DNA of 64,000 nucleotides, taken from contig NZ_FRCX01000003.1 of assembly GCF_900143065.1 (NCBI RefSeq), forward strand, positions 62,001 to 126,000. The letters are read 5' to 3'. Below are positions 1 to 64,000 of this stretch, piece after piece (positions within the stretch are counted from its first letter, which is position 1; each line of letters starts with the position of its first letter). The notes beneath the pieces are model-generated. The model was given only the letters and a program-made list of their open reading frames with translations. It searched no databases and was not told where the DNA came from. This DNA comes from Duganella sacchari (lineage in GTDB: Bacteria; Pseudomonadota; Gammaproteobacteria; Burkholderiales; Burkholderiaceae_D). The translations under genes and the position numbers were made by a program.

Positions 1-525
1 CTGTACCTGCGGCATATAGCACAGCCACACGATGACAACGGTCCCTAGCACTTGCGCAAACAGCGAGGTATAGCGTGGCCCGATCAGCCGCGCGAGCTGG
101 ATCACGGACATCATCCCCAGGCTTGCAGCAATCATGGCCATGGCCACCAGCCCGGGATACAACGCCAATAACCGTGGCCGGTCAGTGAGTATGCCTACAT
201 GGACGACAGGGGTGACCAGGAACAGCGCCAACAGCAACGTTCCCAGCACCACACCGCCCAGGCGCGCGCGCAGGATGGTACTGCCCGGCACGGGAGAACA
301 CAGCAGCAGATCGAGGTCGCTGCGGCTGTACATCACATGGACGCAGCGTATCATCGCGGCCGACAGCATCAGGATGAACAGCACGGCAACGACTGTGCCG
401 TCGAGATGGCGTTGGCTGATACTTTCCGTTGGCCGCCAGAAGGGCAAGGTGGGCAGGACGTTCCACGCGGCCAGGTGCAGCACCGCATAGACCGTGACCA
501 TCCACCCCAGTACCGTCACAGGCAT
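1..525 (-). CDS. Integral membrane protein, probable ABC-2-type exporter permease (partial)
   Basis: The reading frame is open from an ATG at 525 to the left edge, so only the first 175 residues are present and the C-terminus is missing. At least five hydrophobic segments can be read. Between the second and third is a polar stretch with the motif SRSDLDLLLCSPVP, which resembles the cytoplasmic segment of ABC-2-type exporter permeases. An AGAGGA ribosome-binding site lies about nine bases before the ATG, and an in-frame TGA upstream limits the start. That it is a membrane protein is read directly; the ABC assignment is inferred, and the partner ATPase would lie outside the window. Confidence 0.7.
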   Translation of the reverse strand, partial: MPVTVLGWMVTVYAVLHLAAWNVLPTLPFWRPTESISQRHLDGTVVAVLFILMLSAAMIRCVHVMYSRSDLDLLLCSPVPGSTILRARLGGVVLGTLLLALFLVTPVVHVGILTDRPRLLALYPGLVAMAMIAASLGMMSVIQLARLIGPRYTSLFAQVLGTVVIVWLCYMPQVQ

Positions 526-640
526 GGCGCGCTGGTTTCCTCTTGTAGGCACATGTACTTCAATGCCTTTAAACGATCACACCATGACCTTAACCGTCGC
601 TGCTCCGGTTGCTCAGCAACTCTTTTTGCTGACATCTTTT

Positions 641-690
641 TTCGACTATTTTTCCTCATTTTCGACTATTTTTCCTTTTTTTCGACTTTA
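641..690. repeat. Three tandem 20-bp repeats
   Basis: TTCGACT recurs at 641, 661 and 681 with an exact 20-base period. The first two copies share TTCGACTATTTTTCC in full and the third is diverged after TTCGACT. The T-rich faces are in phase over about two helical turns, so the array could be an intrinsic bend or a binding array. No function is known. Confidence 0.75.
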
Positions 691-744
691 TTTGTACGAA
701 ACAATCAAGGGTCGAGCGCCCAGCCACATCAAAATTACATAAAA

Positions 745-758
745 AATAGCTTGCTATT
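745..758. promoter_or_regulatory. Palindromic operator-like site 1 upstream of ohr
   Basis: AATAGC-TT-GCTATT has perfect six-base arms around a two-base centre and overlaps the predicted -35 element. Related copies follow at 818-831 and 845-858. OhrR-type MarR repressors are the known regulators of ohr genes, so an OhrR operator is the natural inference. Confidence 0.5.
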
Positions 759-779
759 AGATCGCTCGCTATGTATAGT
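751..779 (+). promoter_or_regulatory. Probable sigma-70 promoter of ohr
   Basis: TTGCTA (751-756) and TATAGT (774-779) are separated by 17 bases and point toward ohr. The -35 hexamer lies inside the first TAGC palindrome, which is the geometry expected for repression by a bound MarR-type regulator. Confidence 0.55.
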
Positions 780-817
780 GGGTACATGGGCGCTGCGAAC
801 AGCGTCAGTTGTAGTAG

Positions 818-831
818 ATTAGCAAGCTGTT
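818..831. promoter_or_regulatory. Operator-like site 2 upstream of ohr
   Basis: ATTAGC-AA-GCTGTT is an imperfect version of the same palindrome, downstream of the predicted -10 element. Confidence 0.4.
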
Positions 832-844
832 ATACCCGAAGGTA

Positions 845-858
845 GATAGCAAGCGATT
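845..858. promoter_or_regulatory. Operator-like site 3 upstream of ohr
   Basis: GATAGC-AA-GCGATT has inner arms TAGC/GCGA and is the third copy, about 47 bases before the ohr start codon. Confidence 0.4.
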
Positions 859-905
859 AAATTGGCAACTAACTTAATGCGTTTCACTCACTGAAAGGAA
901 CTACC

Positions 906-1331
906 ATGTCGATCGAAAAAGTACTGTACACCGCACACGCTAAAACCACCGGCGGCCGCGAAGGCCAATCCGCTTCGACGGACGGCAAACTGAGCGTCAA
1001 GCTGAGCACTCCGAAAGAACTGGGCGGCGCTGGCGGCGATGGCACCAATCCAGAACAGCTGTTTGCCTCGGGCTACGCAGCCTGCTTCATCGGCGCCATG
1101 AAATTCGTTGGCGGCCGCGACAAGATCGCCGTACCAGCGGACCTGTCGGTGGAAACCTCGGTCGGCATCGGCCCTATCCCGACCGGCTTCGGCATCCAGG
1201 TTGAGCACAAAATCTCGCTGCCAGGCCTGGACCGCGAAACCGCACAAAAACTGGTCGACGCAGCGCACATCGTCTGCCCATACTCGAACGCCACCCGTGG
1301 CAACATCGACGTTACCCTGACCATCGTCTAA
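906..1331 (+). CDS. ohr: Organic hydroperoxide resistance protein, Ohr family
   Basis: This 141-residue cytosolic thiol peroxidase of the OsmC/Ohr superfamily reduces organic and fatty-acid hydroperoxides with lipoylated proteins or dithiols as reductant. All signature residues are visible: Arg18, Glu50, the peroxidatic Cys60 in [11 protein letters not shown] and the resolving Cys124 in [13 protein letters not shown]. The length is typical of Ohr. The start follows a good AAAGGA ribosome-binding site. Three palindromes upstream suggest peroxide-responsive repression, but no ohrR gene lies beside it in this window. A short 62-base gap separates it from elaA downstream. Confidence 0.95.
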
Positions 1332-1393
1332 GCAGGTACCCGAGTCAGCCTTCTCACATACAATCATTGCTTTGATCCCTGACGAGAGAAGCA

Positions 1394-1846
1394 ATGATTG
1401 AGTGGCATTGGCTGGCTTTTGACGATATCCCCCGCAGCGACTGGTACGAAGTGCTGTACCAGCGCCAGCAAGTTTTCATCCTCGAACAAACCTGTCTGTA
1501 TCCCGACATCGACGGCGTTGATCCGCTCTGCCATCACCTGATGGGCTGGCGCGAGATCGACGGCAAGCGCACGCTGCTGGCTTACCTGCGCTGCGTGCCC
1601 CCTGGCGTGAAGTACACCGAGATGTCGCTGGGCCGCGTGCTGACCACGCAGGCCGGCCGTGGCACCGGTGTCGGCCGCGAGCTGCTGGCGAAGGCCATCC
1701 CGCTGGCTGAGAAACTGCATCCGGGCCATGCCTTCCGCATCGGCGCGCAAGCGCATCTGGAAAAATTCTACGGTAGCTATGGCTTCAAGACCGTGACGGC
1801 GCCGTATGACGAAGACGGCATCATGCACGTTGATATGGTGCGTTAA
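1394..1846 (+). CDS. elaA: ElaA-family GNAT N-acetyltransferase
   Basis: The 150-residue protein has the ElaA layout: the N-terminal YEVLYQRQQVFILEQ segment, then an acetyl-CoA loop with Q-x-G-R-G-x-G-V-G (QAGRGTGVG) around residue 95, and the C-terminal LEKFYGSYGFK motif typical of GNAT folds. The substrate of ElaA is not established. A GAGAGAAG ribosome-binding site precedes the ATG. The gene converges with the histidine kinase gene, whose stop codon region overlaps its end by four bases. Confidence 0.9.
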   Translation: MIEWHWLAFDDIPRSDWYEVLYQRQQVFILEQTCLYPDIDGVDPLCHHLMGWREIDGKRTLLAYLRCVPPGVKYTEMSLGRVLTTQAGRGTGVGRELLAKAIPLAEKLHPGHAFRIGAQAHLEKFYGSYGFKTVTAPYDEDGIMHVDMVR

Positions 1847-3075
1847 AAAGTCAGGATGAAACGCGCACCGGCGCCGACCGGGCGCGCATAACGCACGGTG
1901 CCGCCGTTGCCGTGCACCAGATGGCGTACCATCGCCAGGCCGATGCCCCTGCCCTGTTTCTTCGTCGAGAAGAATGGGGTGAAGATGTGCGCCGCCAGCG
2001 CTTCCGGCACGCCCGGACCATTGTCGGCCACTTCGATGCGCAGCCTTCCACCACGACTCAAACGGGCGCTGACCTGGGCCTGTGCATTCACGCCCGCTGC
2101 TTCCGCGGCATTCTTGAGCAGATTAATCAGGGCCTGTTCCAGCTGGCCAGGATCTATCATCACCTCCAGCGACGCCGGCTCCACCGAGAAAGCCAGCCTG
2201 CCGCCCTGCGCCTGCCATTGCGGCTGCAGCAGCGCTTCCAGACGTTCAAACAGCGCCCGCAGCGGAATACGTTGTGGCTGCGCCTGCGGCACCGTGGACA
2301 GGCTGCGGTAACTGCCAACGAAATCCACCAGGCTGGCAGCACGCCGCGCGATGGCGTCCAGCGCGGTGTCCAGATCGGCATGGATGTCAGCGGCGAGGCT
2401 GTCCCGCACTTCATCGAGCAGGCCGCAGGCGGTGCGCGACAGCGACGCCACCGGCGTCAGCGAATTCATGATTTCATGCGTCAGCACCTGCACCAGTTCG
2501 CGCCAGGCGTTCAGGGCTTCGGCTTCCAGCTGGCTTTCCACCGGCATCAAGGCAGCGAGGCGATGGGCGCCGCCCTGCAAGGTCAGCGCGGCGACGGCGA
2601 CCAGTGCGCGTTCGGCGCCACGTTCGGTGTCGAAGCTGACCAGCTGGCGATGGCCCGCCGGCTGCGCCGCCAGTAGCTGCTGCAGCGCTTGCGGCGTGCT
2701 CGCGCGGCCGGGCGCCAGCACGCGGCGCGCGCTGGCGTTGAGCGGCGCGACCGCACCAGCGCCGCTGGCGTTCTCAATCCGGAATAAGGCGATGGGCGCG
2801 TGTTCCAGCCGCGCTTCCAGTGTCAGGACGGTGTCGGCCAGCCCGCGCGGTGTTTCAACCACGGCTGCGGCGTCGTTTTCCATGCGCGGCATGCGTGGCG
2901 CAAGGCGGCGCAGGCATTGCCATACCAGGCTGGCGGGAACGATGGCCAGCAGGCCACACAGCACGATGCGGCGCGGTTCCAGCGCGGCGGACAGCAGGTC
3001 CGCCGTGGCAGTCAACGCCATCAAGCCAGCCACACCGGCCGCCACGCCCCACTTGAGCGCCGCTTCAGATGCCAT
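1843..3075 (-). CDS. NtrY/NtrB-like sensor histidine kinase
   Basis: This 410-residue kinase has two hydrophobic segments in the first 60 residues with almost nothing between them, so it probably senses within or near the membrane. A PAS-like linker is followed by the dimerisation/phosphoacceptor helix with HEIMNSLTPV, and by a HATPase domain with NLLKNAAEAAG (N box), VADNGPGVP (G1), FFSTKKQGRGIGL (F/G2) boxes. The start chosen at 3075 (MASEAALK) overlaps the end of the response-regulator gene by 11 bases, indicating translational coupling. A longer frame to 3171 would lie entirely inside the regulator gene and was rejected. It should phosphorylate the adjacent NtrC-type regulator. Confidence 0.9.
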   Translation of the reverse strand: MASEAALKWGVAAGVAGLMALTATADLLSAALEPRRIVLCGLLAIVPASLVWQCLRRLAPRMPRMENDAAAVVETPRGLADTVLTLEARLEHAPIALFRIENASGAGAVAPLNASARRVLAPGRASTPQALQQLLAAQPAGHRQLVSFDTERGAERALVAVAALTLQGGAHRLAALMPVESQLEAEALNAWRELVQVLTHEIMNSLTPVASLSRTACGLLDEVRDSLAADIHADLDTALDAIARRAASLVDFVGSYRSLSTVPQAQPQRIPLRALFERLEALLQPQWQAQGGRLAFSVEPASLEVMIDPGQLEQALINLLKNAAEAAGVNAQAQVSARLSRGGRLRIEVADNGPGVPEALAAHIFTPFFSTKKQGRGIGLAMVRHLVHGNGGTVRYARPVGAGARFILTF

Positions 3076-4423
3076 GCTTGCCCAGCTTGCGGTACAGGGC
3101 TGCACGGCTGATCCCCAGCGTCTTGGCCGCGTGGCTGATGTTGCCGTTGAACTGGGCCAGCGTAGCAGCAATCGCCGTCCGCTCGATGGCGTCCAGCGTC
3201 ATGTCGCCGCCTGCCGTGGCAGCCGTGGCCACCACCACTGGCTCCGCAGCGGACGCAGACACCGGCACGGCGGCGGCGAGACCAAAATCCGCCATGCTGT
3301 ATTCGCCGTGCTGCCCCAGGATCACGGCGCGTTCGCAGGCGTGCCGTAAGGCCCGCACATTGCCCGGCCAATCGTGCCGCACCAGCATATCCATCGCTGC
3401 TGCGGAGATGTTGCGCGCCGGCCGGTCATACTGCTGCTGGTACAAGGTCAGATAGTGCCGCAACAGCAGCGGCACGTCCTCACGCCGCTCGCGCAACGGT
3501 GGCACGCGCAGCACAATCGTATTCAGGCGGAACAGCAAGTCCGCGCGGAATACCGATGGATCAAACAGGCGCGCCTCGTCCAGATTGGTGGCGCTGATGA
3601 TGCGCACATCGACGGCCTCCGGCTTGTCGGCGCCAATCGGCGTCACCTCACGCCGCTCCAGCGCCGTCAGCAGCTTGGCCTGCGCCGCCAATGGCATATT
3701 GCCTATCTCGTCCAGGAACAGCGATCCGCCACGCGCCGCCTGAAAGCGCCCCGCCCTGTCGGCCTTCGCATCCGTGAACGATCCTTTGCGATGGCCGAAC
3801 AGCTCACTTTCAAAGGTGGACTCGGGCAGCGCCCCCATATCCACCGCCAGCAGCGTGCCGACGGCGCGACGCGATGCGGCATGAATCGCGCGCGCCACCA
3901 GTTCCTTGCCGACGCCATTCTCACCCAGCACCATCACATTGGCTTCGGTTGGCGCCACGCTGGCAATCAAGGCCTTCAACTCGCGCATGGCGCGCGACTC
4001 GCCCATGAGCTCCGGTGCTCCGACCGCACCGCCACGCACGGCATCGCGGCGGGCCAGCGCCTGGTCCACGGCCGCGATCAGGCGGGTGTTATCCCAGGGC
4101 TTGGTGATGAAATCGCCAGCGCCACGCTTGAGCGCTTCCACCGCCAGCGGCACATCGGCATACGCGGTCATGGCAATCACCGCAGGCGGGCGGACCTGGG
4201 AGCGCAACAGGTCCAGCAAGGCCAGGCCTTCCGCACCGTTGATGCGGCCCGGCGTGAAGTTCAGATCCAGCAGCACCACATCCGGCACGCCGCGTGCCAG
4301 CAGCGCAGGCACGCCAGCCGGATCGCACAGCGTCGCTACCTGCGTGTAGCGGCGCCGCAGCAGCAATTGCGCGGCAGTCGCCACATCGGCATCATCATCA
4401 AGGATCAGGACATAAGAGGACAT
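3065..4423 (-). CDS. Sigma-54-dependent response regulator, NtrC family
   Basis: The 452-residue protein has a receiver domain (acidic pocket at residues 9-11, phosphoacceptor Asp53, Lys108), an AAA+ domain with Walker A GENGVGK at 167-173 and Walker B LFLDEI, and a Fis-type HTH at the C-terminus (NISHAAKTLGISRAALYRKL). The sigma-54-contacting loop reads GSFTDA at 214-219 instead of the usual GAFTGA. It is the first gene of a two-gene operon with the kinase. The divergent exporter operon carries a consensus sigma-54 promoter, so exporter control by this regulator is the simplest reading. Confidence 0.93.
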   Translation of the reverse strand: MSSYVLILDDDADVATAAQLLLRRRYTQVATLCDPAGVPALLARGVPDVVLLDLNFTPGRINGAEGLALLDLLRSQVRPPAVIAMTAYADVPLAVEALKRGAGDFITKPWDNTRLIAAVDQALARRDAVRGGAVGAPELMGESRAMRELKALIASVAPTEANVMVLGENGVGKELVARAIHAASRRAVGTLLAVDMGALPESTFESELFGHRKGSFTDAKADRAGRFQAARGGSLFLDEIGNMPLAAQAKLLTALERREVTPIGADKPEAVDVRIISATNLDEARLFDPSVFRADLLFRLNTIVLRVPPLRERREDVPLLLRHYLTLYQQQYDRPARNISAAAMDMLVRHDWPGNVRALRHACERAVILGQHGEYSMADFGLAAAVPVSASAAEPVVVATAATAGGDMTLDAIERTAIAATLAQFNGNISHAAKTLGISRAALYRKLGKHGI

Positions 4424-4473
4424 GCGGCCATTCTAGCAGCCGTGAGAACGCTGTAAACCGCCCTTTTGGACGT

Positions 4474-4491
4474 CTGTTCACTTGCGAACAG
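4474..4491. promoter_or_regulatory. Candidate upstream activator site 1 (inverted repeat)
   Basis: CTGTTC-ACTTGC-GAACAG has perfect six-base arms around a six-base spacer. It lies about 98 bases before the predicted sigma-54 start site and 51 bases before the regulator gene, as expected for an enhancer bound by a Fis-type HTH dimer. Confidence 0.55.
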
Positions 4492-4497
4492 CACGCA

Positions 4498-4515
4498 CTG
4501 TCCGGAAATGAACAC
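4498..4515. promoter_or_regulatory. Candidate upstream activator site 2 (imperfect)
   Basis: CTGTCC-GGAAAT-GAACAC is a degraded copy of site 1 with the same six-base spacer, offset by 24 bases (about two helical turns). This would suit cooperative binding by an NtrC-type hexamer. Confidence 0.4.
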
Positions 4516-4554
4516 CTGCTAGCCAACGTGGCCATAAACCCGCGTTTTCCGGGG

Positions 4555-4570
4555 TGGCACGGCGTTTGCA
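4555..4570 (+). promoter_or_regulatory. Sigma-54 (-24/-12) promoter of the exporter operon
   Basis: TGGCACG-GCGT-TTGCA matches the sigma-54 consensus TGGCACG-N4-TTGCW at every position. The GG lies at 4556-4557 and the GC at 4568-4569, so transcription should begin near 4581, ahead of the adaptor gene start at 4633. Confidence 0.85.
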
Positions 4571-4632
4571 GTAAGCCCTGCATGCACATCAAAAAAAATT
4601 TCATCGACTTGCCGCCGCACAGTGGTTCGACC

Positions 4633-5877
4633 ATGGATACCGTGGTGCCACGCCGTCGCGGCAGGCGTGCCGCCATCGTGGCTGCGGTGATCGCGGCACT
4701 ACTGTGCGCAGCTGCCGCACTGTGGTACTGGACGCCGCACGGTCTGCAAATCGACGGCGCCGATCTGCGCATCGGCCAGGCCGCGCGTGGTGTGTTCCTC
4801 GATGAAGTGATCGTGCGCGCCAATGCCGAACCACTCAACTCGGTGATATTGGACGCGGTGGAATCCGGCCGCGTGGAAGAGGTCCTGGCCACCGATGGCG
4901 CGCTGGTGAAACAAGGCCAGCTGCTGTTCCGCATCTCCAACCCCCAGCGCAACCTGGAACTGCTGGCGCGCCAGTCGGAGCATGCGGTCAGCATTTTCAA
5001 CCTGTCCAACCTGCGCGTATCGCAGCAGGCCAGCGCCAGCGATCACCAGCGGCGCCTGGACGACCTGCAGTTTGCGCTCGACCAGGCCAGCAAGCAGCAT
5101 GCGCGCAATGCGCGGCTGGCGGTGCAGGGTTTTATCTCCAGTGTGGCGCTGGAGGAGTCGGCAGACCGTCTCGCGCAGCAGCAGCGCGCGCTCCGCCAGG
5201 AGCAGCAATCGTCTGCTGCCGAATCCAGCGTACGCGACGCCGCCGAACAACAACTGGAAAGCGCCATACAGGGCCTGAGCTCCGGCCTCAAACTGGTTTC
5301 CGCCACCGTCGATGCACTGGCGGTGCGCGCGCCGGTGGCGGGTCGCCTGACCAATTTCCGGCTGCAGGTGGGCGAGTCCATCGCCACCGGCAAAAACATC
5401 GGCCGTATCGACGATCCCGAACGCTTCAAGCTGTCCGCCAATGTGGACGAGTATTACCTGAACCGCATGGCCGTCGGCCGCCACGCCAGCGTGCAGCAGG
5501 ATGGCCGCAGTTACGCCGCCGATATCCGCACCATCTACCCGCAGATCAAGGACGGCCGCTTCACCGTTGAACTGGTGTTCACGCGCGGCCAGCCGCCCGT
5601 ACTCAATCCCGGCCAGAGCCTGGATGCGCGCATCACGCTGGGCGAACCTGCGCCGGCGCTGCTGCTGCCGAATGGGGCTTTCATCAGCGACAGCGGCGGC
5701 GCCTGGGTGTATGTGCTGGATGCAGCGGGCCGTCACGCCGAACGCCGCGCCATTCGCGCCGGCCGCCGCAATAACCGCCATGTCGAAATACTGGCGGGCC
5801 TGAACGCTGGCGACAAGGTCATCCTGTCCAGCTATGCGGCCTACGGAAATTCACCACGGTTGCACATTACGCAGTAA
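4633..5877 (+). CDS. Periplasmic adaptor (membrane fusion) subunit of an ABC exporter
   Basis: This 414-residue HlyD/MacA-type adaptor has an N-terminal membrane anchor (AAIVAAVIAALLCAAAALWYW), a split lipoyl domain (SVILDAVESGRVEEV ... VRAPVAGRLTNFRLQVGE), a helical hairpin between its halves and a beta-barrel C-terminal half. It should link the FtsX-like permease to the periplasm. The ATG at 4633 was chosen because the sigma-54 transcript begins near 4581; the frame is open further upstream and an ATG at 4582 would be nearly leaderless. No strong ribosome-binding site is visible for either. The ATPase gene follows after 26 bases. Confidence 0.88.
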   Translation: MDTVVPRRRGRRAAIVAAVIAALLCAAAALWYWTPHGLQIDGADLRIGQAARGVFLDEVIVRANAEPLNSVILDAVESGRVEEVLATDGALVKQGQLLFRISNPQRNLELLARQSEHAVSIFNLSNLRVSQQASASDHQRRLDDLQFALDQASKQHARNARLAVQGFISSVALEESADRLAQQQRALRQEQQSSAAESSVRDAAEQQLESAIQGLSSGLKLVSATVDALAVRAPVAGRLTNFRLQVGESIATGKNIGRIDDPERFKLSANVDEYYLNRMAVGRHASVQQDGRSYAADIRTIYPQIKDGRFTVELVFTRGQPPVLNPGQSLDARITLGEPAPALLLPNGAFISDSGGAWVYVLDAAGRHAERRAIRAGRRNNRHVEILAGLNAGDKVILSSYAAYGNSPRLHITQ

Positions 5878-5903
5878 CCTCTCACTACATCACCATAGGG
5901 CAC

Positions 5904-6590
5904 ATGCACATGCTTAAACTCGTCGGCGTCAGCAAAATCCATCAAGCGGGAGAAATCCAGACCACAGCGCTGGACCGTGTCGATCTGGAGATCGAGGCCG
6001 GCGAATATGTCGCCATCACCGGTCCTTCCGGCTGCGGCAAATCGACCATGCTGGGCATCCTCGGTTTGCTGGACGTTCCGACGCACGGCGAGTACTGGTT
6101 CGAAGGCCAGAACGTGGCGGGATGGAGCGAGGCGCAACTCAACAAGCTGCGGCGCGGCCGCATCGGCTTCATCTTCCAGAGCTTTAACCTGATCGAAGAA
6201 CTGACCGTTTTTGAAAACGTCGAACTGGCACTGGAGTACAATGGTACGCCTGCGCGTGAACGCCGCGAGCGCGTGACGGCCATGCTGAACAAGCTGGGCG
6301 TGGGCCATCGCGCCGGCCACCGGCCGTCGCAACTGTCCGGCGGCCAGCAGCAGCGCGTGGCGATCGCACGCGCACTGGTGTCGGGTCCCGCCGTGCTGCT
6401 GGCCGACGAACCTACCGGTAACCTGGACAGCGCCCATGGCGATGAAGTCATGCGTCTGCTGCGCGACATCAACGGCGAGGGTACGACTGTCGTCATGGTC
6501 ACCCACTCCCCCGACCATGCAGCACAGGCATCGCGCACCCTGAACCTGCTGGACGGCCGCGTGATGGTCGATGCGCTGCAAGCAGCATGA
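5904..6590 (+). CDS. ABC transporter ATP-binding protein, MacB/LolD type
   Basis: The 228-residue ATPase has Walker A GPSGCGKST, the LSGGQQQR signature, Walker B VLLADEPTGNLDS and an H-loop VTHS. This layout is typical of the MacB/LolD/FtsE group that drives mechanotransmission exporters. It overlaps the permease gene by four bases (ATGA), so the two are probably translated together. A second ATG six bases into the gene is an alternative start. Confidence 0.93.
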   Translation: MHMLKLVGVSKIHQAGEIQTTALDRVDLEIEAGEYVAITGPSGCGKSTMLGILGLLDVPTHGEYWFEGQNVAGWSEAQLNKLRRGRIGFIFQSFNLIEELTVFENVELALEYNGTPARERRERVTAMLNKLGVGHRAGHRPSQLSGGQQQRVAIARALVSGPAVLLADEPTGNLDSAHGDEVMRLLRDINGEGTTVVMVTHSPDHAAQASRTLNLLDGRVMVDALQAA

Positions 6591-8992
6591 TGCTGCGCGA
6601 CTTCCGCCTCAGCTGGCGCCTGCTGCTGCGTTATCCTGTCAATACTGCGGTGGAGTTGCTGGGGCTCGCCGCAGGGTTTGCCGTGTGCTTTGTGCTGCTG
6701 GCCTTTGTGCACTATTCCTTCAGCTACGACAGCGACATTCCACAGCGTGACCAGGTCTTCCTCATCAAGCACCGCTTGAACTTCATCCCGCTGCCGCAAT
6801 GGATGGAGTACACCCCGTTTGCCATACGCGAGGTCGCGCAGCAAAGCGGGCTGCCGCTGCAAGTGAGCGCGTGGTGGCCGCGCAAGGCCGTGCTGGAGCA
6901 GAACGGCAGTCCGCGTGAGATCGAGGTCACCGCCGTCGATCCGGCTTTCGAAAACATCATCGGATTGCGCACACTCGAAGGCAACCTGCAACAGGCCTTG
7001 ACGCAGCCGGACGGCATGGCGTTGACACAGCAGGCGGCATGGCAGCTGTTCGGCAGCACGCAGGTGCTGGGCCGCACTGTCATCCTCAATCGCCAGCCAC
7101 TGCAAGTGCGCGCGATACTGCCAGACCGTCCAGGCAACAGTACCATCCAGTTCGGTGTGCTGGTCGGCGTCAACAGCGCGCTATGGCCGGAGCGGGAACG
7201 CCAGCAGGCTTTATCCAACTGGATGGGCATTTCCGGCCGGGTCTACGTCAAGACCAGCGCCAATCCTCAGGCGCTGCAGACCGTGCTGCAAAACACGTTG
7301 GACAAGGCGCCATGGGCCAGCCTGGCCACCGCGGAAATGAAAGCCGCGCTGGGTGGACGCAAGATGGTCGATGTGGCGCTTGGCCCGCTGTCGGAGGCCT
7401 ACTTCGACCGCAGCGTCGCCAATACCATGGGCACCGGTCCGCGCGGCGACATGCGCGTGGTGCTGGCGCTCGGTGCGGCGGGGCTGCTGATACTGCTGCT
7501 GGCCGTGGTCAACTACGTCAACCTGGCAACCGTACGCACCTTGCGCCGCCAGCGTGAAATCGCCGTGCGCCGGACCATGGGCGCCTCGACGTATCAACTG
7601 CTGGTGCAGTTCATGTCGGAAGCGATGTTCCTGGCAGTGAGCGCTGCGGCACTCGGCGTTCTGCTGGCGTGGCTGCTGCTGCCGCTGGCGTCCGCTCTGC
7701 TCCAGCGGCAGCTGGAGAGTGTCTGCACACCGTTATCGGTCGCTGCCTGTCTGGGTTTCGGTGCACTGGTGGGTGCGGCGGCGGGGCTGTATCCCGGCTG
7801 GCTGGCGCGTGGCATGGACATGCGCGCCACGCTGGCCCAGCGCAGTGGCGAGACAACTGGCGGTGCGTGGTTGAGGCGCGTACTGAGTGCGGTGCAGTTC
7901 AGCGCCGCGATGGGCATGGGCAGCCTGGCGCTGGCGATGCTGTGGCAAACGCAGTTTGCGACCGCCGTCCCGCCCGGCTTCGACCCGGCGCCGTTGCTGG
8001 TGGCGGAGCTGCCGCAAGATGCGCAAGAGGCTTCGATGCGCGCGTTCCAGGACGCCTTGAAGCAGTTGCATGGCATCGCCGCCATCGCCAACAGCAATGC
8101 CATTCCCGGACGCGACGACCATACCGGCACGCGTGGCAGCACCACGCTGCAGCGGGCCGACGGCAGCAGCGTTTTCATGCCGGTGCAGTTTATAGGCGCC
8201 GATTTTTTCAAGGCCTACAACCTGCAAGCGCTGGCCGGACGCTTATTCGACGGGCGCATCGACCATGCCAAGGCCGATGGCGAACACCATGTCGTCATCA
8301 ACCAGGCGGCGGCACGCGCACTGGGCTGGCTGTCGGCCTCGGACGCCGTCGGCCAATATATACACGGCAGCCAGGCGCGCATCATCGGCGTCGCACCGGA
8401 CCTGCGCTGGTACACGCTGCGTGAGCCCATCGGGCCGATGATGTATGAGCTGGTCGATACCAGTCCCCTGCTGACACTGCGCCTGAACGGTACGCACGAC
8501 GCTGTCGCCAGCGCGGTTGCCGCCGTATGGCAGCGCTACTTCCCCGCGCATCCGCTGGCGCTGCACCCTGCCGCCAGCTACTACGCGCAAGCCTATGCGG
8601 ACGATGTGCGCCTGGCGCAGCTGCTGGCCTGCGCCACTGCGGTGATACTGGTGCTGGCGGCCTGCGGTATCTACGTGCTGGCCGCGCACAGCGTACAACG
8701 GCGTGCGCGCGAAATCGTACTGCGCAAGTTGCACGGCGCCGGCCGTGCGGCGATTGCGGCGCTGGTAGGCCGCGAATTTGCCACGCTGACGGCCGTCGCC
8801 GCGCTGATCGCGTTGCCGCTGGCATGGCTGGCGATCGCGCGCTATCTGGCGCCGTTCGCGGAGCGCTCGCCGCTGGTCGGCTGGGCGCCGGTGGCGGCAC
8901 TGGGCTTGGCGTTGCTGATCGTGACAGCGGCCACGGCACGCCATACGCTCAGTGCCATGCGCATGGCGCCTGTGGCGGCGCTACGCGATTAA
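6587..8992 (+). CDS. FtsX-like/MacB-type ABC transporter permease
   Basis: The 801-residue permease has an N-terminal membrane helix, a large periplasmic domain, three helices, then a second half repeating that pattern. Two FtsX cores are visible: one around VNYVNLATVRTLRRQREIAV in the middle and one near the end with RAREIVLRKLHGAG. The doubled arrangement matches the long DUF214-type permeases found with two-component systems rather than single-core MacB. The substrate is unknown; lipids, lipoproteins, peptides or antibiotics are known cargo of the family. It is the last gene of the sigma-54 operon. Confidence 0.9.
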   Translation: MMLRDFRLSWRLLLRYPVNTAVELLGLAAGFAVCFVLLAFVHYSFSYDSDIPQRDQVFLIKHRLNFIPLPQWMEYTPFAIREVAQQSGLPLQVSAWWPRKAVLEQNGSPREIEVTAVDPAFENIIGLRTLEGNLQQALTQPDGMALTQQAAWQLFGSTQVLGRTVILNRQPLQVRAILPDRPGNSTIQFGVLVGVNSALWPERERQQALSNWMGISGRVYVKTSANPQALQTVLQNTLDKAPWASLATAEMKAALGGRKMVDVALGPLSEAYFDRSVANTMGTGPRGDMRVVLALGAAGLLILLLAVVNYVNLATVRTLRRQREIAVRRTMGASTYQLLVQFMSEAMFLAVSAAALGVLLAWLLLPLASALLQRQLESVCTPLSVAACLGFGALVGAAAGLYPGWLARGMDMRATLAQRSGETTGGAWLRRVLSAVQFSAAMGMGSLALAMLWQTQFATAVPPGFDPAPLLVAELPQDAQEASMRAFQDALKQLHGIAAIANSNAIPGRDDHTGTRGSTTLQRADGSSVFMPVQFIGADFFKAYNLQALAGRLFDGRIDHAKADGEHHVVINQAAARALGWLSASDAVGQYIHGSQARIIGVAPDLRWYTLREPIGPMMYELVDTSPLLTLRLNGTHDAVASAVAAVWQRYFPAHPLALHPAASYYAQAYADDVRLAQLLACATAVILVLAACGIYVLAAHSVQRRAREIVLRKLHGAGRAAIAALVGREFATLTAVAALIALPLAWLAIARYLAPFAERSPLVGWAPVAALGLALLIVTAATARHTLSAMRMAPVAALRD

Positions 8993-8993
8993 A

Positions 8994-9656
8994 TCAATTG
9001 GGAGATGGTGTGGGGTTGCTGGTGAACTCGGCATATTTTTTATCGCCACTGGCCATGGCAGCCTCCAGCTCCCGTTCAGTCAGGCGCGCACGCAATTGGG
9101 CGACCAGTTCCGGTGCGCCTTGCAGTTGCAGTTTCTCGGCGAAGGTGGCCCATGCATAGGATTCCACCGGATCGCTTGCCGAGAGCTTGCTGGCCAAGGT
9201 TAATGCCGGTTGTGTGGCGCCGCTCATCACGGCCTGGGTGAAATAGGCTTCTGCCTGGCGCGCCGCCGGCACGCCGTTGTCCAGCCCATGCTGGCTGGCG
9301 ATGGTGTCGGGTTCGTCCCAGTACTGCTGGCCCAGTTGCAGCAGCGCGTAAATATCGCCGCGCGCGCCCATTTCCCGCAGCTTGGCCAGCGGCAGGTAAA
9401 AATATTCCTGCGGCGTGCCGTAGCCGCCTTGCGCCATGCGCTGCTCACGTAACTCGATGCGTTGCTGCGCGGCGCTGTGCACCGCGTCTGTGGTGCCGGT
9501 GAATGGCAGCGCGCGCGGGCTGCCATCGGCCACGGCACCTGCCGTGCCGGCGCCAGGAACGGGCTGCGTTGCGGTAGGCGGCGATGGCGTCAGCCACCAC
9601 CAGCCTGCCGCAAACAGCGCGCTCGCCAGCGCAATGGCACGGTAGGTAAAGCGCAT
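8994..9656 (-). CDS. Membrane-anchored hypothetical protein with Sel1/TPR-like repeats
   Basis: This 220-residue protein begins with a hydrophobic anchor (AIALASALFAAGWWWL), followed by a Pro/Ala/Gly-rich linker and a helical region with the alternating Ala/Gly pattern of Sel1-like repeats (GDIYALLQLGQQYW; ARQAEAYFTQAVMSG; SYAWATFAEKLQ). It should sit in the periplasm. It lies three bases after the lectin-domain gene on the same strand, so the two are almost certainly cotranscribed. The function is unknown. Confidence 0.8.
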   Translation of the reverse strand: MRFTYRAIALASALFAAGWWWLTPSPPTATQPVPGAGTAGAVADGSPRALPFTGTTDAVHSAAQQRIELREQRMAQGGYGTPQEYFYLPLAKLREMGARGDIYALLQLGQQYWDEPDTIASQHGLDNGVPAARQAEAYFTQAVMSGATQPALTLASKLSASDPVESYAWATFAEKLQLQGAPELVAQLRARLTERELEAAMASGDKKYAEFTSNPTPSPN

Positions 9657-9659
9657 TGC

Positions 9660-10262
9660 TTAGAACGTGCAGGCGCCGAAACGCCAGCCGTTGCGGCTGG
9701 CGATGGTGGCTGCTTCGCTCTGCGAGCAGGCGGTCACGGTACCGCTCATGCCACGACCGACACCGGTCGGAATGCAAACAGGGTAAGGCAGGTAAGGACG
9801 GCCGTTGCATGGGCCAGGCGGTTGAGGCGGCTTCGGATCAGGATTGGCGGTGTCCACGCCAACAATCAGCGTGCTCCAGGTGACCGCCAGCGGTGGGAAA
9901 GCGCCGATTTCCAGCGTGCCGGTGTCGCACATGCGGATCGAATAGTTAGGCGAGCTTTCATGGCCGCCCGTGTTCGATGCCCACACCGGCTGGTTGGCGG
10001 CGTTATATTGCACGAAGTTGCCATCGGTCTGAATCGCGGTGTACTGGCCGTTTTTGTAGGTGGCCCAGCGTGGGGTCGAACCATCGCGGTACAGCACCAG
10101 ATTGCCGTCATGCTGCTGGACCAATGTGTATTTACCATTTGGCGACGAGAAACTGTCGCCATGCTGCATGAGGCTCACGCCCCTGCTTTGGCACGCGGCG
10201 GATGCCGACGCGCTCATTACCACCGGCAGCAGGAAGGCCATCGCCTTCAAAAGCTTTTTCAT
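9660..10262 (-). CDS. Secreted bulb-type lectin domain protein
   Basis: The 200-residue protein has a Sec signal peptide ending near SASA and a bulb (B-type, mannose-binding) lectin fold. Two copies of the family motif QxDxNxVxY are intact (QHDGNLVLY and QTDGNFVQY), so at least two sugar pockets look functional. The C-terminal third is Pro/Cys rich, with four cysteines in a region that includes a proline-rich linker. Bacterial B-lectins include bacteriocins and adhesins; which applies here cannot be read. The AT-rich stretch 10263-10345 probably holds its promoter. Confidence 0.85.
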   Translation of the reverse strand: MKKLLKAMAFLLPVVMSASASAACQSRGVSLMQHGDSFSSPNGKYTLVQQHDGNLVLYRDGSTPRWATYKNGQYTAIQTDGNFVQYNAANQPVWASNTGGHESSPNYSIRMCDTGTLEIGAFPPLAVTWSTLIVGVDTANPDPKPPQPPGPCNGRPYLPYPVCIPTGVGRGMSGTVTACSQSEAATIASRNGWRFGACTF

Positions 10263-10351
10263 AATGCACCTTTAAAAGTTAGTACAATCCTCATTTTATA
10301 TAAAATACATTATTTAATAATCACTAATTCTAACCGTGCGCGAATAAAAAA

Positions 10352-10371
10352 AGGCAGCCCGAAGGCTGCCT
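10352..10371 (-). terminator. Intrinsic terminator of the FKBP gene
   Basis: AGGCAGCC-CGAA-GGCTGCCT forms an eight-base stem. Read on the minus strand it is followed by a run of T residues, and it lies just after the stop codon of the FKBP lipoprotein gene. Confidence 0.8.
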
Positions 10372-10391
10372 TTGTTCTGGAAACAATGCGC

Positions 10392-11264
10392 TTAGTTGGT
10401 GATGCTGATGAGCGTGACGTCGAATACCAGGGTGGAGTTGGCAGGAATGCCGACCCCATACTTGCCAGCCGCCTGGGCAGCTGCGCCATAGCCCTGGCCA
10501 GGCGGAATAATCAGCGTCCGCGTGCCACCTGGCTTCATACCGATAATGCCCATGTTAAAGCCGGTGATGGTGCCCGTGCCGCCCACATTGACCGGCAATG
10601 GCTGATCGGTCGTGGCCTGGTTGTCGTCGAAGCGCATGCCCTTGAAGTTGGCGCGCGTGCCGTCATACAGCCAGCCCGTGTAGCGTACCGTCACGGTATT
10701 GCCCTTGACGACCGCCGTGCCGGTGCCCGGCACGATGTCGTTCACGGTCAGGTCCGGTGGCGGCGCCTGGTTAGGAATGGTCACGGCCTTGCTGACGTAG
10801 GACAGCTGAATGTCGTACACCATCGGTGCATTGACCGGGATGGCCGGGAAAGTCAGGCCGTTCACTTTCAGTTCGTCGCGGGCATTGCCGCCATAGGGGG
10901 TCATATTGGCCGGCATCACGACGGTACGCTTGCCGCCCGTCTGCATGCCCAGCACGGTCTGGTCCCAGCCCGTGGCCATGGCGCCCACGCCCACCGCGCC
11001 AGTGTAGCTGGTGTTGACGTCCACCGAGCTATCCACCTTGGTGCCGCGCGGATCGCTCTTGGTCGAGTCATACAGATAGCCGACGTAGGTAAACGTGACC
11101 AGGTCGCCCGTGGCGGCCGTGGTGCCCGTACCTGGGGTGTCGGTGATGATTTTGTACGCTGGTTGCGGCGTGACGACGGCAGTCGGGGCTTTAGCGCCGC
11201 CGCCGCAGGCGGTCAAAGCCACTGCGCAGCTGGCAACGGCGATAAATTGCAACATCGATTTCAT
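10392..11264 (-). CDS. FKBP-type peptidyl-prolyl isomerase lipoprotein with two FKBP domains
   Basis: This 290-residue protein has a lipoprotein signal peptide with lipobox ALTAC and two successive FKBP folds. The first covers roughly residues 38-160 (VTFTYVGYLYD, GWDQTVLGMQTGGKRTVVMP). The second covers 170-288 (VTVRYTGWLYDG, GFNMGIIGMKPGGTRTLIIPPGQGYG). FKBP enzymes isomerise proline bonds and assist protein folding; here in the periplasm. Domain two keeps more canonical active-site residues; domain one is more diverged and may be a chaperone-like copy. It is monocistronic, with a strong terminator. Confidence 0.9.
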   Translation of the reverse strand: MKSMLQFIAVASCAVALTACGGGAKAPTAVVTPQPAYKIITDTPGTGTTAATGDLVTFTYVGYLYDSTKSDPRGTKVDSSVDVNTSYTGAVGVGAMATGWDQTVLGMQTGGKRTVVMPANMTPYGGNARDELKVNGLTFPAIPVNAPMVYDIQLSYVSKAVTIPNQAPPPDLTVNDIVPGTGTAVVKGNTVTVRYTGWLYDGTRANFKGMRFDDNQATTDQPLPVNVGGTGTITGFNMGIIGMKPGGTRTLIIPPGQGYGAAAQAAGKYGVGIPANSTLVFDVTLISITN

Positions 11265-11368
11265 AATTACCTTTGATAAGTATTCGTATTCGGTAGTCCC
11301 GGCGCAGAAGTGTAGCAGACCACGCCCCTTCCGCTCCCGGCACTACATTCAGTTACATCTTTTTGTGC

Positions 11369-13249
11369 TCAAATTTCCACCTGGGTGCCGAGTTCAATCA
11401 CGCGGTTGGGTGGAATCTGGTAGTAGTCGGCGGCGCCGCGCGCATTGCGTGACATGGCCACAAACAGGTGCTCGCGCCAGGTCGCCATGCCCGAGCCCGG
11501 GGTGGAAATCACGGTCTGGCGGGCGATGAAGAAGGAGGTCTCCATCATCTCGAACGGCAGGCCCAGGCATTCGCACAGGTGTAGCACGCGCGGAATATCC
11601 GGTTCATCCTTGAAGCCGTAGTAGATGTTGAGCTGGTAGCACTGGTGTCCCAGGTCGGTGACCTTGACCTGCTCCGCCTCGGTCACATACGGCTCCTCGA
11701 TGATGTGCACGGTCAGGAACACCACACGCTCGTGCAGCACCTTGTTGTGCGACAGATTGTGCAGCAGCGCGTGCGGCACGCCGTCGCTCTCGCCGCGCAT
11801 GAAGATGGCGGTACCGTAGACGCGCGTTGGCGGCGCCACAAACAGCGAGGACAGGAATTCTTCGAGGGGAATCGCGTGCTTCTGCAGGTTTTCAAACACC
11901 AGCTCGCGGCCGCGTTTCCAGGTCAGCATCACCGTGAACAGCACGGTGCCCAGCAGCAGCGGGAACCAGCCGCCATGGAACAGCTTCAGGGTGCTGGCCG
12001 AGAACAGCGAAATGTCAATGATGATGAAGAAACCGGTGGCGCCAAAGCACAGCGCCAGCGGCAGGTGCCAGCGGTAGCGGATCACGAAGAAGGTCAGGAA
12101 GGTGGTGGCCAGCATGGTGGCCGTGACCGCAATGCCGTAGGCGCCGGCCAGCTTGTCGGACGAGCCGAAGCCGATCACGGCCAGCAGCACCACGATCATC
12201 TGCAGCCAGTTCACGGCCGGGATGTAGATCTGGCCGATCTCGCTGACCGAGGTGTGCAGGATACGCATGCGCGGCAGCAGGCCCAGCGCAATCGCCTGCT
12301 TGGTCATCGAGAAGGTGCCGGAAATGGTGGCCTGCGAGGCGATCACCGCCGCCAGCGTCGACAGCACCACCAGCGGGTACACGCTCCACGCGCCCAGCTG
12401 CTGGAAGAAGGGGTTGGAAATCGCGTCGGGACGCTGCAGCAGCAGCGCGCCCTGGCCCAGGTAATTGAGCGCCAGCGCCGGGAACACGATCAGGAACCAC
12501 GCCGCGCGGATCGGTTTCTTGCCGAAGTGGCCCATGTCCGCGTAGAGCGCCTCGGCGCCCGTCAGTGCCAGCACCACCGCGCCCAAGGCGACAAACGCGA
12601 TCTTCTGGTTTTCGTACATGAAGCGCAGTGCGTGGTAAGGGTTCAGCGCCGCCAGCACGCGCGGCGCTTCGACGATATTCACCACGCCCATCGCCGCCAG
12701 CGCGATAAACCATACCACCATCACCGGTCCGAAGAACTTGCCGATGCCGGCCGTGCCATGGCGCTGCAAGGCATACAGCGAGATCAGCACGATGATGGTC
12801 AGCGGTACGATGTATTGCTCCAGCCCGGGCGCGGCCACTTCCAGGCCTTCGATCGCGCCCAGCACCGAGATGGCCGGCGTAATCACGCTGTCGCCATAGA
12901 ACATGGTGGCGCCGAACACGCCCAGCAGCATCAGCGGGTAATGCCATTTCGGCGCGGCCTTGGTGACCGAATTCAGCGCCAGCGCCATGAGCGCCATGAT
13001 GCCGCCTTCGCCGCGGTTATCGGCGCGCAGCACCAGGCTCACGTATTTGAGGGAAACGATCAGTGTCAGTCCCCAGAAAATCAGGGAGATGATGCCCAGC
13101 AGATTGCCCTCGCTCAGGGCCAGGCCATGCTCGGGATCGAAGACAGTTTTGAGGGTGTAGAGAGGGCTGGTACCGATGTCGCCATAGACGATGCCGACAG
13201 CCGCCAGCGTAAGTGCCGCGAGACTGCTTTTCTTGTGTTGCTCGGTCAA
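11369..13249 (-). CDS. kup: Low-affinity potassium transporter Kup
   Basis: This 626-residue K+/H+ symporter of the KUP/HAK family has about twelve membrane helices in its first 450 residues and a cytoplasmic tail. It carries the family motif GIVYGDIGTSPLYTLK near the N-terminus. A TTG at 13249 (LTEQHKKSS) is chosen as start: AGGTG lies seven bases upstream and the resulting length matches the family. An ATG at 13309 would add 20 residues with no family resemblance. The gene is divergent from rarD. Confidence 0.93.
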   Translation of the reverse strand: MTEQHKKSSLAALTLAAVGIVYGDIGTSPLYTLKTVFDPEHGLALSEGNLLGIISLIFWGLTLIVSLKYVSLVLRADNRGEGGIMALMALALNSVTKAAPKWHYPLMLLGVFGATMFYGDSVITPAISVLGAIEGLEVAAPGLEQYIVPLTIIVLISLYALQRHGTAGIGKFFGPVMVVWFIALAAMGVVNIVEAPRVLAALNPYHALRFMYENQKIAFVALGAVVLALTGAEALYADMGHFGKKPIRAAWFLIVFPALALNYLGQGALLLQRPDAISNPFFQQLGAWSVYPLVVLSTLAAVIASQATISGTFSMTKQAIALGLLPRMRILHTSVSEIGQIYIPAVNWLQMIVVLLAVIGFGSSDKLAGAYGIAVTATMLATTFLTFFVIRYRWHLPLALCFGATGFFIIIDISLFSASTLKLFHGGWFPLLLGTVLFTVMLTWKRGRELVFENLQKHAIPLEEFLSSLFVAPPTRVYGTAIFMRGESDGVPHALLHNLSHNKVLHERVVFLTVHIIEEPYVTEAEQVKVTDLGHQCYQLNIYYGFKDEPDIPRVLHLCECLGLPFEMMETSFFIARQTVISTPGSGMATWREHLFVAMSRNARGAADYYQIPPNRVIELGTQVEI

Positions 13250-13453
13250 GATTGCACCTGTTGTTGTTTTGGTGCATTGCACAATAGGCCAACTATATGC
13301 AAAAGGCAAGGAGATTTTGGCATACGCAGACGTTCCAAATGATCAATAACGAGAGTGTACGCCGCCGCCGCCCAGAGCGCGAGAGGCAGGCCTGCGTAGC
13401 GGGCACAGATGAGCGATAATGGCAGACCTACTCGCTTATTCCGTTCCCGCCCC

Positions 13454-14329
13454 ATGAACACAGGTATCTTGTACGCCACGCTGGCGTTCCTTTGCTGGGG
13501 TCTGTTCCCGCTGTACTTTCACGCCATCGGTGAAGTACCGCCCATGGAAATCCTCGCGCACCGCATGCTGTGGTCGCTGTTGTTTCTGGTGCTGGTCCTG
13601 AGCGCGCGCCAGCAATGGAAATGGTTCCCCAAAGTGCTGCAGCAGCCCAAGGTACTGCTGAGCTTTGTGGCCAGCTCGCTGCTGCTATCGGCCAACTGGG
13701 GCGTCTACATCTGGTCGGTCAACAATGGCCACGTCATTGATGCCAGCCTGGGCTACTTCATCAATCCGCTGGTCAACGTGCTGCTGGGGCAGCTGGTGCT
13801 CAAGGAATACCTGCGCCGCGGCCAGTGGATGGCGATTGCGGTGGCGGCCGGCGGCGTCGCCTGGCTGACCTGGCAATCGGGCCAGCTGCCGTGGATTGCC
13901 TTAATTTTGGGCATCACCTTCGGCGCTTACGGCCTGCTGCGCAAAACCGCCGCGCTGGCCGCACTGGAGGGCCTGTCGCTGGAAACCATGATGCTGTTCC
14001 CGCTGGCGCTGATCTATGTGCTGTGGCTCAGCTATCATGGCGACAATGCCTTCATCAACACGCCGCACGACAGCACACGCTGGCTGCTAGTGGCCGCCGG
14101 ACCGATTACCGCGATTCCGCTGCTGCTGTTTGCGGCCGGCGCGCGCCGGATTCCGATGGCCGTACTGGGATTGCTGCAATACATGTCGCCCACCATGCAG
14201 GCGCTGCTGGGCGTGTGGGTGTTCCATGAAGCGTTCACGGCAGACCGGCTGATCGGCTTCCTGATTATCTGGGCAGCGCTGGCGCTGTATGTGGCCGAAG
14301 GGCTGTGGACCGGCAGGCGCGCCAAATAG
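13454..14329 (+). CDS. rarD: RarD family EamA-type transporter
   Basis: The 291-residue protein has ten hydrophobic helices and the two-fold EamA/DMT layout, with RarD hallmarks WGLFPLYFHAIGEVPPMEILAHRMLWS and GVYIWSVNNGHVIDASLGYFINPL split across helices 1-4. It is an inner-membrane drug/metabolite-type transporter; RarD was linked to chloramphenicol resistance in Pseudomonas but its substrate is unknown. The ATG at 13454 is used because the 15 residues encoded upstream do not look like RarD. It is the last core gene before the accessory island. Confidence 0.92.
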   Translation: MNTGILYATLAFLCWGLFPLYFHAIGEVPPMEILAHRMLWSLLFLVLVLSARQQWKWFPKVLQQPKVLLSFVASSLLLSANWGVYIWSVNNGHVIDASLGYFINPLVNVLLGQLVLKEYLRRGQWMAIAVAAGGVAWLTWQSGQLPWIALILGITFGAYGLLRKTAALAALEGLSLETMMLFPLALIYVLWLSYHGDNAFINTPHDSTRWLLVAAGPITAIPLLLFAAGARRIPMAVLGLLQYMSPTMQALLGVWVFHEAFTADRLIGFLIIWAALALYVAEGLWTGRRAK

Positions 14330-14330
14330 T

Positions 14331-14370
14331 GGGAAGATGACGGGATTTAGCGTATCCTGTCGTCCTTCCC
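14331..14370 (+). terminator. Long hairpin after rarD, possible terminator
   Basis: GGGAAG pairs with CTTCCC, and an inner TGACGGGAT pairs with ATCCTGTCG through two wobble pairs, closing a seven-base loop. It starts one base after the rarD stop codon. The T-run after it is weak, so it may be a Rho-aided or processing hairpin. Confidence 0.45.
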
Positions 14371-14529
14371 TGCATTTCTACCAACATACATCGAGACCTC
14401 TCAATGGCATTTATGGGGAGGAAAAAACGTAAACAGCCTTGACCGTGAATAAGGACACGCCTCTTCGCAACGGAGGCATAAAAAATGTAAACAAATATGC
14501 GACCGTACACTGCTGTTTACACTTTCTAA

Positions 14530-14664
14530 ATTTTTGCGGAAGATGGTTCTAGGGAGCCGCTGACTAATTCACGACTTCCGGTTCAGCATCGCTTTTCAGA
14601 GGAAAAATTCCACACCACCCGAAACGCGTGGCGCAAAGTAACGCCGATCCATGCAGATCGGCGT
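14530..14664 (+). ncRNA. Candidate structured RNA ending in a strong terminator
   Basis: No open frame covers this stretch. It begins with a six-base helix CGGAAG/CTTCCG enclosing a short GGTT/AGCC hairpin, continues through a CCAC...GTGG hairpin with a GAAA-containing loop followed by CGCAAAG, and ends in the terminator at 14641-14664. The order hairpin-with-GAAA then CGCAAAG recalls part of a GEMM (c-di-GMP-I) aptamer, but the closing helices of that class are not present. An unnamed small RNA or a leader cut off from its gene are both possible. Confidence 0.3.
14641..14664 (+). terminator. Intrinsic terminator
   Basis: ACGCCGATC-CATGCA-GATCGGCGT is a perfect nine-base stem followed by TTTT on the plus strand. 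No plus-strand gene lies within 300 bases upstream except rarD, so it may end an RNA gene. Confidence 0.8.
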
Positions 14665-14903
14665 TTTTATTTCCTTAACGATAAGCCCGTGTGTCCGGTC
14701 CATTTCCGGGAGTCCCCCTCTCGGTCAACAATACTCTCGCCCCACTCCGGAATGATACAAGAACGATCGAGGGTGTAGACTCGTTCGGCCAAGCTCTCGG
14801 ATTAGCGATTACCTGGCTCGGAAGATATCCACTTTGGTTTCCAGGCATTTGCGTAAGCTAAGGTCATTCGTCCCCACCTCAAACCAGCCCCCCCCGGTTT
14901 TTG
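14665..14903. other. Probable left flank of the genomic island, no gene seen
   Basis: Only short frames interrupted by stops were found. The left end of the accessory island should fall here or a little further right, before hsdR. No copy of the right flank (30760-30879) could be recognised by eye. Confidence 0.4.
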
Positions 14904-15104
14904 CTAGAAATCCTGGCCTCGCCCGATTTTGATAACCCAACCATTGTCCAAACGGATTTCCCGATCATGCATGTTCGGGTTGGCGATCTCCACAGCGCGC
15001 CAGCCCTGCCACAGTACGCCGGCCAGCAGCAGGAGGTGGACCACCAGCACGCAGTAGAACAGCGGCCGGTTCGCCGGGCCATATCATAATTTACCGCTGT
15101 CCAT
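14904..15104 (-). pseudogene. Small membrane-protein gene with an in-frame stop
   Basis: An ATG at 15104 follows a very good AGAAGGAGAGG ribosome-binding site. After six codons (MDSGKL) there is a TGA at 15084-15086. The same frame then continues for 59 codons with a clear membrane helix (LFYCVLVVHLLLLAGVLWQG) and a charged tail (NMHDREIRLDNGW) to a TAG at 14904. The strong start and coherent downstream frame point to a recently inactivated gene of about 66 codons. The family was not recognised. A sequencing error would also explain it. Confidence 0.45.
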
Positions 15105-15197
15105 CGGCCTCTCCTTCTGTATCTGATCGTGTCAGAACCTGAACACTACCGCAAAATTAACCCAAACGGATTAACGGCGATATCCTGCGCGAAACGA

Positions 15198-18100
15198 CTA
15201 AAGCTGGCCACCGACACCTTTAAACTTTTCCACAAACGATGCAATTTTTTGGAACACGCTCTGCTTTTTGATGAGATATTGCGGATTGAGGGGGCTCATC
15301 TTAGGAAGAACGGCATTGAGCTCCGTACCATTATCACTGGCAAATTCTCGTTTAAGCGAAGTAGTAATATAGCGCCTTGCAGCCCCTTCGTTTAGGTTTT
15401 CATCGTTAATCAATTCAGCAGCCTCACGATTCTGCTCAGATTGAGCAAAGGTGAAGAAAGCGTCGATCACGCCGGCTTTGTCACCAATCTTATCCAGATC
15501 CGTTTGATTGATGAAGTCCACCAGCAAACTCTCCTTGGCGCGATTTCCCAAGCTTGTGCGAATCACGCGGCGAGCTTCATCCACAAGTTCCGACTTGCTC
15601 TTGATCTTCTTGTTGTGCTCGAAGATCAGCTCCAGGATGTAGTCCAAGTTGATTTCCTGCGACTTCAGCAGGTCCACCTCAAACACGACGTCATCCCAGT
15701 CGATGGTGGACTTTTCCGTCTCAGCTCCAGCTTTCTCACGCCGTAGCCAGTCACGAACATCATTGTATGTTGATCGGTAATCTTGAATTTTCCGCTCAGC
15801 AGGGACTGTAATGGCTTGCAGTGAGGCCAGATCGTCATCGCCCAGATAGTGTTTGGCCTTAAATGCCTCCACCGCTGCCGGGTCGCTCAAATCGACGCTT
15901 TGTAATTCCTTCAGGCTAGCAAACTCATCATAGTTTTGCAGCACGTTTTCCACGCGCAAATACTCGCCAAACAGCTTGGCGAACGCCTTCTTGTCGGCTT
16001 CCTTTTCAATGGCTGCGGGGTCCGGAAAACGTGTTTCCAGCTCTTTCACCACATCTATAAAACCACGCCGCGCCTCACCGGTGGCCGTATCGGTAAAGCC
16101 TTCCATGTATTCCTTGTAGCTTTTCTCCAGCACTACGTTCTTAGTATTCTTGTCGCCGAACAAAGTGATGGCGTCGATGGTCGCCTGTTCGAGGTCGCGG
16201 AAGGTGACGATATTACCGAAGGTTTTGGTGGCGTCAAAGATGCGGTTCGTGCGCGAATAAGCCTGCATCAGTCCGTGGTAACGCAGGTTCTTGTCCACAA
16301 ACAGGGTGTTCAACGTGGGCGCATCAAAGCCCGTCAGGAACATGCCTACCACGATTAGCAGGTCGATTTCCTTGGCTTTGACCTGCTTGGCCAGATCGCG
16401 GTAGTAGTTTTGAAAACCATTGCTGTCTACACTGAAGTTGGTTTTGAACAGCGCGTTGTAGTCAGCAATGGCCGCGCTCAAAAACTCTTTGGCACTGCTG
16501 TTCATGGCTGCTACATCAAAACTTTCGTCCTGAATATCGCCAATCGCATCCTGTTCTTCATTGGCCGCGAACGAGAAGATAGTGGCGACCCGCAAACGCT
16601 TGTCGCTGTCCTTCTGTAATTCCTTGAATGACTCGTAGTAAAGCTTGGCCGCGTCCACGCTGCTGACCGCAAACATGGCATTGAACCCTTTGTTGCCCAC
16701 TTGCAAGCGGTGCGTCTTCTGCCGGAAATTATTCAAGATGTAATGAGTGATCTCACGGATGCGGTCGGAGTGCAGCAAGGCCTGCTTGTTTTCCGCCGCA
16801 CTCAGCTTTTTCTCGTCCTTCTCAGTTTCGACGGCCTTGAATTGCGGGCGGACATCGTTGTAATCCACCTTGAATTTCAGAACCTTTTCGTCACGAATAG
16901 CATCGGTGATTACATATGAATGAAGTTCGCGCCCAAACACACTGGTCGTGGTTTCAGCGCCCAGCGCATTATCTAAGAAGATCGGTGTGCCGGTAAAACC
17001 AAACTGGTAGAACTTCTTGAACTTCTTCTTTAGGTTCTTCTGCGCCTCGCCAAACTGGCTGCGGTGGCATTCATCAAAAATGAATACCACCTGCTTGTCA
17101 TAGATGGGAAGGTCGACTTCGCTCTTCATCAGGTTGTTGAGCTTCTGGATAGTGGTGACGACGATCTTATTGTCGTCCTTCTCAAGATTGCGCTTTAGGC
17201 CCGCTGTGCTATCTGATCCATTAACACTATCCGGTGAAAAGCGCTGGTATTCCTTCATGGTTTGGTAATCAAGATCCTTGCGGTCCACAACAAAAAACAC
17301 TTTGTCGATGAACTCCAGTTCCGTAGCAAGACGCGCCGCCTTGAAACTGGTCAGGGTCTTGCCGGAGCCGGTCGTATGCCAGATAAAGCCACCGCTTTCC
17401 GTATTGCTCCAGTTTTTTGCCTGATATGTGCTGTTGATCTTCCACAAAATGCGTTCTGTGGCGGCAATCTGGTAAGGGCGCATCACTAGCAACGTATTGC
17501 TAGTATCAAAGACTGAGTAATGCAGTAGTACATTGAGCAGAGTGTGTTTCTGGAAGAAGGTGGCTGTGAAGTCCTTCAAGTCTTTGATGAGGCTGTTGTC
17601 AGCCTTAGCCCAGTTCATGGTGAAGTCGAAACTGTTCTTATTACGATGCGTGGTGTTTGCAAAGTAACGGCTGTCGGTGCCATTGGAAATCACGAATAGC
17701 TGCAAATACTTGAATAAGGAATACTCGCTGTTGAAGCTCTCTTTGCTGTATCGATGCACCTGATTAAAAGCTTCGCGAATTGCCACGCCTCGTTTTTTAA
17801 GCTCTACCTGAACCAGCGGCAAGCCATTGACCAGAATCGTCACGTCATAGCGATTAGCATGCGTGCCGGTCTGCTCAAACTGCTTGATGACTTGAATTTT
17901 ATTACGGGAGATGTTCTTCTTTTCCAGCAAATATATATTCTGAATATGCCCATCGTCAAAGACAAAGTCGTGAATGTAATCGTCGGTAATCTTGCGGGTT
18001 TTCTCGACAATGCCATCGCTGGGTTTGTCCAGCCATGTCTCAACAAAGCGTAGCCACTCACAGTCGGCGAACTGCGTGTTATTGAGTGCTTGTAGTTGTA

Positions 18101-18296
18101 CACGCAAGTTAGCTAGCAATGCTTGGGGCGTATTCACGCCAGGCAGGTATTCATAACCTTGATTTTGTAGATCTTGAATGAATTCACGCTCCAGATCTCC
18201 TTCACTCTGGTAGCTTTCTGGGACTTTCCACTCTTGGGAATATTTATCCAGAATAATGAAATTTTTCGATTCTGCAATGGGGTTGTATTCGATCAT
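15198..18296 (-). CDS. hsdR: Type I restriction enzyme, restriction subunit HsdR
   Basis: This 1032-residue motor and nuclease subunit has an N-terminal endonuclease domain with the PD-(D/E)xK-like [19 protein letters not shown], then a superfamily 2 translocase with Walker [16 protein letters not shown]-like [11 protein letters not shown] and motif III FTGTPIF, and a helical C-terminal domain. The start at 18296 overlaps the prrC stop codon by four bases (ATGA); an upstream ATG at 18314 is less likely. It is the last gene of the hsdM-hsdS-prrC-hsdR operon. No internal stop or frameshift is visible, so it should be functional. Confidence 0.96.
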
Positions 18297-19558
18297 GTGC
18301 TTTTTTCCTGCCAAAATTGATGACGATCGACAATGTGCTTGACCAATTTCTCCAGAATCTTCTTTTCTTCTGGCTTTAGGGGCGGAACTTCTTCGGCGGC
18401 GTGCTTCGAATGACTCGAAAAATTTACAATCCGTTTTGCGTAGGGGTTAGGCAATCCATCGTCTGTTTCGGGTAAGAGATACTCCCACCTTTTGTACCCA
18501 AGGAATATTGCCGTTTTCTCTAGTACATTTCTTAGCAAATTAAAGTGATATTTTTCAATCTGCCCACTTTTTATGGCTTCTTCAAGCTGTGATATCAGAT
18601 GCAGGTGATATGAGAAAGGAGAATCGTTTGGCTGTTCGATTAGGTGAACACTGCCGTCTTCATTTTTTTCAAGTCGCGATTTACTAAACCACTTTGACTT
18701 CCAGCTGTAGCGTTCCGTTTTTTCGTCGCTACCAAACTCGTTGCAAAGCACATTAAAAAAAAGCGGATTATGCGTCGTGATAATGAATTTAACATTGGAT
18801 GCGTTTAACTTAACCAACTGCGCAAGATCAACGGCCAACTGAATCAAATGGTTATCGTCCAGAGAACTGACCGGGTCATCAACAAAAATATATTCTAGCT
18901 GGTCAAATTGATCAGTTTCGCGCTCGTCAGGCTCAACAATATTAAGAACGCTAATTACTTGTTCAATCAGTGTGTAAAAAACACTCCAAATAAAATTGCT
19001 TTCTTCGCCTTTGGATATTTTCATAATCCCAGAATGCTCATCATCGCCACCCTCAAGCGAGAAGGTCACTTCCGAAAACGCTGGGATCGTGATCTCTTTG
19101 TTGTCTTTATCTTTAAATTTATATTCTACGTTGAAACGTGGCGTAAGCTTGTTATTGGTATAGCGCTGAAAATTTGTGATGATGTTCAGGTCTTGGCCTT
19201 GGTCTCTTAGTACCCAATCCGTAAATGAATTTGTCTGAATTTTCAGCTTTGATTTGCCATGGCCATCCAAATCATTGTCCCAATAGAACAAATCTTCAGT
19301 AAAAGAGTTGTAATAAAGTATTTTGTTACGCGACAGTTCAGGTTGATCGATTTCGTCATCGCCATCTAGTTTAGATGCAATTATCCTTTTAAATTCCCGT
19401 GACAATTGTGTTTTACCAGTGCCATTAAAGGCATAGATGAGTTGAACCTTTGGAACAGGTTTTATCTCTTCTACTACCTTTGTTGTCTCGGCTACAGTTT
19501 TCTGGACCTTCTTAGACGTGCTTAGCTGTCGGGCGATTTCATTTAGAGTTTTTCCCAT
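18293..19558 (-). CDS. prrC: PrrC-like anticodon nuclease
   Basis: This 421-residue protein matches the PrrC layout. Its ABC-type ATPase part has Walker A FNGTGKT at 44-50, an ISKGEE signature at 181-186, Walker [14 protein letters not shown] at 223-235 and an H-loop TTH at 261-263. The C-terminal nuclease part has LLRNVLEK and NFSSHSKH, which supply the candidate catalytic triad Arg343, Glu347 and His383. In E. coli PrrC the equivalent triad cleaves the tRNA-Lys anticodon loop when phage T4 disarms the host type I enzyme. The gene sits between hsdS and hsdR, the same order as in the E. coli prr locus. tRNA specificity cannot be read here. Confidence 0.92.
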
Positions 19559-19559
19559 T

Positions 19560-20732
19560 TTACATCTCCACTACTGCCCGCTTCGGGAACACCAACAGTA
19601 AATCGCGATAATACTCGTATTGCTTTTGGCGCAATTCGATTTCGCGTGGCAAACCTTCTCTGGTGGAATTTGCCAGTGCATCGAATTTATCGAGGATGGC
19701 GACGATGCGAGCCTGTTCGGCTAGCGATTTCTCCGGATCGTCGGCATATGGAATGGGAAGATTAAAGTTCTTTATGATGCTTGAGTTAAGGTCACCTCTA
19801 GGGCCTTGCCCAAGCGACTTAATGGTTTCATAGTTAAAACTTACCCAATGAAAAATATAGCGATATAATGCCTTAGTACTGTCAATTTCCAAACAACCGC
19901 AGTGTTGATTTGTTGTTAAAGGAATTTTATTGATCGCGGACCTGCCTGCTGTGGCCCCCGATATTGCTATAATTACGCAGTTTGCGGGAATCCACTTTGC
20001 CGACGAAGCTTTCACTGCGGCCTGAGTTATTTTTACGTCTGTAATCTCAATATCGGAAAATTTCACTTCTTGGGTTCTTAGCCAAGGAATATCCCCATCA
20101 TCGTAATATTCTGGTTCGCCAGCTGTTGGTGTTCCACCTGAGTACCATTTCTTAGTTACGTCTCCCAACGTCTTCCACTCCACTTCTCCTTCTTCAAAAC
20201 TCAACAACTGCTCGCGATAGTAATTGTATTGTTTTTTTCGGGCTTTCAGCTCCGCTTCCAACTCCGCTTCCAGTTTGGAAAAAGTGTCAAGTACATTCAC
20301 AATTTCTCGCTGAACTTCAAGCGGCGGGACGGGGATTTGCAACTCGTTCAAGACGGATTGAGTTTGGCTGGGCACGCCTCCCGCTTGGTTCATGTCGCCA
20401 AGACCTACCGTTGTCAAGAAGTAGTAAAGGAATTTCGGGCGAATCTGTGCTTCATCAATTTCCGTATAGAAGATAGTGTCAACATTCCAGAACGGAACAT
20501 CGACGAAGAATAGATTACCCAGCGAACCTTTCCTCGGAATTAACACGGAAGGCTTGTTGTAAGCGTAGGTGTTGGCATACCGCATGATTCCACCGGAGCC
20601 GAAAACTGGAAATTCACCATCAGCAAGCTGCTTATGATCCTTACCGTTCTTAATGCGGACAATGTCGCCAAGACGCTTGAATTCCACACCCTCCGGGCAA
20701 TGTTCGGCAATGAGGTCATCAATACGATTCAC
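19560..20732 (-). CDS. hsdS: Type I restriction-modification specificity subunit HsdS
   Basis: The 390-residue protein has two target-recognition domains, each followed by a conserved helix: the first ends near [22 protein letters not shown] and the second near [19 protein letters not shown]. The two repeated C-terminal motifs [13 protein letters not shown] and [13 protein letters not shown] mark the half repeats. Each domain should read one half of a bipartite target, which cannot be predicted. The start is a GTG overlapping the hsdM stop codon (GTGA). The prrC gene begins one base after its stop. Confidence 0.95.
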
Positions 20733-22285
20733 GCTTCAGTCTCCCCACCATCAATTTCGGCCACGATGGCATCAATCTCCGCACGTAGTTTGTCTATTTT
20801 ATTTACGGTGATTTTCAGCTCTGCATTGAGTTGGGCAATTTCCACAATCTCGCGGTTGTCCTTGGCCTCAACGTAGCTGCTGACTGAGAGGTTATAGTCG
20901 TTAGCGGCCACATTCTCAATCGGTATGGACTGAGCAAAGTGATCCACATTCGCCTTGCTATCAAACACCGCCATAATCTGTTTAATGTGCGTGTCCAGCA
21001 GCACGTTGTTATTGGCTTCTTTCTTGAACAGGCCGCTAGCGTCTATAAACTGAGTGGCAGTGTCGGTTTTGTGTTTGGACAACACTAGAATGTTCACGCC
21101 GATTGTAGTGCCGTAGAACAGGTTAGGTGCCAGCGAAATCACGCTCTCAATGTAGTTGTTGTCTACTAAGTATTTGCGGATCTTCTGCTCGGCGCCACCT
21201 CGGTAAAAGATGCCAGGGAAGCAGACAATGGCAGCTCGGCCTTTGGCAGAGAGATAGCTGAGCGAGTGTAAAACAAATGCAAAGTCGGCCTTGGATTTGG
21301 GAGCCAGCACGCCAGCTGGGGCAAAGCGTTCATCGTTGATCAGAGTGGGGTCGTCGCTACCGATCCACTTTACCGAGTACGGTGGATTTGAAACGATGGC
21401 ATCAAAAGGTCGGTCGTCAGCGAAGTGAGGTTCTTCTAGTGTGTTGCCCAGCCGGATGTTGAATTTGTCATAGTTGATGTTATGCAAAAACATGTTCATC
21501 CGCGCCAGGTTGTATGTGGTGTGGTTGATTTCTTGCCCAAAGAAGCCCTCTTCAATGATGTGCGCGTCGAAGTGCTTTTTGGCTTGCAGCAGCAGCGAGC
21601 CCGAGCCGCAGGCAGGGTCGTAGATTTTGTTGACACTCGTTTGCTTGTGCATAGCAAGCTGTGCGATTAGCTTAGACACATGCTGGGGGGTGAAAAACTC
21701 GCCCCCTGATTTTCCGGCGTTGGCAGCGTAGTTGGAAATCAAGAACTCGTAAGCATCGCCAAACAAGTCAATGTGGCTCTCGTCGAATACGCCTAAATCT
21801 AGTTCGGCCACACCCTTGAGCACGGCAGCGAGGCGTGCGTTCTTGTTTTTAACGGTATTGCCTAGACGGTTGCTAGTGGTGTCAAAGTCAGCAAACAGAC
21901 CCTTAATGTCCTGTTCGGATGGGTAACCGTTAGCAGACGCTTCAACAGATGCAAAAATGGTAGTTAGGTCAGTATTCAAACTTTCGTTAGAGTTGGCATT
22001 TGCTACCACTGTGACAAAAAGCTGGCTTGGGTAGATGAAATAGCCTTTAGTCTTAATAGCATCGTCTTTGATTTCAGGCGTGATAACGCCATCGTCAAGT
22101 TGTGCATATTTGATGCTGGAATCACCACCCTCAATGTAGTTGGCGAAGTTTTCGCTGATAAAACGATAAAACAGCGTGCCAAGTACATACTGCTTGAAAT
22201 CCCATCCGTCCACTGCGCCTCGTACAACATTGGCAATTTGCCAAATTTGACGTTGTAGAGCGGCGCGTTGCTGAATACTTACCAT
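20729..22285 (-). CDS. hsdM: Type I restriction-modification methyltransferase subunit HsdM
   Basis: The 518-residue N6-adenine methyltransferase has an N-terminal helical HsdM domain ([17 protein letters not shown]), the S-adenosylmethionine motif [12 protein letters not shown] and the catalytic motif IV NPPYS. The C-terminal helices ([22 protein letters not shown]) should dock with HsdS. It is the promoter-proximal gene of the four-gene operon and ends in a GTGA overlap with hsdS. GC content is visibly lower than in core genes nearby. Confidence 0.96.
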
Positions 22286-22326
22286 TTTATCAATCCATTT
22301 TCAATATATTACGAGTGGGGCAACTT

Positions 22327-22356
22327 TATACATTTCAGGTACTCTTGACCAGTCAA
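22327..22356 (-). promoter_or_regulatory. Predicted hsd operon promoter with overlapping palindrome
   Basis: On the minus strand, TTGACT (22351-22356) and TGTATA (22327-22332) are separated by 18 bases and lead into hsdM. TTGAC-CA-GTCAA (22345-22356) is a small palindrome over the -35 element, a plausible operator for the XRE controller-like protein encoded at 24211-24456. Confidence 0.45.
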
Positions 22357-22477
22357 AGAGAGAGATTACTGATGTGACGAGCCGTTCATGATATGAAAAA
22401 AGCAAAAACCAGCATCAGCGGCCCCCTTATGGCGAAAATTGGTCAAACAGGGTGTACCCAAATTGGCCATGTCGCCA

Positions 22478-22522
22478 CTAGGTGGCCAAAATAGGTTAGA
22501 CCAAGTCTATTTGTCCACCTAG
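22478..22522. repeat. Inverted repeat in insertion-sequence debris
   Basis: CTAGGTGG at 22478-22485 is repeated inverted as CCACCTAG at 22515-22522. Several TTGGCCA-type words lie around it, and a short minus-strand frame ends at 22496. Repeats of this kind are common at transposon ends; the element was not identified. Confidence 0.4.
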
Positions 22523-22608
22523 TTTTTGGCCACTCCATTTGGCCTTCTTCGGCCCCTCCGAGCGGGCGCCGGGCGCCGGCGGCTCCGATTTGGCCGTCAG
22601 GCTGTTGA

Positions 22609-22791
22609 TCAGCTCCTGTTGCGTCGTGACTTGGGGGCGTAGAGCCTATCACGATGCCCGATGAAGTCGGCCATGTCGTTTTGTCCGTCATCCTTTTTCA
22701 TGAACTCCACGGTGCCGAGTTTTGAATTGTATCCACTTAAGGTTAGGTTACCAAGTTGGTGGGCACAGCGCTGGCATATAACGGGGAAAGC
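22609..22791 (-). pseudogene. Fragment resembling the DUF1524 (GmrSD-like) HNH domain C-terminus
   Basis: The minus-strand frame encodes HQLGNLTLSGYNSKLG followed by a Lys/Asp-rich tail. This matches the LGNLTLxGYNSxL motif that closes the DUF1524 nuclease domain of DUF262/DUF1524 (GmrSD-type) type IV restriction proteins. The upstream part is replaced by transposase sequence, so only about 60 codons survive. The assignment rests on one motif. Confidence 0.45.
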
Positions 22792-22804
22792 TTTGACGTC
22801 CTGG

Positions 22805-23052
22805 ATCGTCGTAGATCGCGTCTTCGACGCCTTCGTCCGACAGACCGAAGCACTGCTGGGCAATGTACATGCGCAGAATGCGCTCCAGACCAATCGCGGG
22901 CGACCACGGCCATAGCCCTTCGGGTAATACGGCAAGATCGCCGCCACCAGCGCCGGCCAAGGCGTAGCGGCTTCGATCTCGGCCAGGAAGCGGTCGCGCC
23001 GCGTCAGCTTCTTTTTGCTGGCGTACTCAGCATCGGAAAAGCTCGACTGCAT
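22805..23052 (-). mobile_element. IS5-family transposase, N-terminal fragment with frameshift
   Basis: The frame from 23052 begins MQSSFSDAEYASKKKLTRRD and continues through EIEAATPWPALVAAILPYYPKGYGRGRP, the typical IS5 transposase N-terminus. Near 22897 the similarity jumps to another frame (AIGLERILRMYIAQQCFGLSDEGVEDAIYD). It then stops, joined to the DUF1524-like fragment. Only about 80 residues remain and the catalytic DDE domain is absent, so it is a dead remnant. Confidence 0.85.
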
Positions 23053-23225
23053 GCTCAGATCTCGCTGTTACGAAACAGATATTGTGGCACCTTGCTGCCG
23101 AGCTGAGGGCATTGGCCAGCGATTAAACCAGCACTTCCCTAGACTGTTCTATGCCAGAGGTATTGAGTACTATTGGGGCAACTACATAAGGAAAGCGATC
23201 CCGTTTTCGTTACTCGTCCAACTCC

Positions 23226-23786
23226 ATGAGAAATCCATCCCTAAGTACGCGTCAGTTAGCCGATCAATTGCTGTTTCCTGGGCCGTTCGATGGGGGACTG
23301 AATTCCGGTGTGTTTGTTCAAGTGTCTTCCAACGAAGAGTCCATTAAATTTTTTGGTGATTTGGCTCCGATGCTAGAAGCCGGCGGGATGCTTGTGGTCG
23401 TGATCGATGCGCCGAATCTCATGTTCGAAGACGGGCTACGGCGACTCGCTCAACTGCTTCGCACAAGATGTGAGATCAAATGTGCCCCTGTAAGTGGGAC
23501 AGACGAATTAACGCTGGCGGATGCCCTAGCAAACATCATGCAAATTCAGTCATGTACAGTGGTTTTGCTCCTTGGCAGCGCACAACGACTACCAGCCGAA
23601 CCGGGAGAGCGAGTTATGAAAGCCATAAAGGCGGCTAGAGATTGTGTAAATCTCGAGCCAAATTCCACGGGAAGATTGTTGCTTGTGGCAACCTGGATTC
23701 TTCCTGCAAATCCAAGCCAATACGTTGAGAATCCCCACAGCGCCTTCTATGGCGCAACTGCCGTAAATTTGGAGAACATCAAATAA
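23226..23786 (+). CDS. Degenerate AAA-type ATPase-like protein
   Basis: This 186-residue frame has the scaffold of a small AAA/ExeA-like ATPase: FFGDLAPMLEAGGMLVVVIDA near the start, then VVLLLGSAQRLP and GERVMKAIKAARDCVNL and a FYGATAVNL ending. Where Walker A should be it reads VSSNEESIK, with no GKS/T, and where Walker B should be it reads LLLGSAQ rather than an acidic DEAQ. It therefore looks catalytically dead, and it stops early compared with relatives I recall. No clear ribosome-binding site is visible. It may be a pseudogene or a diverged binding protein. Confidence 0.5.
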   Translation: MRNPSLSTRQLADQLLFPGPFDGGLNSGVFVQVSSNEESIKFFGDLAPMLEAGGMLVVVIDAPNLMFEDGLRRLAQLLRTRCEIKCAPVSGTDELTLADALANIMQIQSCTVVLLLGSAQRLPAEPGERVMKAIKAARDCVNLEPNSTGRLLLVATWILPANPSQYVENPHSAFYGATAVNLENIK

Positions 23787-23889
23787 ACAGTTGGAAGCCT
23801 AAAGGAACAGCTATCGCAAGGCTTTTGAAGGATTGAGCAAGGCAGTGCGAAAAATTGAGGTAATTTGGACAGTGGCTACGACGTCCCGC

Positions 23890-24177
23890 TCATAGCAGAT
23901 ATTCAGGAGTTGAAGGTGCAATCAAAACGCTAAGTCGCTGCGGGACACCATTGATGGACCTCAGGCATATTCGATTGTCCCCCGCCCATATCGCTAAGCC
24001 GTCGGGCTGTATGCACATGCACAAAATCACGATCGCTTCGATGACAAAATCCACCTCGTCCATCACAGGACTGGCAACTCCGAAGGCCTGACTGTATATA
24101 GCTCGTCGTAAATGGTACCGGTGATAACCACGTGGGGGCCGCTCGTACACGCGGAGGTGAGATGCGTCTATTTTCAC
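23890..24177 (-). CDS. Hypothetical protein downstream of the XRE regulator
   Basis: A GTG-started 95-residue frame follows the regulator gene after 33 bases on the same strand. Its sequence has mixed composition (VDFVIEAIVILCMCIQPDGLAIWAGDN) but matches no family I know. It could be a small cotranscribed partner or a chance frame. Confidence 0.3.
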   Translation of the reverse strand: MKIDASHLRVYERPPRGYHRYHLRRAIYSQAFGVASPVMDEVDFVIEAIVILCMCIQPDGLAIWAGDNRICLRSINGVPQRLSVLIAPSTPEYLL

Positions 24178-24210
24178 ACTATTTGAGGCACCCGGGTGCA
24201 GCCCAAAAAA

Positions 24211-24456
24211 TTAATTCGGAATTAGCAACTTATAGGTCTCCACCTTGAACGCAATAGCGATCTTCTCAACGTTATCGATTGAAATATTTCGAGCCTGCCG
24301 CTCGACGTGGGCTATGAACGTGCGGTGTAGCCCTGCTTCGAACGCCAGCATTTCCTGAGACCAGCCCCGCTGTTCACGAAATTTAACAATATTTCTCGCC
24401 ATCACAGCACGAGCGGTGAAAGTATTAAGTGGACTGTTCGGCGAGGTAGGAGACAT
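24211..24456 (-). CDS. XRE-family helix-turn-helix regulator, controller-protein-like
   Basis: This 81-residue protein is essentially one Cro/CI-type HTH: NIVKFREQRGWSQEMLAFEA then GLHRTFIAHVERQ and NISIDNVEKIAIAF. The size and the LHRTFIxHVER helix resemble restriction-modification controller (C) proteins and short XRE regulators. An internal ATG 18 codons in is an alternative start. It lies 1.9 kb upstream of the hsd operon on the same strand and may control hsd expression, but no direct link is visible. Confidence 0.75.
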   Translation of the reverse strand: MSPTSPNSPLNTFTARAVMARNIVKFREQRGWSQEMLAFEAGLHRTFIAHVERQARNISIDNVEKIAIAFKVETYKLLIPN

Positions 24457-24654
24457 TTGTGCTCAGTGTCACAAAATGTCGCTTTTAAGTCAGCCGCGTT
24501 TACGTCACAATTGCGATTTGCGCGCTTCTTGACCCCTAAACTTAACAGGGCGAGCGTCGCTCAGGGAGACCTTGCGCCCCCTATTCGTAGCCTCTGGCGA
24601 CGCCAACTTGGCGAGCCAAGTGAAGTCTTTCAACGCACATTAATCGGAAATTGA

Positions 24655-25086
24655 ATGCTGAAACATTACTTAGTTGCATCGACTGATGACTCCATAATAC
24701 ATTGGGAACCAAAACTCGTAGCGGCAGAATCATCTGAAGATGCACTACAAAAATATCTTCGCGTAATCTATTCTAAAGACGAGGTGTTTAGGGAGTCTGT
24801 TTTGGACCTTACAATAAATTTCGGTTTTGTGAGTCGATTTATTTTAGAAACTCCAGAGGAGCATCGTCACTACAATAAGAAAGGATCGGTTATAACTAAA
24901 ATGTCAACCGTCCACCAGCGGGTTAGAAAGTTCTTCGCAACCGAATATTCTTTCGCGGAAAGATTTCTACAATACATGAAGACGCAAAACCCTACTCTGA
25001 TCGATAATGATATGTATGCGTATATCGCTGCTACGGAACCTGAAGGTTTGATAGCAGTAGATTTAGAATCAATCGAACGCATTTGA
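24655..25086 (+). CDS. Hypothetical protein, AT-rich orphan in the island
   Basis: This 143-residue soluble protein has no signal peptide or membrane segment. The N-terminus (MLKHYLVASTDDSIIHWEPKL) and SSEDALQKYLRVIYSKDE suggest a small alpha/beta fold, followed by a helical middle (MSTVHQRVRKFFATEYSF). I do not recognise the family. It is the only intact-looking plus-strand gene inside the island besides the AAA-like frame and is clearly more AT-rich than core genes. A role in phage defence is possible from location alone. Confidence 0.65.
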   Translation: MLKHYLVASTDDSIIHWEPKLVAAESSEDALQKYLRVIYSKDEVFRESVLDLTINFGFVSRFILETPEEHRHYNKKGSVITKMSTVHQRVRKFFATEYSFAERFLQYMKTQNPTLIDNDMYAYIAATEPEGLIAVDLESIERI

Positions 25087-25341
25087 TACGATCTGCTGGC
25101 ATAGTTCAATCATTCGACATAGCATAAATAGCTGGCGCTCTGGGTAGCAGCGCCTATCAACGGTACTGTGCATATGGCAGTATCTTATATAAACCGACGA
25201 TACAATAAAATATTCTGGATAGATTGGTAGGAGACATTTACATTGTAAATACAATTATCCACAATAACAGTGACAGCAATTCTATTATTTCTCTGCATAT
25301 CGTAAAATTTAACTAGAAAAATTCTTTATATTCAAGTCAAA
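25087..25341. other. 255-bp AT-rich gap inside the island
   Basis: No gene, clear terminator or repeat was seen. It separates the plus-strand orphan gene from the end of the leftward gin operon. Confidence 0.6.
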
Positions 25342-25797
25342 TCATTCTTTATTTTTTGCAGAATTCTTTGCTGAACGATCTCGGCGCACCTCAGGCAATG
25401 GCTGATTCATGAAATCACGCATGCGTACATCCATTTGCTTTAGGTAACCGTTATAGACCCAGAGATTAAATTGCTCTAGCAAATTATTGTTTTCCCGTTT
25501 GAGCCGTTCGTTTTCAGCCTCGAGATGAACAATGCGCTGAAGTTCTGGGGTAGTTGGGTTGATTTCCTTGAGAGTTCGTCCAGCTAAGTCTCGCTTACGT
25601 GCCGCAAATGCATCCTTGATCCGCATGTGATTGTGCAAAGCTTGACGAGTGTACTCTGCACGCAAACGCAGTGTGATCTGTTTTATCAATAACTCCCAGG
25701 TAAGCTTGGGAGATGACCATGCATCGAGTATCGCTACAATCTGCATAATGGTATTGTCATCGAGATTTCTTGCACGATTATATCGTTGCGAATGCAT
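25342..25797 (-). CDS. ginD: GinD/TnpC-like coiled-coil accessory protein of the integrase module
   Basis: The 151-residue basic protein has an N-terminal helical region and a central coiled coil (ELQRIVHLEAENERLKRENN), then a Lys/Arg-rich tail. It follows ginC with a one-base overlap (TAATG). A small fourth gene after several tyrosine recombinases is the arrangement of GInt islands (ginD) and, with two recombinases, of Tn554 (tnpC). It is probably an architectural DNA-binding partner required for recombination. Confidence 0.75.
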   Translation of the reverse strand: MHSQRYNRARNLDDNTIMQIVAILDAWSSPKLTWELLIKQITLRLRAEYTRQALHNHMRIKDAFAARKRDLAGRTLKEINPTTPELQRIVHLEAENERLKRENNNLLEQFNLWVYNGYLKQMDVRMRDFMNQPLPEVRRDRSAKNSAKNKE

Positions 25798-27938
25798 TAG
25801 CGGACTACCTTACCTTGTTGGCCCATATTCGCTAGATGTGCATGTACATCTTCGAGCGAGGTTATTGCCAGATTGGTTGATGTGCTTAGCCACCGACGCT
25901 CTTCTTCAGCCAAAGCCAAGCGAGATGATGGGCTTACGCCGCTCAACTGGATCACTGAGCCGACCGGCACGTTCGGATCATCGAGTATGGCGACTAGTTC
26001 ATTCAGTCGATTCAGGGTCTTTGTCTGATACTGGAACCATTCCGCTGCACCCAGCACTTCCTCAGAAAATGCCTTTCTTGCATTTTCTTGCAAAAGCGCT
26101 GTTTCGACTTGGGCACTACGAAGATTTGCCTCAGCCCTTAGATCCCCCTTCACACAAACCTCCTCGTTGCAGTTTATGCAGTCCTGATGCACCGGACATG
26201 GTGTTTGTGCATAATCGTGAACACAATATCCGAACTCGGTTGTATGAGCAGTGATAATTTTAATACTGGCATATTCCTCCCTTCTAATAAATATGCGATT
26301 ATCGATGTTTGAAAATGGCCCAACCGATAGCGTGGGATCGCCAACTGCATTACGCAACTTTGCAATTACATCACGATCAGACTGGTGATTGTAAATAGAG
26401 TTTTGCCGCACATTCTCACGCCCCGACCACGTGGCAATTTCCTGTTCGCTCAGCGTTCCAGATTGGCGTGCAAGTGTGTTAAGGTAGTGACGAAGCATAT
26501 GTGTGGATAGGCTTAGGAAATCGCCATTCGTTTCTCTGTAGCCTCGCTTCTCGAAAATAGACTTCGAGCATGTTACGGTTTTCAAGGATCGTCGAAGGAT
26601 TTTGTAATTAATACGATCGAAGCAGCAATTCGATGGAACTGTAGTGGAATCAAACTCCGATACTCGCGCAAGGCAAAGAGCCTCGCTATAACGCATTTCC
26701 CTCTCGGCGTCCATAAATGGAAAACCGTCTGGTAATTCCTTCAGCACTGCCTGCTCTAAGTCCGCAAACGCTACAGTGGTTCCTTTCCCACGTATAGAAA
26801 TACGATTTACTTGATGAGCGTCCAGCCATTTAAGTATTCGACCGCTTTGCACGCGCGAAATTATATTCAATTTTCCACTAAATAAGATTGCGAAAATCTC
26901 ATGCTGATCGATTCGATCACGACTGCGAAGTGACTTTAACTCCGGTGAAAGATATATCTTATCCGGATTTTCTTCGTACCATAAAGCAAGTATCCGGGCC
27001 GGTGCGCTTAACTTGCGTAGATTCGCAACCGCACGCACCGCTATTTCGCGCATCGATGGGATCACAGTCTTCACCATTGGTTTCGCCCCCTTAGCGGGGA
27101 ACCATCTTAGTCCTGTCCCTACCTCGCCACTATCAGGGTCTGTCCAATCGGGCGTCACAATGTCTAGTGGAGCGTACAGCATCTCAACTGCGCGATCCGG
27201 TGAGCACAACATCAATGCGCATATAGATGAAGCGAAAATCGCATTTGGATCATCAGTGCTGGAATTAAAAATTTCTGCCAGCGCTTGAAGTGCTAAAGGC
27301 GACGGCATTTTTTTCTGTCTGTCAAAGTCGAATTGTTCACCTACTCGATTACGTATTTGCCGAGGAGAGTGAATGGGTGGCGTCCATAAACTAGGTGCGG
27401 CCAACAACCCGAGTTCGACCGAAGCTCGGTAAATTAGGTTCAGATTCCAAGCTATTTGGCACGCCGTATTATGAGAAAGATCTTTGATAGAAAGAGCCAT
27501 CGCTCGATTCATCACCTCTGGCGAAATAACCGTAGGACAGCTGCATTCATTTACCTCATACAAGGCTGCTTCGACGTAACGAAATGCATCGAGCCGATAA
27601 GGAAGAGCTGCGGGTTTTTCCCAGCGGTGCAAGTGAATAAGCAACGCTTTAGCGTAGGATCGGAAAGGTTCTCGCATCAGAAGTGCATCCGGAACATCTG
27701 AAGGCTTTCCCTTGCCCTTGCGGTGTCCTCTGGCATCGAACCCTAATTGAGCGAAATAAACAAATTTTCTATCCCCGCCTTTAACGTCTAGGCCGGCTAT
27801 GCTCCATGCCTCATGCTCAAAACGATTGTCATTGACTCCTAAAGGATTTCCAGATACACGCATCAGGTGAATGAAGTCATTTAGATTTGCCTCGGCATCC
27901 AAAGTAGAGCGGGGAACGAATCGAACTATATTATTCAT
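25797..27938 (-). CDS. ginC: Tyrosine recombinase GinC-like, large
   Basis: This 713-residue protein has a long N-terminal region and a diverged tyrosine-recombinase domain. The catalytic motifs are THMLRHYLNTLA (His-x-x-Arg), ATWSGRENVRQNSIYNHQSD (candidate nucleophile Tyr) and a first-arginine candidate in SPDRAVEML. After them comes a Cys/His-rich segment, YCVHDYAQTPCPVHQDC, with further Cys residues, probably a zinc-binding module. The ATG at 27938 overlaps the ginB stop codon by four bases; a longer frame to 27989 would sit inside ginB. It should act with GinA and GinB in moving the island. Confidence 0.85.
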   Translation of the reverse strand: MNNIVRFVPRSTLDAEANLNDFIHLMRVSGNPLGVNDNRFEHEAWSIAGLDVKGGDRKFVYFAQLGFDARGHRKGKGKPSDVPDALLMREPFRSYAKALLIHLHRWEKPAALPYRLDAFRYVEAALYEVNECSCPTVISPEVMNRAMALSIKDLSHNTACQIAWNLNLIYRASVELGLLAAPSLWTPPIHSPRQIRNRVGEQFDFDRQKKMPSPLALQALAEIFNSSTDDPNAIFASSICALMLCSPDRAVEMLYAPLDIVTPDWTDPDSGEVGTGLRWFPAKGAKPMVKTVIPSMREIAVRAVANLRKLSAPARILALWYEENPDKIYLSPELKSLRSRDRIDQHEIFAILFSGKLNIISRVQSGRILKWLDAHQVNRISIRGKGTTVAFADLEQAVLKELPDGFPFMDAEREMRYSEALCLARVSEFDSTTVPSNCCFDRINYKILRRSLKTVTCSKSIFEKRGYRETNGDFLSLSTHMLRHYLNTLARQSGTLSEQEIATWSGRENVRQNSIYNHQSDRDVIAKLRNAVGDPTLSVGPFSNIDNRIFIRREEYASIKIITAHTTEFGYCVHDYAQTPCPVHQDCINCNEEVCVKGDLRAEANLRSAQVETALLQENARKAFSEEVLGAAEWFQYQTKTLNRLNELVAILDDPNVPVGSVIQLSGVSPSSRLALAEEERRWLSTSTNLAITSLEDVHAHLANMGQQGKVVR

Positions 27939-29485
27939 TCTCCAGCCCCATCCATGATTTGACGGCAGCGAAGGATGACTTGCGCACACCCAAGGATGGC
28001 CCGATCGTTGATCGCCGCAATTCTCGGGTCAGCGGTAGCCATTAAATGCTCACGTCTTGCTAGCATATATTGCAACGCAACTTCGTGAGGACCATTCAGC
28101 CATGGTTCGAAATCGTGACAGCCCCCATAACAAGCAATGGGGCGCGCAAACCCGCAGTGAGCGTGGCTTCCGCAACTACCCATGCTCTGGCCGCTTTGAT
28201 CGACGCGCAGGTCAATGATGCGACTTGCTGGTCCTGGACGTGTAGCACCATTTTCCCCATCAATAATCTTTCCACCGAATGCCATGGCTAACGGGGCCAT
28301 GTCCATAGCGATCTTACGGCTGAACGCAGCACGTATTCGTGTGGTCAAACCGACGTATACCTTCACGTGCCGTGTATCCGAATGGTCCATCAATTCGGCA
28401 AGCACCAGAATTGGCCATCCCTCTTCTGCAGCTCGCGTCGCAAATGTACGCCGAAAACGTAGAGGACTTACTGTCATGGGCTTGCCGTCCAACCGCTCTG
28501 ACGGAACCCGCAGTGAATTAATAACTGTCATGACTCGCTGGGATAGAACAGATGATGTTTGATGAAATTCCAGTCCTTCGCAGTTCGCACTTTCCAAATG
28601 CTTCCACTGTGGAAACAGCGGTGCTTGAGCTGGATCAGCTAATAGGCCAACAAACTTAATTCGAATAGTGTCCACGTACGCCGCCAGTGGCTTACCAAGC
28701 TGAACAACAAGTTTTCGTTCTTTGAATTCGCCTCTGTATAGATGCCCCGACTGCTTAGCACGCGGAACACGCAAAATATAATCACCGTCCGCAGTCAATG
28801 GTAAAATCAGATCGCAACATTTTAGTGATGCGAGCTGAGTCGGACGGACTCCGAGTGACATCAACAGATAACATAATAGTATTTTTTCGGTGCTTATTTT
28901 ATTGCGTGCATAAGCGGCGTTAAGTGCAGACTGAATCGCCTCAAATTCAAGATCGGTTAATGGACCATTATTGGGATCGAGTGTCGCCACAGCTACACCA
29001 ACAGGACTTTGTTTAAGTGTTAAACCCGTTAAATAGCTTTCGATCTCTTTATCAAGGCCTGGCGCACCTAACTTGCACCATCTCTTAAGGAAACCGCGGT
29101 TAACTGATAGAAGATACGCGGCTTTGTCCGATGACATTTTGAAGTCCGAGATGTCGTCCCGCATAACGCATCGAATAGGAGGCGGGCGATTCGCCGTTAA
29201 AAAACGAGTGATCGCTAAAAATCCTTCAAAGTGCCTTATTGCGGTCTCTGCTGCTCTATTTTCGAAATACCAGATCAGAGTCTTTTTCAGCCCAATCAGC
29301 ACCGTTAAAGCCACATCAGGTAGTAGCTGAAAATTTACGGAAATATTTGAACTGCCATCGCGAAAAGCCCATAACGAAGTATTCGGATCGAACTCGATGC
29401 CACTGCGCGTCTTTGCGATCTTGGGCAATGACTGAGTTGCTCGATCAAAGATAAATTGATCTACAGCATTTTCTTTGGATTCCAC
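27935..29485 (-). CDS. ginB: Tyrosine recombinase GinB-like
   Basis: The 516-residue recombinase carries LGVRPTQLASLK (first Arg), PLRFRRTFATRAAEEG (His replaced, second Arg region), LAELMDHSDTRHVKVYV (His/Trp box and candidate Tyr) in its middle third. The last 110 residues hold a Cys/His cluster (CGSHAHCGFARPIACYGGCH) that looks like a metal site. The start is a GTG that shares one base with the ginA stop codon. Three successive recombinases with such overlaps mark a single integration module. Confidence 0.87.
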   Translation of the reverse strand: MESKENAVDQFIFDRATQSLPKIAKTRSGIEFDPNTSLWAFRDGSSNISVNFQLLPDVALTVLIGLKKTLIWYFENRAAETAIRHFEGFLAITRFLTANRPPPIRCVMRDDISDFKMSSDKAAYLLSVNRGFLKRWCKLGAPGLDKEIESYLTGLTLKQSPVGVAVATLDPNNGPLTDLEFEAIQSALNAAYARNKISTEKILLCYLLMSLGVRPTQLASLKCCDLILPLTADGDYILRVPRAKQSGHLYRGEFKERKLVVQLGKPLAAYVDTIRIKFVGLLADPAQAPLFPQWKHLESANCEGLEFHQTSSVLSQRVMTVINSLRVPSERLDGKPMTVSPLRFRRTFATRAAEEGWPILVLAELMDHSDTRHVKVYVGLTTRIRAAFSRKIAMDMAPLAMAFGGKIIDGENGATRPGPASRIIDLRVDQSGQSMGSCGSHAHCGFARPIACYGGCHDFEPWLNGPHEVALQYMLARREHLMATADPRIAAINDRAILGCAQVILRCRQIMDGAGE

Positions 29486-30759
29486 TATGAGATGTCCGGG
29501 ATGTTGAGTTTTTCTTGCAGCGCCAATGCGGCTTCGGCGGCTCTTTCTTGCGAGAATCGTTTGGTATAGCGACGAGGAGAGTCTGAAGTCTCACTCCAGC
29601 CACCAAGCTGCGTCAAAATATTGTTAATTTCCACATCGCTCTTATTCGCCCTACTGAGGTCTTCCGCTAGATTGTCAAAAAATGTGTGTCGCAAGACATG
29701 TGGTGAGATTTTTTCAGAAAAATACTCATTCAGCGTACTAAAAATTCTATTTAATTCTGATTTACTCATAGGCGCGCCACTATTCGTCACTATCAGAAAA
29801 TCATGTTTTCCACGAACTAATTCATGGCGCACCATTAAATATGCTTTCAACAGTACATGCAAGGGATAGGATACGGGTAAAACCCGGTCGCGCGTTTTTG
29901 TGTTCGGCTCATTTAATCTCGGATCGTCCTCATCGTCTGGTCTACGCAAGATCAACACTTCTCTTGTCTGAGAATTAAAATCCCCAACGCGAAGTCCCAG
30001 AAGTTCGCCACGCCGCACTCCAAGGGCCAAAATTGCAAAAACAATGAACTGATTTCTCAAACGGATACCTTTCCCCGTCCAAGGATTTTGTAGATCCGTC
30101 GGCGCGATGATGCGCAAGAGCCGTTCTTGCGTTTGGCGCCCGAGCCCCATTCGTCTTCCTTCATTTGCACGTTCGGTCACTGCGGGAGTTTTGTTCTGCA
30201 GTTCATCGTCGATAAGGTTGCGCAACGCTAATAAATTCGCCTTTTTTTCGTTTTCAGCACGCGCAATGACGTTGTTGACGCGCCATTTCAAGTACTCACG
30301 AATATAGCCCAACCTGATGGCTGTGGTGCCCGCGCTGACACTTCCGCCTCGGGGACGCTTCGCCCGTGCCATACGAAATTTCTCAAGCGAACTGACTTTG
30401 TTCACTTTCTGATCGTTTAAATCAACGTCGTCCTCAAGATATTTCACGCTAGCTGCCACAGTCTGCCTACACATTTTTGAGATAGCTTCTACCTCAGCTA
30501 GGGAGAGAATATTTCCTGTACGAAGGCGCTCACTAAGGTTAACCTTGCGAAATTGGAGGGCGAGATATAAGACGGCCACACTTCGTAGGGCTTGGGCAAT
30601 GGTTTCACTCGCAAGATTTTTGTTCCGCAGAGAACTAACCACCCACAAAGTCGCATCAAAGTCAGGGAGTCCAGTGGCCCGGACAACCAAGACAGGAAGA
30701 CGTTCCCCATCCGCCATGCGAACTAGCTTCACCAAAAAAGGAGCGGCTTGTTGACTCAT
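29485..30759 (-). CDS. ginA: Tyrosine recombinase GinA-like
   Basis: This 424-residue enzyme is the most canonical of the three: LGVRRGELLGLRVGDF (Arg I), PHVLRHTFFDNLAEDL (His-x-x-Arg II), QLGGWSETSDSPRRYTKRF with the nucleophile Tyr. It also has a SAM-like core-binding N-terminal half. It is the first gene of the ginABCD-type operon and lies closest to the right edge of the island, only 120 bases from ettA, as expected for a recombinase gene next to its attachment site. Confidence 0.92.
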   Translation of the reverse strand: MSQQAAPFLVKLVRMADGERLPVLVVRATGLPDFDATLWVVSSLRNKNLASETIAQALRSVAVLYLALQFRKVNLSERLRTGNILSLAEVEAISKMCRQTVAASVKYLEDDVDLNDQKVNKVSSLEKFRMARAKRPRGGSVSAGTTAIRLGYIREYLKWRVNNVIARAENEKKANLLALRNLIDDELQNKTPAVTERANEGRRMGLGRQTQERLLRIIAPTDLQNPWTGKGIRLRNQFIVFAILALGVRRGELLGLRVGDFNSQTREVLILRRPDDEDDPRLNEPNTKTRDRVLPVSYPLHVLLKAYLMVRHELVRGKHDFLIVTNSGAPMSKSELNRIFSTLNEYFSEKISPHVLRHTFFDNLAEDLSRANKSDVEINNILTQLGGWSETSDSPRRYTKRFSQERAAEAALALQEKLNIPDIS

Positions 30760-30879
30760 TTGTGAGGTACCTAATAATGAAATTATTGCAACTTCAAAAA
30801 ATTTCGACCCAAAAATAGAATTCCTTTAAAATCAGTAGATTACGCCTTTTTTATTTACGTTTCCAGAAAGATCAACTTA
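30760..30879. other. Right junction of the island, upstream of ettA
   Basis: This 120-base AT-rich stretch must hold the ginA promoter, the right island end and the ettA promoter. No core-type direct repeat shared with the left flank could be picked out by eye. Confidence 0.45.
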
Positions 30880-32547
30880 ATGGCAAATTACGTCTATACC
30901 ATGAACCGCGTGGGCAAAATCGTCCCACCGAAGCGCCAGATCCTGAAAGATATTTCGCTGTCCTTCTTCCCGGGCGCAAAGATCGGCGTGCTGGGCCTGA
31001 ACGGCTCCGGTAAGTCGACCTTGCTGAAAATCATGGCAGGCATCGATACCGACATCCAGGGCGAAGCACGCCCGATGCCAGGCCTGAACATCGGTTACCT
31101 GCCGCAGGAACCGCAGCTGGACCCGGAAAAAACCGTGCGCCAGGAAGTGGAATCGGGCTTGGGCGAAGCATTTGAAGCGCAAGCCAAACTGGACGCGGTG
31201 TACGCCGCCTATGCCGAAGAAGATGCCGACTTCGATGCGCTGGCCGCCGAACAGGCGCGCCTGGAAGCGATCATCTCGTCGTCGGATGGCGGCAACCTGA
31301 ACCTGCAGCTGGAAATGGCCGCCGATGCGCTGCGCCTGCCACCATGGGACGCCAAGATCGGCGTGCTGTCCGGCGGTGAAAAACGCCGCGTGGCACTGTG
31401 CAAGCTGCTGCTGTCCAAGCCGGACATGCTGCTGCTGGACGAACCAACCAATCACCTGGATGCCGAGTCGGTCGAATGGCTGGAGCAATTCCTGCTGCGC
31501 TTCCCGGGTACCGTGGTCGGCATCACCCACGATCGCTACTTCCTGGACAACGCCGCCGAGTGGATTCTGGAACTGGACCGTGGCCATGGCATTCCATGGA
31601 AGGGCAACTACTCGTCGTGGCTGGACCAGAAGCAGGACCGCCTGAAGCAGGAAGAGGCCACCGAGTCGGCCCGCCAGCGCGCACTGCAAAAAGAACTGGA
31701 ATGGTCGCGTCAGAATCCGAAAGCGCGCCAGGCCAAATCCAAAGCCCGTCTGGCCCGCTTCAATGAACTGAGCGAATACGAATACCAGAAACGTAACGAA
31801 ACCCAGGAGATCTTCATTCCTGTGGCCGAGCGTCTGGGTAACGAAGTTATCGAATTCAAGAACGTGTCGAAAGGCTTTGGCGACCGCCTGCTGCTGGACA
31901 ATGTGTCCTTCACGATTCCGCCGGGCGCCATCGTCGGCATCATCGGCCCGAACGGCGCCGGTAAATCGACGCTGTTCAAGATGATTGCCGGCATCGACCA
32001 GCCGGACAGCGGCGAAGTGGTGATCGGCAAGACCGCGAAAATTTCGCTGGTGGACCAGAGCCGCGACAAGCTGTCCGATGCCAAGACCGTGTTTGAAGAC
32101 GTATCGGGCGGCGCCGACGTACTGAGCGTGGGCCGCTTTGAAATGCCATCGCGCGCCTACCTGGGCCGCTTCAACTTCAAAGGCGGCGACCAGCAGAAGA
32201 TCGTTGGCAACCTGTCCGGTGGTGAGCGCGGCCGCCTGCACCTGGCCAAGACCCTGCTCAAGGGCGGCAACGTGCTGCTGCTCGATGAACCGTCAAACGA
32301 TCTGGACGTGGAAACCCTGCGCGCGCTTGAAGATGCGCTGCTGGAGTTTGCCGGTTCGGTCATGGTGATCTCCCACGATCGCTGGTTCCTGGACCGTATC
32401 GCTACCCACATCCTGGCCTTCGAAGGCAACTCGCAAGTCACCTTCTTCGACGGTAACTACCAGGAATATGAAGCCGACAAGAAGAAACGTCTGGGTGAAG
32501 AAGGCGCCAAGCCGAAGCGTATCCGCTACAAGCCACTGACCAACTAA
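30880..32547 (+). CDS. ettA: Energy-dependent translational throttle protein EttA (ABC-F)
   Basis: The 555-residue ABC-F protein has two ATPase domains with Walker A GLNGSGKST and GPNGAGKST and signatures LSGGEKRRVAL and LSGGERGRLHL. An arm-like helical insertion lies in the first domain and a charged linker with KARQAKSKARLARFNEL joins the two. EttA binds the ribosomal E site and gates the first elongation steps according to the ATP/ADP ratio. It has no membrane segments. A strong terminator follows. It is the first core gene to the right of the island. Confidence 0.97.
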   Translation: MANYVYTMNRVGKIVPPKRQILKDISLSFFPGAKIGVLGLNGSGKSTLLKIMAGIDTDIQGEARPMPGLNIGYLPQEPQLDPEKTVRQEVESGLGEAFEAQAKLDAVYAAYAEEDADFDALAAEQARLEAIISSSDGGNLNLQLEMAADALRLPPWDAKIGVLSGGEKRRVALCKLLLSKPDMLLLDEPTNHLDAESVEWLEQFLLRFPGTVVGITHDRYFLDNAAEWILELDRGHGIPWKGNYSSWLDQKQDRLKQEEATESARQRALQKELEWSRQNPKARQAKSKARLARFNELSEYEYQKRNETQEIFIPVAERLGNEVIEFKNVSKGFGDRLLLDNVSFTIPPGAIVGIIGPNGAGKSTLFKMIAGIDQPDSGEVVIGKTAKISLVDQSRDKLSDAKTVFEDVSGGADVLSVGRFEMPSRAYLGRFNFKGGDQQKIVGNLSGGERGRLHLAKTLLKGGNVLLLDEPSNDLDVETLRALEDALLEFAGSVMVISHDRWFLDRIATHILAFEGNSQVTFFDGNYQEYEADKKKRLGEEGAKPKRIRYKPLTN

Positions 32548-32569
32548 GTCACTTAGACGCTCACACACA

Positions 32570-32599
32570 AACCCGAAAGCTGGCAACGGCTTTCGGGTT
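32570..32599 (+). terminator. Intrinsic terminator of ettA
   Basis: AACCCGAAAGC and GCTTTCGGGTT form a perfect 11-base stem around an eight-base loop, followed by TTTT on the plus strand, 23 bases after the stop codon. Confidence 0.9.
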
Positions 32600-32640
32600 T
32601 TTATTTCATCATTTCCGGAAGGGAACCAAAATTGTAAAAA

Positions 32641-32676
32641 ATCATGATAATCTTACGTACGTAAGATTATCATGAT
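32641..32676. repeat. Perfect 36-bp palindrome upstream of the GGDEF gene
   Basis: The left half ATCATGATAATCTTACGT is exactly the reverse complement of the right half, with no spacer. It lies 41 bases after the ettA terminator and 40 bases before the GGDEF-protein start codon. It could be an operator, an RNA hairpin at the transcript start, or a scar or site of the insertion that brought in the AT-rich gene. Confidence 0.9.
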
Positions 32677-32716
32677 CAATAAAACTGAAATTTCGCAACT
32701 CTATTAAATAAAAATT

Positions 32717-35011
32717 ATGAAGTTAGAAAAACTACGCTTAGTTCGCGAAGAGTTACAAGACGAATTTTATCAAGAAGACATCACCTCTTCAATTTTTTAT
32801 TATTTTAATAAAAGATGGATAGAACTCGATAAAACTTCTACTTTATCAAAAACTGTTCATAATAATCTGGAGCTAAGCAAATTAGAACCGGTTGCGCTGC
32901 GTCGAAAAGGAAGTAAAAATATCTGGGTTTCTTGCTCAGAAATTGAATGTTGCATTGCTTTGTATTTTTCAAATAGTGCTCCAAAAGTACTAGAAGTATA
33001 TAGACGCAGGATTAACAATGTAGTAAAAAGAGCATCAAATGCTTATAAAGTTTCTCACAATCAATTAACCCAACTTCTTGCAAGGGACTCCTTTCGAGAG
33101 AAACTTCATAAGGCACTTACGTCAATTTCTCATGCTGACCTTACTAGTGAAGAAGAGCAAGAAGGTAATCTGAATAAAATTCTTGCTGTGTTTGCATTAG
33201 ATATAGATCATTTTAAGCAAATAAATGATACTTATGGTCACCTTTATGGTGATCAAGTACTTAAAACATTTGCTATTAGACTTGAAAGAGCTGCTGACAA
33301 TATAGCACTCGAGCTATCCGATAATATTGAAATATCGATTGGCCATCCTTCAGGCGAAGAATTTTTGATCTTGGTACAAGGTTATATATCTAAAGATACT
33401 ATTATTAAAATAGCAAATCAATTTCGATTGGAAATATCGGACTCGCCCTTGCCTTCTGATAAAGAATGGGAAGATTTAAGTAAGCGAGAAAATTTATCGC
33501 CAATTATTCTTCCACAATTACATGAAAGAAATGTCACTACCAGTGTAGGCTTAGCTTTTTATGCTTTATCGCAAGAGGGAGAGATTACTCAAGATGAAAT
33601 TACCTCTATTTTAGACCGCGCTGATACAGCACTATATAGAGCAAAATCAGGTGGGCGAAATCAAGTTATTTCATTTGATGATATTCTTAGCAACTGTGGT
33701 CGAGTATTAGAACATGATATAGCCGCTCGTGTAATTGCTATTGATATTGGAAAAAATGTAGGTGTTTCAATCGGACAGGAATTCAAAGTATTCTCCACAA
33801 GTTATAGTGGAAAAAAAGGATTCATGATAAATGACGGCCGCACGTCTAGGACAATTGGAAATTATCCTCGAATTGAAATAACAACTATAACCGTATTTAA
33901 TGTACAACCAGAGGTTTCATTTGCCTATATTTCTGATATAAAAGAAAAAGAATCATCTGTAACAATAGAAAAGGGGGCTTTATTAGAGCTAATCCCTACA
34001 GGAAGTATTGCTCACCTACTAACTGGTAGATCAAAATATTTTCCTGATGCAATGGAGCATATCAAAGTAGGTGATTTATCGGCTCTGCAAAATTTTATTG
34101 ATAAATATGCAACAAGTAAAAATAGTACTTTTTCTATTGTTTTTAGATTTTCAGCTGAACAAGAATATTTTAAGCGATATGGAAGTGCAGCGTTGAATTC
34201 AGCTCTTGCTAGACTGTATCGAGAAGTTCAAGCGATCTTTCCAGTTGAGTCTATAGTTAGAATTTTGGATACCAGTTCAATTTGCGTAGTTGGATTTGAA
34301 AATAATTATAAAGAAAATAGCGTAGCCGATCTTATTAAAGAATTGGATACTCAGCTACCCGAATTACGTCTAGTAGCTGGAATATTTGGGCAAACCGATG
34401 TGAAGCGAGAAGAAAAATCGAACTACGGTAAGCTAGACATAATGCATTCAATCGATTTTGCACGCTATGCCGCGTCCGATTATGTAAAAAGAGAAAACTC
34501 CAAACTGATTCGTTTTGGACATATAGTTGCACAGAATATTCTTAGAGCACTTTTCGATTTAAAGTCTACAACTCAAGGCATCGCTGACTTTGAGAAATTG
34601 AGCTCGCTTGGAGTGAGTAGTGCCGAATTTATAAATCTTGGTGGACTACTGTATAGAGCAAAAAATAACTCAAAACATGCGGCAGATCTTTATGAGATTG
34701 CGGTAAAAAAGAACCCAGCGGCCATCACTTATAAAACCAACTTTGGCTTAGCAACTTACTTTTCATCGCAGACTGACCGTGGTTTAACTCTATTGGCATC
34801 TCTCACTAATGAGGAACTACAAGTTGCGTTAGAAAAATATCCATATGGATTCCTCGGTTACACAGCGCTTCTCGCTAAAGCAAAAATTTCCGAGTCAACG
34901 TTATTTGATGCCGAGCGATTTTCCTGGATGGCAGTCGCGGCGATAAAGTTGGAGAAATATAACAGACACGGAATGATTCAAATCATTCAGTCTGCATTAG
35001 CTATGCAATGA
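32717..35011 (+). CDS. Soluble tandem-cyclase-fold GGDEF protein with TPR-like tail
   Basis: This 764-residue protein has no signal peptide or membrane helix. Residues 1-130 are helical. Residues about 150-325 form a GGDEF domain with LDIDHFKQINDTYGH at 161-175, an SGEEF signature at 212-216 (first Gly replaced by Ser) and DRADTALYRAKSGGRNQV at 300-317. No RxxD inhibitory site precedes SGEEF. Residues 335-430 are beta-rich. Residues about 470-602 look like a second, degenerate cyclase fold (RFSAEQEYFKRYG, IDFARYAASDYVKRENS). Residues 640-700 resemble TPR helices. It could make c-di-GMP or another nucleotide. The gene is extremely AT-rich, unlike its neighbours, and lacks a clear ribosome-binding site. 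Confidence 0.85.
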   Translation: MKLEKLRLVREELQDEFYQEDITSSIFYYFNKRWIELDKTSTLSKTVHNNLELSKLEPVALRRKGSKNIWVSCSEIECCIALYFSNSAPKVLEVYRRRINNVVKRASNAYKVSHNQLTQLLARDSFREKLHKALTSISHADLTSEEEQEGNLNKILAVFALDIDHFKQINDTYGHLYGDQVLKTFAIRLERAADNIALELSDNIEISIGHPSGEEFLILVQGYISKDTIIKIANQFRLEISDSPLPSDKEWEDLSKRENLSPIILPQLHERNVTTSVGLAFYALSQEGEITQDEITSILDRADTALYRAKSGGRNQVISFDDILSNCGRVLEHDIAARVIAIDIGKNVGVSIGQEFKVFSTSYSGKKGFMINDGRTSRTIGNYPRIEITTITVFNVQPEVSFAYISDIKEKESSVTIEKGALLELIPTGSIAHLLTGRSKYFPDAMEHIKVGDLSALQNFIDKYATSKNSTFSIVFRFSAEQEYFKRYGSAALNSALARLYREVQAIFPVESIVRILDTSSICVVGFENNYKENSVADLIKELDTQLPELRLVAGIFGQTDVKREEKSNYGKLDIMHSIDFARYAASDYVKRENSKLIRFGHIVAQNILRALFDLKSTTQGIADFEKLSSLGVSSAEFINLGGLLYRAKNNSKHAADLYEIAVKKNPAAITYKTNFGLATYFSSQTDRGLTLLASLTNEELQVALEKYPYGFLGYTALLAKAKISESTLFDAERFSWMAVAAIKLEKYNRHGMIQIIQSALAMQ

Positions 35012-35053
35012 AGTAGAACTATAGTTAAGTTTGCCACATAAACACAAAGCAAA

Positions 35054-35088
35054 AAGGCCAGACTCTGCATCAAGCAGAGTCCGGCCTT
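35054..35088 (-). terminator. Intrinsic terminator of the outer-membrane protein gene
   Basis: AAGGCC and GACTCTGC pair with GCAGAGTC and GGCCTT, with one mismatch between the two helices and a five-base loop. Read on the minus strand it is followed by a T-run. On the plus strand there is no T-run, so it serves mainly the leftward gene. Confidence 0.85.
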
Positions 35089-35104
35089 CAAGACTAAGCA
35101 GAAC

Positions 35105-35710
35105 TTAGAAGTTGTAGCGCAGGCCAGCAGTGATGGCGCCGGCTTTACGGCCAACATCGGTACCGCTCTTGCCGTAGTTTTCATACTCCAGCGAGACCTT
35201 GACGTTTTTGTTGATGGCGTACTCGCCACCCACCGATGCGTACAACTTGGTTTTGTTCTCGTCGCCGAGACCATTGGCAGCGGCGATGCCGGTCTGCGTC
35301 ACTTCATTGTGGTTACGCGCCACACCCAGTTTGCCGAACACGGAGAAGTCCTGCGCCACTGGCCAGGTGCCTTTACCGGCCAGGTAGTACGAGTGTGCAT
35401 CAGTGCTCACGCCGCCAGGCAGGCCGCCTGCGGTGTAGTTGTAGCTGCGCTTGCCGAAGTCGGTGTAGCCAGCTTCCACTGCCCAGGTGCTGTCGATGTT
35501 GTAGCCACCGTAGATTTTGCCAGCGGCCTTGGTGCCGGTACGGCTGTCGCTGCTGACGGAACCGCCAGCGCCCATGTCGTAACGGCTGCCCACGACACCC
35601 ACACCAACGTAACCGGTGCCGGCTGCATCCTGGGTGTTGCTTTGTGCGAAGGCGGAAGTACCACTCAGAGCGGCGGCGGAAGCGACTAATGCAAACAGAA
35701 TTTTTTTCAT
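35105..35710 (-). CDS. OmpA-like eight-stranded outer-membrane beta-barrel protein
   Basis: The 201-residue protein has a signal peptide (MKKILFALVASAAALSGTSAFA) and alternating beta strands such as GYVGVGVVGSRYD, AAGKIYGGYNIDSTWAVEAGYTDFG and VKVSLEYENYG. It ends in the outer-membrane sorting signal GLRYNF with a terminal Phe. The peptidoglycan-binding OmpA C-terminal domain is absent, so it is a barrel-only member (OmpA/OmpW-type fold). Its role is unknown; small barrels of this type act in adhesion or envelope stability. It is monocistronic with its own terminator. Confidence 0.9.
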   Translation of the reverse strand: MKKILFALVASAAALSGTSAFAQSNTQDAAGTGYVGVGVVGSRYDMGAGGSVSSDSRTGTKAAGKIYGGYNIDSTWAVEAGYTDFGKRSYNYTAGGLPGGVSTDAHSYYLAGKGTWPVAQDFSVFGKLGVARNHNEVTQTGIAAANGLGDENKTKLYASVGGEYAINKNVKVSLEYENYGKSGTDVGRKAGAITAGLRYNF

Positions 35711-35936
35711 GATGTTGATCTTTCAGCAAAAAGTTGTTCAGGACTTGCTTGGGATCGCAGTTGCTTTGAATTGCGATGTGTCCAAGATAGCACTCCAACC
35801 AACATCTGTGGCCACCGAATTAGTAATAAGTGTGACGAGATGTAAGCCAAACGATCATTGGCAAATTTCAAGATGCGCCAAACTTAAAGTAAGCTTAAAA
35901 GAACAACTGTTCCGTTAACGGTTTGCCAATCCTGCG

Positions 35937-36533
35937 CTATAAAATCAGGCGGAAGGTCAGGTTGATGCGCGGCCCGCGTGGCGTGCGCTCCTTGTTAATC
36001 CCGTGCAGCCAGTGCTTTTGTAACGCGCCAGCCATCAGCAACAGGCAGCCATCGCCAAGCGCCAGCTGCACTTTCTTCGGCAAGTGACGGTGTTTGAGGA
36101 TGAAGGTCCGCGGTGCGCCAAAGCTGACCGACGCAATCGCCGGTTCGGGCCCCAGTTCGCGCTCGTCGTCGGCGTGGAAGCCCATGCTGTCGCGCTCATC
36201 GCGGTAGTAATTGAGCAGCACGCTGTTAAAGCGCCGGCCCGTGACACGTTCAACGGTCTGTTTGATATGCAATTGCAGCGCCGTGAATGGCTGCGGGTGA
36301 AAGGTTTTGCCCGAGTAGCGGTAACTGGCCTCGCCATGCCAGGCCGACAGGCGCGGCTGCTTGTGCAGCTTGCCCCAGACCTGGATTTCCTCCTCGCGCC
36401 AGCCGGTTTCGGCCAGCAGGCGACGCATTACCTCGTCCGGCGCCAGGTCTAGCGGCAGGCGCTGCTGGAACCACAGTTCGCCATCGTCAATCGGCATGGG
36501 CGTGAGGCGGGTGTCGTCGGCAAATAAGTCCAT
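35937..36533 (-). CDS. AlkB-type 2-oxoglutarate/Fe(II)-dependent dioxygenase
   Basis: The 198-residue enzyme has the iron ligands His120, Asp122 (GFHADDE) and His177 (HWLHGINKE), and the 2-oxoglutarate-binding arginines in PRINLTFR (Arg189, Arg195). LLNYYRDERDSMGFHADDE is the typical nucleotide-recognition stretch of ALKBH2-like members. AlkB enzymes remove methyl groups from alkylated DNA and RNA bases by oxidation. It is a stand-alone gene, divergent from the molybdopterin-domain gene with 42 bases between starts. Confidence 0.93.
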   Translation of the reverse strand: MDLFADDTRLTPMPIDDGELWFQQRLPLDLAPDEVMRRLLAETGWREEEIQVWGKLHKQPRLSAWHGEASYRYSGKTFHPQPFTALQLHIKQTVERVTGRRFNSVLLNYYRDERDSMGFHADDERELGPEPAIASVSFGAPRTFILKHRHLPKKVQLALGDGCLLLMAGALQKHWLHGINKERTPRGPRINLTFRLIL

Positions 36534-36575
36534 GCGCGGTATGATAACGGCACTACGATTTCAGGAGTACTTCGC

Positions 36576-37157
36576 ATGAAAAAACGCCAGTTCCTGGGTA
36601 CGGCTGCACTGGCCGGCCTGTCCGCAGCAGCCTTGCCGTCGCGTGCAGCAGCCACCGCCGCCGGTCCGGCCCTGCTGACCATCACTGGCGCCATCAGCAA
36701 ACCCAATCGCGGCAAGCTCGATCCGGCGCGCGACGTGATGATGGCCAAGCAGAAGATCAGCTTCGACAAGGCACATGCGTTCGACTATGCCGCGCTGGCG
36801 GCCCTGCCGGCCATCAGCATCAAGCCGACGCTGGAATACGACGCCAAACCGCATACGCTGCATGGTCCCTTGTTGCTGGACGTGGTGCAGGCAGCCGGCG
36901 CCCAGCTCAAGGACGACAGCAAGCTGATTTTACGTGCGGTGGATGGGTATGCGGCAGCCGTGACGGTAGCGCAAGCACGCACGCAACGCTGGATCGTCGC
37001 CACCCAGATGGATGGCGCACCAATGGCGCTGGGTGGACTCGGCCCGTTATGGGCGCTGTGCGACGCGGATAAAGTACCCGAGCTGGCCGCTATCCCGCTG
37101 GCGGGACGTTTCGGCGGCGCACCCTGGGCGCTCTATCACATTGAAGTGCAGGCTTAA
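36576..37157 (+). CDS. Exported protein with oxidoreductase molybdopterin-binding-like fold
   Basis: This 193-residue protein has an N-terminal export signal KKRQFLGTAALAGLSAAALPSRA. KRQFL is close to a Tat motif but has Lys in place of the first Arg. The mature part (LLTITGAISKPN, LHGPLLLDVVQAAGA, AVTVAQART, MALGGLGPLWALCD) resembles the sulfite-oxidase-type molybdopterin domain found in short periplasmic proteins. The cysteine that ligates molybdenum in true enzymes is not where expected, so cofactor binding is doubtful. It converges with the next gene, overlapping by four bases. Confidence 0.75.
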   Translation: MKKRQFLGTAALAGLSAAALPSRAAATAAGPALLTITGAISKPNRGKLDPARDVMMAKQKISFDKAHAFDYAALAALPAISIKPTLEYDAKPHTLHGPLLLDVVQAAGAQLKDDSKLILRAVDGYAAAVTVAQARTQRWIVATQMDGAPMALGGLGPLWALCDADKVPELAAIPLAGRFGGAPWALYHIEVQA

Positions 37158-37516
37158 GCGTAGGCTTCGGCCAGACTCATGACACGTGGAGTGATGGTGA
37201 TGCCGATGCCGCCGAACAGGGCAGTCAGCGCAGCCATATTGGCTTCCATCTCTTCGGTTTTCCAGCCTTCGAACAGGTCGGTGCCAGCTTTCTGGAAGTG
37301 CAGGTCCAGCACTTTGCCGCGGTCCTTGTGGGTATAAGGGCCGCTATAAGTTTGCTTGAAGCCCAGCGCGGTCAGTTGCGCCAGCACTTCATTCGGTGGA
37401 TTGTCCGGATCGGTTGCCATAAACACGCCGAAGGTTTTACCTGGCGGTTTGGCGGCGACGTCGACGTCGTAAATTCCAGGCGCTTTGGTGACGGTTGTAC
37501 TTTTCAGAAATAACAT
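37154..37516 (-). CDS. Conserved small cytosolic protein of unknown function
   Basis: The 120-residue protein has no signal or membrane segment. It has a beta-rich start (STTVTKAPGIYDVDV) and a helical end (EEMEANMAALTALFG). I do not recognise a catalytic motif. Codon use is typical of the core genome. The upstream region holds a long hairpin (37558-37595) that may affect its expression. Confidence 0.75.
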   Translation of the reverse strand: MLFLKSTTVTKAPGIYDVDVAAKPPGKTFGVFMATDPDNPPNEVLAQLTALGFKQTYSGPYTHKDRGKVLDLHFQKAGTDLFEGWKTEEMEANMAALTALFGGIGITITPRVMSLAEAYA

Positions 37517-37557
37517 GTTCTTACCCCTACTATTCAGTTGCGCCGGTTTAAGCTTGC

Positions 37558-37595
37558 AGCTTGATTCTTGTAGAAAACATTCTAAGAATCAAGCT
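37558..37595. repeat. Long inverted repeat upstream of a hypothetical gene
   Basis: AGCTTGATTCTT (37558-37569) is repeated exactly inverted as AAGAATCAAGCT (37584-37595). A further TAGAA/TTCTA pair lies inside, giving about 16 base pairs with a two-base bulge and a four-base loop. It lies 42 bases upstream of the start codon at 37516 and could be an operator or a transcript hairpin. Confidence 0.7.
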
Positions 37596-37748
37596 TATTG
37601 CTAATTCGGAGGTTTGTCGACTGATCCCGGTACTTATTTGTGAATTCGTACCAATAAAACTGCAACCAGCTTACTCCGCACAAAGGCTACACCTACTTAA
37701 AATATAGTTGTTAAGTAGTAATTTGCAAGGAGTTACGCACAGAAGCGC

Positions 37749-38573
37749 TTATTTCTGCTGCTTACGGTGCGCCAGCGCTTGTGTCGGCGGCACGAGAGCA
37801 GCATACAACGCTCCCGTGGCCGCATCCCACGCGGACACCGCCTGCTGCTGGCGCGCCACAGTGGCAAGATCGCCACGCGCAATCGGACCGCTCAGCGCTG
37901 GCGCTGCGCCCAGCCGGAATACGTTGGCCATCGACTCGGTTGCCAGTGGTTGCGCCAGCTGGCGCGCGACCGGCTCCGGAATCCCCGCCGCCTGGTAAGC
38001 GCGCAAGGCGGCGTCCAGCACGGTGACCAGGTAATTACTCGCAAATACCGCCGCCGCGTGATACACCGTCTTGGCCTCGGCGTTGATCGGCACCACTTGC
38101 GCGCCAATCGCTCGCAGCGCAGGCGTGAGTACGGCCAGCGCACCATCATCGCCCTCCACGCCGCAGAACGTGCCTGAAAATTGTGCAGCAACCGCCGCTG
38201 GATCGGCAAAGCTGCGGATCGGATGCACGCTGGCGACCAGCGCGCCGGCCTCGCGCGCGTGCTGCAAACGGTCCGAGGCCAGCGCGCCGCTGCAATGAAA
38301 AACGATGCTGCCGTCGAGCGCTACGGCCTGCGCCAGCGCTGCGCATGCGGGGACGATCTGGTCATCGCCGACCGCCAGCACATGCACGCCAGCAGGCCGC
38401 AGCTGGGCATAATCCGTCGCCACGCTACCGGCGCCGATGAAGTCCACTGCCAGCTGCGCCGATGCCGCCGAACGCGTCAGCACTTGCTGGATCTGATATC
38501 CACGCGCAGCCAGCAACCGCCCCAGCACGCGGCCGACATGGCCGGCGCCGATCAGATTGAACGTAACAGGCAT
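37749..38573 (-). CDS. Rossmann-like and DUF2520 domain-containing protein
   Basis: The 274-residue protein has an N-terminal nucleotide-binding fold with IGAGHVGRVLGRLLAARGY (GxGxxG) and HCSGAL and VHPIRSF motifs. A helical DUF2520 domain with YHAAAVFASNYLVTVLDAA follows. The layout is like pyrroline-5-carboxylate or F420-dependent reductases; the substrate is not known. Its start shares one base with the stop of the upstream DUF924 gene, so the two are cotranscribed. Confidence 0.9.
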   Translation of the reverse strand: MPVTFNLIGAGHVGRVLGRLLAARGYQIQQVLTRSAASAQLAVDFIGAGSVATDYAQLRPAGVHVLAVGDDQIVPACAALAQAVALDGSIVFHCSGALASDRLQHAREAGALVASVHPIRSFADPAAVAAQFSGTFCGVEGDDGALAVLTPALRAIGAQVVPINAEAKTVYHAAAVFASNYLVTVLDAALRAYQAAGIPEPVARQLAQPLATESMANVFRLGAAPALSGPIARGDLATVARQQQAVSAWDAATGALYAALVPPTQALAHRKQQK

Positions 38574-39184
38574 CAGAATCCCGATCCCGGCTGCTTGAGG
38601 AATGCCACTTCTTCGGGTGTCGATTCGCGGCCCAGTATGTCATTGCGATGCGGGAAGCGGCCGAAGCGCCGTATCACTTCGCGGTGGCGCTGGGCGTAAT
38701 CCAGCATGCCGGCAATGCCCTGGCTGGTGGCGGCGGAAGCCGTGTTGCGCTCCGCATCCGCCATCCGCATGAACAAGGCCACCGACTGCTCCTGCATCGC
38801 CATGTTTTCCGCATGTTCCAGCGGCAGATAGACAAAGGCCCGCTGCAAAGGCGGCAGCGCCTTGTCCTCACCGGCATCGATCATGTCCAGCGCGGCCTGC
38901 AAGGCCTGATGGTCGCCAGCAAAGGACAGCGGCGTGCCGCGGTACACATTGCGGCAGAACTGGTCCAGCACCAGGATGCGCGCGAGCGCCGCTTGCGGGC
39001 CTTCCGCATCCCATTGATGCAGGCCGCCTTCCAGCGCCTGCTCTATCTGCGCGCCGAAACGCTGGGCGATCTCGCGGTCAAACGCGTCATCCTTCTGAAA
39101 CCATTCGCGGCGTGGCGCGTCAGCGGCCTGTCCTTGGGCCGGCTGAAACCAGAAATCAAATACTGCCTGGGCTTGTGCATTCAT
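38573..39184 (-). CDS. DUF924 family protein
   Basis: The 203-residue all-helical protein carries the DUF924 hallmarks VFDFWF near the N-terminus, LVLDQFCRNVYRGT in the middle, FVYLPLEHAENM and RFGRFPHRNDILGRES near the end. DUF924 proteins have a TPR-like fold and no established function. It is the first gene of a two-gene unit with the DUF2520 protein and lies 11 bases after the MgtC-like gene's stop codon, though that gene runs in the same direction upstream. Confidence 0.9.
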   Translation of the reverse strand: MNAQAQAVFDFWFQPAQGQAADAPRREWFQKDDAFDREIAQRFGAQIEQALEGGLHQWDAEGPQAALARILVLDQFCRNVYRGTPLSFAGDHQALQAALDMIDAGEDKALPPLQRAFVYLPLEHAENMAMQEQSVALFMRMADAERNTASAATSQGIAGMLDYAQRHREVIRRFGRFPHRNDILGRESTPEEVAFLKQPGSGF

Positions 39185-39195
39185 ATAGGTATCGG

Positions 39196-39942
39196 TCAGT
39201 TGCGGGCGTGCGTAATCTGGAAGCTATGGATGCCTTCGAAGTCGACCAGTTCCGCCGACAGCACCGACATCGGCGAACCACTGCGCTTGCTGAGTGCAAT
39301 CGCCACAAAGCGCCATTCCTGCATTCCGTTTTCGCTGCCTATCATCATAGACCCACCGGCGATTTCATAGCCGCGCTGTAGGGCCATCGCGCGCAATGCC
39401 GGCTCCTGCGGCTTGTAGCCAGTCTTGAAACGCATGGTGATCGCAATGGCGTGGCGCGACGGCAGCCAGGCTTCCACCCGGGTCAGGAAAATCATCGAGC
39501 CGGCGCACAGTATCGCCAGGCCGATGGCGCCCATATAAAAGCCCACGCCCACCATCACGCCGATCACCGACGAGGCCCAGATCGACGCAGCAGTGGTCAA
39601 ACCGCTGATGTTAAAGCCTTCGCGCATGATGACGCCGGCGCCAAGGAAGCCGATGCCGGTCACGATGCCTTGCACGATACGGGTCGGATCGGAGTTCACC
39701 AGATAGGTCGACACATGGCCGCCAAACCAGTGCCCCGGATAGCCGCCGATCACCGTCAGCGCGGCGGAGGCCATGCACACCAGGCCATAGGTCCGCATGC
39801 CTGCCGCCCGGCCGTGATACGAGCGCTCGTAGCCCACCAGCAGGCCAAGCAGCAGCGCGCCCAGCAAATTCAACAAAATCACCGCATTGGTGGCCAGTTC
39901 GGATTGCGACCAATAGGCCTGCAGGAATTCGATGGCGGGCAT
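39196..39942 (-). CDS. MgtC/SapB family membrane protein
   Basis: This 248-residue protein has an MgtC domain of five helices in its first 150 residues: LLGALLLGLLVGYERS, GMRTYGLVCMASAAL, GIVTGIGFLGAGVIM and GLTTAASIWASSVIG. A C-terminal cytoplasmic ACT-like tail follows. MgtC proteins interact with the F1Fo ATP synthase or P-type ATPases and support growth at low magnesium; whether this holds for this housekeeping-type member is unknown. It lies downstream of the 83-residue gene on the same strand. Confidence 0.92.
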   Translation of the reverse strand: MPAIEFLQAYWSQSELATNAVILLNLLGALLLGLLVGYERSYHGRAAGMRTYGLVCMASAALTVIGGYPGHWFGGHVSTYLVNSDPTRIVQGIVTGIGFLGAGVIMREGFNISGLTTAASIWASSVIGVMVGVGFYMGAIGLAILCAGSMIFLTRVEAWLPSRHAIAITMRFKTGYKPQEPALRAMALQRGYEIAGGSMMIGSENGMQEWRFVAIALSKRSGSPMSVLSAELVDFEGIHSFQITHARN

Positions 39943-39959
39943 GGTAAGCCTCTACTTTC

Positions 39960-40211
39960 TTATTTTTTGACGAGCTGCTTTTCGAAGGCGACATCCAGTT
40001 TGCTGAGGCGCTTGGGCGCAGCCGGCGCGATGCTGTTGACGAAGGCGACAAAATCATCGAGCTCCATGGGCGCACACAGCGGCGGATTGCCGGCGCCATC
40101 GGACAGGAAGAAGTGGCCGCTGCCGGTGACCGACATCGAGTATTTATCATTGCCGCTACGGCGTTTCAGGCGGTCTACCGCCGATGTAGCTCTGGTTGCG
40201 CGTCCGCTCAT
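39960..40211 (-). CDS. Small conserved hypothetical protein
   Basis: This 83-residue protein starts at an ATG overlapping the aminopeptidase stop codon by four bases (ATGA); a longer frame to 40307 lies inside the aminopeptidase gene and was not used. The middle reads KYSMSVTGSGHFFLSDGAGN, which looks like a small beta-rich domain, and the end is Lys rich. The family was not recognised. Confidence 0.7.
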   Translation of the reverse strand: MSGRATRATSAVDRLKRRSGNDKYSMSVTGSGHFFLSDGAGNPPLCAPMELDDFVAFVNSIAPAAPKRLSKLDVAFEKQLVKK

Positions 40212-42022
40212 AAGGTCTCCGTTCGGGTTGTCAGCCACGCCAGCGCATCGCCGGACAGCAGCGGTGACAGGCGCTTGCGCACCGTGGCGTGGTAATCGTT
40301 GAGCCACTGGCGCTCATCGTCGCGCAGCAGCGCGGGAAGGATACAACGGGTGTCGATCGGGCACAGTGTCAATGTTTCAAAGTTGAGGAATTCGCCAAAC
40401 TCGGTCTGGCCCGCCGCGCGGTTCAGCACCAGGTTTTCGATGCGGATGCCCCAGCGGCCCGGCCGGTAGAGGCCAGGTTCAATTGAGGTAATCATACCCG
40501 GCTCCATCGCAGTCTGCGGTTCCGGCATGGCTGATGGCGAAATCGATTGCGGGCCTTCGTGCACATTCAGGAAGTAGCCGACGCCGTGACCGGTGCCATG
40601 GCCAAAGTCCATGCCTTCGGCCCACAGCGGCGCGCGGGCGATGGCATCCAGCATCGGCGACTTGGCGCCGCGCGGGAAGCGGGTGGCGGACAAGGCGATC
40701 ATCCCCTTCAGCACCAGCGTGAAATCACGGCGGTGTTCATCGGTGATGCTGCCGACGGCCACCACGCGCGTGATGTCGGTGGTGCCGCCCAGGTACTGGC
40801 CGCCGGAGTCGATGAGCAGCAGGCCATCGCCTTCGATGACGGCGTGGCGCGCCTCGGTGGCGCGGTAGTGCATGATCGCGCCGTTCGGGCCGAAACCGGC
40901 GATGGTCGCAAAACTCGGGCTGATGAAGCCAGGACGGCGCGCCCGCGCGGCCGTGATCTGTTTGTCGATTTCCACCTCGGTCAGCGGCGCGCGGGCGGTG
41001 TTGGCCAGGGTCTGTTCCAGCCAGGCGAAGAATTCGCACAGGGCGGCGCCATCCTGCTCCATGGTGGCGCGCACGTGGATGGCGTCCTGGTCGCTCTTGC
41101 GGGACTTGGCCAGGGTGGTCGGGTTGATCGCCTCCAGCACTTTGACCTTGGCCGGTATCCACTGGCGGGTGCCGTAGGTGATGCGGCGCGGGTCGACCAG
41201 TAGCGTGGTATCGGCAGGTAATCCGGCCAGGGCCGCAGCAGCCGACGCGTACGGCGCGACATCGACACCCTCGTCCGCCAGCGCAGTGCGCAGTTCCGGC
41301 GCAATCTTGCCGTCGGCGACATAGATCGTCGCGCGGCTGGGCGTAATCAGCGCGTGCGCCAGGAAAATCGGGTTGAAATTGACATCGGCGCCGCGCAAGT
41401 TGAACAAATAGGCAATATCGTCCAGCGTCGAGATCAGATGACGATTGGCGCTGGCGCCTTGCATCGCGCTGCGCAAATCGGCCAGTTTACCGCTGCGGCT
41501 TTTTGACGCATAAGGCGGCAGATGTTCATAAACCGGCGCGTCCGGCAGCGCTGGACGGTCGGCCCAGACCTGGTCCAGCAAGTCCAGATCGGTGCGCAGT
41601 TTGACGTCTTTGGCGTCCAGCGCGGTCTGCAGCAGGCGGGCGATGGCCAGGCCAAGTACGGCGCCATCCACCGCCAGCGTCTGGCCGGATTTCAGATTCG
41701 CTGCCAGCCAATCAATATATTGCACGCTGGCGCCCGAGGTCAGTTTCATGAGCTGGATACCGGTGCCGTTTAATTGCTGTTCAGCCTGGGTCCAGTAACG
41801 GGCATCGGTCCAGACGCCCGCAGATTCCGGCGTAATGATTAAGGTGCCGACCGAGCCGGTAAAACCAGAAGCCCATTCTCGGCCTTGCCAGCGTTCGGGC
41901 AAATATTCAGACAAATGGGGATCGGCGGATGGAATCATCAGCGCATCGATTTGATGCTGACGCATTGCCGCCCGCAACTGTGCGATGCGCTCAACGACTT
42001 GGGAGGGATCTGGAGTATGCAT
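40208..42022 (-). CDS. Aminopeptidase P family protein (Xaa-Pro aminopeptidase)
   Basis: The 604-residue enzyme has three domains as in eukaryotic cytosolic aminopeptidase P: two creatinase-like N-terminal domains and a pita-bread metallopeptidase domain. LLIDSGGQYLGGTTDITR gives the two Asp ligands, GHGTGHGVGYFLNVHEGP the His ligand, and SIEPGLYRPGRWGIRIEN the two Glu ligands of a dinuclear metal centre. It removes N-terminal residues ahead of proline. It is much longer than E. coli PepP, so it belongs to the long XPNPEP1-like type. It heads a transcription unit that continues through the 83-residue gene. Confidence 0.93.
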   Translation of the reverse strand: MHTPDPSQVVERIAQLRAAMRQHQIDALMIPSADPHLSEYLPERWQGREWASGFTGSVGTLIITPESAGVWTDARYWTQAEQQLNGTGIQLMKLTSGASVQYIDWLAANLKSGQTLAVDGAVLGLAIARLLQTALDAKDVKLRTDLDLLDQVWADRPALPDAPVYEHLPPYASKSRSGKLADLRSAMQGASANRHLISTLDDIAYLFNLRGADVNFNPIFLAHALITPSRATIYVADGKIAPELRTALADEGVDVAPYASAAAALAGLPADTTLLVDPRRITYGTRQWIPAKVKVLEAINPTTLAKSRKSDQDAIHVRATMEQDGAALCEFFAWLEQTLANTARAPLTEVEIDKQITAARARRPGFISPSFATIAGFGPNGAIMHYRATEARHAVIEGDGLLLIDSGGQYLGGTTDITRVVAVGSITDEHRRDFTLVLKGMIALSATRFPRGAKSPMLDAIARAPLWAEGMDFGHGTGHGVGYFLNVHEGPQSISPSAMPEPQTAMEPGMITSIEPGLYRPGRWGIRIENLVLNRAAGQTEFGEFLNFETLTLCPIDTRCILPALLRDDERQWLNDYHATVRKRLSPLLSGDALAWLTTRTETL

Positions 42023-42265
42023 ATAAGAAACTCAAAATAGCTTGTCACTATAATACTCCGATTGTGTGATCTTCCGCTAAATGTCTGTGTCTACAGAATG
42101 TCGAAGTGGCCTGGTTTGTTGTGTTAATGATGCCAGCTATATTTTAATTTCTTGAAACCGCCAGCATGGTCTGAATAAACATCGCTCAACAATATATGTC
42201 AGCGTCTGCTAATCCAGGTTTATGGCTGCGGTCAGCCACGCCGCGCAGTGGCAGCTCATGCCGAA

Positions 42266-42294
42266 AATTAGCGAGTTCATGCTAATAATTAGCA
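42266..42294. repeat. Cluster of ATTAGC inverted repeats
   Basis: ATTAGC occurs three times in alternating orientation: ATTAGC (about 42267-42272), GCTAAT (42281-42286) and ATTAGC (42288-42293). TGCTAAT-A-ATTAGCA at 42280-42294 is a perfect palindrome. It lies between the aminopeptidase promoter region and the end of the Crp-like gene and may be an operator. Confidence 0.5.
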
Positions 42295-42318
42295 CGTTCT
42301 GGGCGCAAAAAAAAGGCG

Positions 42319-43008
42319 CTAAGCCTCATAACGCCGTAAGCCCTCCAGATCCAGGATGCGGATACCGCCATAATCCAGACTCAGCAGTCCTTCCTTTTCC
42401 AACAGCTGCAACGCCTGATTCGCACGCTGGCGGGACGAGCCGGATAATAGTCCCAATTCCTCCTGCGATATTTGTACGATTTTCTCCAGCCCCGGATATA
42501 AATGCGAATGAAACATCGATGCCAGGCAACGCGCCACGCGCGTATCCGGATTTAATAAACGGTCATTCTCAACCGTGCCAATAAACTGACCGAGACGCTC
42601 ATTCAATTGCATCAATAAGAAACGCGTAAATGGCAGGCTATTATCCAGCAACCACATGAAGGTCGCAGCTGGCATGCGGGCGATTCGGCTATCGCGTAAT
42701 GCAATAGCGTCATATTTGAGTTTTTCATTTTTTAAAACCGTTCCTTCACCAAACCAGCCGCCTTGTGGCACGCCGGTAAAGGCCACGCTTTTCCCGCTGG
42801 CAGAAAAATTCGTCATTTTAATCATGCCGTCGATAATCCCCAGCCAGTGTTCCACCATATCGCCTTTACGGCAAACATAACCACCCTTGGGAACAAAAGT
42901 TTCAACCGTATCCGCCTCCACCCGCGCCATTTGTTCAGGCGTTAACCCTTTGGCCCAGATCGCGGCACGCAACGCTTCCTTCAAAGTAATTTGGTCTCGA
43001 TCAGACAT
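42319..43008 (-). CDS. Crp/Fnr family transcriptional regulator
   Basis: The 229-residue protein has an N-terminal cyclic-nucleotide-binding-like beta barrel (VPKGGYVCRKGDMVEHWLGIIDGMIK, GGWFGEG), a dimerisation helix (FTRFLLMQLNERLGQFIGTVEN) and a C-terminal winged HTH (ISQEELGLLSGSSRQRANQALQLLEKEG). The Fnr four-cysteine cluster is absent and the cAMP pocket is not conserved, so the ligand is unknown. It is divergent from the acyl-CoA synthetase/Liv operon and probably regulates it. Confidence 0.9.
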   Translation of the reverse strand: MSDRDQITLKEALRAAIWAKGLTPEQMARVEADTVETFVPKGGYVCRKGDMVEHWLGIIDGMIKMTNFSASGKSVAFTGVPQGGWFGEGTVLKNEKLKYDAIALRDSRIARMPAATFMWLLDNSLPFTRFLLMQLNERLGQFIGTVENDRLLNPDTRVARCLASMFHSHLYPGLEKIVQISQEELGLLSGSSRQRANQALQLLEKEGLLSLDYGGIRILDLEGLRRYEA

Positions 43009-43039
43009 TTTTGCAATGCACCATAGAAAAGTCGGTCAA

Positions 43040-43057
43040 TTGTCGTCGAAAAGACAA
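43040..43057. promoter_or_regulatory. Inverted repeat between the Crp-like gene and the Liv operon
   Basis: TTGTC-GTCGAAAA-GACAA is a two-fold symmetric site of 18 bases in the 112-base divergent region. The spacing suits a Crp-type dimer, so it is the best candidate operator for the adjacent regulator. Confidence 0.4.
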
Positions 43058-43120
43058 CTCGCCTTCTCGCGGCACGTTAATATCATCACACAAAAATAAG
43101 CAGCAACAGGAGACAAACTG

Positions 43121-45064
43121 GTGCAAACAGAATACGAGACATTTCCTCGCCGCATGCTCGCGCACGGCCAGGTCAGGCCGGGGAAACCCGCATTTCGCGA
43201 AAAGCATCTAGGCATCTGGCAAAGCTGGAGCTGGGCTCAGGTCAACGACGAAGTACGCGCCCTCGCCTGTGGTTTAGCCGCCCTTGGTTTCGGCCGCGGC
43301 ATGAATCTGGCCATCATCGGCGACAACCGTCCGCGCCTGTACTGGGCGATGCTGGCCGCACAATGCCTGGGCGGCGTGCCCGTGCCCTTGTACCAGGATG
43401 CTCCCGCAGCCGACATGGCTTATGTACTGGAAAACGCTGAAATCCACTACGCCATTGTCGAAGACCAGGAGCAAGTCGATAAGTTGCTGGAATTGCAATC
43501 GCTGTATCCCCACATCCGCCATATCGCCTACGACGACGAACGCGGCATGCGCCATTACAAGCAGCAAGGTTTGCTGTCCTTTGCCAAGCTGCAAGAGCTG
43601 GGCCGCTCCTGGGACCAGTCCCATCCCGGATTCTTCGACGCGGCAGTTGCCGCAGGCCAAGGCAGCGACAACGCCATCATCCTGTACACCTCCGGCACCA
43701 CCGGCAAGCCCAAAGGTGTATGCCAGACCCACGCCGCACTGACGGCGGCCGGTACCGGCGGCGTCGGCTTCGAAAAACTCACCGATGCAGAAGACATCCT
43801 GTCCTACCTGCCGATGGCATGGGTAGGCGACTGCCTGTTTTCCTTCGCCCAGGCGATGACGGCCGGTTTTACCGTCAACTGCCCGGAATCCGGTGAAACC
43901 GTCATGACCGACATGCGCGAAATCGGCCCAACCTATTACTTCGCACCGCCCCGCGTGTTCGAAAACATGCTGACCACGGTAATGATACGCATGGAAGACG
44001 CAGGCGCGATCAAACGCGGCATGTTCCATTACTTTATGGCTGTCGCGCGCCGCTGTGGTGCTCAAATTTTAGACAAGCAATCGGTGCCATTGGGCGACCG
44101 CCTGCGCTACGCCGTCGGTAAAATGCTGGTCTACGGCCCGCTGAAAAACGTGCTGGGCATGTCACGCATCCGCGTCGCTTACACGGCCGGTGCAGCGATC
44201 GGGCCCGATCTGTTCCGCTTCTATCGCTCAATTGGCGTCAATTTGAAGCAATTCTACGGATCGACCGAAACCTGCGCCTACATCTGCCTGCAGCCGGACG
44301 GCCAGATCAAATTCGATAGCGTCGGCTTGCCGGCCCCTGGCGTCGAGGTCAAACTGGCCGAAAACGGCGAAGTTCTCGTCAAATCGCCGACGTTGATGGA
44401 CTGTTACTACAAGCGCCCGGACGCCACCAGCGAAGCCATCGACGCCCAGGGCTATTTCCACACTGGCGATGCCGGCCTGTTTGATGGTGACGGCCATCTG
44501 AAGATCATCGACCGCGCCGCCGACGTCGGCCGCATGACCGGTGGCGCCATCTTCGCGCCCAATTACATCGAGAACAAGCTCAAATTCTTCCCCTTCATCA
44601 AGGAAGCCGTGGTGTTTGGCCACCAGCGCGATGCGGTATGCGCTTTCATCAATATTGACATGGAAGCTGTGGGCAACTGGGCCGAGCGCCGCAGCATCGC
44701 CTACGCCGGCTACACCGACCTGGCTGCCCATCCCGCCGTGTACGGCCTGGTGCGGGACTGCATCGAACAAGTGAATGCTGACCTGGCCGCAGAAACCGCA
44801 ATGGGCGACACGCAGATCCACCGCTACCTGGTACTGCACAAGGAACTGGACCCCGACGACGACGAACTGACACGCACCCGCAAAGTGCGCCGCAAGTTCA
44901 TCGCCGAGAAATATGCGGTACTGATCGACGCGCTGTACAGCGGCAAGACCTCGCAATACATCGAGACGCAGGTCAAATTTGAAGATGGCCGCACCGGCGT
45001 CGTCAAGGCGGATCTGAAGATAGAACCTTGCAAGACCTACCCTGCCATGCAGGCAGCCGCATGA
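43121..45064 (+). CDS. Long-chain acyl-CoA synthetase-like AMP-binding protein
   Basis: This 647-residue adenylate-forming enzyme has the phosphate loop YTSGTTGKPKG, the A5-type motif QFYGSTET and the A7 aspartate region FHTGDAG. It resembles the long FadD15/FAA-type acyl-CoA synthetases that activate a carboxylic acid to its CoA ester with ATP. A GTG start follows a CAGGAG ribosome-binding site. It is the first gene of an operon whose next gene overlaps it, so its substrate is probably the one imported by the encoded transporter. Confidence 0.9.
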   Translation: MQTEYETFPRRMLAHGQVRPGKPAFREKHLGIWQSWSWAQVNDEVRALACGLAALGFGRGMNLAIIGDNRPRLYWAMLAAQCLGGVPVPLYQDAPAADMAYVLENAEIHYAIVEDQEQVDKLLELQSLYPHIRHIAYDDERGMRHYKQQGLLSFAKLQELGRSWDQSHPGFFDAAVAAGQGSDNAIILYTSGTTGKPKGVCQTHAALTAAGTGGVGFEKLTDAEDILSYLPMAWVGDCLFSFAQAMTAGFTVNCPESGETVMTDMREIGPTYYFAPPRVFENMLTTVMIRMEDAGAIKRGMFHYFMAVARRCGAQILDKQSVPLGDRLRYAVGKMLVYGPLKNVLGMSRIRVAYTAGAAIGPDLFRFYRSIGVNLKQFYGSTETCAYICLQPDGQIKFDSVGLPAPGVEVKLAENGEVLVKSPTLMDCYYKRPDATSEAIDAQGYFHTGDAGLFDGDGHLKIIDRAADVGRMTGGAIFAPNYIENKLKFFPFIKEAVVFGHQRDAVCAFINIDMEAVGNWAERRSIAYAGYTDLAAHPAVYGLVRDCIEQVNADLAAETAMGDTQIHRYLVLHKELDPDDDELTRTRKVRRKFIAEKYAVLIDALYSGKTSQYIETQVKFEDGRTGVVKADLKIEPCKTYPAMQAAA

Positions 45065-45078
45065 CGGAGGAAGCGCAC

Positions 45079-45909
45079 ATGCAGATGAATGAACCAGAAG
45101 TCCACTTCGGCGCCGACGCCAGCGCCGCCCGCCGCGCGACCGGGCCGGTGATACTCGACCTGAAAAACATCTCGCTGTCCTTTGGCGGTGTGAAGGCGCT
45201 GACCGACATCTCCTTCGACGTACGCCAGCACGAAATCCGCGCCATCATTGGTCCGAACGGTGCGGGCAAAAGCTCCATGCTTAACGTCATCAACGGCGTG
45301 TACCGCCCGCAGCAGGGTCAGATCGTCTATCGCGGCGAAATACGCAAGAATATGGACTGCTACGCCGCCGCCAAATCCGGCATCGCGCGCACCTTCCAGA
45401 ACATCGCGCTGTTCAAGGGCATGACGGTCCTCGACAACATCATGACCGGCCGTAACCTCAAGATGAAATCCAATTTCCTGATGCAGGCCTTGTACTGGGG
45501 ACCGGCGCGGCGCGAAGAAATCGCCCACCGCATCAAGGCCGAGGAAATCATCGACTTCCTGGAGATACAGGCGATCCGTAAAACCCCGGTGGGCCGCCTG
45601 CCCTATGGCCTGCAAAAGCGCGTGGAGCTGGGCCGCGCACTGGCCGCCGAACCGGAGATCCTGCTGCTGGACGAACCCATGGCCGGCATGAACGTGGAAG
45701 AGAAACAGGATATGTGCCGCTTCATCCTCGACGTCAACGACCAATTCGGCACCACCATCGTGCTGATCGAGCATGACATGGGCGTGGTCATGGATATCTC
45801 CGACCGCGTGGTGGTACTCGACTACGGAAAAAAAATCGGCGACGGCACGCCGGACGAGGTACGCAGCAACCAGGATGTGATTAACGCTTATCTCGGCGTG
45901 GGGTGCTAA
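45079..45909 (+). CDS. Liv-type ABC transporter ATP-binding protein (LivG-like)
   Basis: This 276-residue ATPase has Walker A GPNGAGKSS, the family insert FQNIALFKGMTVLDNIMTGR, the signature LPYGLQKRVELGRAL and Walker B LLLDEPMAGMN, all typical of LivG. The ATG at 45079 was chosen because GGAGGA lies about eight bases upstream; an ATG at 45061 overlapping the ligase stop codon would add six residues. Liv-type systems import branched-chain amino acids, amides, urea or aromatic acids. Confidence 0.92.
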   Translation: MQMNEPEVHFGADASAARRATGPVILDLKNISLSFGGVKALTDISFDVRQHEIRAIIGPNGAGKSSMLNVINGVYRPQQGQIVYRGEIRKNMDCYAAAKSGIARTFQNIALFKGMTVLDNIMTGRNLKMKSNFLMQALYWGPARREEIAHRIKAEEIIDFLEIQAIRKTPVGRLPYGLQKRVELGRALAAEPEILLLDEPMAGMNVEEKQDMCRFILDVNDQFGTTIVLIEHDMGVVMDISDRVVVLDYGKKIGDGTPDEVRSNQDVINAYLGVGC

Positions 45910-46811
45910 TGAACATCAACTTCTTCTTTGAAGTGCTGATCGGCGGCCTGCTGTCCGGCGTGATGTACGCCCTGGTGGCCATCGGCTTTGTGCTGATCTA
46001 CAAAGCCTCCGGCGTATTCAATTTTGCACAGGGTGCGATGGTGTATTTCGCCGCGCTCACCTGCGTCGGCGTGGTGGACAAATTTGGCGTCTCGCTGTGG
46101 GTCGCCGTACCGGTAACGATGGTCGTGATGATACTGCTCGGCCTTGCCGTCGAGCGCGTGGTGCTGCGGCCACTCGTCAACCAGCCGGAGATCGCGCTCT
46201 TCATGGCCACCATCGGCATGGCCTTCTTCATTGAAGGCCTGGCGCAGCTGATGTGGGGCGCGCAGGTGCGCAAGCTGGAACTGCCGATAGAAGATGTGCC
46301 ATCGCAGTACCTCATGGACAACTACAACATCCTCGTCTCGCAGTTCGACATCATGGCGGCGGCAGTGTGCGGCATGCTGGTCATCGCGCTGGCCCTGCTG
46401 TTCTCGAAAACCAAGGTAGGCCGTGCGTTGCGCGCGGTCGCGGACGATCACCAGGCCGCACTGGCCGTGGGTATTCCGCTGAAACGCATCTGGGCCGTGC
46501 TGTGGGCAGTGGCGGGTCTGGTCGCGCTGGTGGCAGGCATGCTGTGGGGTGCGCGCAATGGCGTGCAGTTCGCGCTGACCTTTGTGGCGTTGAAGGCCTT
46601 GCCGGTGCTGATCCTCGGCGGCTTCACCTCCATGCCGGGCGCCATCGTCGGCGGACTGATTATCGGTGCGTCTGAAAAAATGGCCGAAGTGTTTATCGGC
46701 CCGCTGGTCGGCGGCGGCATCGAGGGCTGGTTCCCTTATGTGCTGGCCTTGTTGTTCCTGCTGGTGCGGCCGGAGGGCCTGTTCGGCGAAAAAATCATCC
46801 GCAGAATTTAA
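45909..46811 (+). CDS. Liv-type ABC transporter permease (LivH-like)
   Basis: The 300-residue permease has about eight membrane helices and LivH motifs: GVMYALVAIGFVLIYKASGVFNFAQGAM at the N-terminus split over the first helices, and the EAA-like loop RAVADDHQAALAVGI. Its ATG shares one base with the LivG-like stop codon (TAATG). It forms the translocation pore with the next gene product. Confidence 0.93.
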   Translation: MNINFFFEVLIGGLLSGVMYALVAIGFVLIYKASGVFNFAQGAMVYFAALTCVGVVDKFGVSLWVAVPVTMVVMILLGLAVERVVLRPLVNQPEIALFMATIGMAFFIEGLAQLMWGAQVRKLELPIEDVPSQYLMDNYNILVSQFDIMAAAVCGMLVIALALLFSKTKVGRALRAVADDHQAALAVGIPLKRIWAVLWAVAGLVALVAGMLWGARNGVQFALTFVALKALPVLILGGFTSMPGAIVGGLIIGASEKMAEVFIGPLVGGGIEGWFPYVLALLFLLVRPEGLFGEKIIRRI

Positions 46812-46823
46812 GAGAGGCCGCCG

Positions 46824-47882
46824 ATGCTCTACCGCGAAGCAGGACAATTCAAAACCAGCTATCAGGCCGATGGCCAGATTTTTCCGATTCTGCAGGACCG
46901 CATCGCACTGCTTGCGCTGCTGGTCTTCGCCATTGTGGCGGTGCCGCTGGCCGCATCGCCCTATGCGCTTTCCGCCATCCTGATACCGTTCCTGATTTTT
47001 TCACTGGCGGCCATCGGCCTGAATATCCTGACCGGCTATGCGGGCCAGCTATCGCTCGGCACCGCCGCCTTCATGGCGGTTGGCGCTTTCGCCTCGTATA
47101 ACTTCATCCTGCGGATTCCAGGCCTGCCGGTGCTGCTGGGCTTTGTGCTGGGTGGCTTGAGCGCCGCCTTGGTCGGCATCGCGTTTGGCCTGCCATCGCT
47201 GCGCATCCGTGGTTTTTATCTGGCCGCCGCGACGCTGGCCACGCAGTTCTTCGTGGTCTGGTGTCTGACCAAGATCCCTTACCTGACCAACTACAGCAGC
47301 TCCGGTGTGATTACCGCCCAGCCTATCGTCATCCTCGGCTACGCTTTTGATACGCCAGGCCGCAAATACCTGCTGGTGCTGGGCGTGGTTGCTGTCATGG
47401 CGCTGCTGGCCAAGAACATGATCCGCTCCAACGTCGGCCGCTCATGGATGGCGGTGCGCGACATGGACGTCGCTGCGGAAGTCATCGGTTTTCGCCTGAT
47501 GCGTACCAAGCTGCTGGCGTTTGCCGTCAGCTCATTCTACTGCGGTGTGGCTGGCGCGCTGTACGCCTATGCCTATCTGGGAACGGTGGAGCCGGAAGCG
47601 TATAACCTTGACCTGTCATTCCGCATCCTGTTCATGATTATCATTGGCGGCGTGGGCTCCGTGCTTGGTTCCTTCCTGGGTGCGGCCTTCATCGTGCTGC
47701 TGCCGGTGCTGCTGAACGTGGTCGCACACAGCCTGTCGCTGCCAACCAGCGTCGCCTCCAATCTGGAACTCATGGTATTCGGCGCGCTGATTATATTTTT
47801 CCTCATCGTCGAGCCGCATGGCTTGGCGCGCTTGTGGCAAATCGGTAAAGAGAAGTTACGTTTGTGGCCTTTCCCTCACTAA
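46824..47882 (+). CDS. Liv-type ABC transporter permease (LivM-like)
   Basis: This 352-residue permease has about ten helices, with GLNILTGYAGQLSLGTAAFMAVGA, LRIRGFYLAAATLATQFF and the cytoplasmic loop MAVRDMDVAAEVIGFRL as LivM hallmarks. A GAGAGG ribosome-binding site lies in the 12-base gap after the LivH-like gene. Confidence 0.92.
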   Translation: MLYREAGQFKTSYQADGQIFPILQDRIALLALLVFAIVAVPLAASPYALSAILIPFLIFSLAAIGLNILTGYAGQLSLGTAAFMAVGAFASYNFILRIPGLPVLLGFVLGGLSAALVGIAFGLPSLRIRGFYLAAATLATQFFVVWCLTKIPYLTNYSSSGVITAQPIVILGYAFDTPGRKYLLVLGVVAVMALLAKNMIRSNVGRSWMAVRDMDVAAEVIGFRLMRTKLLAFAVSSFYCGVAGALYAYAYLGTVEPEAYNLDLSFRILFMIIIGGVGSVLGSFLGAAFIVLLPVLLNVVAHSLSLPTSVASNLELMVFGALIIFFLIVEPHGLARLWQIGKEKLRLWPFPH

Positions 47883-47906
47883 TATAAAACCAGAGGAGAC
47901 AACAAG

Positions 47907-49211
47907 ATGAAACGCTTTGCATCCATCGTAGCCGGACTCACACTCATCGCCAGCGGCGCAGCGATCGCGCAGCCTGCGGAACAATATGTCGCCCTGCCCT
48001 CGTACCGGGTAGGCCCTTATGCGGCAGGCGGTTCCGGCTTTTACGGCGGCATCATCGACTACTTCAACCTGGTGAACCTGTCGGGCGGCGTGAATGGCGT
48101 AAAGATCTCGTGGGAAGAGTGCGAAACCGAATACAACCCGTCACGCGGCGTGGAATGTTACGAACGCCTCAAGACCAAAAACGGCGGCGCCACCCTCGTT
48201 GAACCGTTGTCCACGGGCGTGGCCTACGGCGTTCTGGACCGCCTGGCCATCGATAAAATCCCGATGACGATGATAGGCTACGGCCGCTCCGACGCCGCCA
48301 ACGGCAAGGTCTTCCCGTATGTCTTCCCGCTGATTACCAGCTACTGGAACCAGGCTGCCGCCATGATCAAGTACATCGGCGACAAGGAAGGCGGCATGAA
48401 CAAGCTCAAAGGCAAGAAGATCGTCCACCTGTACCACGACTCGGCTTTTGGCAAAGAACCCTTGCCAGTGCTGGAAGCCTTGTCGAAGCAATACGGGTTT
48501 GAACTCATCAAGATTCCCGTCACGCCGCCAGGCAGCGAACAACAGTCGCAGTGGCTGCAAATCCGCCAGGCCCGGCCTGACCATGTGATCCTGTGGGGCT
48601 GGGGTTCGATGAATGCGGTGGCCATCAAGACCGCACAGCGCAACGGCTTCCCACGCGAGAAAATCCTCGGCGTGTGGTGGGCCGGTTCGGAAGAAGATAC
48701 CGTACCTACGGGCGATGCGGCCAAAGGCTACAGCGCCATGACCTTCAACACGCCAGGTAACTATCCTGTGCTGGACGAGATCCGCAAAAAACTCTACGAC
48801 GCCGGCAAAGGCAATCTGGCCGATCCTGCCCGCATCGGCAGCGTGTACCACATGCGTGGCGTCAGCGCCGCCATACTGTGGGTGGAAGCGATGCGTACCG
48901 CACAGGAAAAATTCGGCAAGGGCAAACGCGTGACGGGCGAACAGCTGCGCTGGGGCCTGGAGAATCTTAATGTGGATGAAGCACGCCAGAAAGCCATCGG
49001 CGCCTACGGCATGCTGCCCGTCGTGAAGACCAGCTGCGATGACCACGAAGGTTCCGGCGCCGTCAAGGTGCAGCAGTGGGATGGCAAGAAGTGGAACGCC
49101 GTCACGCCAAACTGGATCGTCGGCGACAAGGCGCTGACACGCAAGCTGCTGGAAGAAAGCTCCGCTGCATACGCGGCAGAGAAGAAAATTACGCCAGCGT
49201 GCCTCAAATGA
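47907..49211 (+). CDS. Periplasmic substrate-binding protein of the Liv-type transporter
   Basis: The 434-residue protein has a Sec signal peptide ending at AIA-Q and a two-lobed type 1 periplasmic-binding fold (GGVNGVKISWEECETEYNP, KKIVHLYHDSAFGKEPLPVLE, RPDHVILWGWGSMNAVAIKTAQ). It resembles the group of Liv-type binding proteins found with acyl- or aryl-CoA ligases rather than LivJ/LivK for leucine. It should determine what the operon imports. A GAGGAG ribosome-binding site precedes it. Confidence 0.92.
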   Translation: MKRFASIVAGLTLIASGAAIAQPAEQYVALPSYRVGPYAAGGSGFYGGIIDYFNLVNLSGGVNGVKISWEECETEYNPSRGVECYERLKTKNGGATLVEPLSTGVAYGVLDRLAIDKIPMTMIGYGRSDAANGKVFPYVFPLITSYWNQAAAMIKYIGDKEGGMNKLKGKKIVHLYHDSAFGKEPLPVLEALSKQYGFELIKIPVTPPGSEQQSQWLQIRQARPDHVILWGWGSMNAVAIKTAQRNGFPREKILGVWWAGSEEDTVPTGDAAKGYSAMTFNTPGNYPVLDEIRKKLYDAGKGNLADPARIGSVYHMRGVSAAILWVEAMRTAQEKFGKGKRVTGEQLRWGLENLNVDEARQKAIGAYGMLPVVKTSCDDHEGSGAVKVQQWDGKKWNAVTPNWIVGDKALTRKLLEESSAAYAAEKKITPACLK

Positions 49212-50050
49212 TGACGGCACCTGCCAGCACCGCAGCCACGCCAGCGGCTGCGCCGTATCTGTCTGTGAATAACGTCGAAGTTATCTACGACCACGTTATC
49301 CTGGTACTGAAAGGCGTTTCGCTGCAAGTCCCGCAGGGCAAAATCGTCGCCCTGCTGGGCGCGAATGGCGCAGGCAAATCCACCACGCTGAAAACCATTT
49401 CCACGCTGCTGCGCGGTGAACGGGGCGACGTCACCAAAGGCGAAGTCCAGTTCAAGGGAGAACGTATCGACCAGCTCACGCCCAATGAACTGGTCAAGCG
49501 CGGCCTGTCGCAGGTGATGGAAGGCCGCCACTGCTTCGGCCACCTGACCATCGAAGAAAACCTGCTCACTGGCGCCTACACGCTCAATGACTCGCGTGCA
49601 GAGCTCAAGGAGTCACTGGAAAAAGTGTATCGCTACTTCCCGCGCCTGAAGGAACGCCGCAACAGCCAGGCCGGCTACACCTCGGGCGGCGAACAGCAGA
49701 TGTGCGCCATAGGCCGTGCCCTGATGGCCAGGCCTTCCATGATTTTGCTCGATGAACCGTCGATGGGCATTGCGCCGCAAATCGTGGAAGAGATCTTTGG
49801 CATCGTCAAAGACCTCAACACCAAGGAAAACGTCTCCTTCCTGCTGGCCGAGCAAAACACCAGCATCGCGCTGCGCTATGCGGACTTCGGCTACATCCTG
49901 GAGAACGGCCGCGTGGTGATGGAAGGCGCGGCCGAGGAACTGGCCTGCAATGAAGACGTGAAGGAGTTCTACCTCGGCGTTTCCGGCGCTGGACGCAAGA
50001 GCTTCCGCGACATGAAATTTTACCGGCGCCGCAAGCGCTGGCTGGCATAA
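49208..50050 (+). CDS. Liv-type ABC transporter ATP-binding protein (LivF-like)
   Basis: The 280-residue ATPase has Walker A GANGAGKSTTLKTI, signature TSGGEQQMCAIGRAL, Walker B ILLDEPSMGIAP and the LivF-type LAEQN switch. It starts at an ATG overlapping the binding-protein stop codon by four bases. The frame is open upstream to 49076 inside the binding-protein gene and that start was rejected. The C-terminal tail after YLGVSG is about 20 residues longer and more basic than in E. coli LivF. Confidence 0.92.
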   Translation: MMTAPASTAATPAAAPYLSVNNVEVIYDHVILVLKGVSLQVPQGKIVALLGANGAGKSTTLKTISTLLRGERGDVTKGEVQFKGERIDQLTPNELVKRGLSQVMEGRHCFGHLTIEENLLTGAYTLNDSRAELKESLEKVYRYFPRLKERRNSQAGYTSGGEQQMCAIGRALMARPSMILLDEPSMGIAPQIVEEIFGIVKDLNTKENVSFLLAEQNTSIALRYADFGYILENGRVVMEGAAEELACNEDVKEFYLGVSGAGRKSFRDMKFYRRRKRWLA

Positions 50051-50058
50051 GGAACAGA

Positions 50059-50409
50059 ATGAATCTCAACAAGGCCAAGACGTATTGCCGCAAGCTTCCC
50101 GGCGCAACGGAAGACATCAAATGGGAGAGCAACCTGGTGTTCTGCGTCGGCGAAAAAATGTTTGCCCTGATGGGCGCGGAAGGCAGTGATCGCGGCATCA
50201 GCTTCAAAGTCGATGGCGACCGCTTCCTGGAACTCACCGACCGTCCCGGCATCATTCCCGCCCCGTACCTGGCGCGCGCCAAATGGGTCTACATCGAAGA
50301 CAAGAAAGCCGTCAGCGACGCCGAAATGGCCGAGCTGCTGCAACGCTCCTACGAACTGGTGTTCGCCAAACTGACTAAAAAGCTGCAACGCGAAATACAA
50401 GGATCATGA
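50059..50409 (+). CDS. MmcQ/YjbR family protein
   Basis: This 116-residue protein has the YjbR/CyaY-like fold: KLPGATEDIKWESNLVFCVGEKMFA, then ISFKVDGDRFLELTDRPGIIPAPYLARAKWVYIE. The family is often labelled DNA-binding on structural grounds, but no role is proven. Its place inside the transport operon, eight bases after LivF and overlapping the next ligase by four bases, suggests cotranscription. Whether it belongs functionally is open. Confidence 0.88.
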   Translation: MNLNKAKTYCRKLPGATEDIKWESNLVFCVGEKMFALMGAEGSDRGISFKVDGDRFLELTDRPGIIPAPYLARAKWVYIEDKKAVSDAEMAELLQRSYELVFAKLTKKLQREIQGS

Positions 50410-51665
50410 ACATGGCCGACACTCTGGACAGCCTGGAAACCCGACCGCCCGAACAACGTGAACGCGAACTGATGGCCCGCCTGCCGCAGCTGATCGCGCG
50501 CGCCAAAGCCGCAGCAGGATGGTCGCGCATTCTCAAGGACGTCAACGCCGGCGACATCAACAGCCGCGCGGCACTGGCCACGCTGCCCGTCACGCGCAAG
50601 TCCGACCTGCATGCACTGCAATCGCAGCAAACGCCGTTTGGCGACTTGAACACCACCCCGGTAGGCCAGCTGGCGCGCGTCTATATGTCGCCAGGGCCGA
50701 TCTTCGATCCCGAAGGCCGCAGCGGCGACTGGTGGCGTTTCGCGCGGCCCTTGTACGCGGCGGGTGTACGTGCGGGAGGCTTGCTGCAAAACTGCTTTTC
50801 CTATCACTTCACACCTGCCGCTTTCATGGTCGAAGGCGGCGCCGCGCGGCTGGGCTGCGCCCTGATCCCGGCCGGCAGCGGCCAGACGGCGATGCAGGTG
50901 CAAGCCATCAGCACACTGCGGCCCGACACCTACGTCGGCACGCCGTCTTTTTTAAAAATCATTATCGAAAAAGCGCAGGAGATGGACGCGGATGTCAGCA
51001 GCATCAAGCGCGCCCTGGTCAGTGCGGAAGCGCTGCCGGAATCGCTGCGCGCGTGGTTTGCCGACCACGGTGTGCCATGCGTGCTGCAAGCATATGCCTC
51101 CGCCGATATCGGCAGCATTGCGTATGAAACCCGCACCGGCGATGTGCGCGATCCCGGCATGGTGCTGGACGAGGAAGTGATCCTGGAAATCGTCCGCCCC
51201 GGCAGCGGCGAGCCCGTACCTGCAGGCGAAGTGGGGGAAGTGGTGCTCACCGTGTTCAATCCCGACTATCCGCTGATCCGTTTTGCCACGGGCGATCTGT
51301 CAGCAATATTGACGGATACACCATCTTCACCGGGCGGCCGCACCAACACGCGCATCAAAGGCTGGCTGGGGCGCGCCGACCAGACCACCAAAGTGCGCGG
51401 CATGTTCGTCCATCCGTCGCAAGTACACGACATCGCCCGCCGCCATCCGGAGATTCTTAAAGCGCGCCTTGTGGTATCAGGCCAGGTTGCACAAGAGGCA
51501 ATGACGCTGCATTGCGAGGTCGCCGATCCTGCCAGCGCCAGTAACGACGCCATCATCGAATCCATCCGCAAGCTGACCAAGTTGCGCGGTGAGGTGGAGT
51601 TTGTCCCGGTAGGCAGCCTGCCCAACGACGGCAAGGTGATTGCGGACGTGCGCGACTACCGGTAA
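50406..51665 (+). CDS. Phenylacetate-CoA ligase-like AMP-dependent ligase
   Basis: The 419-residue protein resembles the PaaK group: LPVTRKSDLHALQ at the start of the core, YVGTPSFLKIIIEKAQE, ALPESLRAWFADHG, and RFATGDLSAI with a C-terminal domain containing KVRGMFVHPSQV. The usual glycine-rich phosphate loop (SSGTTG) is replaced by a weak MSPGPIFDPEGRSGD stretch, so ATP handling may be unusual. It is the second CoA-ligase-type enzyme in the operon and probably acts on an aromatic or related acid imported by the transporter. Confidence 0.85.
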   Translation: MNMADTLDSLETRPPEQRERELMARLPQLIARAKAAAGWSRILKDVNAGDINSRAALATLPVTRKSDLHALQSQQTPFGDLNTTPVGQLARVYMSPGPIFDPEGRSGDWWRFARPLYAAGVRAGGLLQNCFSYHFTPAAFMVEGGAARLGCALIPAGSGQTAMQVQAISTLRPDTYVGTPSFLKIIIEKAQEMDADVSSIKRALVSAEALPESLRAWFADHGVPCVLQAYASADIGSIAYETRTGDVRDPGMVLDEEVILEIVRPGSGEPVPAGEVGEVVLTVFNPDYPLIRFATGDLSAILTDTPSSPGGRTNTRIKGWLGRADQTTKVRGMFVHPSQVHDIARRHPEILKARLVVSGQVAQEAMTLHCEVADPASASNDAIIESIRKLTKLRGEVEFVPVGSLPNDGKVIADVRDYR

Positions 51666-51711
51666 TTGAGGGATAATAGCGGTCTTCACGTTAGTTTTTA
51701 ACAAAAATATC

Positions 51712-52281
51712 ATGCAAGACTTCCACCACAACCGCGCCCGCTCCCTGATGAAGAGCGCCGAAGAACTCTACACCAAGCAGGACGTCGACAACGCCGTCAC
51801 CGCGATGGCCGACACGCTGAACACCCGCTTCAATCATCCGGACAGCGAAGAGTTCCCGCTGGTGCTGGGCGTGATGGGTGGCGCCGTGGTCTTCACCGGC
51901 AACCTGCTGCCGCAGCTGACCTTCCCGCTCGAATTCGACTACATCCACGTCAGCCGCTACGGCGACGAGGACAAAGGTGGCGAAGTCGTGTGGAAGGTCG
52001 TGCCGCGCTCGAACGTCAGCGGCCGCACCGTCATCGTGCTGGACGATATCCTGGACGAAGGTGAAACGCTGGCCCACGTCAAACAACGCCTGCTGGACAT
52101 GGGCGCCAAGGAAGTCATCCTGGCCGTGTTTGCGGACAAAGCCATCGGCAAGACCAAGCCCGTGAAAGCGGACATCGTCGGCATCACGATTCCCAACCGC
52201 TTCGTCGTCGGTTTCGGCATGGATGCTTACGGCTACTGGCGCAACCTGCCAGGCCTGTGGGCCATCAATACCGAAGGCTGA
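51712..52281 (+). CDS. Hypoxanthine-guanine phosphoribosyltransferase-like enzyme
   Basis: This 189-residue type I phosphoribosyltransferase has the PRPP-binding motif VIVLDDILDEGETL, the PPi loop VMGGAVVFTGNLLP and the purine-binding end NRFVVGFGMDAYGYWRNLPGLWAI. It should salvage hypoxanthine or guanine to the nucleotide. It is a separate short transcription unit downstream of the transport operon and converges with the quinone oxidoreductase gene, overlapping by 17 bases. Confidence 0.9.
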   Translation: MQDFHHNRARSLMKSAEELYTKQDVDNAVTAMADTLNTRFNHPDSEEFPLVLGVMGGAVVFTGNLLPQLTFPLEFDYIHVSRYGDEDKGGEVVWKVVPRSNVSGRTVIVLDDILDEGETLAHVKQRLLDMGAKEVILAVFADKAIGKTKPVKADIVGITIPNRFVVGFGMDAYGYWRNLPGLWAINTEG

Positions 52282-53245
52282 GCACCACCTTGCCATAAGG
52301 GCTGGACGCAAGACGGTCCAGCCCCGCATCCACATCGTCGTACACCGCATCGATGTGCGGATGCAGATTGTGCTGCGCCATGAAGCGGTTCATGCGTTCG
52401 AACATGGCGCGGGAACCGGTTTCCACACCGCGCACATTGAGGTTCTTGTTCATCACCGTGTAGATGTCGAGCGGGTTGGTCTGCTCCTGCACCACGCCGA
52501 TGATGGCAACCGTCCCTTCATACGCCGCCGCGCGCGCGGAACGGCGCAGCGAATCGTTCAGCCCCATATCCAGCACCAGCCGCGCACCTTCGCCCTTGGT
52601 GAGCGCCAGCACTTGCTGGTCCCATTCGGGATAGACCTCGGTATTGATGGTGGCCCAGGCGCCGCTGCGGCGCAGCTTTTCTTCCGAGCGTGAGACAGCA
52701 ATCACGCGCGCGCCCATCGCAGCGGCAAACTGCATCGCAAATACGGCGACGCCGCCGGTGGTTTGCACCACCACCGTATCGCCCTCGGCCAGCACGCGCA
52801 GCTCGGCGACGGCATGCCATGCCGTCAGTGCGGCGACAGGCAGCGTGGCAGCTTCTTCATCGCTCAGATGCGGCGGCGCGGCCACCAGATCGTTTTCTCC
52901 CGCATCGAAGTATTCGGCCAGCACGGCGGTGGAGCGCGCCATGCCGTGTGCGCTCAGCGGACCGTCTATCCAGTTCGGCAGCACTGTCGAGCAAACGCGG
53001 TCGCCTACTCTGAAGCGCGTGACCGCGCTGCCCACTGCCGCCACCACGCCGGCGGCGTCGGTCATGGGGATGGCGTCTTTCAGCGGTGCGCGATAACGGT
53101 TACCGCGGATCACGTAGCTGTCGCGGAAATTCAGCCCGACAGCGCGCACGGCGACACGCACGCCATCGGACGGCAACGGTGCGGCGCTGACCTGTTCACG
53201 GCGCAAGCCACCCTGGCCATCGGTACGAAAAACGGTGTACTCCAT
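52265..53245 (-). CDS. Zinc-independent MDR/quinone oxidoreductase-like protein
   Basis: The 326-residue medium-chain dehydrogenase/reductase has a GroES-like N-terminal half (GLNFRDSYVIRGNRY, DAAGVVAAVGSAVTRFRVGDRV) and a Rossmann half with VVVQTTGGVAVFAMQFAAAMGARVI for NADPH. The catalytic-zinc ligands of alcohol dehydrogenases are missing, which points to a quinone or enone reductase. It is divergent from a LysR gene 100 bases away, the usual arrangement for a regulator and its target. Confidence 0.9.
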   Translation of the reverse strand: MEYTVFRTDGQGGLRREQVSAAPLPSDGVRVAVRAVGLNFRDSYVIRGNRYRAPLKDAIPMTDAAGVVAAVGSAVTRFRVGDRVCSTVLPNWIDGPLSAHGMARSTAVLAEYFDAGENDLVAAPPHLSDEEAATLPVAALTAWHAVAELRVLAEGDTVVVQTTGGVAVFAMQFAAAMGARVIAVSRSEEKLRRSGAWATINTEVYPEWDQQVLALTKGEGARLVLDMGLNDSLRRSARAAAYEGTVAIIGVVQEQTNPLDIYTVMNKNLNVRGVETGSRAMFERMNRFMAQHNLHPHIDAVYDDVDAGLDRLASSPYGKVVLSLRY

Positions 53246-53345
53246 AAGTCCTCCTGAAAATCCCAGTATCGATCTGCGCTAAAAAATCCACAATCCGCTT
53301 AAAATGCAAAGGCTTGTTAACCTGGGCGCAACGAAGGAGATGGCA

Positions 53346-54248
53346 GTGGACATGCTGAAGGAAATGGCGATCTTTGCGCAGGTGGTGGACAGCGGCGGCT
53401 TTTCGGCGGCGGCCCGGCATTTGGACATCACCACCTCTGCGGTGAGCCGCCATGTGGCGCGGCTGGAGGCGCATCTCGGCGGACGCCTGCTGTTGCGCAC
53501 CACGCGTGCCTTGTCATTGACGGAACTGGGTCAGCAGGTCCATGCGGCGTGCACGCGCATGCTGAGCACCGCACGCGAAGTGCACGCCATGGCCGGCAGC
53601 TACAGCGCGCGGCCAAATGGCGTGATCCGCGTCAGCGCGCCGATCGTGTTTGGCCAGACCTGGCTGGCGCCGCGCCTGCCCGGCTTTCTCGACCTGCATC
53701 CCGAAGTGGATGTGCGCCTTACCCTCATCGACCGTACCGTGGACCTGGCCGAAGACGGCGTCGATCTCGCCATCCGCATCGCACGTGAGCTGGCGCCCGG
53801 CCTCGCGGCGCGGCCTTTGTGTGCGATGCGTTATGTGCTGGTGGCGTCGCCTGCCTATATCCGGCAGCACGGCGAGCCTGCAATGCCAGGCGATCTGCCA
53901 GCGCATCGCTGCTGCTACCTCGGCTACGGCCGTTTTGGTCCTGACTGGACGCTGCGGCGTGGCCAGGAACGCGCTGCGGTGACGGTGGCGTCACGGCTCA
54001 CCATCAACAACAGCGCTGCCATCGTGGCGCTGGCGGAAACTGGCGGCGCGATAGGCCTGGTGCCGGATTTTGCGGCCGCCACTGCGCTGGCGGCAGGCCG
54101 CTTGCAGCAGGTGCTGCCCGACTGGGAATTCGATGAACCCTACACCGGCAGCGTCCATGCGGTGTACACGCCGGGCCGCCATGTCGCCCTCAAGGTGCGG
54201 GCCTTGATCGACTATCTGCTTACGGCCGCACCTGATACGTATCGATGA
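53346..54248 (+). CDS. LysR-family transcriptional regulator
   Basis: The 300-residue regulator has an N-terminal winged HTH (MAIFAQVVDSGGFSAAARHL, TTSAVSRHVARLEAHLGGRL) and a periplasmic-binding-type effector domain (DVRLTLIDRTVDLAEDGVDLAIRI), the CrgA/DsdC-like subgroup. A GTG at 53346 is chosen because AAGGAG ends six bases upstream; an ATG at 53352 or a longer frame from 53304 are alternatives. It probably controls the divergent quinone-oxidoreductase gene. Its 3' end overlaps the convergent TPR gene by 29 bases. Confidence 0.9.
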   Translation: MDMLKEMAIFAQVVDSGGFSAAARHLDITTSAVSRHVARLEAHLGGRLLLRTTRALSLTELGQQVHAACTRMLSTAREVHAMAGSYSARPNGVIRVSAPIVFGQTWLAPRLPGFLDLHPEVDVRLTLIDRTVDLAEDGVDLAIRIARELAPGLAARPLCAMRYVLVASPAYIRQHGEPAMPGDLPAHRCCYLGYGRFGPDWTLRRGQERAAVTVASRLTINNSAAIVALAETGGAIGLVPDFAAATALAAGRLQQVLPDWEFDEPYTGSVHAVYTPGRHVALKVRALIDYLLTAAPDTYR

Positions 54249-55410
54249 AGCGGCGAATACCATCCGGATGCTCGGTCTTCCACGTCTCAAACTCGGTGCG
54301 CCACGATTCCTTGTACTGCAACAGCAGCAGCGCTGCTTCCAGCTGATCGGCCCTGGCCAGCATCTGCATGGTCTTGAGCGCCGGGTCTTGCAGCTCGCCG
54401 CCGCCCTTTGCCGACGCTTCCCCTGACGCCGCCAGCGCCGTGCGCCACGCAGCCGCCTCGGTGGCAAACGGTGTGGCGCTGGCCTTGCCTTCGCGTCCGG
54501 CCTTGTCTTCGATCGCCTGCTGGGTCGCCAGCGCCAGCCACAGTACGGCGTCCGGTTGCGTGTGCGGGTCCAGCGACTTGAGCGACGGATCGATCGAGAG
54601 GTTCAGCGTTTTCGTGTTCGTATCCAGTTCACCCTTCGCCTTGCGCACCAGGTTCAACGGCGCCAGCGGAAAACCGCTGCCCGTGCGCAGCTGGTTGAGC
54701 TTGACCCAGTTCGGCAACTGGCTCGGTTGCGCGGCAATGCCGCTCATCAGCGCGCCTTCCGCCGGGCCGATTTTTTCCTGCGCCACCAGCGCATCGGCCA
54801 GGAAGCGCCAGCCCTGGGAATTCAGCGGTTCCACTTCCACGCCTTTACGGAAACGGTTTTCCGCCTCGGCGTAGTTTTTCTGGAAGTAGAAGCAGTCGCC
54901 GGCATAAATCCATGCGGTGGAGTATCTGGGGTCCAGCGCAGCCGCGCGCTCGTACTGCACCCGCGCCTCGTCCAGTTTGCGCTGATTGAACAGCAGCTCT
55001 CCTTCGTGCAAGGCAGCGGCGGCTTCGGCATTCGGCTGGTGCAAAGGCAGGGGCTTGCCGTCCGTCAGGCCGCGCAGGACCTCCAGCGCGATCGGATCGT
55101 TGGGATGTTTTTGCAAGGCCTGCTGTGCCGCCGCCTCTGCCTGCTCGCGCACCTTGGCCACATCACCGCCCTTCATGAGCTCGGACATGCCCATCAACAG
55201 GGAGGCAAGGCTGGACAGTGGCAGCGATGACGATGGATCAGCCTTGGCGGCATCGGAAAATTTGTCGAACGCTTCTTTGTATTTGCCTTGCGTCTGAAAC
55301 AGATGCCCTTGATCGATCAACGCTTTCGCTTCCGCAGTGATCGGGATATATCCTTGCGCGCTGCACACCGTGCATGCCAGCGCCAACATCAGCGCAACCA
55401 TCTTTTTCAT
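54220..55410 (-). CDS. Secreted TPR-repeat protein
   Basis: The 396-residue protein has a signal peptide (MKKMVALMLALACTVCSAQ) and several TPR units, for example LIDQGHLFQTQGKYKEAFDKF, LHEGELLFNQRKLDEARVQYE, AWIYAGDCFYFQKNYAEAENR. The C-terminal 150 residues are helical without clear repeats. The start at 55410 is preferred because the signal peptide follows directly; a longer frame to 55440 adds ten polar residues. TPR proteins of this kind are periplasmic scaffolds; its partners are unknown. Confidence 0.88.
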   Translation of the reverse strand: MKKMVALMLALACTVCSAQGYIPITAEAKALIDQGHLFQTQGKYKEAFDKFSDAAKADPSSSLPLSSLASLLMGMSELMKGGDVAKVREQAEAAAQQALQKHPNDPIALEVLRGLTDGKPLPLHQPNAEAAAALHEGELLFNQRKLDEARVQYERAAALDPRYSTAWIYAGDCFYFQKNYAEAENRFRKGVEVEPLNSQGWRFLADALVAQEKIGPAEGALMSGIAAQPSQLPNWVKLNQLRTGSGFPLAPLNLVRKAKGELDTNTKTLNLSIDPSLKSLDPHTQPDAVLWLALATQQAIEDKAGREGKASATPFATEAAAWRTALAASGEASAKGGGELQDPALKTMQMLARADQLEAALLLLQYKESWRTEFETWKTEHPDGIRRFIDTYQVRP

Positions 55411-55494
55411 TTCTGCCCGTCCCGTGTTTTCAGATACCACATATTATCTGAAAGGCAATTGCCTTGGACAGGGGATGGTGGCAGGATTTGCACC

Positions 55495-56586
55495 ATGCTG
55501 ACTTCCATTCTCTCCTGGCTGTTTTTGGCCGCCATTGCCCAGGCACTCTGCCTCAGTGCAGCGCTGCTGACCCCGCGCCAGCCGGAAATGCGCAAGGCCA
55601 ATCGGCTGCTGTCCGCGCTGCTGCTGATTTTTTCAGCAATCATCGGCCATGCGTGGCTGGGACTGAACCATCTGTACCGCGACTATCCGCATAGCGCGCT
55701 GGCGATTGTCACGCTGGGGCTGGCGGTGGGGCCGCTGCTGTATCTTTATCTGCATGCGATGCTGTCCGACCAGCCGCTGGGACGCCGCGCACTGCTGCAT
55801 TTTGTTCCGTTTGGGGTCGCCACGCTGGCAATGGTGCCCTTCTATCTGCGTAGCGCGGAAGAAAAACTGGCCTGGATGCGCGCCTGGGATGGCTGGCCCT
55901 GGTATCTGGCGCTCGCTGCCGTGGCCAAGCTGCTGATACTGATGGTGTATTTACGCGCGAGTTACCAGCTGATCCAGCGTGTGCCGGCCGGCTCGGAACT
56001 GGTACACGACCTGCGCCGCCTGATGCGCGTCTGGCTGTTCAGCGCGGCGCTCAGCGTGGTTGCGGTGGCCATGGCAGCCATCAATGTCGAACGACCGGGC
56101 GCCATTGAAGCGGTCGATGGCGGCGCGCTGATCCTGTTCGTGTTTGCTACCGCCTATACCGCCATGCGGCTACCGCTGGGCTACCGTCCGCAAACGCTGC
56201 CGCCGCCAAAGCCTCGCTACGCTGACAAGCAGCTGCCCACGGCGGAGCGTGACGCCTTCCTCGCGCGCCTGACGACTTGCATGGAACAGGATCAGCCCTA
56301 CCGTAATGGCGAACTGAAGCTCGAAGACCTGGCAGCTCAGGTGGCCATGACGCCGCACGAGCTGTCGCAGCTTATCAACCAGCACTGCGGTGCCAATTTC
56401 GCGGATTTCCTGAATCGCTACCGGATTGAAGCGCTCAAAACCGCCCTGCACGATCCTCAGCAAGCCAGCACCAGCATTCTAGACCTGGCGATGCTTGCAG
56501 GATTTAACAGCAAAAGCGCGATGAACCGGGCATTTAAAAAATCCACTGGCCTGACACCCGGAGAATTTCGCAACCAGGCCGCGTAG
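55495..56586 (+). CDS. Membrane-bound AraC-family transcriptional regulator
   Basis: This 363-residue protein has about seven hydrophobic helices in its first 230 residues (ILSWLFLAAIAQALCLSAALL, LLSALLLIFSAIIGHAWLGL, ALAIVTLGLAVGPLLYLYLHA) and a C-terminal AraC-type double HTH (LKLEDLAAQVAMTPHELSQL, TSILDLAMLAGFNSKSAMNRAF). A sensor of this type would bind DNA from the membrane. The ATG at 55495 begins the membrane domain; the open frame upstream to 55288 lies in the divergent TPR gene. It is followed after 77 bases by an amidohydrolase that may be its target. Confidence 0.9.
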   Translation: MLTSILSWLFLAAIAQALCLSAALLTPRQPEMRKANRLLSALLLIFSAIIGHAWLGLNHLYRDYPHSALAIVTLGLAVGPLLYLYLHAMLSDQPLGRRALLHFVPFGVATLAMVPFYLRSAEEKLAWMRAWDGWPWYLALAAVAKLLILMVYLRASYQLIQRVPAGSELVHDLRRLMRVWLFSAALSVVAVAMAAINVERPGAIEAVDGGALILFVFATAYTAMRLPLGYRPQTLPPPKPRYADKQLPTAERDAFLARLTTCMEQDQPYRNGELKLEDLAAQVAMTPHELSQLINQHCGANFADFLNRYRIEALKTALHDPQQASTSILDLAMLAGFNSKSAMNRAFKKSTGLTPGEFRNQAA

Positions 56587-56663
56587 CGCGTGCCAGATCA
56601 TCATTTGCGGCGCAAACCCGCAGCCGCGCCATCACACTGGGCCATCACAACAAGGAGCCCAGT

Positions 56664-58133
56664 ATGAAATATGCAACGATCTTCACCAGCTTGTCCCTGT
56701 TCGCCATCCAGGCTGTCGCCGCGCCGCAAACCTGGCTCACCAACGTCCAGCTGGTCTCGCCGGAAAAGCTGGACCGCATTGAAACCGGCAGCGTGCTGAT
56801 TGACGGCGAGCGCATCGTCCGCGTGGAACGCGGCGCCAACCGCAAGACGCCGTCCGGGGCGCGCCGCGTCGATGGCCATGGCTATTACCTCACACCCGGC
56901 CTGATCGACTCCCACGTTCATCTGATTTCCGTGCCCGGCATGAGCTTCCAGCAGTCAGACCGCATGCAAGCCATGGCTGATGCCTACTTCGCGCAAATGC
57001 CGCGGTCGTATCTCTACTACGGCTATACCACTGTGATCGACCTGGCCGCTGGCAGCCGGGAGTTCATTAACCGCGTCAAAGCCATGCCGCAGCACCCGGA
57101 CATACAGGACTGCGGCGCCCCGCTGGTCTATGCCAACGGCTATCCGATGTCATTTGCGCCGCCGGCAATCCGCTTCAAGATGTTTGCCAACTTCATCTAC
57201 GACCCGGCGCAGAAAGATCTCATTCCGGCCGAATACAAACCGGAGGACTACACGCCGGCCAAGGGCGTCGCACGCGCCAAGGCCGACGGCGCCATCTGCC
57301 TCAAAACCCACTTCGAGCGAGGCTTCGGCGGCCAGCGCAACCTGCCGGTCATGAGCGCCGCTACCTATGCCGAAGTGCGCGAACAGGCCAGCAAGGACCA
57401 GCTGGTGCTGGTCACCCACGGCAATTCACTGGAAGCGCAAACCTTTGCCGTCAACGGTGGCGTGGATGTCCTGGCGCACGGCATGTGGCACTGGGGCGAA
57501 CTGGACCAGTCGGCCGAGTTGCCGGAACAGGTCAAACAGCTGCTGGACACAATTGTGGCGCGCAAAATCGGCTACCAGGCAACCATGCAGGTCCTGTACG
57601 GCCTACGTGCCTATGTCGATCCGGGGTATCTGAACACGCCGGCACTGGCCAAACTTTTGCCGCCTCCCATGCTGGCCTGGCTGAAGACGCCCGAAGGCAA
57701 CTGGTTCAAAGAGGAAATCGCCGAGCCGGAAGAAAGCGATGAGGCCGTGCGCAAGGGACTGGAAGCGCCGCTGCGCCGCCAGCGCCAGGTGGTTGCCTAT
57801 TTGGCGAGCAAAGACGCGAACTTCCTGTTCGGCACGGACACGCCATCCTCGCCGACCTACGGCAATGTACCGGGGCTGAACGGCTATCTGGAGATGCAAA
57901 ACCTGCACAACGCCGGTCTGACGCTGGCGCAACTGTTCAAGGCGGCCACCATCAACAACGCCCGCGCCTTCCATCTGGAGGCCGACGTCGGCAGCATCGA
58001 GCCGGGCAAGCTGGCCAATCTGGTGCTGATGAAAAATTCACCGTTGCAGGACATCCGTGCCTACGACAGCGTCGACACGGTGTGGGTGCGGGGAAAACCG
58101 GCAGCGCGCGACAGCCTGGCCGCCGGCGATTGA
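56664..58133 (+). CDS. Exported metal-dependent amidohydrolase
   Basis: The 489-residue enzyme has a signal peptide (MKYATIFTSLSLFAIQAVAA) and an amidohydrolase barrel: LTPGLIDSHVHLIS gives the HxH metal ligands, VTHGNSLE and LAHGMWHW further His, and FLFGTDTPSSPTYGN the Asp ligand. It resembles imidazolonepropionase/prolidase-type members; the substrate is unknown. AAGGAG lies before the ATG. It lies downstream of the AraC-type regulator and converges with the nitronate monooxygenase gene. Confidence 0.9.
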   Translation: MKYATIFTSLSLFAIQAVAAPQTWLTNVQLVSPEKLDRIETGSVLIDGERIVRVERGANRKTPSGARRVDGHGYYLTPGLIDSHVHLISVPGMSFQQSDRMQAMADAYFAQMPRSYLYYGYTTVIDLAAGSREFINRVKAMPQHPDIQDCGAPLVYANGYPMSFAPPAIRFKMFANFIYDPAQKDLIPAEYKPEDYTPAKGVARAKADGAICLKTHFERGFGGQRNLPVMSAATYAEVREQASKDQLVLVTHGNSLEAQTFAVNGGVDVLAHGMWHWGELDQSAELPEQVKQLLDTIVARKIGYQATMQVLYGLRAYVDPGYLNTPALAKLLPPPMLAWLKTPEGNWFKEEIAEPEESDEAVRKGLEAPLRRQRQVVAYLASKDANFLFGTDTPSSPTYGNVPGLNGYLEMQNLHNAGLTLAQLFKAATINNARAFHLEADVGSIEPGKLANLVLMKNSPLQDIRAYDSVDTVWVRGKPAARDSLAAGD

Positions 58134-58134
58134 A

Positions 58135-59088
58135 TTACAGTGCCAGACGGGCGCGGGCAGCGTCGTACTCGCGCTTGAGGCGTTCGACCATTTCGCCAGC
58201 CGATGGAATGTCGTCCATCAGGCCAACGCCCTGGCCGGCGCCCCAGATGTCGCGCCACGCTTTGGCGCTGCTGGAACCGAAGTTCATCGCGGTCTTGTCT
58301 GCGGTTGGCAATGCATCCGGGTCCAGGCCAGCGGCAACAATCGACTTCTTCAGGTAATTTCCATGAACGCCGGTGAACAGGTTGGAGTAAATGATGTCCG
58401 CAGCGGTCGATTCGACAATTGCCTCGCGGTAGCCATCGCTCACATTGGATTCCTTGGTCGCCAGCCAGCGCGAGCCGATGTACGCAAAGTCCGCGCCCAT
58501 GGCCTGGGCCGCCAGAATCGCATCACCGGTGGCGATGGAGCCGGACAGCGCAATCGGGCCTTTGAAGAACTTGCGTACCTCGCCGACCAGCGCAAATGGC
58601 GACAGCGTACCGGCGTGGCCGCCAGCACCGCTGGCCACCAAAATCAGGCCATCGACGCCCGCTTCCAGCGCTTTTTCAGCGTGACGAATCGAGACGATGT
58701 CATGCAGCACGATGCCGCCGTAGCTGTGGATCGCATCCAGCATCTCTTTCGGCGGCGCGCGCAGCGAGGAGATGATGATAGGAATTTGATGCTTCACGCA
58801 CACTTCCACGTCATGGGCCAGGCGGTCATTGGACTGGTGCACGATCTGGTTGACGGCGATCGGGCCGACGCGCTTGTCCGGGTTCGCGGCCTGGAATTCG
58901 GCCAACTCTTTTTGCAGATCCGTCAGCCACACATCCAGCAACTCGGCCGGGCGCGCATTCAACGCCGGGAAAGAGCCGACGATGCCGGCCTTGCACTGTG
59001 CCGCCACCAGCGCAGGTCCGCTGGCAATGAACATCGGCGAAGCGATGACAGGAAGGGTGAGGTTTTGCAAGACTGCAGGCAGGGTCAT
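58135..59088 (-). CDS. Nitronate monooxygenase
   Basis: This 317-residue FMN-dependent TIM-barrel enzyme of the NMO/2-nitropropane dioxygenase family has ASPMFIASGPALVAAQCKAG at the start, the FMN-phosphate region SGAGGHAGTLSPFALVGEV in the middle and ALSGSIATGDAILAAQAMGADFAYIGSRW for the second phosphate-binding loop. It oxidises nitronates such as propionate-3-nitronate. The upstream region holds ACGATCGT-type palindromes that resemble TetR-family operators. Confidence 0.92.
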   Translation of the reverse strand: MTLPAVLQNLTLPVIASPMFIASGPALVAAQCKAGIVGSFPALNARPAELLDVWLTDLQKELAEFQAANPDKRVGPIAVNQIVHQSNDRLAHDVEVCVKHQIPIIISSLRAPPKEMLDAIHSYGGIVLHDIVSIRHAEKALEAGVDGLILVASGAGGHAGTLSPFALVGEVRKFFKGPIALSGSIATGDAILAAQAMGADFAYIGSRWLATKESNVSDGYREAIVESTAADIIYSNLFTGVHGNYLKKSIVAAGLDPDALPTADKTAMNFGSSSAKAWRDIWGAGQGVGLMDDIPSAGEMVERLKREYDAARARLAL

Positions 59089-59119
59089 GACGGGCTCGCT
59101 GACGTGAGTTAATCGGTGC

Positions 59120-59153
59120 GAACGATTATAGATCGAAAATAGTACGATCGTTC
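59120..59153. promoter_or_regulatory. TetR-like operator candidate upstream of nitronate monooxygenase
   Basis: GAACGAT (59120-59126) and ATCGTTC (59147-59153) are perfect inverted copies, and ACGATCGT at 59144-59151 is itself palindromic. The site lies 32-65 bases before the start codon. No tetR gene is adjacent. Confidence 0.4.
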
Positions 59154-59178
59154 CTAAAACTGGAGAATATCCTCTAGT

Positions 59179-60087
59179 TTAGACGTTAAGTAAGTACTCA
59201 CCCTCAACCTGTGCCGCACCAGCACGCACCAGTTGCCCAGCAGCCCACCTGCCCAAGTCATCTGGCGATTGCTTGAGGTAGTTGGCATTGGCGGCGGCAA
59301 ACACCGGCATGGAGGTCAGCAGCACCGGCACCTCGGCCAGCGGAATACGCTGGCGTTCCAGCAGCAGGAATTTAAGCAGCACTTTCAAAGCGTTCTGCGC
59401 ATTGCGTACCGGATTGGCCGCGAGGTAATCCACCCGCGAGCGGGCTCGCGCCAGCGCGCCGGCCACATCGGCGAACGGTGCGCCATGGCCGGGAATGACG
59501 ATACGCACGTCCAGGCTCTCGATCAGGTCCAGCGTGGCGCGCTCCTCGGCAAAGCCGGACTTGCCGTCCAACTCGGGGAAGATGATGCCAAAGCCGTTTT
59601 CCCACAGCGCATCGGCCGACACCAGCACTTTTTCCTGTGGACAGTAGAAAATCAGGGAATGGGGATCATGGCCCGGCGCGGCCAGCGCCTGCCATTCCAT
59701 ATCCGCCAAGGTCAGCACGTCGCCCGGCGAGATGGTGGCATCAAACGTAAAACGGTCGCAGCGCTGGCCCGTGGCCTTGAAACTCAGGGCTTCCACGTCC
59801 CAGTGCCGCACTTTGTCGGCTTCCGCCACCGGAATCGAGGTCTTGCAGCCGTAATGGGCCTGCAAAATGGCATTGCCGCCGCAATGGTCGGAATGCAGAT
59901 GGGTGTTGATGATCTGGTCCAGGTGGCGGCCATGCAGCGCATGGCGCACCAGCTCCAGCGTTTGTTGCGCATGGGTCAAATAACCGGTATCGATAATTGC
60001 GGTGTCGTGCTTGCCCAGAAGTAGGATGTTGTTGGATGACAGCCAACCCCGTTCAAACACCTGTATCGAATCCGGTAATGTACTCAT
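59179..60087 (-). CDS. MBL-fold metallo-hydrolase
   Basis: The 302-residue enzyme has the metal-binding motif THLHSDHCGG (His63, His65, Asp67, His68), APGHDPHS for the third His, SADALWENG for the bridging Asp and VIPGHGAPF for the last His. It is a glyoxalase-II/lactonase-type hydrolase without a signal peptide. The ATG at 60087 overlaps the DUF1289 stop codon by four bases; the longer frame to 60138 was rejected. The substrate is unknown. Confidence 0.92.
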   Translation of the reverse strand: MSTLPDSIQVFERGWLSSNNILLLGKHDTAIIDTGYLTHAQQTLELVRHALHGRHLDQIINTHLHSDHCGGNAILQAHYGCKTSIPVAEADKVRHWDVEALSFKATGQRCDRFTFDATISPGDVLTLADMEWQALAAPGHDPHSLIFYCPQEKVLVSADALWENGFGIIFPELDGKSGFAEERATLDLIESLDVRIVIPGHGAPFADVAGALARARSRVDYLAANPVRNAQNALKVLLKFLLLERQRIPLAEVPVLLTSMPVFAAANANYLKQSPDDLGRWAAGQLVRAGAAQVEGEYLLNV

Positions 60088-60296
60088 TGATCCTCGTCGA
60101 AATGGACAGTGTCGCGCCGCTGTGCGATTTCCGCCCACACGGCGCGTTTGTAGTCGTCATCTGCCTTGCTCCACGCCACGATTTCGGGAATGGTGCGCAG
60201 GCAGCCCATGCAGTAGCGTCGCTCGGCGTCCATCTTGCACAGGCTGACGCAAGGGGACGGTACTGGCGACGGCAATATGTTGGTTACTTCACTCAT
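60084..60296 (-). CDS. DUF1289 domain-containing protein
   Basis: The 70-residue protein carries the DUF1289 pattern SPCVSLCKMD, RRYCMGCLRTIPEI with four cysteines that probably bind zinc or iron, then EIVAWSKADDDYKRAVW. The ATG at 60296 opens a normal DUF1289 protein; the frame is open further upstream into the divergent promoter. It is translationally coupled to the MBL hydrolase. The function of DUF1289 is unknown. Confidence 0.9.
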   Translation of the reverse strand: MSEVTNILPSPVPSPCVSLCKMDAERRYCMGCLRTIPEIVAWSKADDDYKRAVWAEIAQRRDTVHFDEDQ

Positions 60297-60346
60297 AGCG
60301 TCATTATGCCGTGAAGCCGCTTGACTTGGGGGCTTTCCGGCGTAGA

Positions 60347-60379
60347 CTACCATCCATATAGATGGCAAATAGATGGTAG
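60347..60379. promoter_or_regulatory. Inverted-repeat operator upstream of the RHH regulator
   Basis: CTACCATC (60347-60354) and GATGGTAG (60372-60379) are perfect inverted copies with CCAT-ATAG-ATGG (60354-60365) nested between them, giving evenly spaced ATGG half-sites. They lie between a TTGACT/TAGACT promoter (60321-60348) and the start codon at 60387, so autorepression by the encoded RHH protein is likely. Confidence 0.55.
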
Positions 60380-60386
60380 GAGACCC

Positions 60387-60800
60387 ATGGCCAAGCAAGA
60401 AATCAAGCTGAAGACCGCCGACTCAGAAAAAATCACCATCAATCTCGGCCCCGTCGATTTGGGGCAGATTGATCTGCTGGTGCAGGAAGGGTTTTATTCC
60501 AACCGCACCGATCTGATACGCACGGCGATCCGCAATCAGCTGAACCAGCACGCCGAGGTGGTCAAGCAGACCGTGGCGCGCAAAAGCCTGGTACTGGGCA
60601 TGCAGCATTACTCGCGCGCCGATCTGGAAGCAATCCAGGCGGCGGGACAGCGGCTGCAAATTCAGGTACTGGGACTTGCCAGTATTGCCAGCGACGTTTC
60701 GGTCGAACTGGCATTGGCAACCATCGAATCCATTTTTGTACTCGGTTCGCTGCACGCCAGCGCTGTCCTCAAGACGGCACTGGCGCCACGCATCCATTAG
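60387..60800 (+). CDS. CopG-like ribbon-helix-helix transcriptional regulator
   Basis: The 137-residue protein starts with a basic beta strand (EKITINLGPVDLGQIDLLVQ) and the RHH helix pair (GFYSNRTDLIRTAIRNQL). A C-terminal domain with RADLEAIQAAGQRLQIQVLGL and VELALATIESIFVLGSLHA follows and may bind an effector. A TAGGAG ribosome-binding site precedes the ATG at 60387; a longer frame to 60321 would cover the promoter. The esterase gene follows after eight bases, so the regulator and esterase form an operon. Confidence 0.87.
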   Translation: MAKQEIKLKTADSEKITINLGPVDLGQIDLLVQEGFYSNRTDLIRTAIRNQLNQHAEVVKQTVARKSLVLGMQHYSRADLEAIQAAGQRLQIQVLGLASIASDVSVELALATIESIFVLGSLHASAVLKTALAPRIH

Positions 60801-60808
60801 GGAGTGCC

Positions 60809-61960
60809 ATGAAGCTCAATTTTCTGACCCATATGCGTGAAACTGCGCAACAGTTACTCGGCAAGGGCGCCCCGCTGCAGCGCTGGAACCAACGGCCGCA
60901 GCCCGCCATGCGTGATATTAACCCGCCACCGGCGGACGCCGCGCCCCCCACGCCGCCGCAATCGCCGGCGTCCACACCGAACCCGGCCACGCATCCGGCC
61001 GAGTTCGCGCAGGACATGCTGGACCGCATGGGCATCAAGATCGACCTGCAGGCCAATCTGGACCGCGCCATCGACGTGGGGTCGCTACTGCACCCGACGC
61101 CCGCACAGCCGCTGCCGGAAGGCGCGCAGTTCATTAGCGGCAGTTACACCAATCACGCCGGCAGCCGCAACTACAAGCTGTACATCCCGGCCAGCTACCA
61201 CGGCCAGGCGATGCCGCTGCTGGTCATGCTGCACGGCTGTACCCAGAATCCAGACGACTTTGCCGCAGGCACGCAAATGAATCAGCTGGCGGAAGAAATC
61301 GGCTGCTTTGTGGTGTATCCGGAACAAACCGCCGGCGCCAATCATTCCAAGTGCTGGAACTGGTTCAACGCCATCGACCAGCAGCGCGGACAAGGCGAGC
61401 CGTCCATCATTGCCGGCATTGCGCAGCAGATCATCGAGGAGTATCCGGTCAATGAGCGGCAAGTGTATGTCGCCGGCCTGTCGGCCGGCGGCGCGATGGC
61501 GGTGATTGCCGGTACCTTGTATCCGGAACTGTTTGCTGCGGTAGGCGTGCATTCCGGCCTGCCGTTTGCTTCGGCGCAGGATTTGCCGTCCGCGCTCACG
61601 GCAATGAAGCGCGGCGTCAATAAAGCGGACAAGGCCGGCAATGGCGCGCAGCGCATTATCGTCTTCCATGGCGACAGCGATACCACGGTCAATCCGCGCA
61701 ATGGCGAGCAGGTGATGGCGCAGCGTCTGCATCATCACCGCGGCGCGCGGCCCAAGGTACGGTCAGGGGCGGTGCCGAATGGCTATCGCTACACGCAAAC
61801 CACCCACGTCAAACCGGATGGCTCGCCTTGGGGAGAACACTGGGTAGTCCACGGGGCCGGCCACGCCTGGTCGGGCGGCAGCGCCTCGGGCAGCTACACG
61901 GATGCCAAGGGCCCGGACGCCAGCCGCGAAATGCTGCGCTTCTTCCGCACGGTGAATTGA
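60809..61960 (+). CDS. PHB depolymerase-family esterase
   Basis: The 383-residue alpha/beta hydrolase has a Pro/Ala-rich linker at residues 38-62, then the fold with MLHGCTQNPDDFA (oxyanion hole), the nucleophile elbow GLSAGG (Ser225), FHGDSDTTVNP for the Asp and GAGHAWSGG for the His. No signal peptide is obvious, so it may act inside the cell or on acyl esters. Members hydrolyse poly-3-hydroxybutyrate oligomers, acetylxylan or feruloyl esters. Confidence 0.92.
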   Translation: MKLNFLTHMRETAQQLLGKGAPLQRWNQRPQPAMRDINPPPADAAPPTPPQSPASTPNPATHPAEFAQDMLDRMGIKIDLQANLDRAIDVGSLLHPTPAQPLPEGAQFISGSYTNHAGSRNYKLYIPASYHGQAMPLLVMLHGCTQNPDDFAAGTQMNQLAEEIGCFVVYPEQTAGANHSKCWNWFNAIDQQRGQGEPSIIAGIAQQIIEEYPVNERQVYVAGLSAGGAMAVIAGTLYPELFAAVGVHSGLPFASAQDLPSALTAMKRGVNKADKAGNGAQRIIVFHGDSDTTVNPRNGEQVMAQRLHHHRGARPKVRSGAVPNGYRYTQTTHVKPDGSPWGEHWVVHGAGHAWSGGSASGSYTDAKGPDASREMLRFFRTVN

Positions 61961-62314
61961 TCAGGTAACAGCCAGGCGGACGACAATACCAAGCACAGCG
62001 ATCAGATTGCTCACAGTGAATCCGATCATCCAGAATGTCAGCTTGTCGATCCGTTCGGTGGTGCGGGCATCGAGCCGATCCAGCCGGTCCATCGTGTACT
62101 GCTGAACGGCATCGATCCTGTCCCTCAGCGCGACAAACTGCGCCATCATGGCTTGCTGGTTTTGCTCCTGCGTACGCTGCAGGGCTTGCTGTCCATGCTG
62201 CAAGGAAGAAAGAACGCTGGTGACATTTTCCATTTGCGTCTCCAGCCGCACGATGCGGGCGATGTGGCCATCGTCCGCCGCGCCACTTTGCTTGTCAAGC
62301 GAGGTCGGGTTCAT
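61961..62314 (-). CDS. Coiled-coil protein with a C-terminal membrane anchor
   Basis: The 117-residue protein has a Gln-rich coiled coil (LETQMENVTSVLSSLQHGQQ, DRLDRLDARTTERIDKL) and one membrane helix at the end (MIGFTVSNLIAVLGIVVRLA). It resembles small CCDC90/DUF1640-like anchored coiled coils. GGGAGT supports the ATG at 62314; an alternative ATG at 62338 overlaps the upstream stop codon. Confidence 0.75.
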   Translation of the reverse strand: MNPTSLDKQSGAADDGHIARIVRLETQMENVTSVLSSLQHGQQALQRTQEQNQQAMMAQFVALRDRIDAVQQYTMDRLDRLDARTTERIDKLTFWMIGFTVSNLIAVLGIVVRLAVT

Positions 62315-62334
62315 CTGCGCACTCCCAATGAGGG

Positions 62335-62553
62335 TCATGCGCCATTGTCAGACGGAGTAATGGTGGACGTTTGAGACTGCTCAATGATGTGCTGCCTGAG
62401 GCATGCCGGGCACCAGCAGCTCGAGCCTGGCGCGGACGGCACCGGCACTGCGGGCGGCAGGTAGGTACACCAGCAAGGCTGCGCCGGCGCTGCGGGATCG
62501 GCGTCCTTCATGGCGCAGGAAAACTGCGCGCCGCAGCGGGAACAGGTACTCAT
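62335..62553 (-). CDS. Cysteine-rich CWC family protein
   Basis: The 72-residue protein has the pattern CSRCGAQFSC, CWCTYLPP, CWCPACLRQHI, with eight cysteines that look like a zinc-ribbon pair. This matches the small cysteine-rich CWC family of Proteobacteria, whose function is unknown. The frame upstream of the ATG at 62553 crosses the argB promoter and was rejected. It is divergent from argB and probably cotranscribed with the coiled-coil gene. Confidence 0.85.
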   Translation of the reverse strand: MSTCSRCGAQFSCAMKDADPAAPAQPCWCTYLPPAVPVPSAPGSSCWCPACLRQHIIEQSQTSTITPSDNGA

Positions 62554-62689
62554 GTTATTTCCAAAACAGTCATCAAAAACCAGCGTACAGGAGCTTCCAG
62601 GAAAATACCACCAGATGGCCCTATAATGCGTACTTGATTGCGCCAACTGGCTGTAAAATTGCGCCCAAAATCTTTCTACCGGACTTGCC

Positions 62690-63613
62690 ATGACCCAACT
62701 GACCAACCTGAACCTAGGCATGAATGACGATTTGACTGCGGTCTCTCCGCAGATCAAGGCGCAGATTTTGGCCGAGGCTCTCCCTTACATCCGTAATTAT
62801 CACGGCAAAACCATCGTCATCAAATACGGCGGCAACGCCATGACGGACGAGCGCCTGAAACATGGCTTCGCCCGTGATGTCATTTTGCTCAAACTGGTCG
62901 GCATGAACCCGGTGGTGGTGCACGGCGGCGGTCCGCAAATCGACAACGCCCTGAAAAAAATCGGCAAGCAAGGCACCTTCGTGCAGGGCATGCGTATCAC
63001 CGACGAAGAAACCATGGAAGTGGTGGAGTGGGTGCTGGGCGGCGAAGTGCAGCAGGACATCGTGATGTTGATTAATCACTACGGTGGCCAGGCAGTCGGC
63101 CTGACCGGCAAGGACGGCGGCCTGATCCGCGCCCGTAAAATGGCCATGCCGGACAAGGAAAATCCAGGCCAGACCCTGGACATCGGCTTCGTCGGCGAAA
63201 TCGAAGCGATCAACCCGGCCGTGGTCAAAGCGCTGCAGGATGACGCCTTCATTCCGATCATCTCGCCAATCGGCTTCGGCCAGGATGGCCAGGCATACAA
63301 CATCAACGCTGACGTTGTCGCCGGCAAGATCGCTGAAATCCTGAAAGCCGAAAAGCTCATCATGATGACCAACATCGCCGGCGTGCAGGACAAGCAGGGC
63401 AATCTGGTGACCGACCTGTCGGCGCGCGAGATCGACGAGATGTTCGCTGACGGCACGATTTCGGGCGGCATGCTGCCTAAAATTTCATCAGCCCTGGACG
63501 CTGCCAAGTCCGGCGTGAACACGGTTCACATCATCGACGGACGAATTGAGCATTCTTTGTTGCTCGAAGTCTTGACCGAACAGGCTTTTGGCACTATGAT
63601 CCGGTCTCACTGA
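62690..63613 (+). CDS. argB: Acetylglutamate kinase
   Basis: The 307-residue enzyme phosphorylates N-acetyl-L-glutamate in arginine biosynthesis. [12 protein letters not shown] (ATP site), [14 protein letters not shown] (substrate site), [15 protein letters not shown] and [15 protein letters not shown] are the ArgB hallmarks. The N-terminal extension before the kinase fold contains a helix seen in arginine-inhibited hexameric forms, so feedback inhibition is likely. An ATG at 62720 is an alternative start. Confidence 0.96.
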
Positions 63614-63660
63614 AAAAAAGGCGGTCTCGCCTGACATCGGTGAAACCGCCACATTTGTAT

Positions 63661-63735
<75 letters not shown>

Positions 63736-63759
63736 CTCTTCTGCAGTACCCTCCCCCGC

Positions 63760-64000
63760 TTAATAAATTCGTTCTACGGTCAGCCCGCGTTTGCGCAGCA
63801 GCTCCGGCACGCTCATTTTGCCGAACAGGTGCAGGATGCCAATAGCCGCCACACTGTTGTTTTCGCGCGCCATCAGCTTGACCATACCATCGGCCAGCGC
63901 CGGATTGCGGCCCTCCAGCAGCACGTTCTGCACGAAGCGGCCGGAATAGGTATCGTCCATCTCCGCTTTCAGCGCCAGCGCCTCCAGCGCTTTGGTATCG
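63760..64000 (-). CDS. TraB/GumN family protein (partial, C-terminus)
   Basis: The frame is open to the right edge, so the N-terminal part is missing. The visible end reads RNPALADGMVKLM, then NNSVAAIGILHLFGKMSVPELLRKRG, the closing motif of the TraB/GumN (Tiki-like) fold in which the GxxHL histidine is conserved. Members are putative metal-dependent membrane or periplasmic proteases; the function here is unknown. An ATG at 63960 is internal. Confidence 0.8.
   Translation of the reverse strand, partial: DTKALEALALKAEMDDTYSGRFVQNVLLEGRNPALADGMVKLMARENNSVAAIGILHLFGKMSVPELLRKRGLTVERIY

Follow-up and report, generated by a model that had tools for sequence, protein, structure and literature searches.

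The interval between rarD and ettA in the Duganella sacchari DNA studied here (a window of 64,000 nucleotides, the whole stretch analysed) raises the question of what kind of element occupies it, where that element ends, and how it might move. We are highly confident that it holds a GInt that is structurally complete, measures 16,476 bp and is integrated at the ettA start codon; the element would be able to form a circle and would supply ettA with a new promoter. The reading is based on a four-gene gin operon, 10-bp imperfect repeat ends, terminal boxes, and an empty site in relatives. The features are as follows.

14400 to 14409, no strand: far (cargo-side) att repeat, CTCAATGGCA
14410 to 14560, no strand: far terminus (GInt 3' end), with boxes at 14427-14435, 14485-14493 and 14514-14522
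14904 to 15050, minus: fragment matching MIT_C (phospholipase D-like), debris
15198 to 18314, minus: hsdR, type I restriction subunit, 1038 aa as called
18293 to 19558, minus: prrC, anticodon nuclease, 421 aa
19560 to 20732, minus: hsdS, specificity subunit, 390 aa, two Methylase_S stretches
20729 to 22285, minus: hsdM, N6-adenine methyltransferase, 518 aa
22609 to 23052, minus: debris, with a transposase-domain fragment (DUF772, 22748-22960) and a sub-threshold GmrSD_C-like stretch
23226 to 23786, plus: open reading frame of 186 aa, perhaps a fragment, with a sub-threshold AAA_22 match
24211 to 24456, minus: XRE/HTH_3 regulator, 81 aa
24655 to 25086, plus: open reading frame of 143 aa, no family match
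25342 to 25797, minus: ginD, 151 aa
25797 to 27989, minus: ginC, 730 aa from GTG, or 713 aa from ATG at codon 18 (27938)
27935 to 29485, minus: ginB, NF041502 integrase, 516 aa
29485 to 30759, minus: ginA, tyrosine recombinase, 424 aa
30760 to 30879, plus: ginA-side terminus, with a box at 30852-30860 and promoter-like sites pointing at ettA
30876 to 30885, no strand: ginA-side att repeat, CTTAATGGCA, which includes the ettA start codon (30880)

The four gin genes overlap by 1, 4 and 1 bases when the 713-aa start of GinC is taken, and 120 bases lie between ginA and ettA (30880). These values agree with an earlier note on this DNA, which had described four minus-strand genes of 424, 516, 713 and 151 residues with overlaps of 1-4 bases, the first of them 120 bases from ettA, and had proposed a GInt-like element in ginABCD order. 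That proposal holds in operon order, layout, imperfect repeats and the 5' end of ettA as target: the ginABCD operon lies at one end, and the element is tripartite, consisting of the gin operon, a cargo that extends from the ginD end, and a short AT-rich 3' end. The same gene order was found in seven other complete operons, and GinA-D profiles detected all four genes in this order in 72 of 80 loci, so that the recombinases do stand in a ginABCD context, the absence of which would have spoken against the proposal.

The element extends from CTCAATGGCA (14400-14409) to CTTAATGGCA (30876-30885), as located by empty sites in relatives. The two att repeats are imperfect direct repeats, identical at 9/10 positions and with AATGGCA common to both; short imperfect repeats of about 10-11 nt flank the described GInts as well (PMC5385486). 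Among 29 ettA loci of the genus (returned from 78 matching genomes, the own locus not counted), 12 aligned with the joined flanks over the full 123 nt, with 102-115 identical columns, and rarD was located upstream of ettA, at most 1.5 kb away, in 21. None of the 29 showed gin, HsdR or PrrC within 1.5 kb of ettA, which removes the objection that relatives lacking gin genes might still carry the hsd-prrC region here. Comparison of the rarD-to-ettA interval with relatives that lack the island, which had been suggested as a check, thus located both ends. The left end formerly placed at 14665 was rejected, because the similarity of the relatives to the left flank persists as far as 14400-14409, beyond which they run on into ettA; it therefore moves outward by about 260 bp, and positions 14410-14525 represent a conserved far terminus. 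The cargo had also been described as AT-richer, in line with a GC content of 0.473 in the element versus 0.629 (1-14400) and 0.603 (35501 onward) outside it. The genome holds one copy of the element.

The far terminus contains three boxes, a T-tract and CCCATAA (minus strand) directly beside the att repeat, and it is shared with GInts of Rugamonas and Paraburkholderia. The three-box far end abutting the att repeat recurs in other Burkholderiales GInts. An end pattern derived from three far termini (own element, Rugamonas and Paraburkholderia) matched 5 of 52 genomes, with one match per genome, in each case beside a gin operon on its cargo side, and no match in controls. The GTAAACA-type box TGTAAACA was present in 21 of 49 gaps between ssb and ginA, against 0.72 expected. 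No cluster of such boxes was found in ten Pseudomonas ettA-type elements, so the terminal boxes are not a universal GInt feature; the founding GInt paper, in its accessible parts, describes no end feature in common (PMC5385486). A search for the far ends of ssb-type GInts with the 21-nt ssb-tip repeat gave no clear match in 50 loci (best 5/21 mismatches), because in many cases the cargo extends beyond the locus and because the repeat is less than 21 nt long, and it was replaced by box clusters and the end pattern. A 12-nt search for the far ends of Pseudomonas ettA elements likewise returned no convincing match.

As cargo the element carries a type I restriction locus with an anticodon nuclease; hsdM, hsdS, hsdR and prrC are all intact genes, and the residues R343xxxE347 and His 383/386 of PrrC, which presumably form the nuclease site, are present. 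This bears out the complete restriction-anticodon-nuclease cargo proposed in the earlier note, together with its XRE gene and its debris, the latter represented by the transposase-domain fragment. The prrC gene stands between hsdS and hsdR, as it does among the type I restriction genes of the PADLOC PrrC model and of the E. coli hsd-prrC locus; in contrast to both, the locus here is carried by a GInt. Restriction cargo in GInts is already known (PMC5385486, PMC10121019), including in the Pseudomonas type strain GInt (PMC5385486).

Whether the hsd-prrC block travelled with the GInt, or arrived separately through another element or homologous exchange and is merely held by it, is evenly balanced, and the second history is compatible with the main reading. 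A transposase-domain fragment adjoins the block, and the same hsdM-hsdS-prrC block occurs elsewhere in two genomes of the genus (with hsdR too in one), with no gin gene in the fetched stretch. Against this, we could identify no further pair of ends framing the block, and a comparable block in a GInt of Pseudomonas japonica shows that this GInt is not the only one to hold such a block. It is also conceivable, but rather unlikely, that the GInt is an immobile relic, inactive although its genes look intact: it is present in a single copy, the stretch at 22.4-24.2 kb is partly decayed so that some cargo is dead, and searches turned up neither a near relative of the element nor, by megablast, a plasmid match to the gin region. 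However, all four gin reading frames are open with their conserved catalytic residues, and both termini are recognisable.

The Pseudomonas ettA GInts (Pht-PAI / DSM 4166 type; Bardaji et al. 2017, PMC5385486) share with this element the ginABCD order, a ginA that adjoins ettA and points away from it, short imperfect repeats and an AT-rich far end. They differ in that their Gin proteins, against which a comparison had been proposed, are 24-32% identical to those here, their ettA starts with element-coded residues whereas ettA here is unchanged, and they have no GTAAACA box cluster. The nearest Gin proteins found are about 40% identical (about 40% also for the best GinC) and include those of GInts at the ssb 3' end, which occur in many Betaproteobacteria and others; these share the terminal boxes and far-end architecture but target the end of ssb instead of the start of ettA. 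Strand-biased circularizing elements (SEs; gene order intA-tfp-intB-srap) likewise group four recombination genes at one end, and they have a 6-bp spacer but lack transfer genes (Idola et al. 2023, PMC10214605); no conjugation or phage structural genes were recognised among the element ORFs scanned here. In SEs, however, the Pfam-negative tfp comes second, whereas here two ordinary recombinases come first and the Pfam-negative protein third; the protein families differ too, and the available text of that report keeps SE and GInt apart, and its authors did not find SEs outside Gammaproteobacteria (PMC10214605). With the same four-gene order recovered by GinA-D profiles, we regard an SE, or a Tn554- or RIT-like element, as highly improbable.

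For the GInt, excision and integration can be outlined. In DSM 4166, excision as a circle and integration require all four gin genes (PMC5385486). GinA, GinB and GinC with GinD would bind the terminal boxes, and strand exchange would take place inside the shared AATGGCA; the joined ends would give a circle with the predicted junction CTTAATGGCATTTATG. The sequences predicted on excision are CTTAATGGCATTTATGGGG for the circle junction and CTCAATGGCAAATTACG for the restored empty site, and the circle might then enter the same ettA site in another cell. In the ginA-side terminus, three promoter-like sites point toward ettA, compared with 0.3 in shuffles, and its promoter or promoters may replace the native ettA promoter, which now lies about 16 kb off. 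E. coli PrrC cleaves tRNA once a phage disables the restriction enzyme, and the cargo here would be expected to act in the same way.

GinA and GinB exceed the Pfam integrase cut-off, and GinC falls below it (E 0.18) and has been described, in the accessible print, as lacking the first Arg or the catalytic Tyr. In our alignment, an R-K-HxxR-R-Y pattern is present in 86/86 rows, with Arg where His/Trp is usual; the invariant residues are R266, K300, H497, R500, R524 and Y533, followed by a later Cys cluster, and the Tyr aligns with that of GinB. The best match of the predicted structure is Cre, with a pLDDT of about 53 around Y533. Comparison of GinC and GinA profiles gave no significant match, and the GinC profile found two chance-level matches only among PDB sequences. 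The residue pattern suggests a possible overlooked active site in GinC. We tentatively propose, while considering it somewhat doubtful, that GinC is a third catalytically competent recombinase instead of an inert helper, with Arg for the second active-site His, and that three enzymes with different active-site variants (GinA His...Trp, GinB without the first His, GinC His...Arg) share out the strand cuts at ends that carry GTAAACA-type boxes, with GInt lineages switching between ssb-end and ettA-start targets, keeping their end architecture and reaching ettA more than once.

The insertion point is the start codon of a translation-factor gene, and this gene is also the target of the type GInts of Pseudomonas: the "ABC transporter" PP_0674 in print is EttA (PMC5385486, PMC11389600). 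Gene trees favour an independent origin of ettA targeting, which is not proven, as the AU test (p 0.065 and 0.217, for a group chosen after the first tree was seen) does not reject a single origin, itself without tree support.

This fixes the ends of a betaproteobacterial GInt exactly, identifies as EttA the target that appears in print as an "ABC transporter", and adds one phage-defence cargo on a GInt. The terminal boxes and the GinC residue pattern go beyond the accessible parts of the published GInt descriptions, and the boxes together with the invariant GinC Tyr may serve as leads on what each recombinase of such a trio does.

The island left of ettA, the translation-factor gene with its start codon at 30880, contains the four overlapping minus-strand genes described in the earlier note, and ORF calls of the window recovered them as stated. 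These genes and the repeats that bound the element are as follows.

29485-30759, minus strand: ginA, 424 aa, nearest ettA
27935-29485, minus strand: ginB, 516 aa
25797-27989, minus strand: ginC, 730 aa as called, 713 aa from an internal ATG
25342-25797, minus strand: ginD, 151 aa
14400-14409: left repeat, CTCAATGGCA
30876-30885: right repeat, CTTAATGGCA

GinA (54 bits) and GinB (32 bits) exceed the Pfam Phage_integrase cut-off of 27.1 bits, and GinB scores 431.6 bits against the NCBI model NF041502, for which 350 are required; GinC is under Pfam's integrase cut-off (E 0.18). Seven complete ginABCD operons of the same order were found in genomes of the genus and order, with proteins 23-49% identical to those of the window; none of the seven adjoins ettA in the fetched stretches, where matches to the ettA query were weak (about 31%). 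Window-like GinC is sparse, being matched in 9/74 genus genomes and in 4/399 genomes drawn from the order, own genome counted. A GinC profile scan of genome contigs gave 108 loci, and among the best 80, 72 hold the full set of four gin genes, partly in pieces, while 7 of the remaining 8 start at a contig end. The same-order operons in relatives, the ends and the target gene support the earlier reading of the island as a GInt, which is new but otherwise of established type.

An ettA match was present in 78 of 80 related genomes; 30 loci were obtained, one of them the window's own. Among the relatives' 29 loci, 21 have rarD, the gene on the other side of the island, in the 1.5 kb preceding ettA and 8 do not, and gin, HsdR and PrrC are absent from all 29 loci examined. 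The predicted empty site, consisting of the left flank to 14403 joined to the right flank from 30880 (123 nt), aligns over its full length in 12/29 relatives with 102-115 identical columns (L005, the top relative, 115 of 124). These empty sites bound an element of 16,476 bp by CTCAATGGCA and CTTAATGGCA, which are identical at 9/10 positions; the alignment with island-free relatives suggested in the earlier note thus located the ends, and moved the left one outward from 14665, a position that had left out the far terminus. With a GC content of 0.473, the element is AT-richer than its flanks (0.629 and 0.603). The left repeat copy carries C, as in the close relatives L004, L005 and L029, and the right copy T, so the exchange falls in the common AATGGCA. 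Both repeats and exchange site are consistent with the imperfect 10-11 nt repeats and proposed 6-nt staggered cuts that Bardaji et al. describe for GInts (PMC5385486).

According to the same paper, the GInt target is an "ABC transporter gene", PP_0674 in P. putida KT2440 (PMC5385486), which is named EttA in another study (PMC11389600); the window element is therefore at the type target gene, and shares target and arrangement with the Pseudomonas type GInts. Among 68 loci in which ginA is complete and preceded by 100 bp or more (from the best 80 of 108), the SSB C-terminal tip is encoded at most 420 bp before ginA in 50 and not in 18; ssb was often found at GInts by Bardaji et al. too (PMC5385486). 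The GinA profile matched 78/298 genomes of the genus of Pseudomonas cerasi, and 30 Pseudomonas loci read gave the SSB tip in 14, ettA in 3 and neither in 13. Ten Pseudomonas elements were fetched, namely those 3 ettA loci and 7 picked by score and frame length; ettA stands beside the gin genes in all ten, and their GinA-C are 24-32% identical to those of the window. Native Pseudomonas ettA starts ATGGCTCAATAC; in these elements the ettA match starts at residue 3, with other in-frame residues before it, whereas ettA in the window is unaltered.

In the GinC tree (70 rows), which samples five of the ten Pseudomonas elements, the window belongs to a set with full support that comprises 56 rows, of which 40 are ssb-type; the Pseudomonas ettA elements stand apart on a long branch of their own. 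In the GinA+B+C tree (45 rows, 4 of the 10), the window belongs to a supported set of 10 with three ssb and six other-site rows. Constraining the window to group with the Pseudomonas ettA rows lowers the log-likelihood by 23.5 and 31.7 units, respectively, and the AU test did not reject this joint grouping (p 0.065 and 0.217). Independent use of ettA by the window and Pseudomonas elements is the reading favoured by these topologies.

The motif TGTAAACA, on either strand, occurs in 21/49 ssb-ginA gaps, where 50 dinucleotide-shuffled sets predict 0.72 and give no 8-mer a count above 9. Without correction for AT content, the 170 bp at the ginA start hold RYGTAAAYA at about 100 times the density (52 sites, 4.5 per kb) of the rest of these 68 loci (61 sites, 0.046 per kb), and the motif is present in that stretch in 35/68 loci and 28/50 ssb loci. 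The 64-kb window contains two TGTAAACA sites, a count unremarkable by itself (at least 2 in 29/100 shuffles), and both (14486 and 14514) are inside the proposed far terminus (14410-14560); RYGTAAAYA occurs six times (reached in 2/100 shuffles), four of them in the two termini (14427, 14485, 14514 and 30852). At the two ends of the element, AAACGTAAA is located 21 and 23 nt inward of the ATGGCA outer edge. RYGTAAAYA is present at most once in each of the ten Pseudomonas ettA elements and so forms no cluster in them, which counts against generality of the box.

The far terminus reads box, inverted box, box with T-tract, CCCATAA and repeat, and aligns with the far termini in Rugamonas apoptosis and Paraburkholderia elongata. 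An end pattern built from these three termini (at most 3 mismatches) matched 5/52 genomes, once each, with 0 in backward-read controls; three of the five are the source genomes, and the new matches, in Paraburkholderia panacisoli (locus L070) and Duganella lactea, are both on the cargo side of the gin operon. The other 47 genomes gave no match, so the end sequence in this precise form is not a general one. In L070, GCGTTCTAA comes after the pattern and nearly matches the ssb tip of that locus, CCGTTCTAA. Bardaji et al. report that no common 3'-end feature for self-recognition was identified (PMC5385486).

Contigs with two gin operons were also observed. The Paraburkholderia elongata locus L107 has gin operons in tandem at 7194-12513 and 15474-20692, with a far-end signature between them (about 15218-15331). 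One Tepidimonas fonticaldi contig carries two gin operons ~22 kb apart (L078 and L079), equal in gene lengths and scores, with far-end-like sequence and then CCGTTCTAG, the ssb tip, immediately before the second. In several ssb-ginA gaps (for example L064 1-140, L066 1-361 and L055 3290-3440), a GC-rich inverted repeat with a run of T's after it was seen by eye between two inverted GTAAACA boxes, and is perhaps an element-supplied ssb terminator.

GinC has been said to lack the first arginine (PMC5385486) or, in the report on SE elements, the RHRY motif and catalytic tyrosine (PMC10214605). In our alignment of 86 rows (the window, 75 of the 80 loci, five being dropped for length, and 10 Pseudomonas elements, near-copies kept), every row has R266, K300, H497, R500, R524 and Y533, and a Cys cluster further on is likewise invariant; the six residues are invariant in a second alignment of 57 rows too. 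GinA (80 rows) shows R-K-H-R-W-Y, with W and Y in 79 and one gap. In GinB (80 rows), R, K and R are found throughout, His in 76 and Tyr in 79, and the first-His position is variable. A single profile comparison matched GinC to GinB (probability 93.2%, E 2.9e-07), pairing R500-R345, R524-H368 and Y533-Y377. The AlphaFold2 model of GinC (mean pLDDT 82.1, about 53 at residues 531-540) has Cre as its top PDB match (E 4.1e-05, probability 1.00, TM-scores 0.27 and 0.50). The GinC profile gave no significant match to that of GinA and none to PDB sequences, and the Pfam integrase family is the commonest match for the GinC set, yet for only 14/57 members at E up to 1. The GinC tyrosine is conserved and aligned with a nucleophile, the GinB Tyr; DNA cutting by it is putative.

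The order hsdM, hsdS, prrC and hsdR in the cargo is that of the E. coli prr locus. All four are open frames with family matches (PrrC against its PADLOC model, 2.5e-140), in agreement with the complete type I restriction-anticodon-nuclease locus proposed earlier, and the XRE gene and debris proposed with it were both found, together with two ORFs without clear family. PrrC matched 7/74 genus genomes, own counted, and in two of them (L213 and L214) the block is at another place, and the stretches retrieved around it (20 and 12 kb) contain no gin gene. PrrC there is 64% and 67% identical; HsdM is 84% in both and HsdR 86% in one, the other block being broken in prrC by a contig end, whereas HsdS (window 19560-20732) is only 35% in both, as would be expected from target-recognition domain exchange. 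A Pseudomonas japonica GInt at ssb (L080, 15009-21934) carries its own HsdR, HsdS, PrrC and HsdM, 26-35% identical to those of the window. Restriction cargo, including that of the DSM 4166 element, is on record in PMC5385486, and defence systems of E. coli GInts in PMC10121019. Beyond the GInt, 170 bp after ettA, a GGDEF-domain gene (32717-35011, 764 aa, ~35% GC) is a separate AT-rich acquisition; it is absent from the 29 relatives' ettA loci, which extend only about 430 bp past ettA.

With boundaries, repeat, operon, boxes and cargo established at the sequence level, the Gin proteins would be predicted to bind the terminal boxes, and strand exchange inside AATGGCA would be followed by circle formation. 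The ginA-side terminus (30760-30879) contains three promoter-like sites toward ettA, as consensus matches only, versus 0.3 in shuffles, and may now drive ettA; this would parallel DSM 4166, in which RT-PCR indicated element-driven expression of the target gene, (PMC5385486). Transfer between cells could not be shown by the same authors (PMC5385486). The findings on the end boxes and the GinC tyrosine did not turn up in the running text of the open-access papers searched. The interest of the end boxes and GinC residues reaches past this element.
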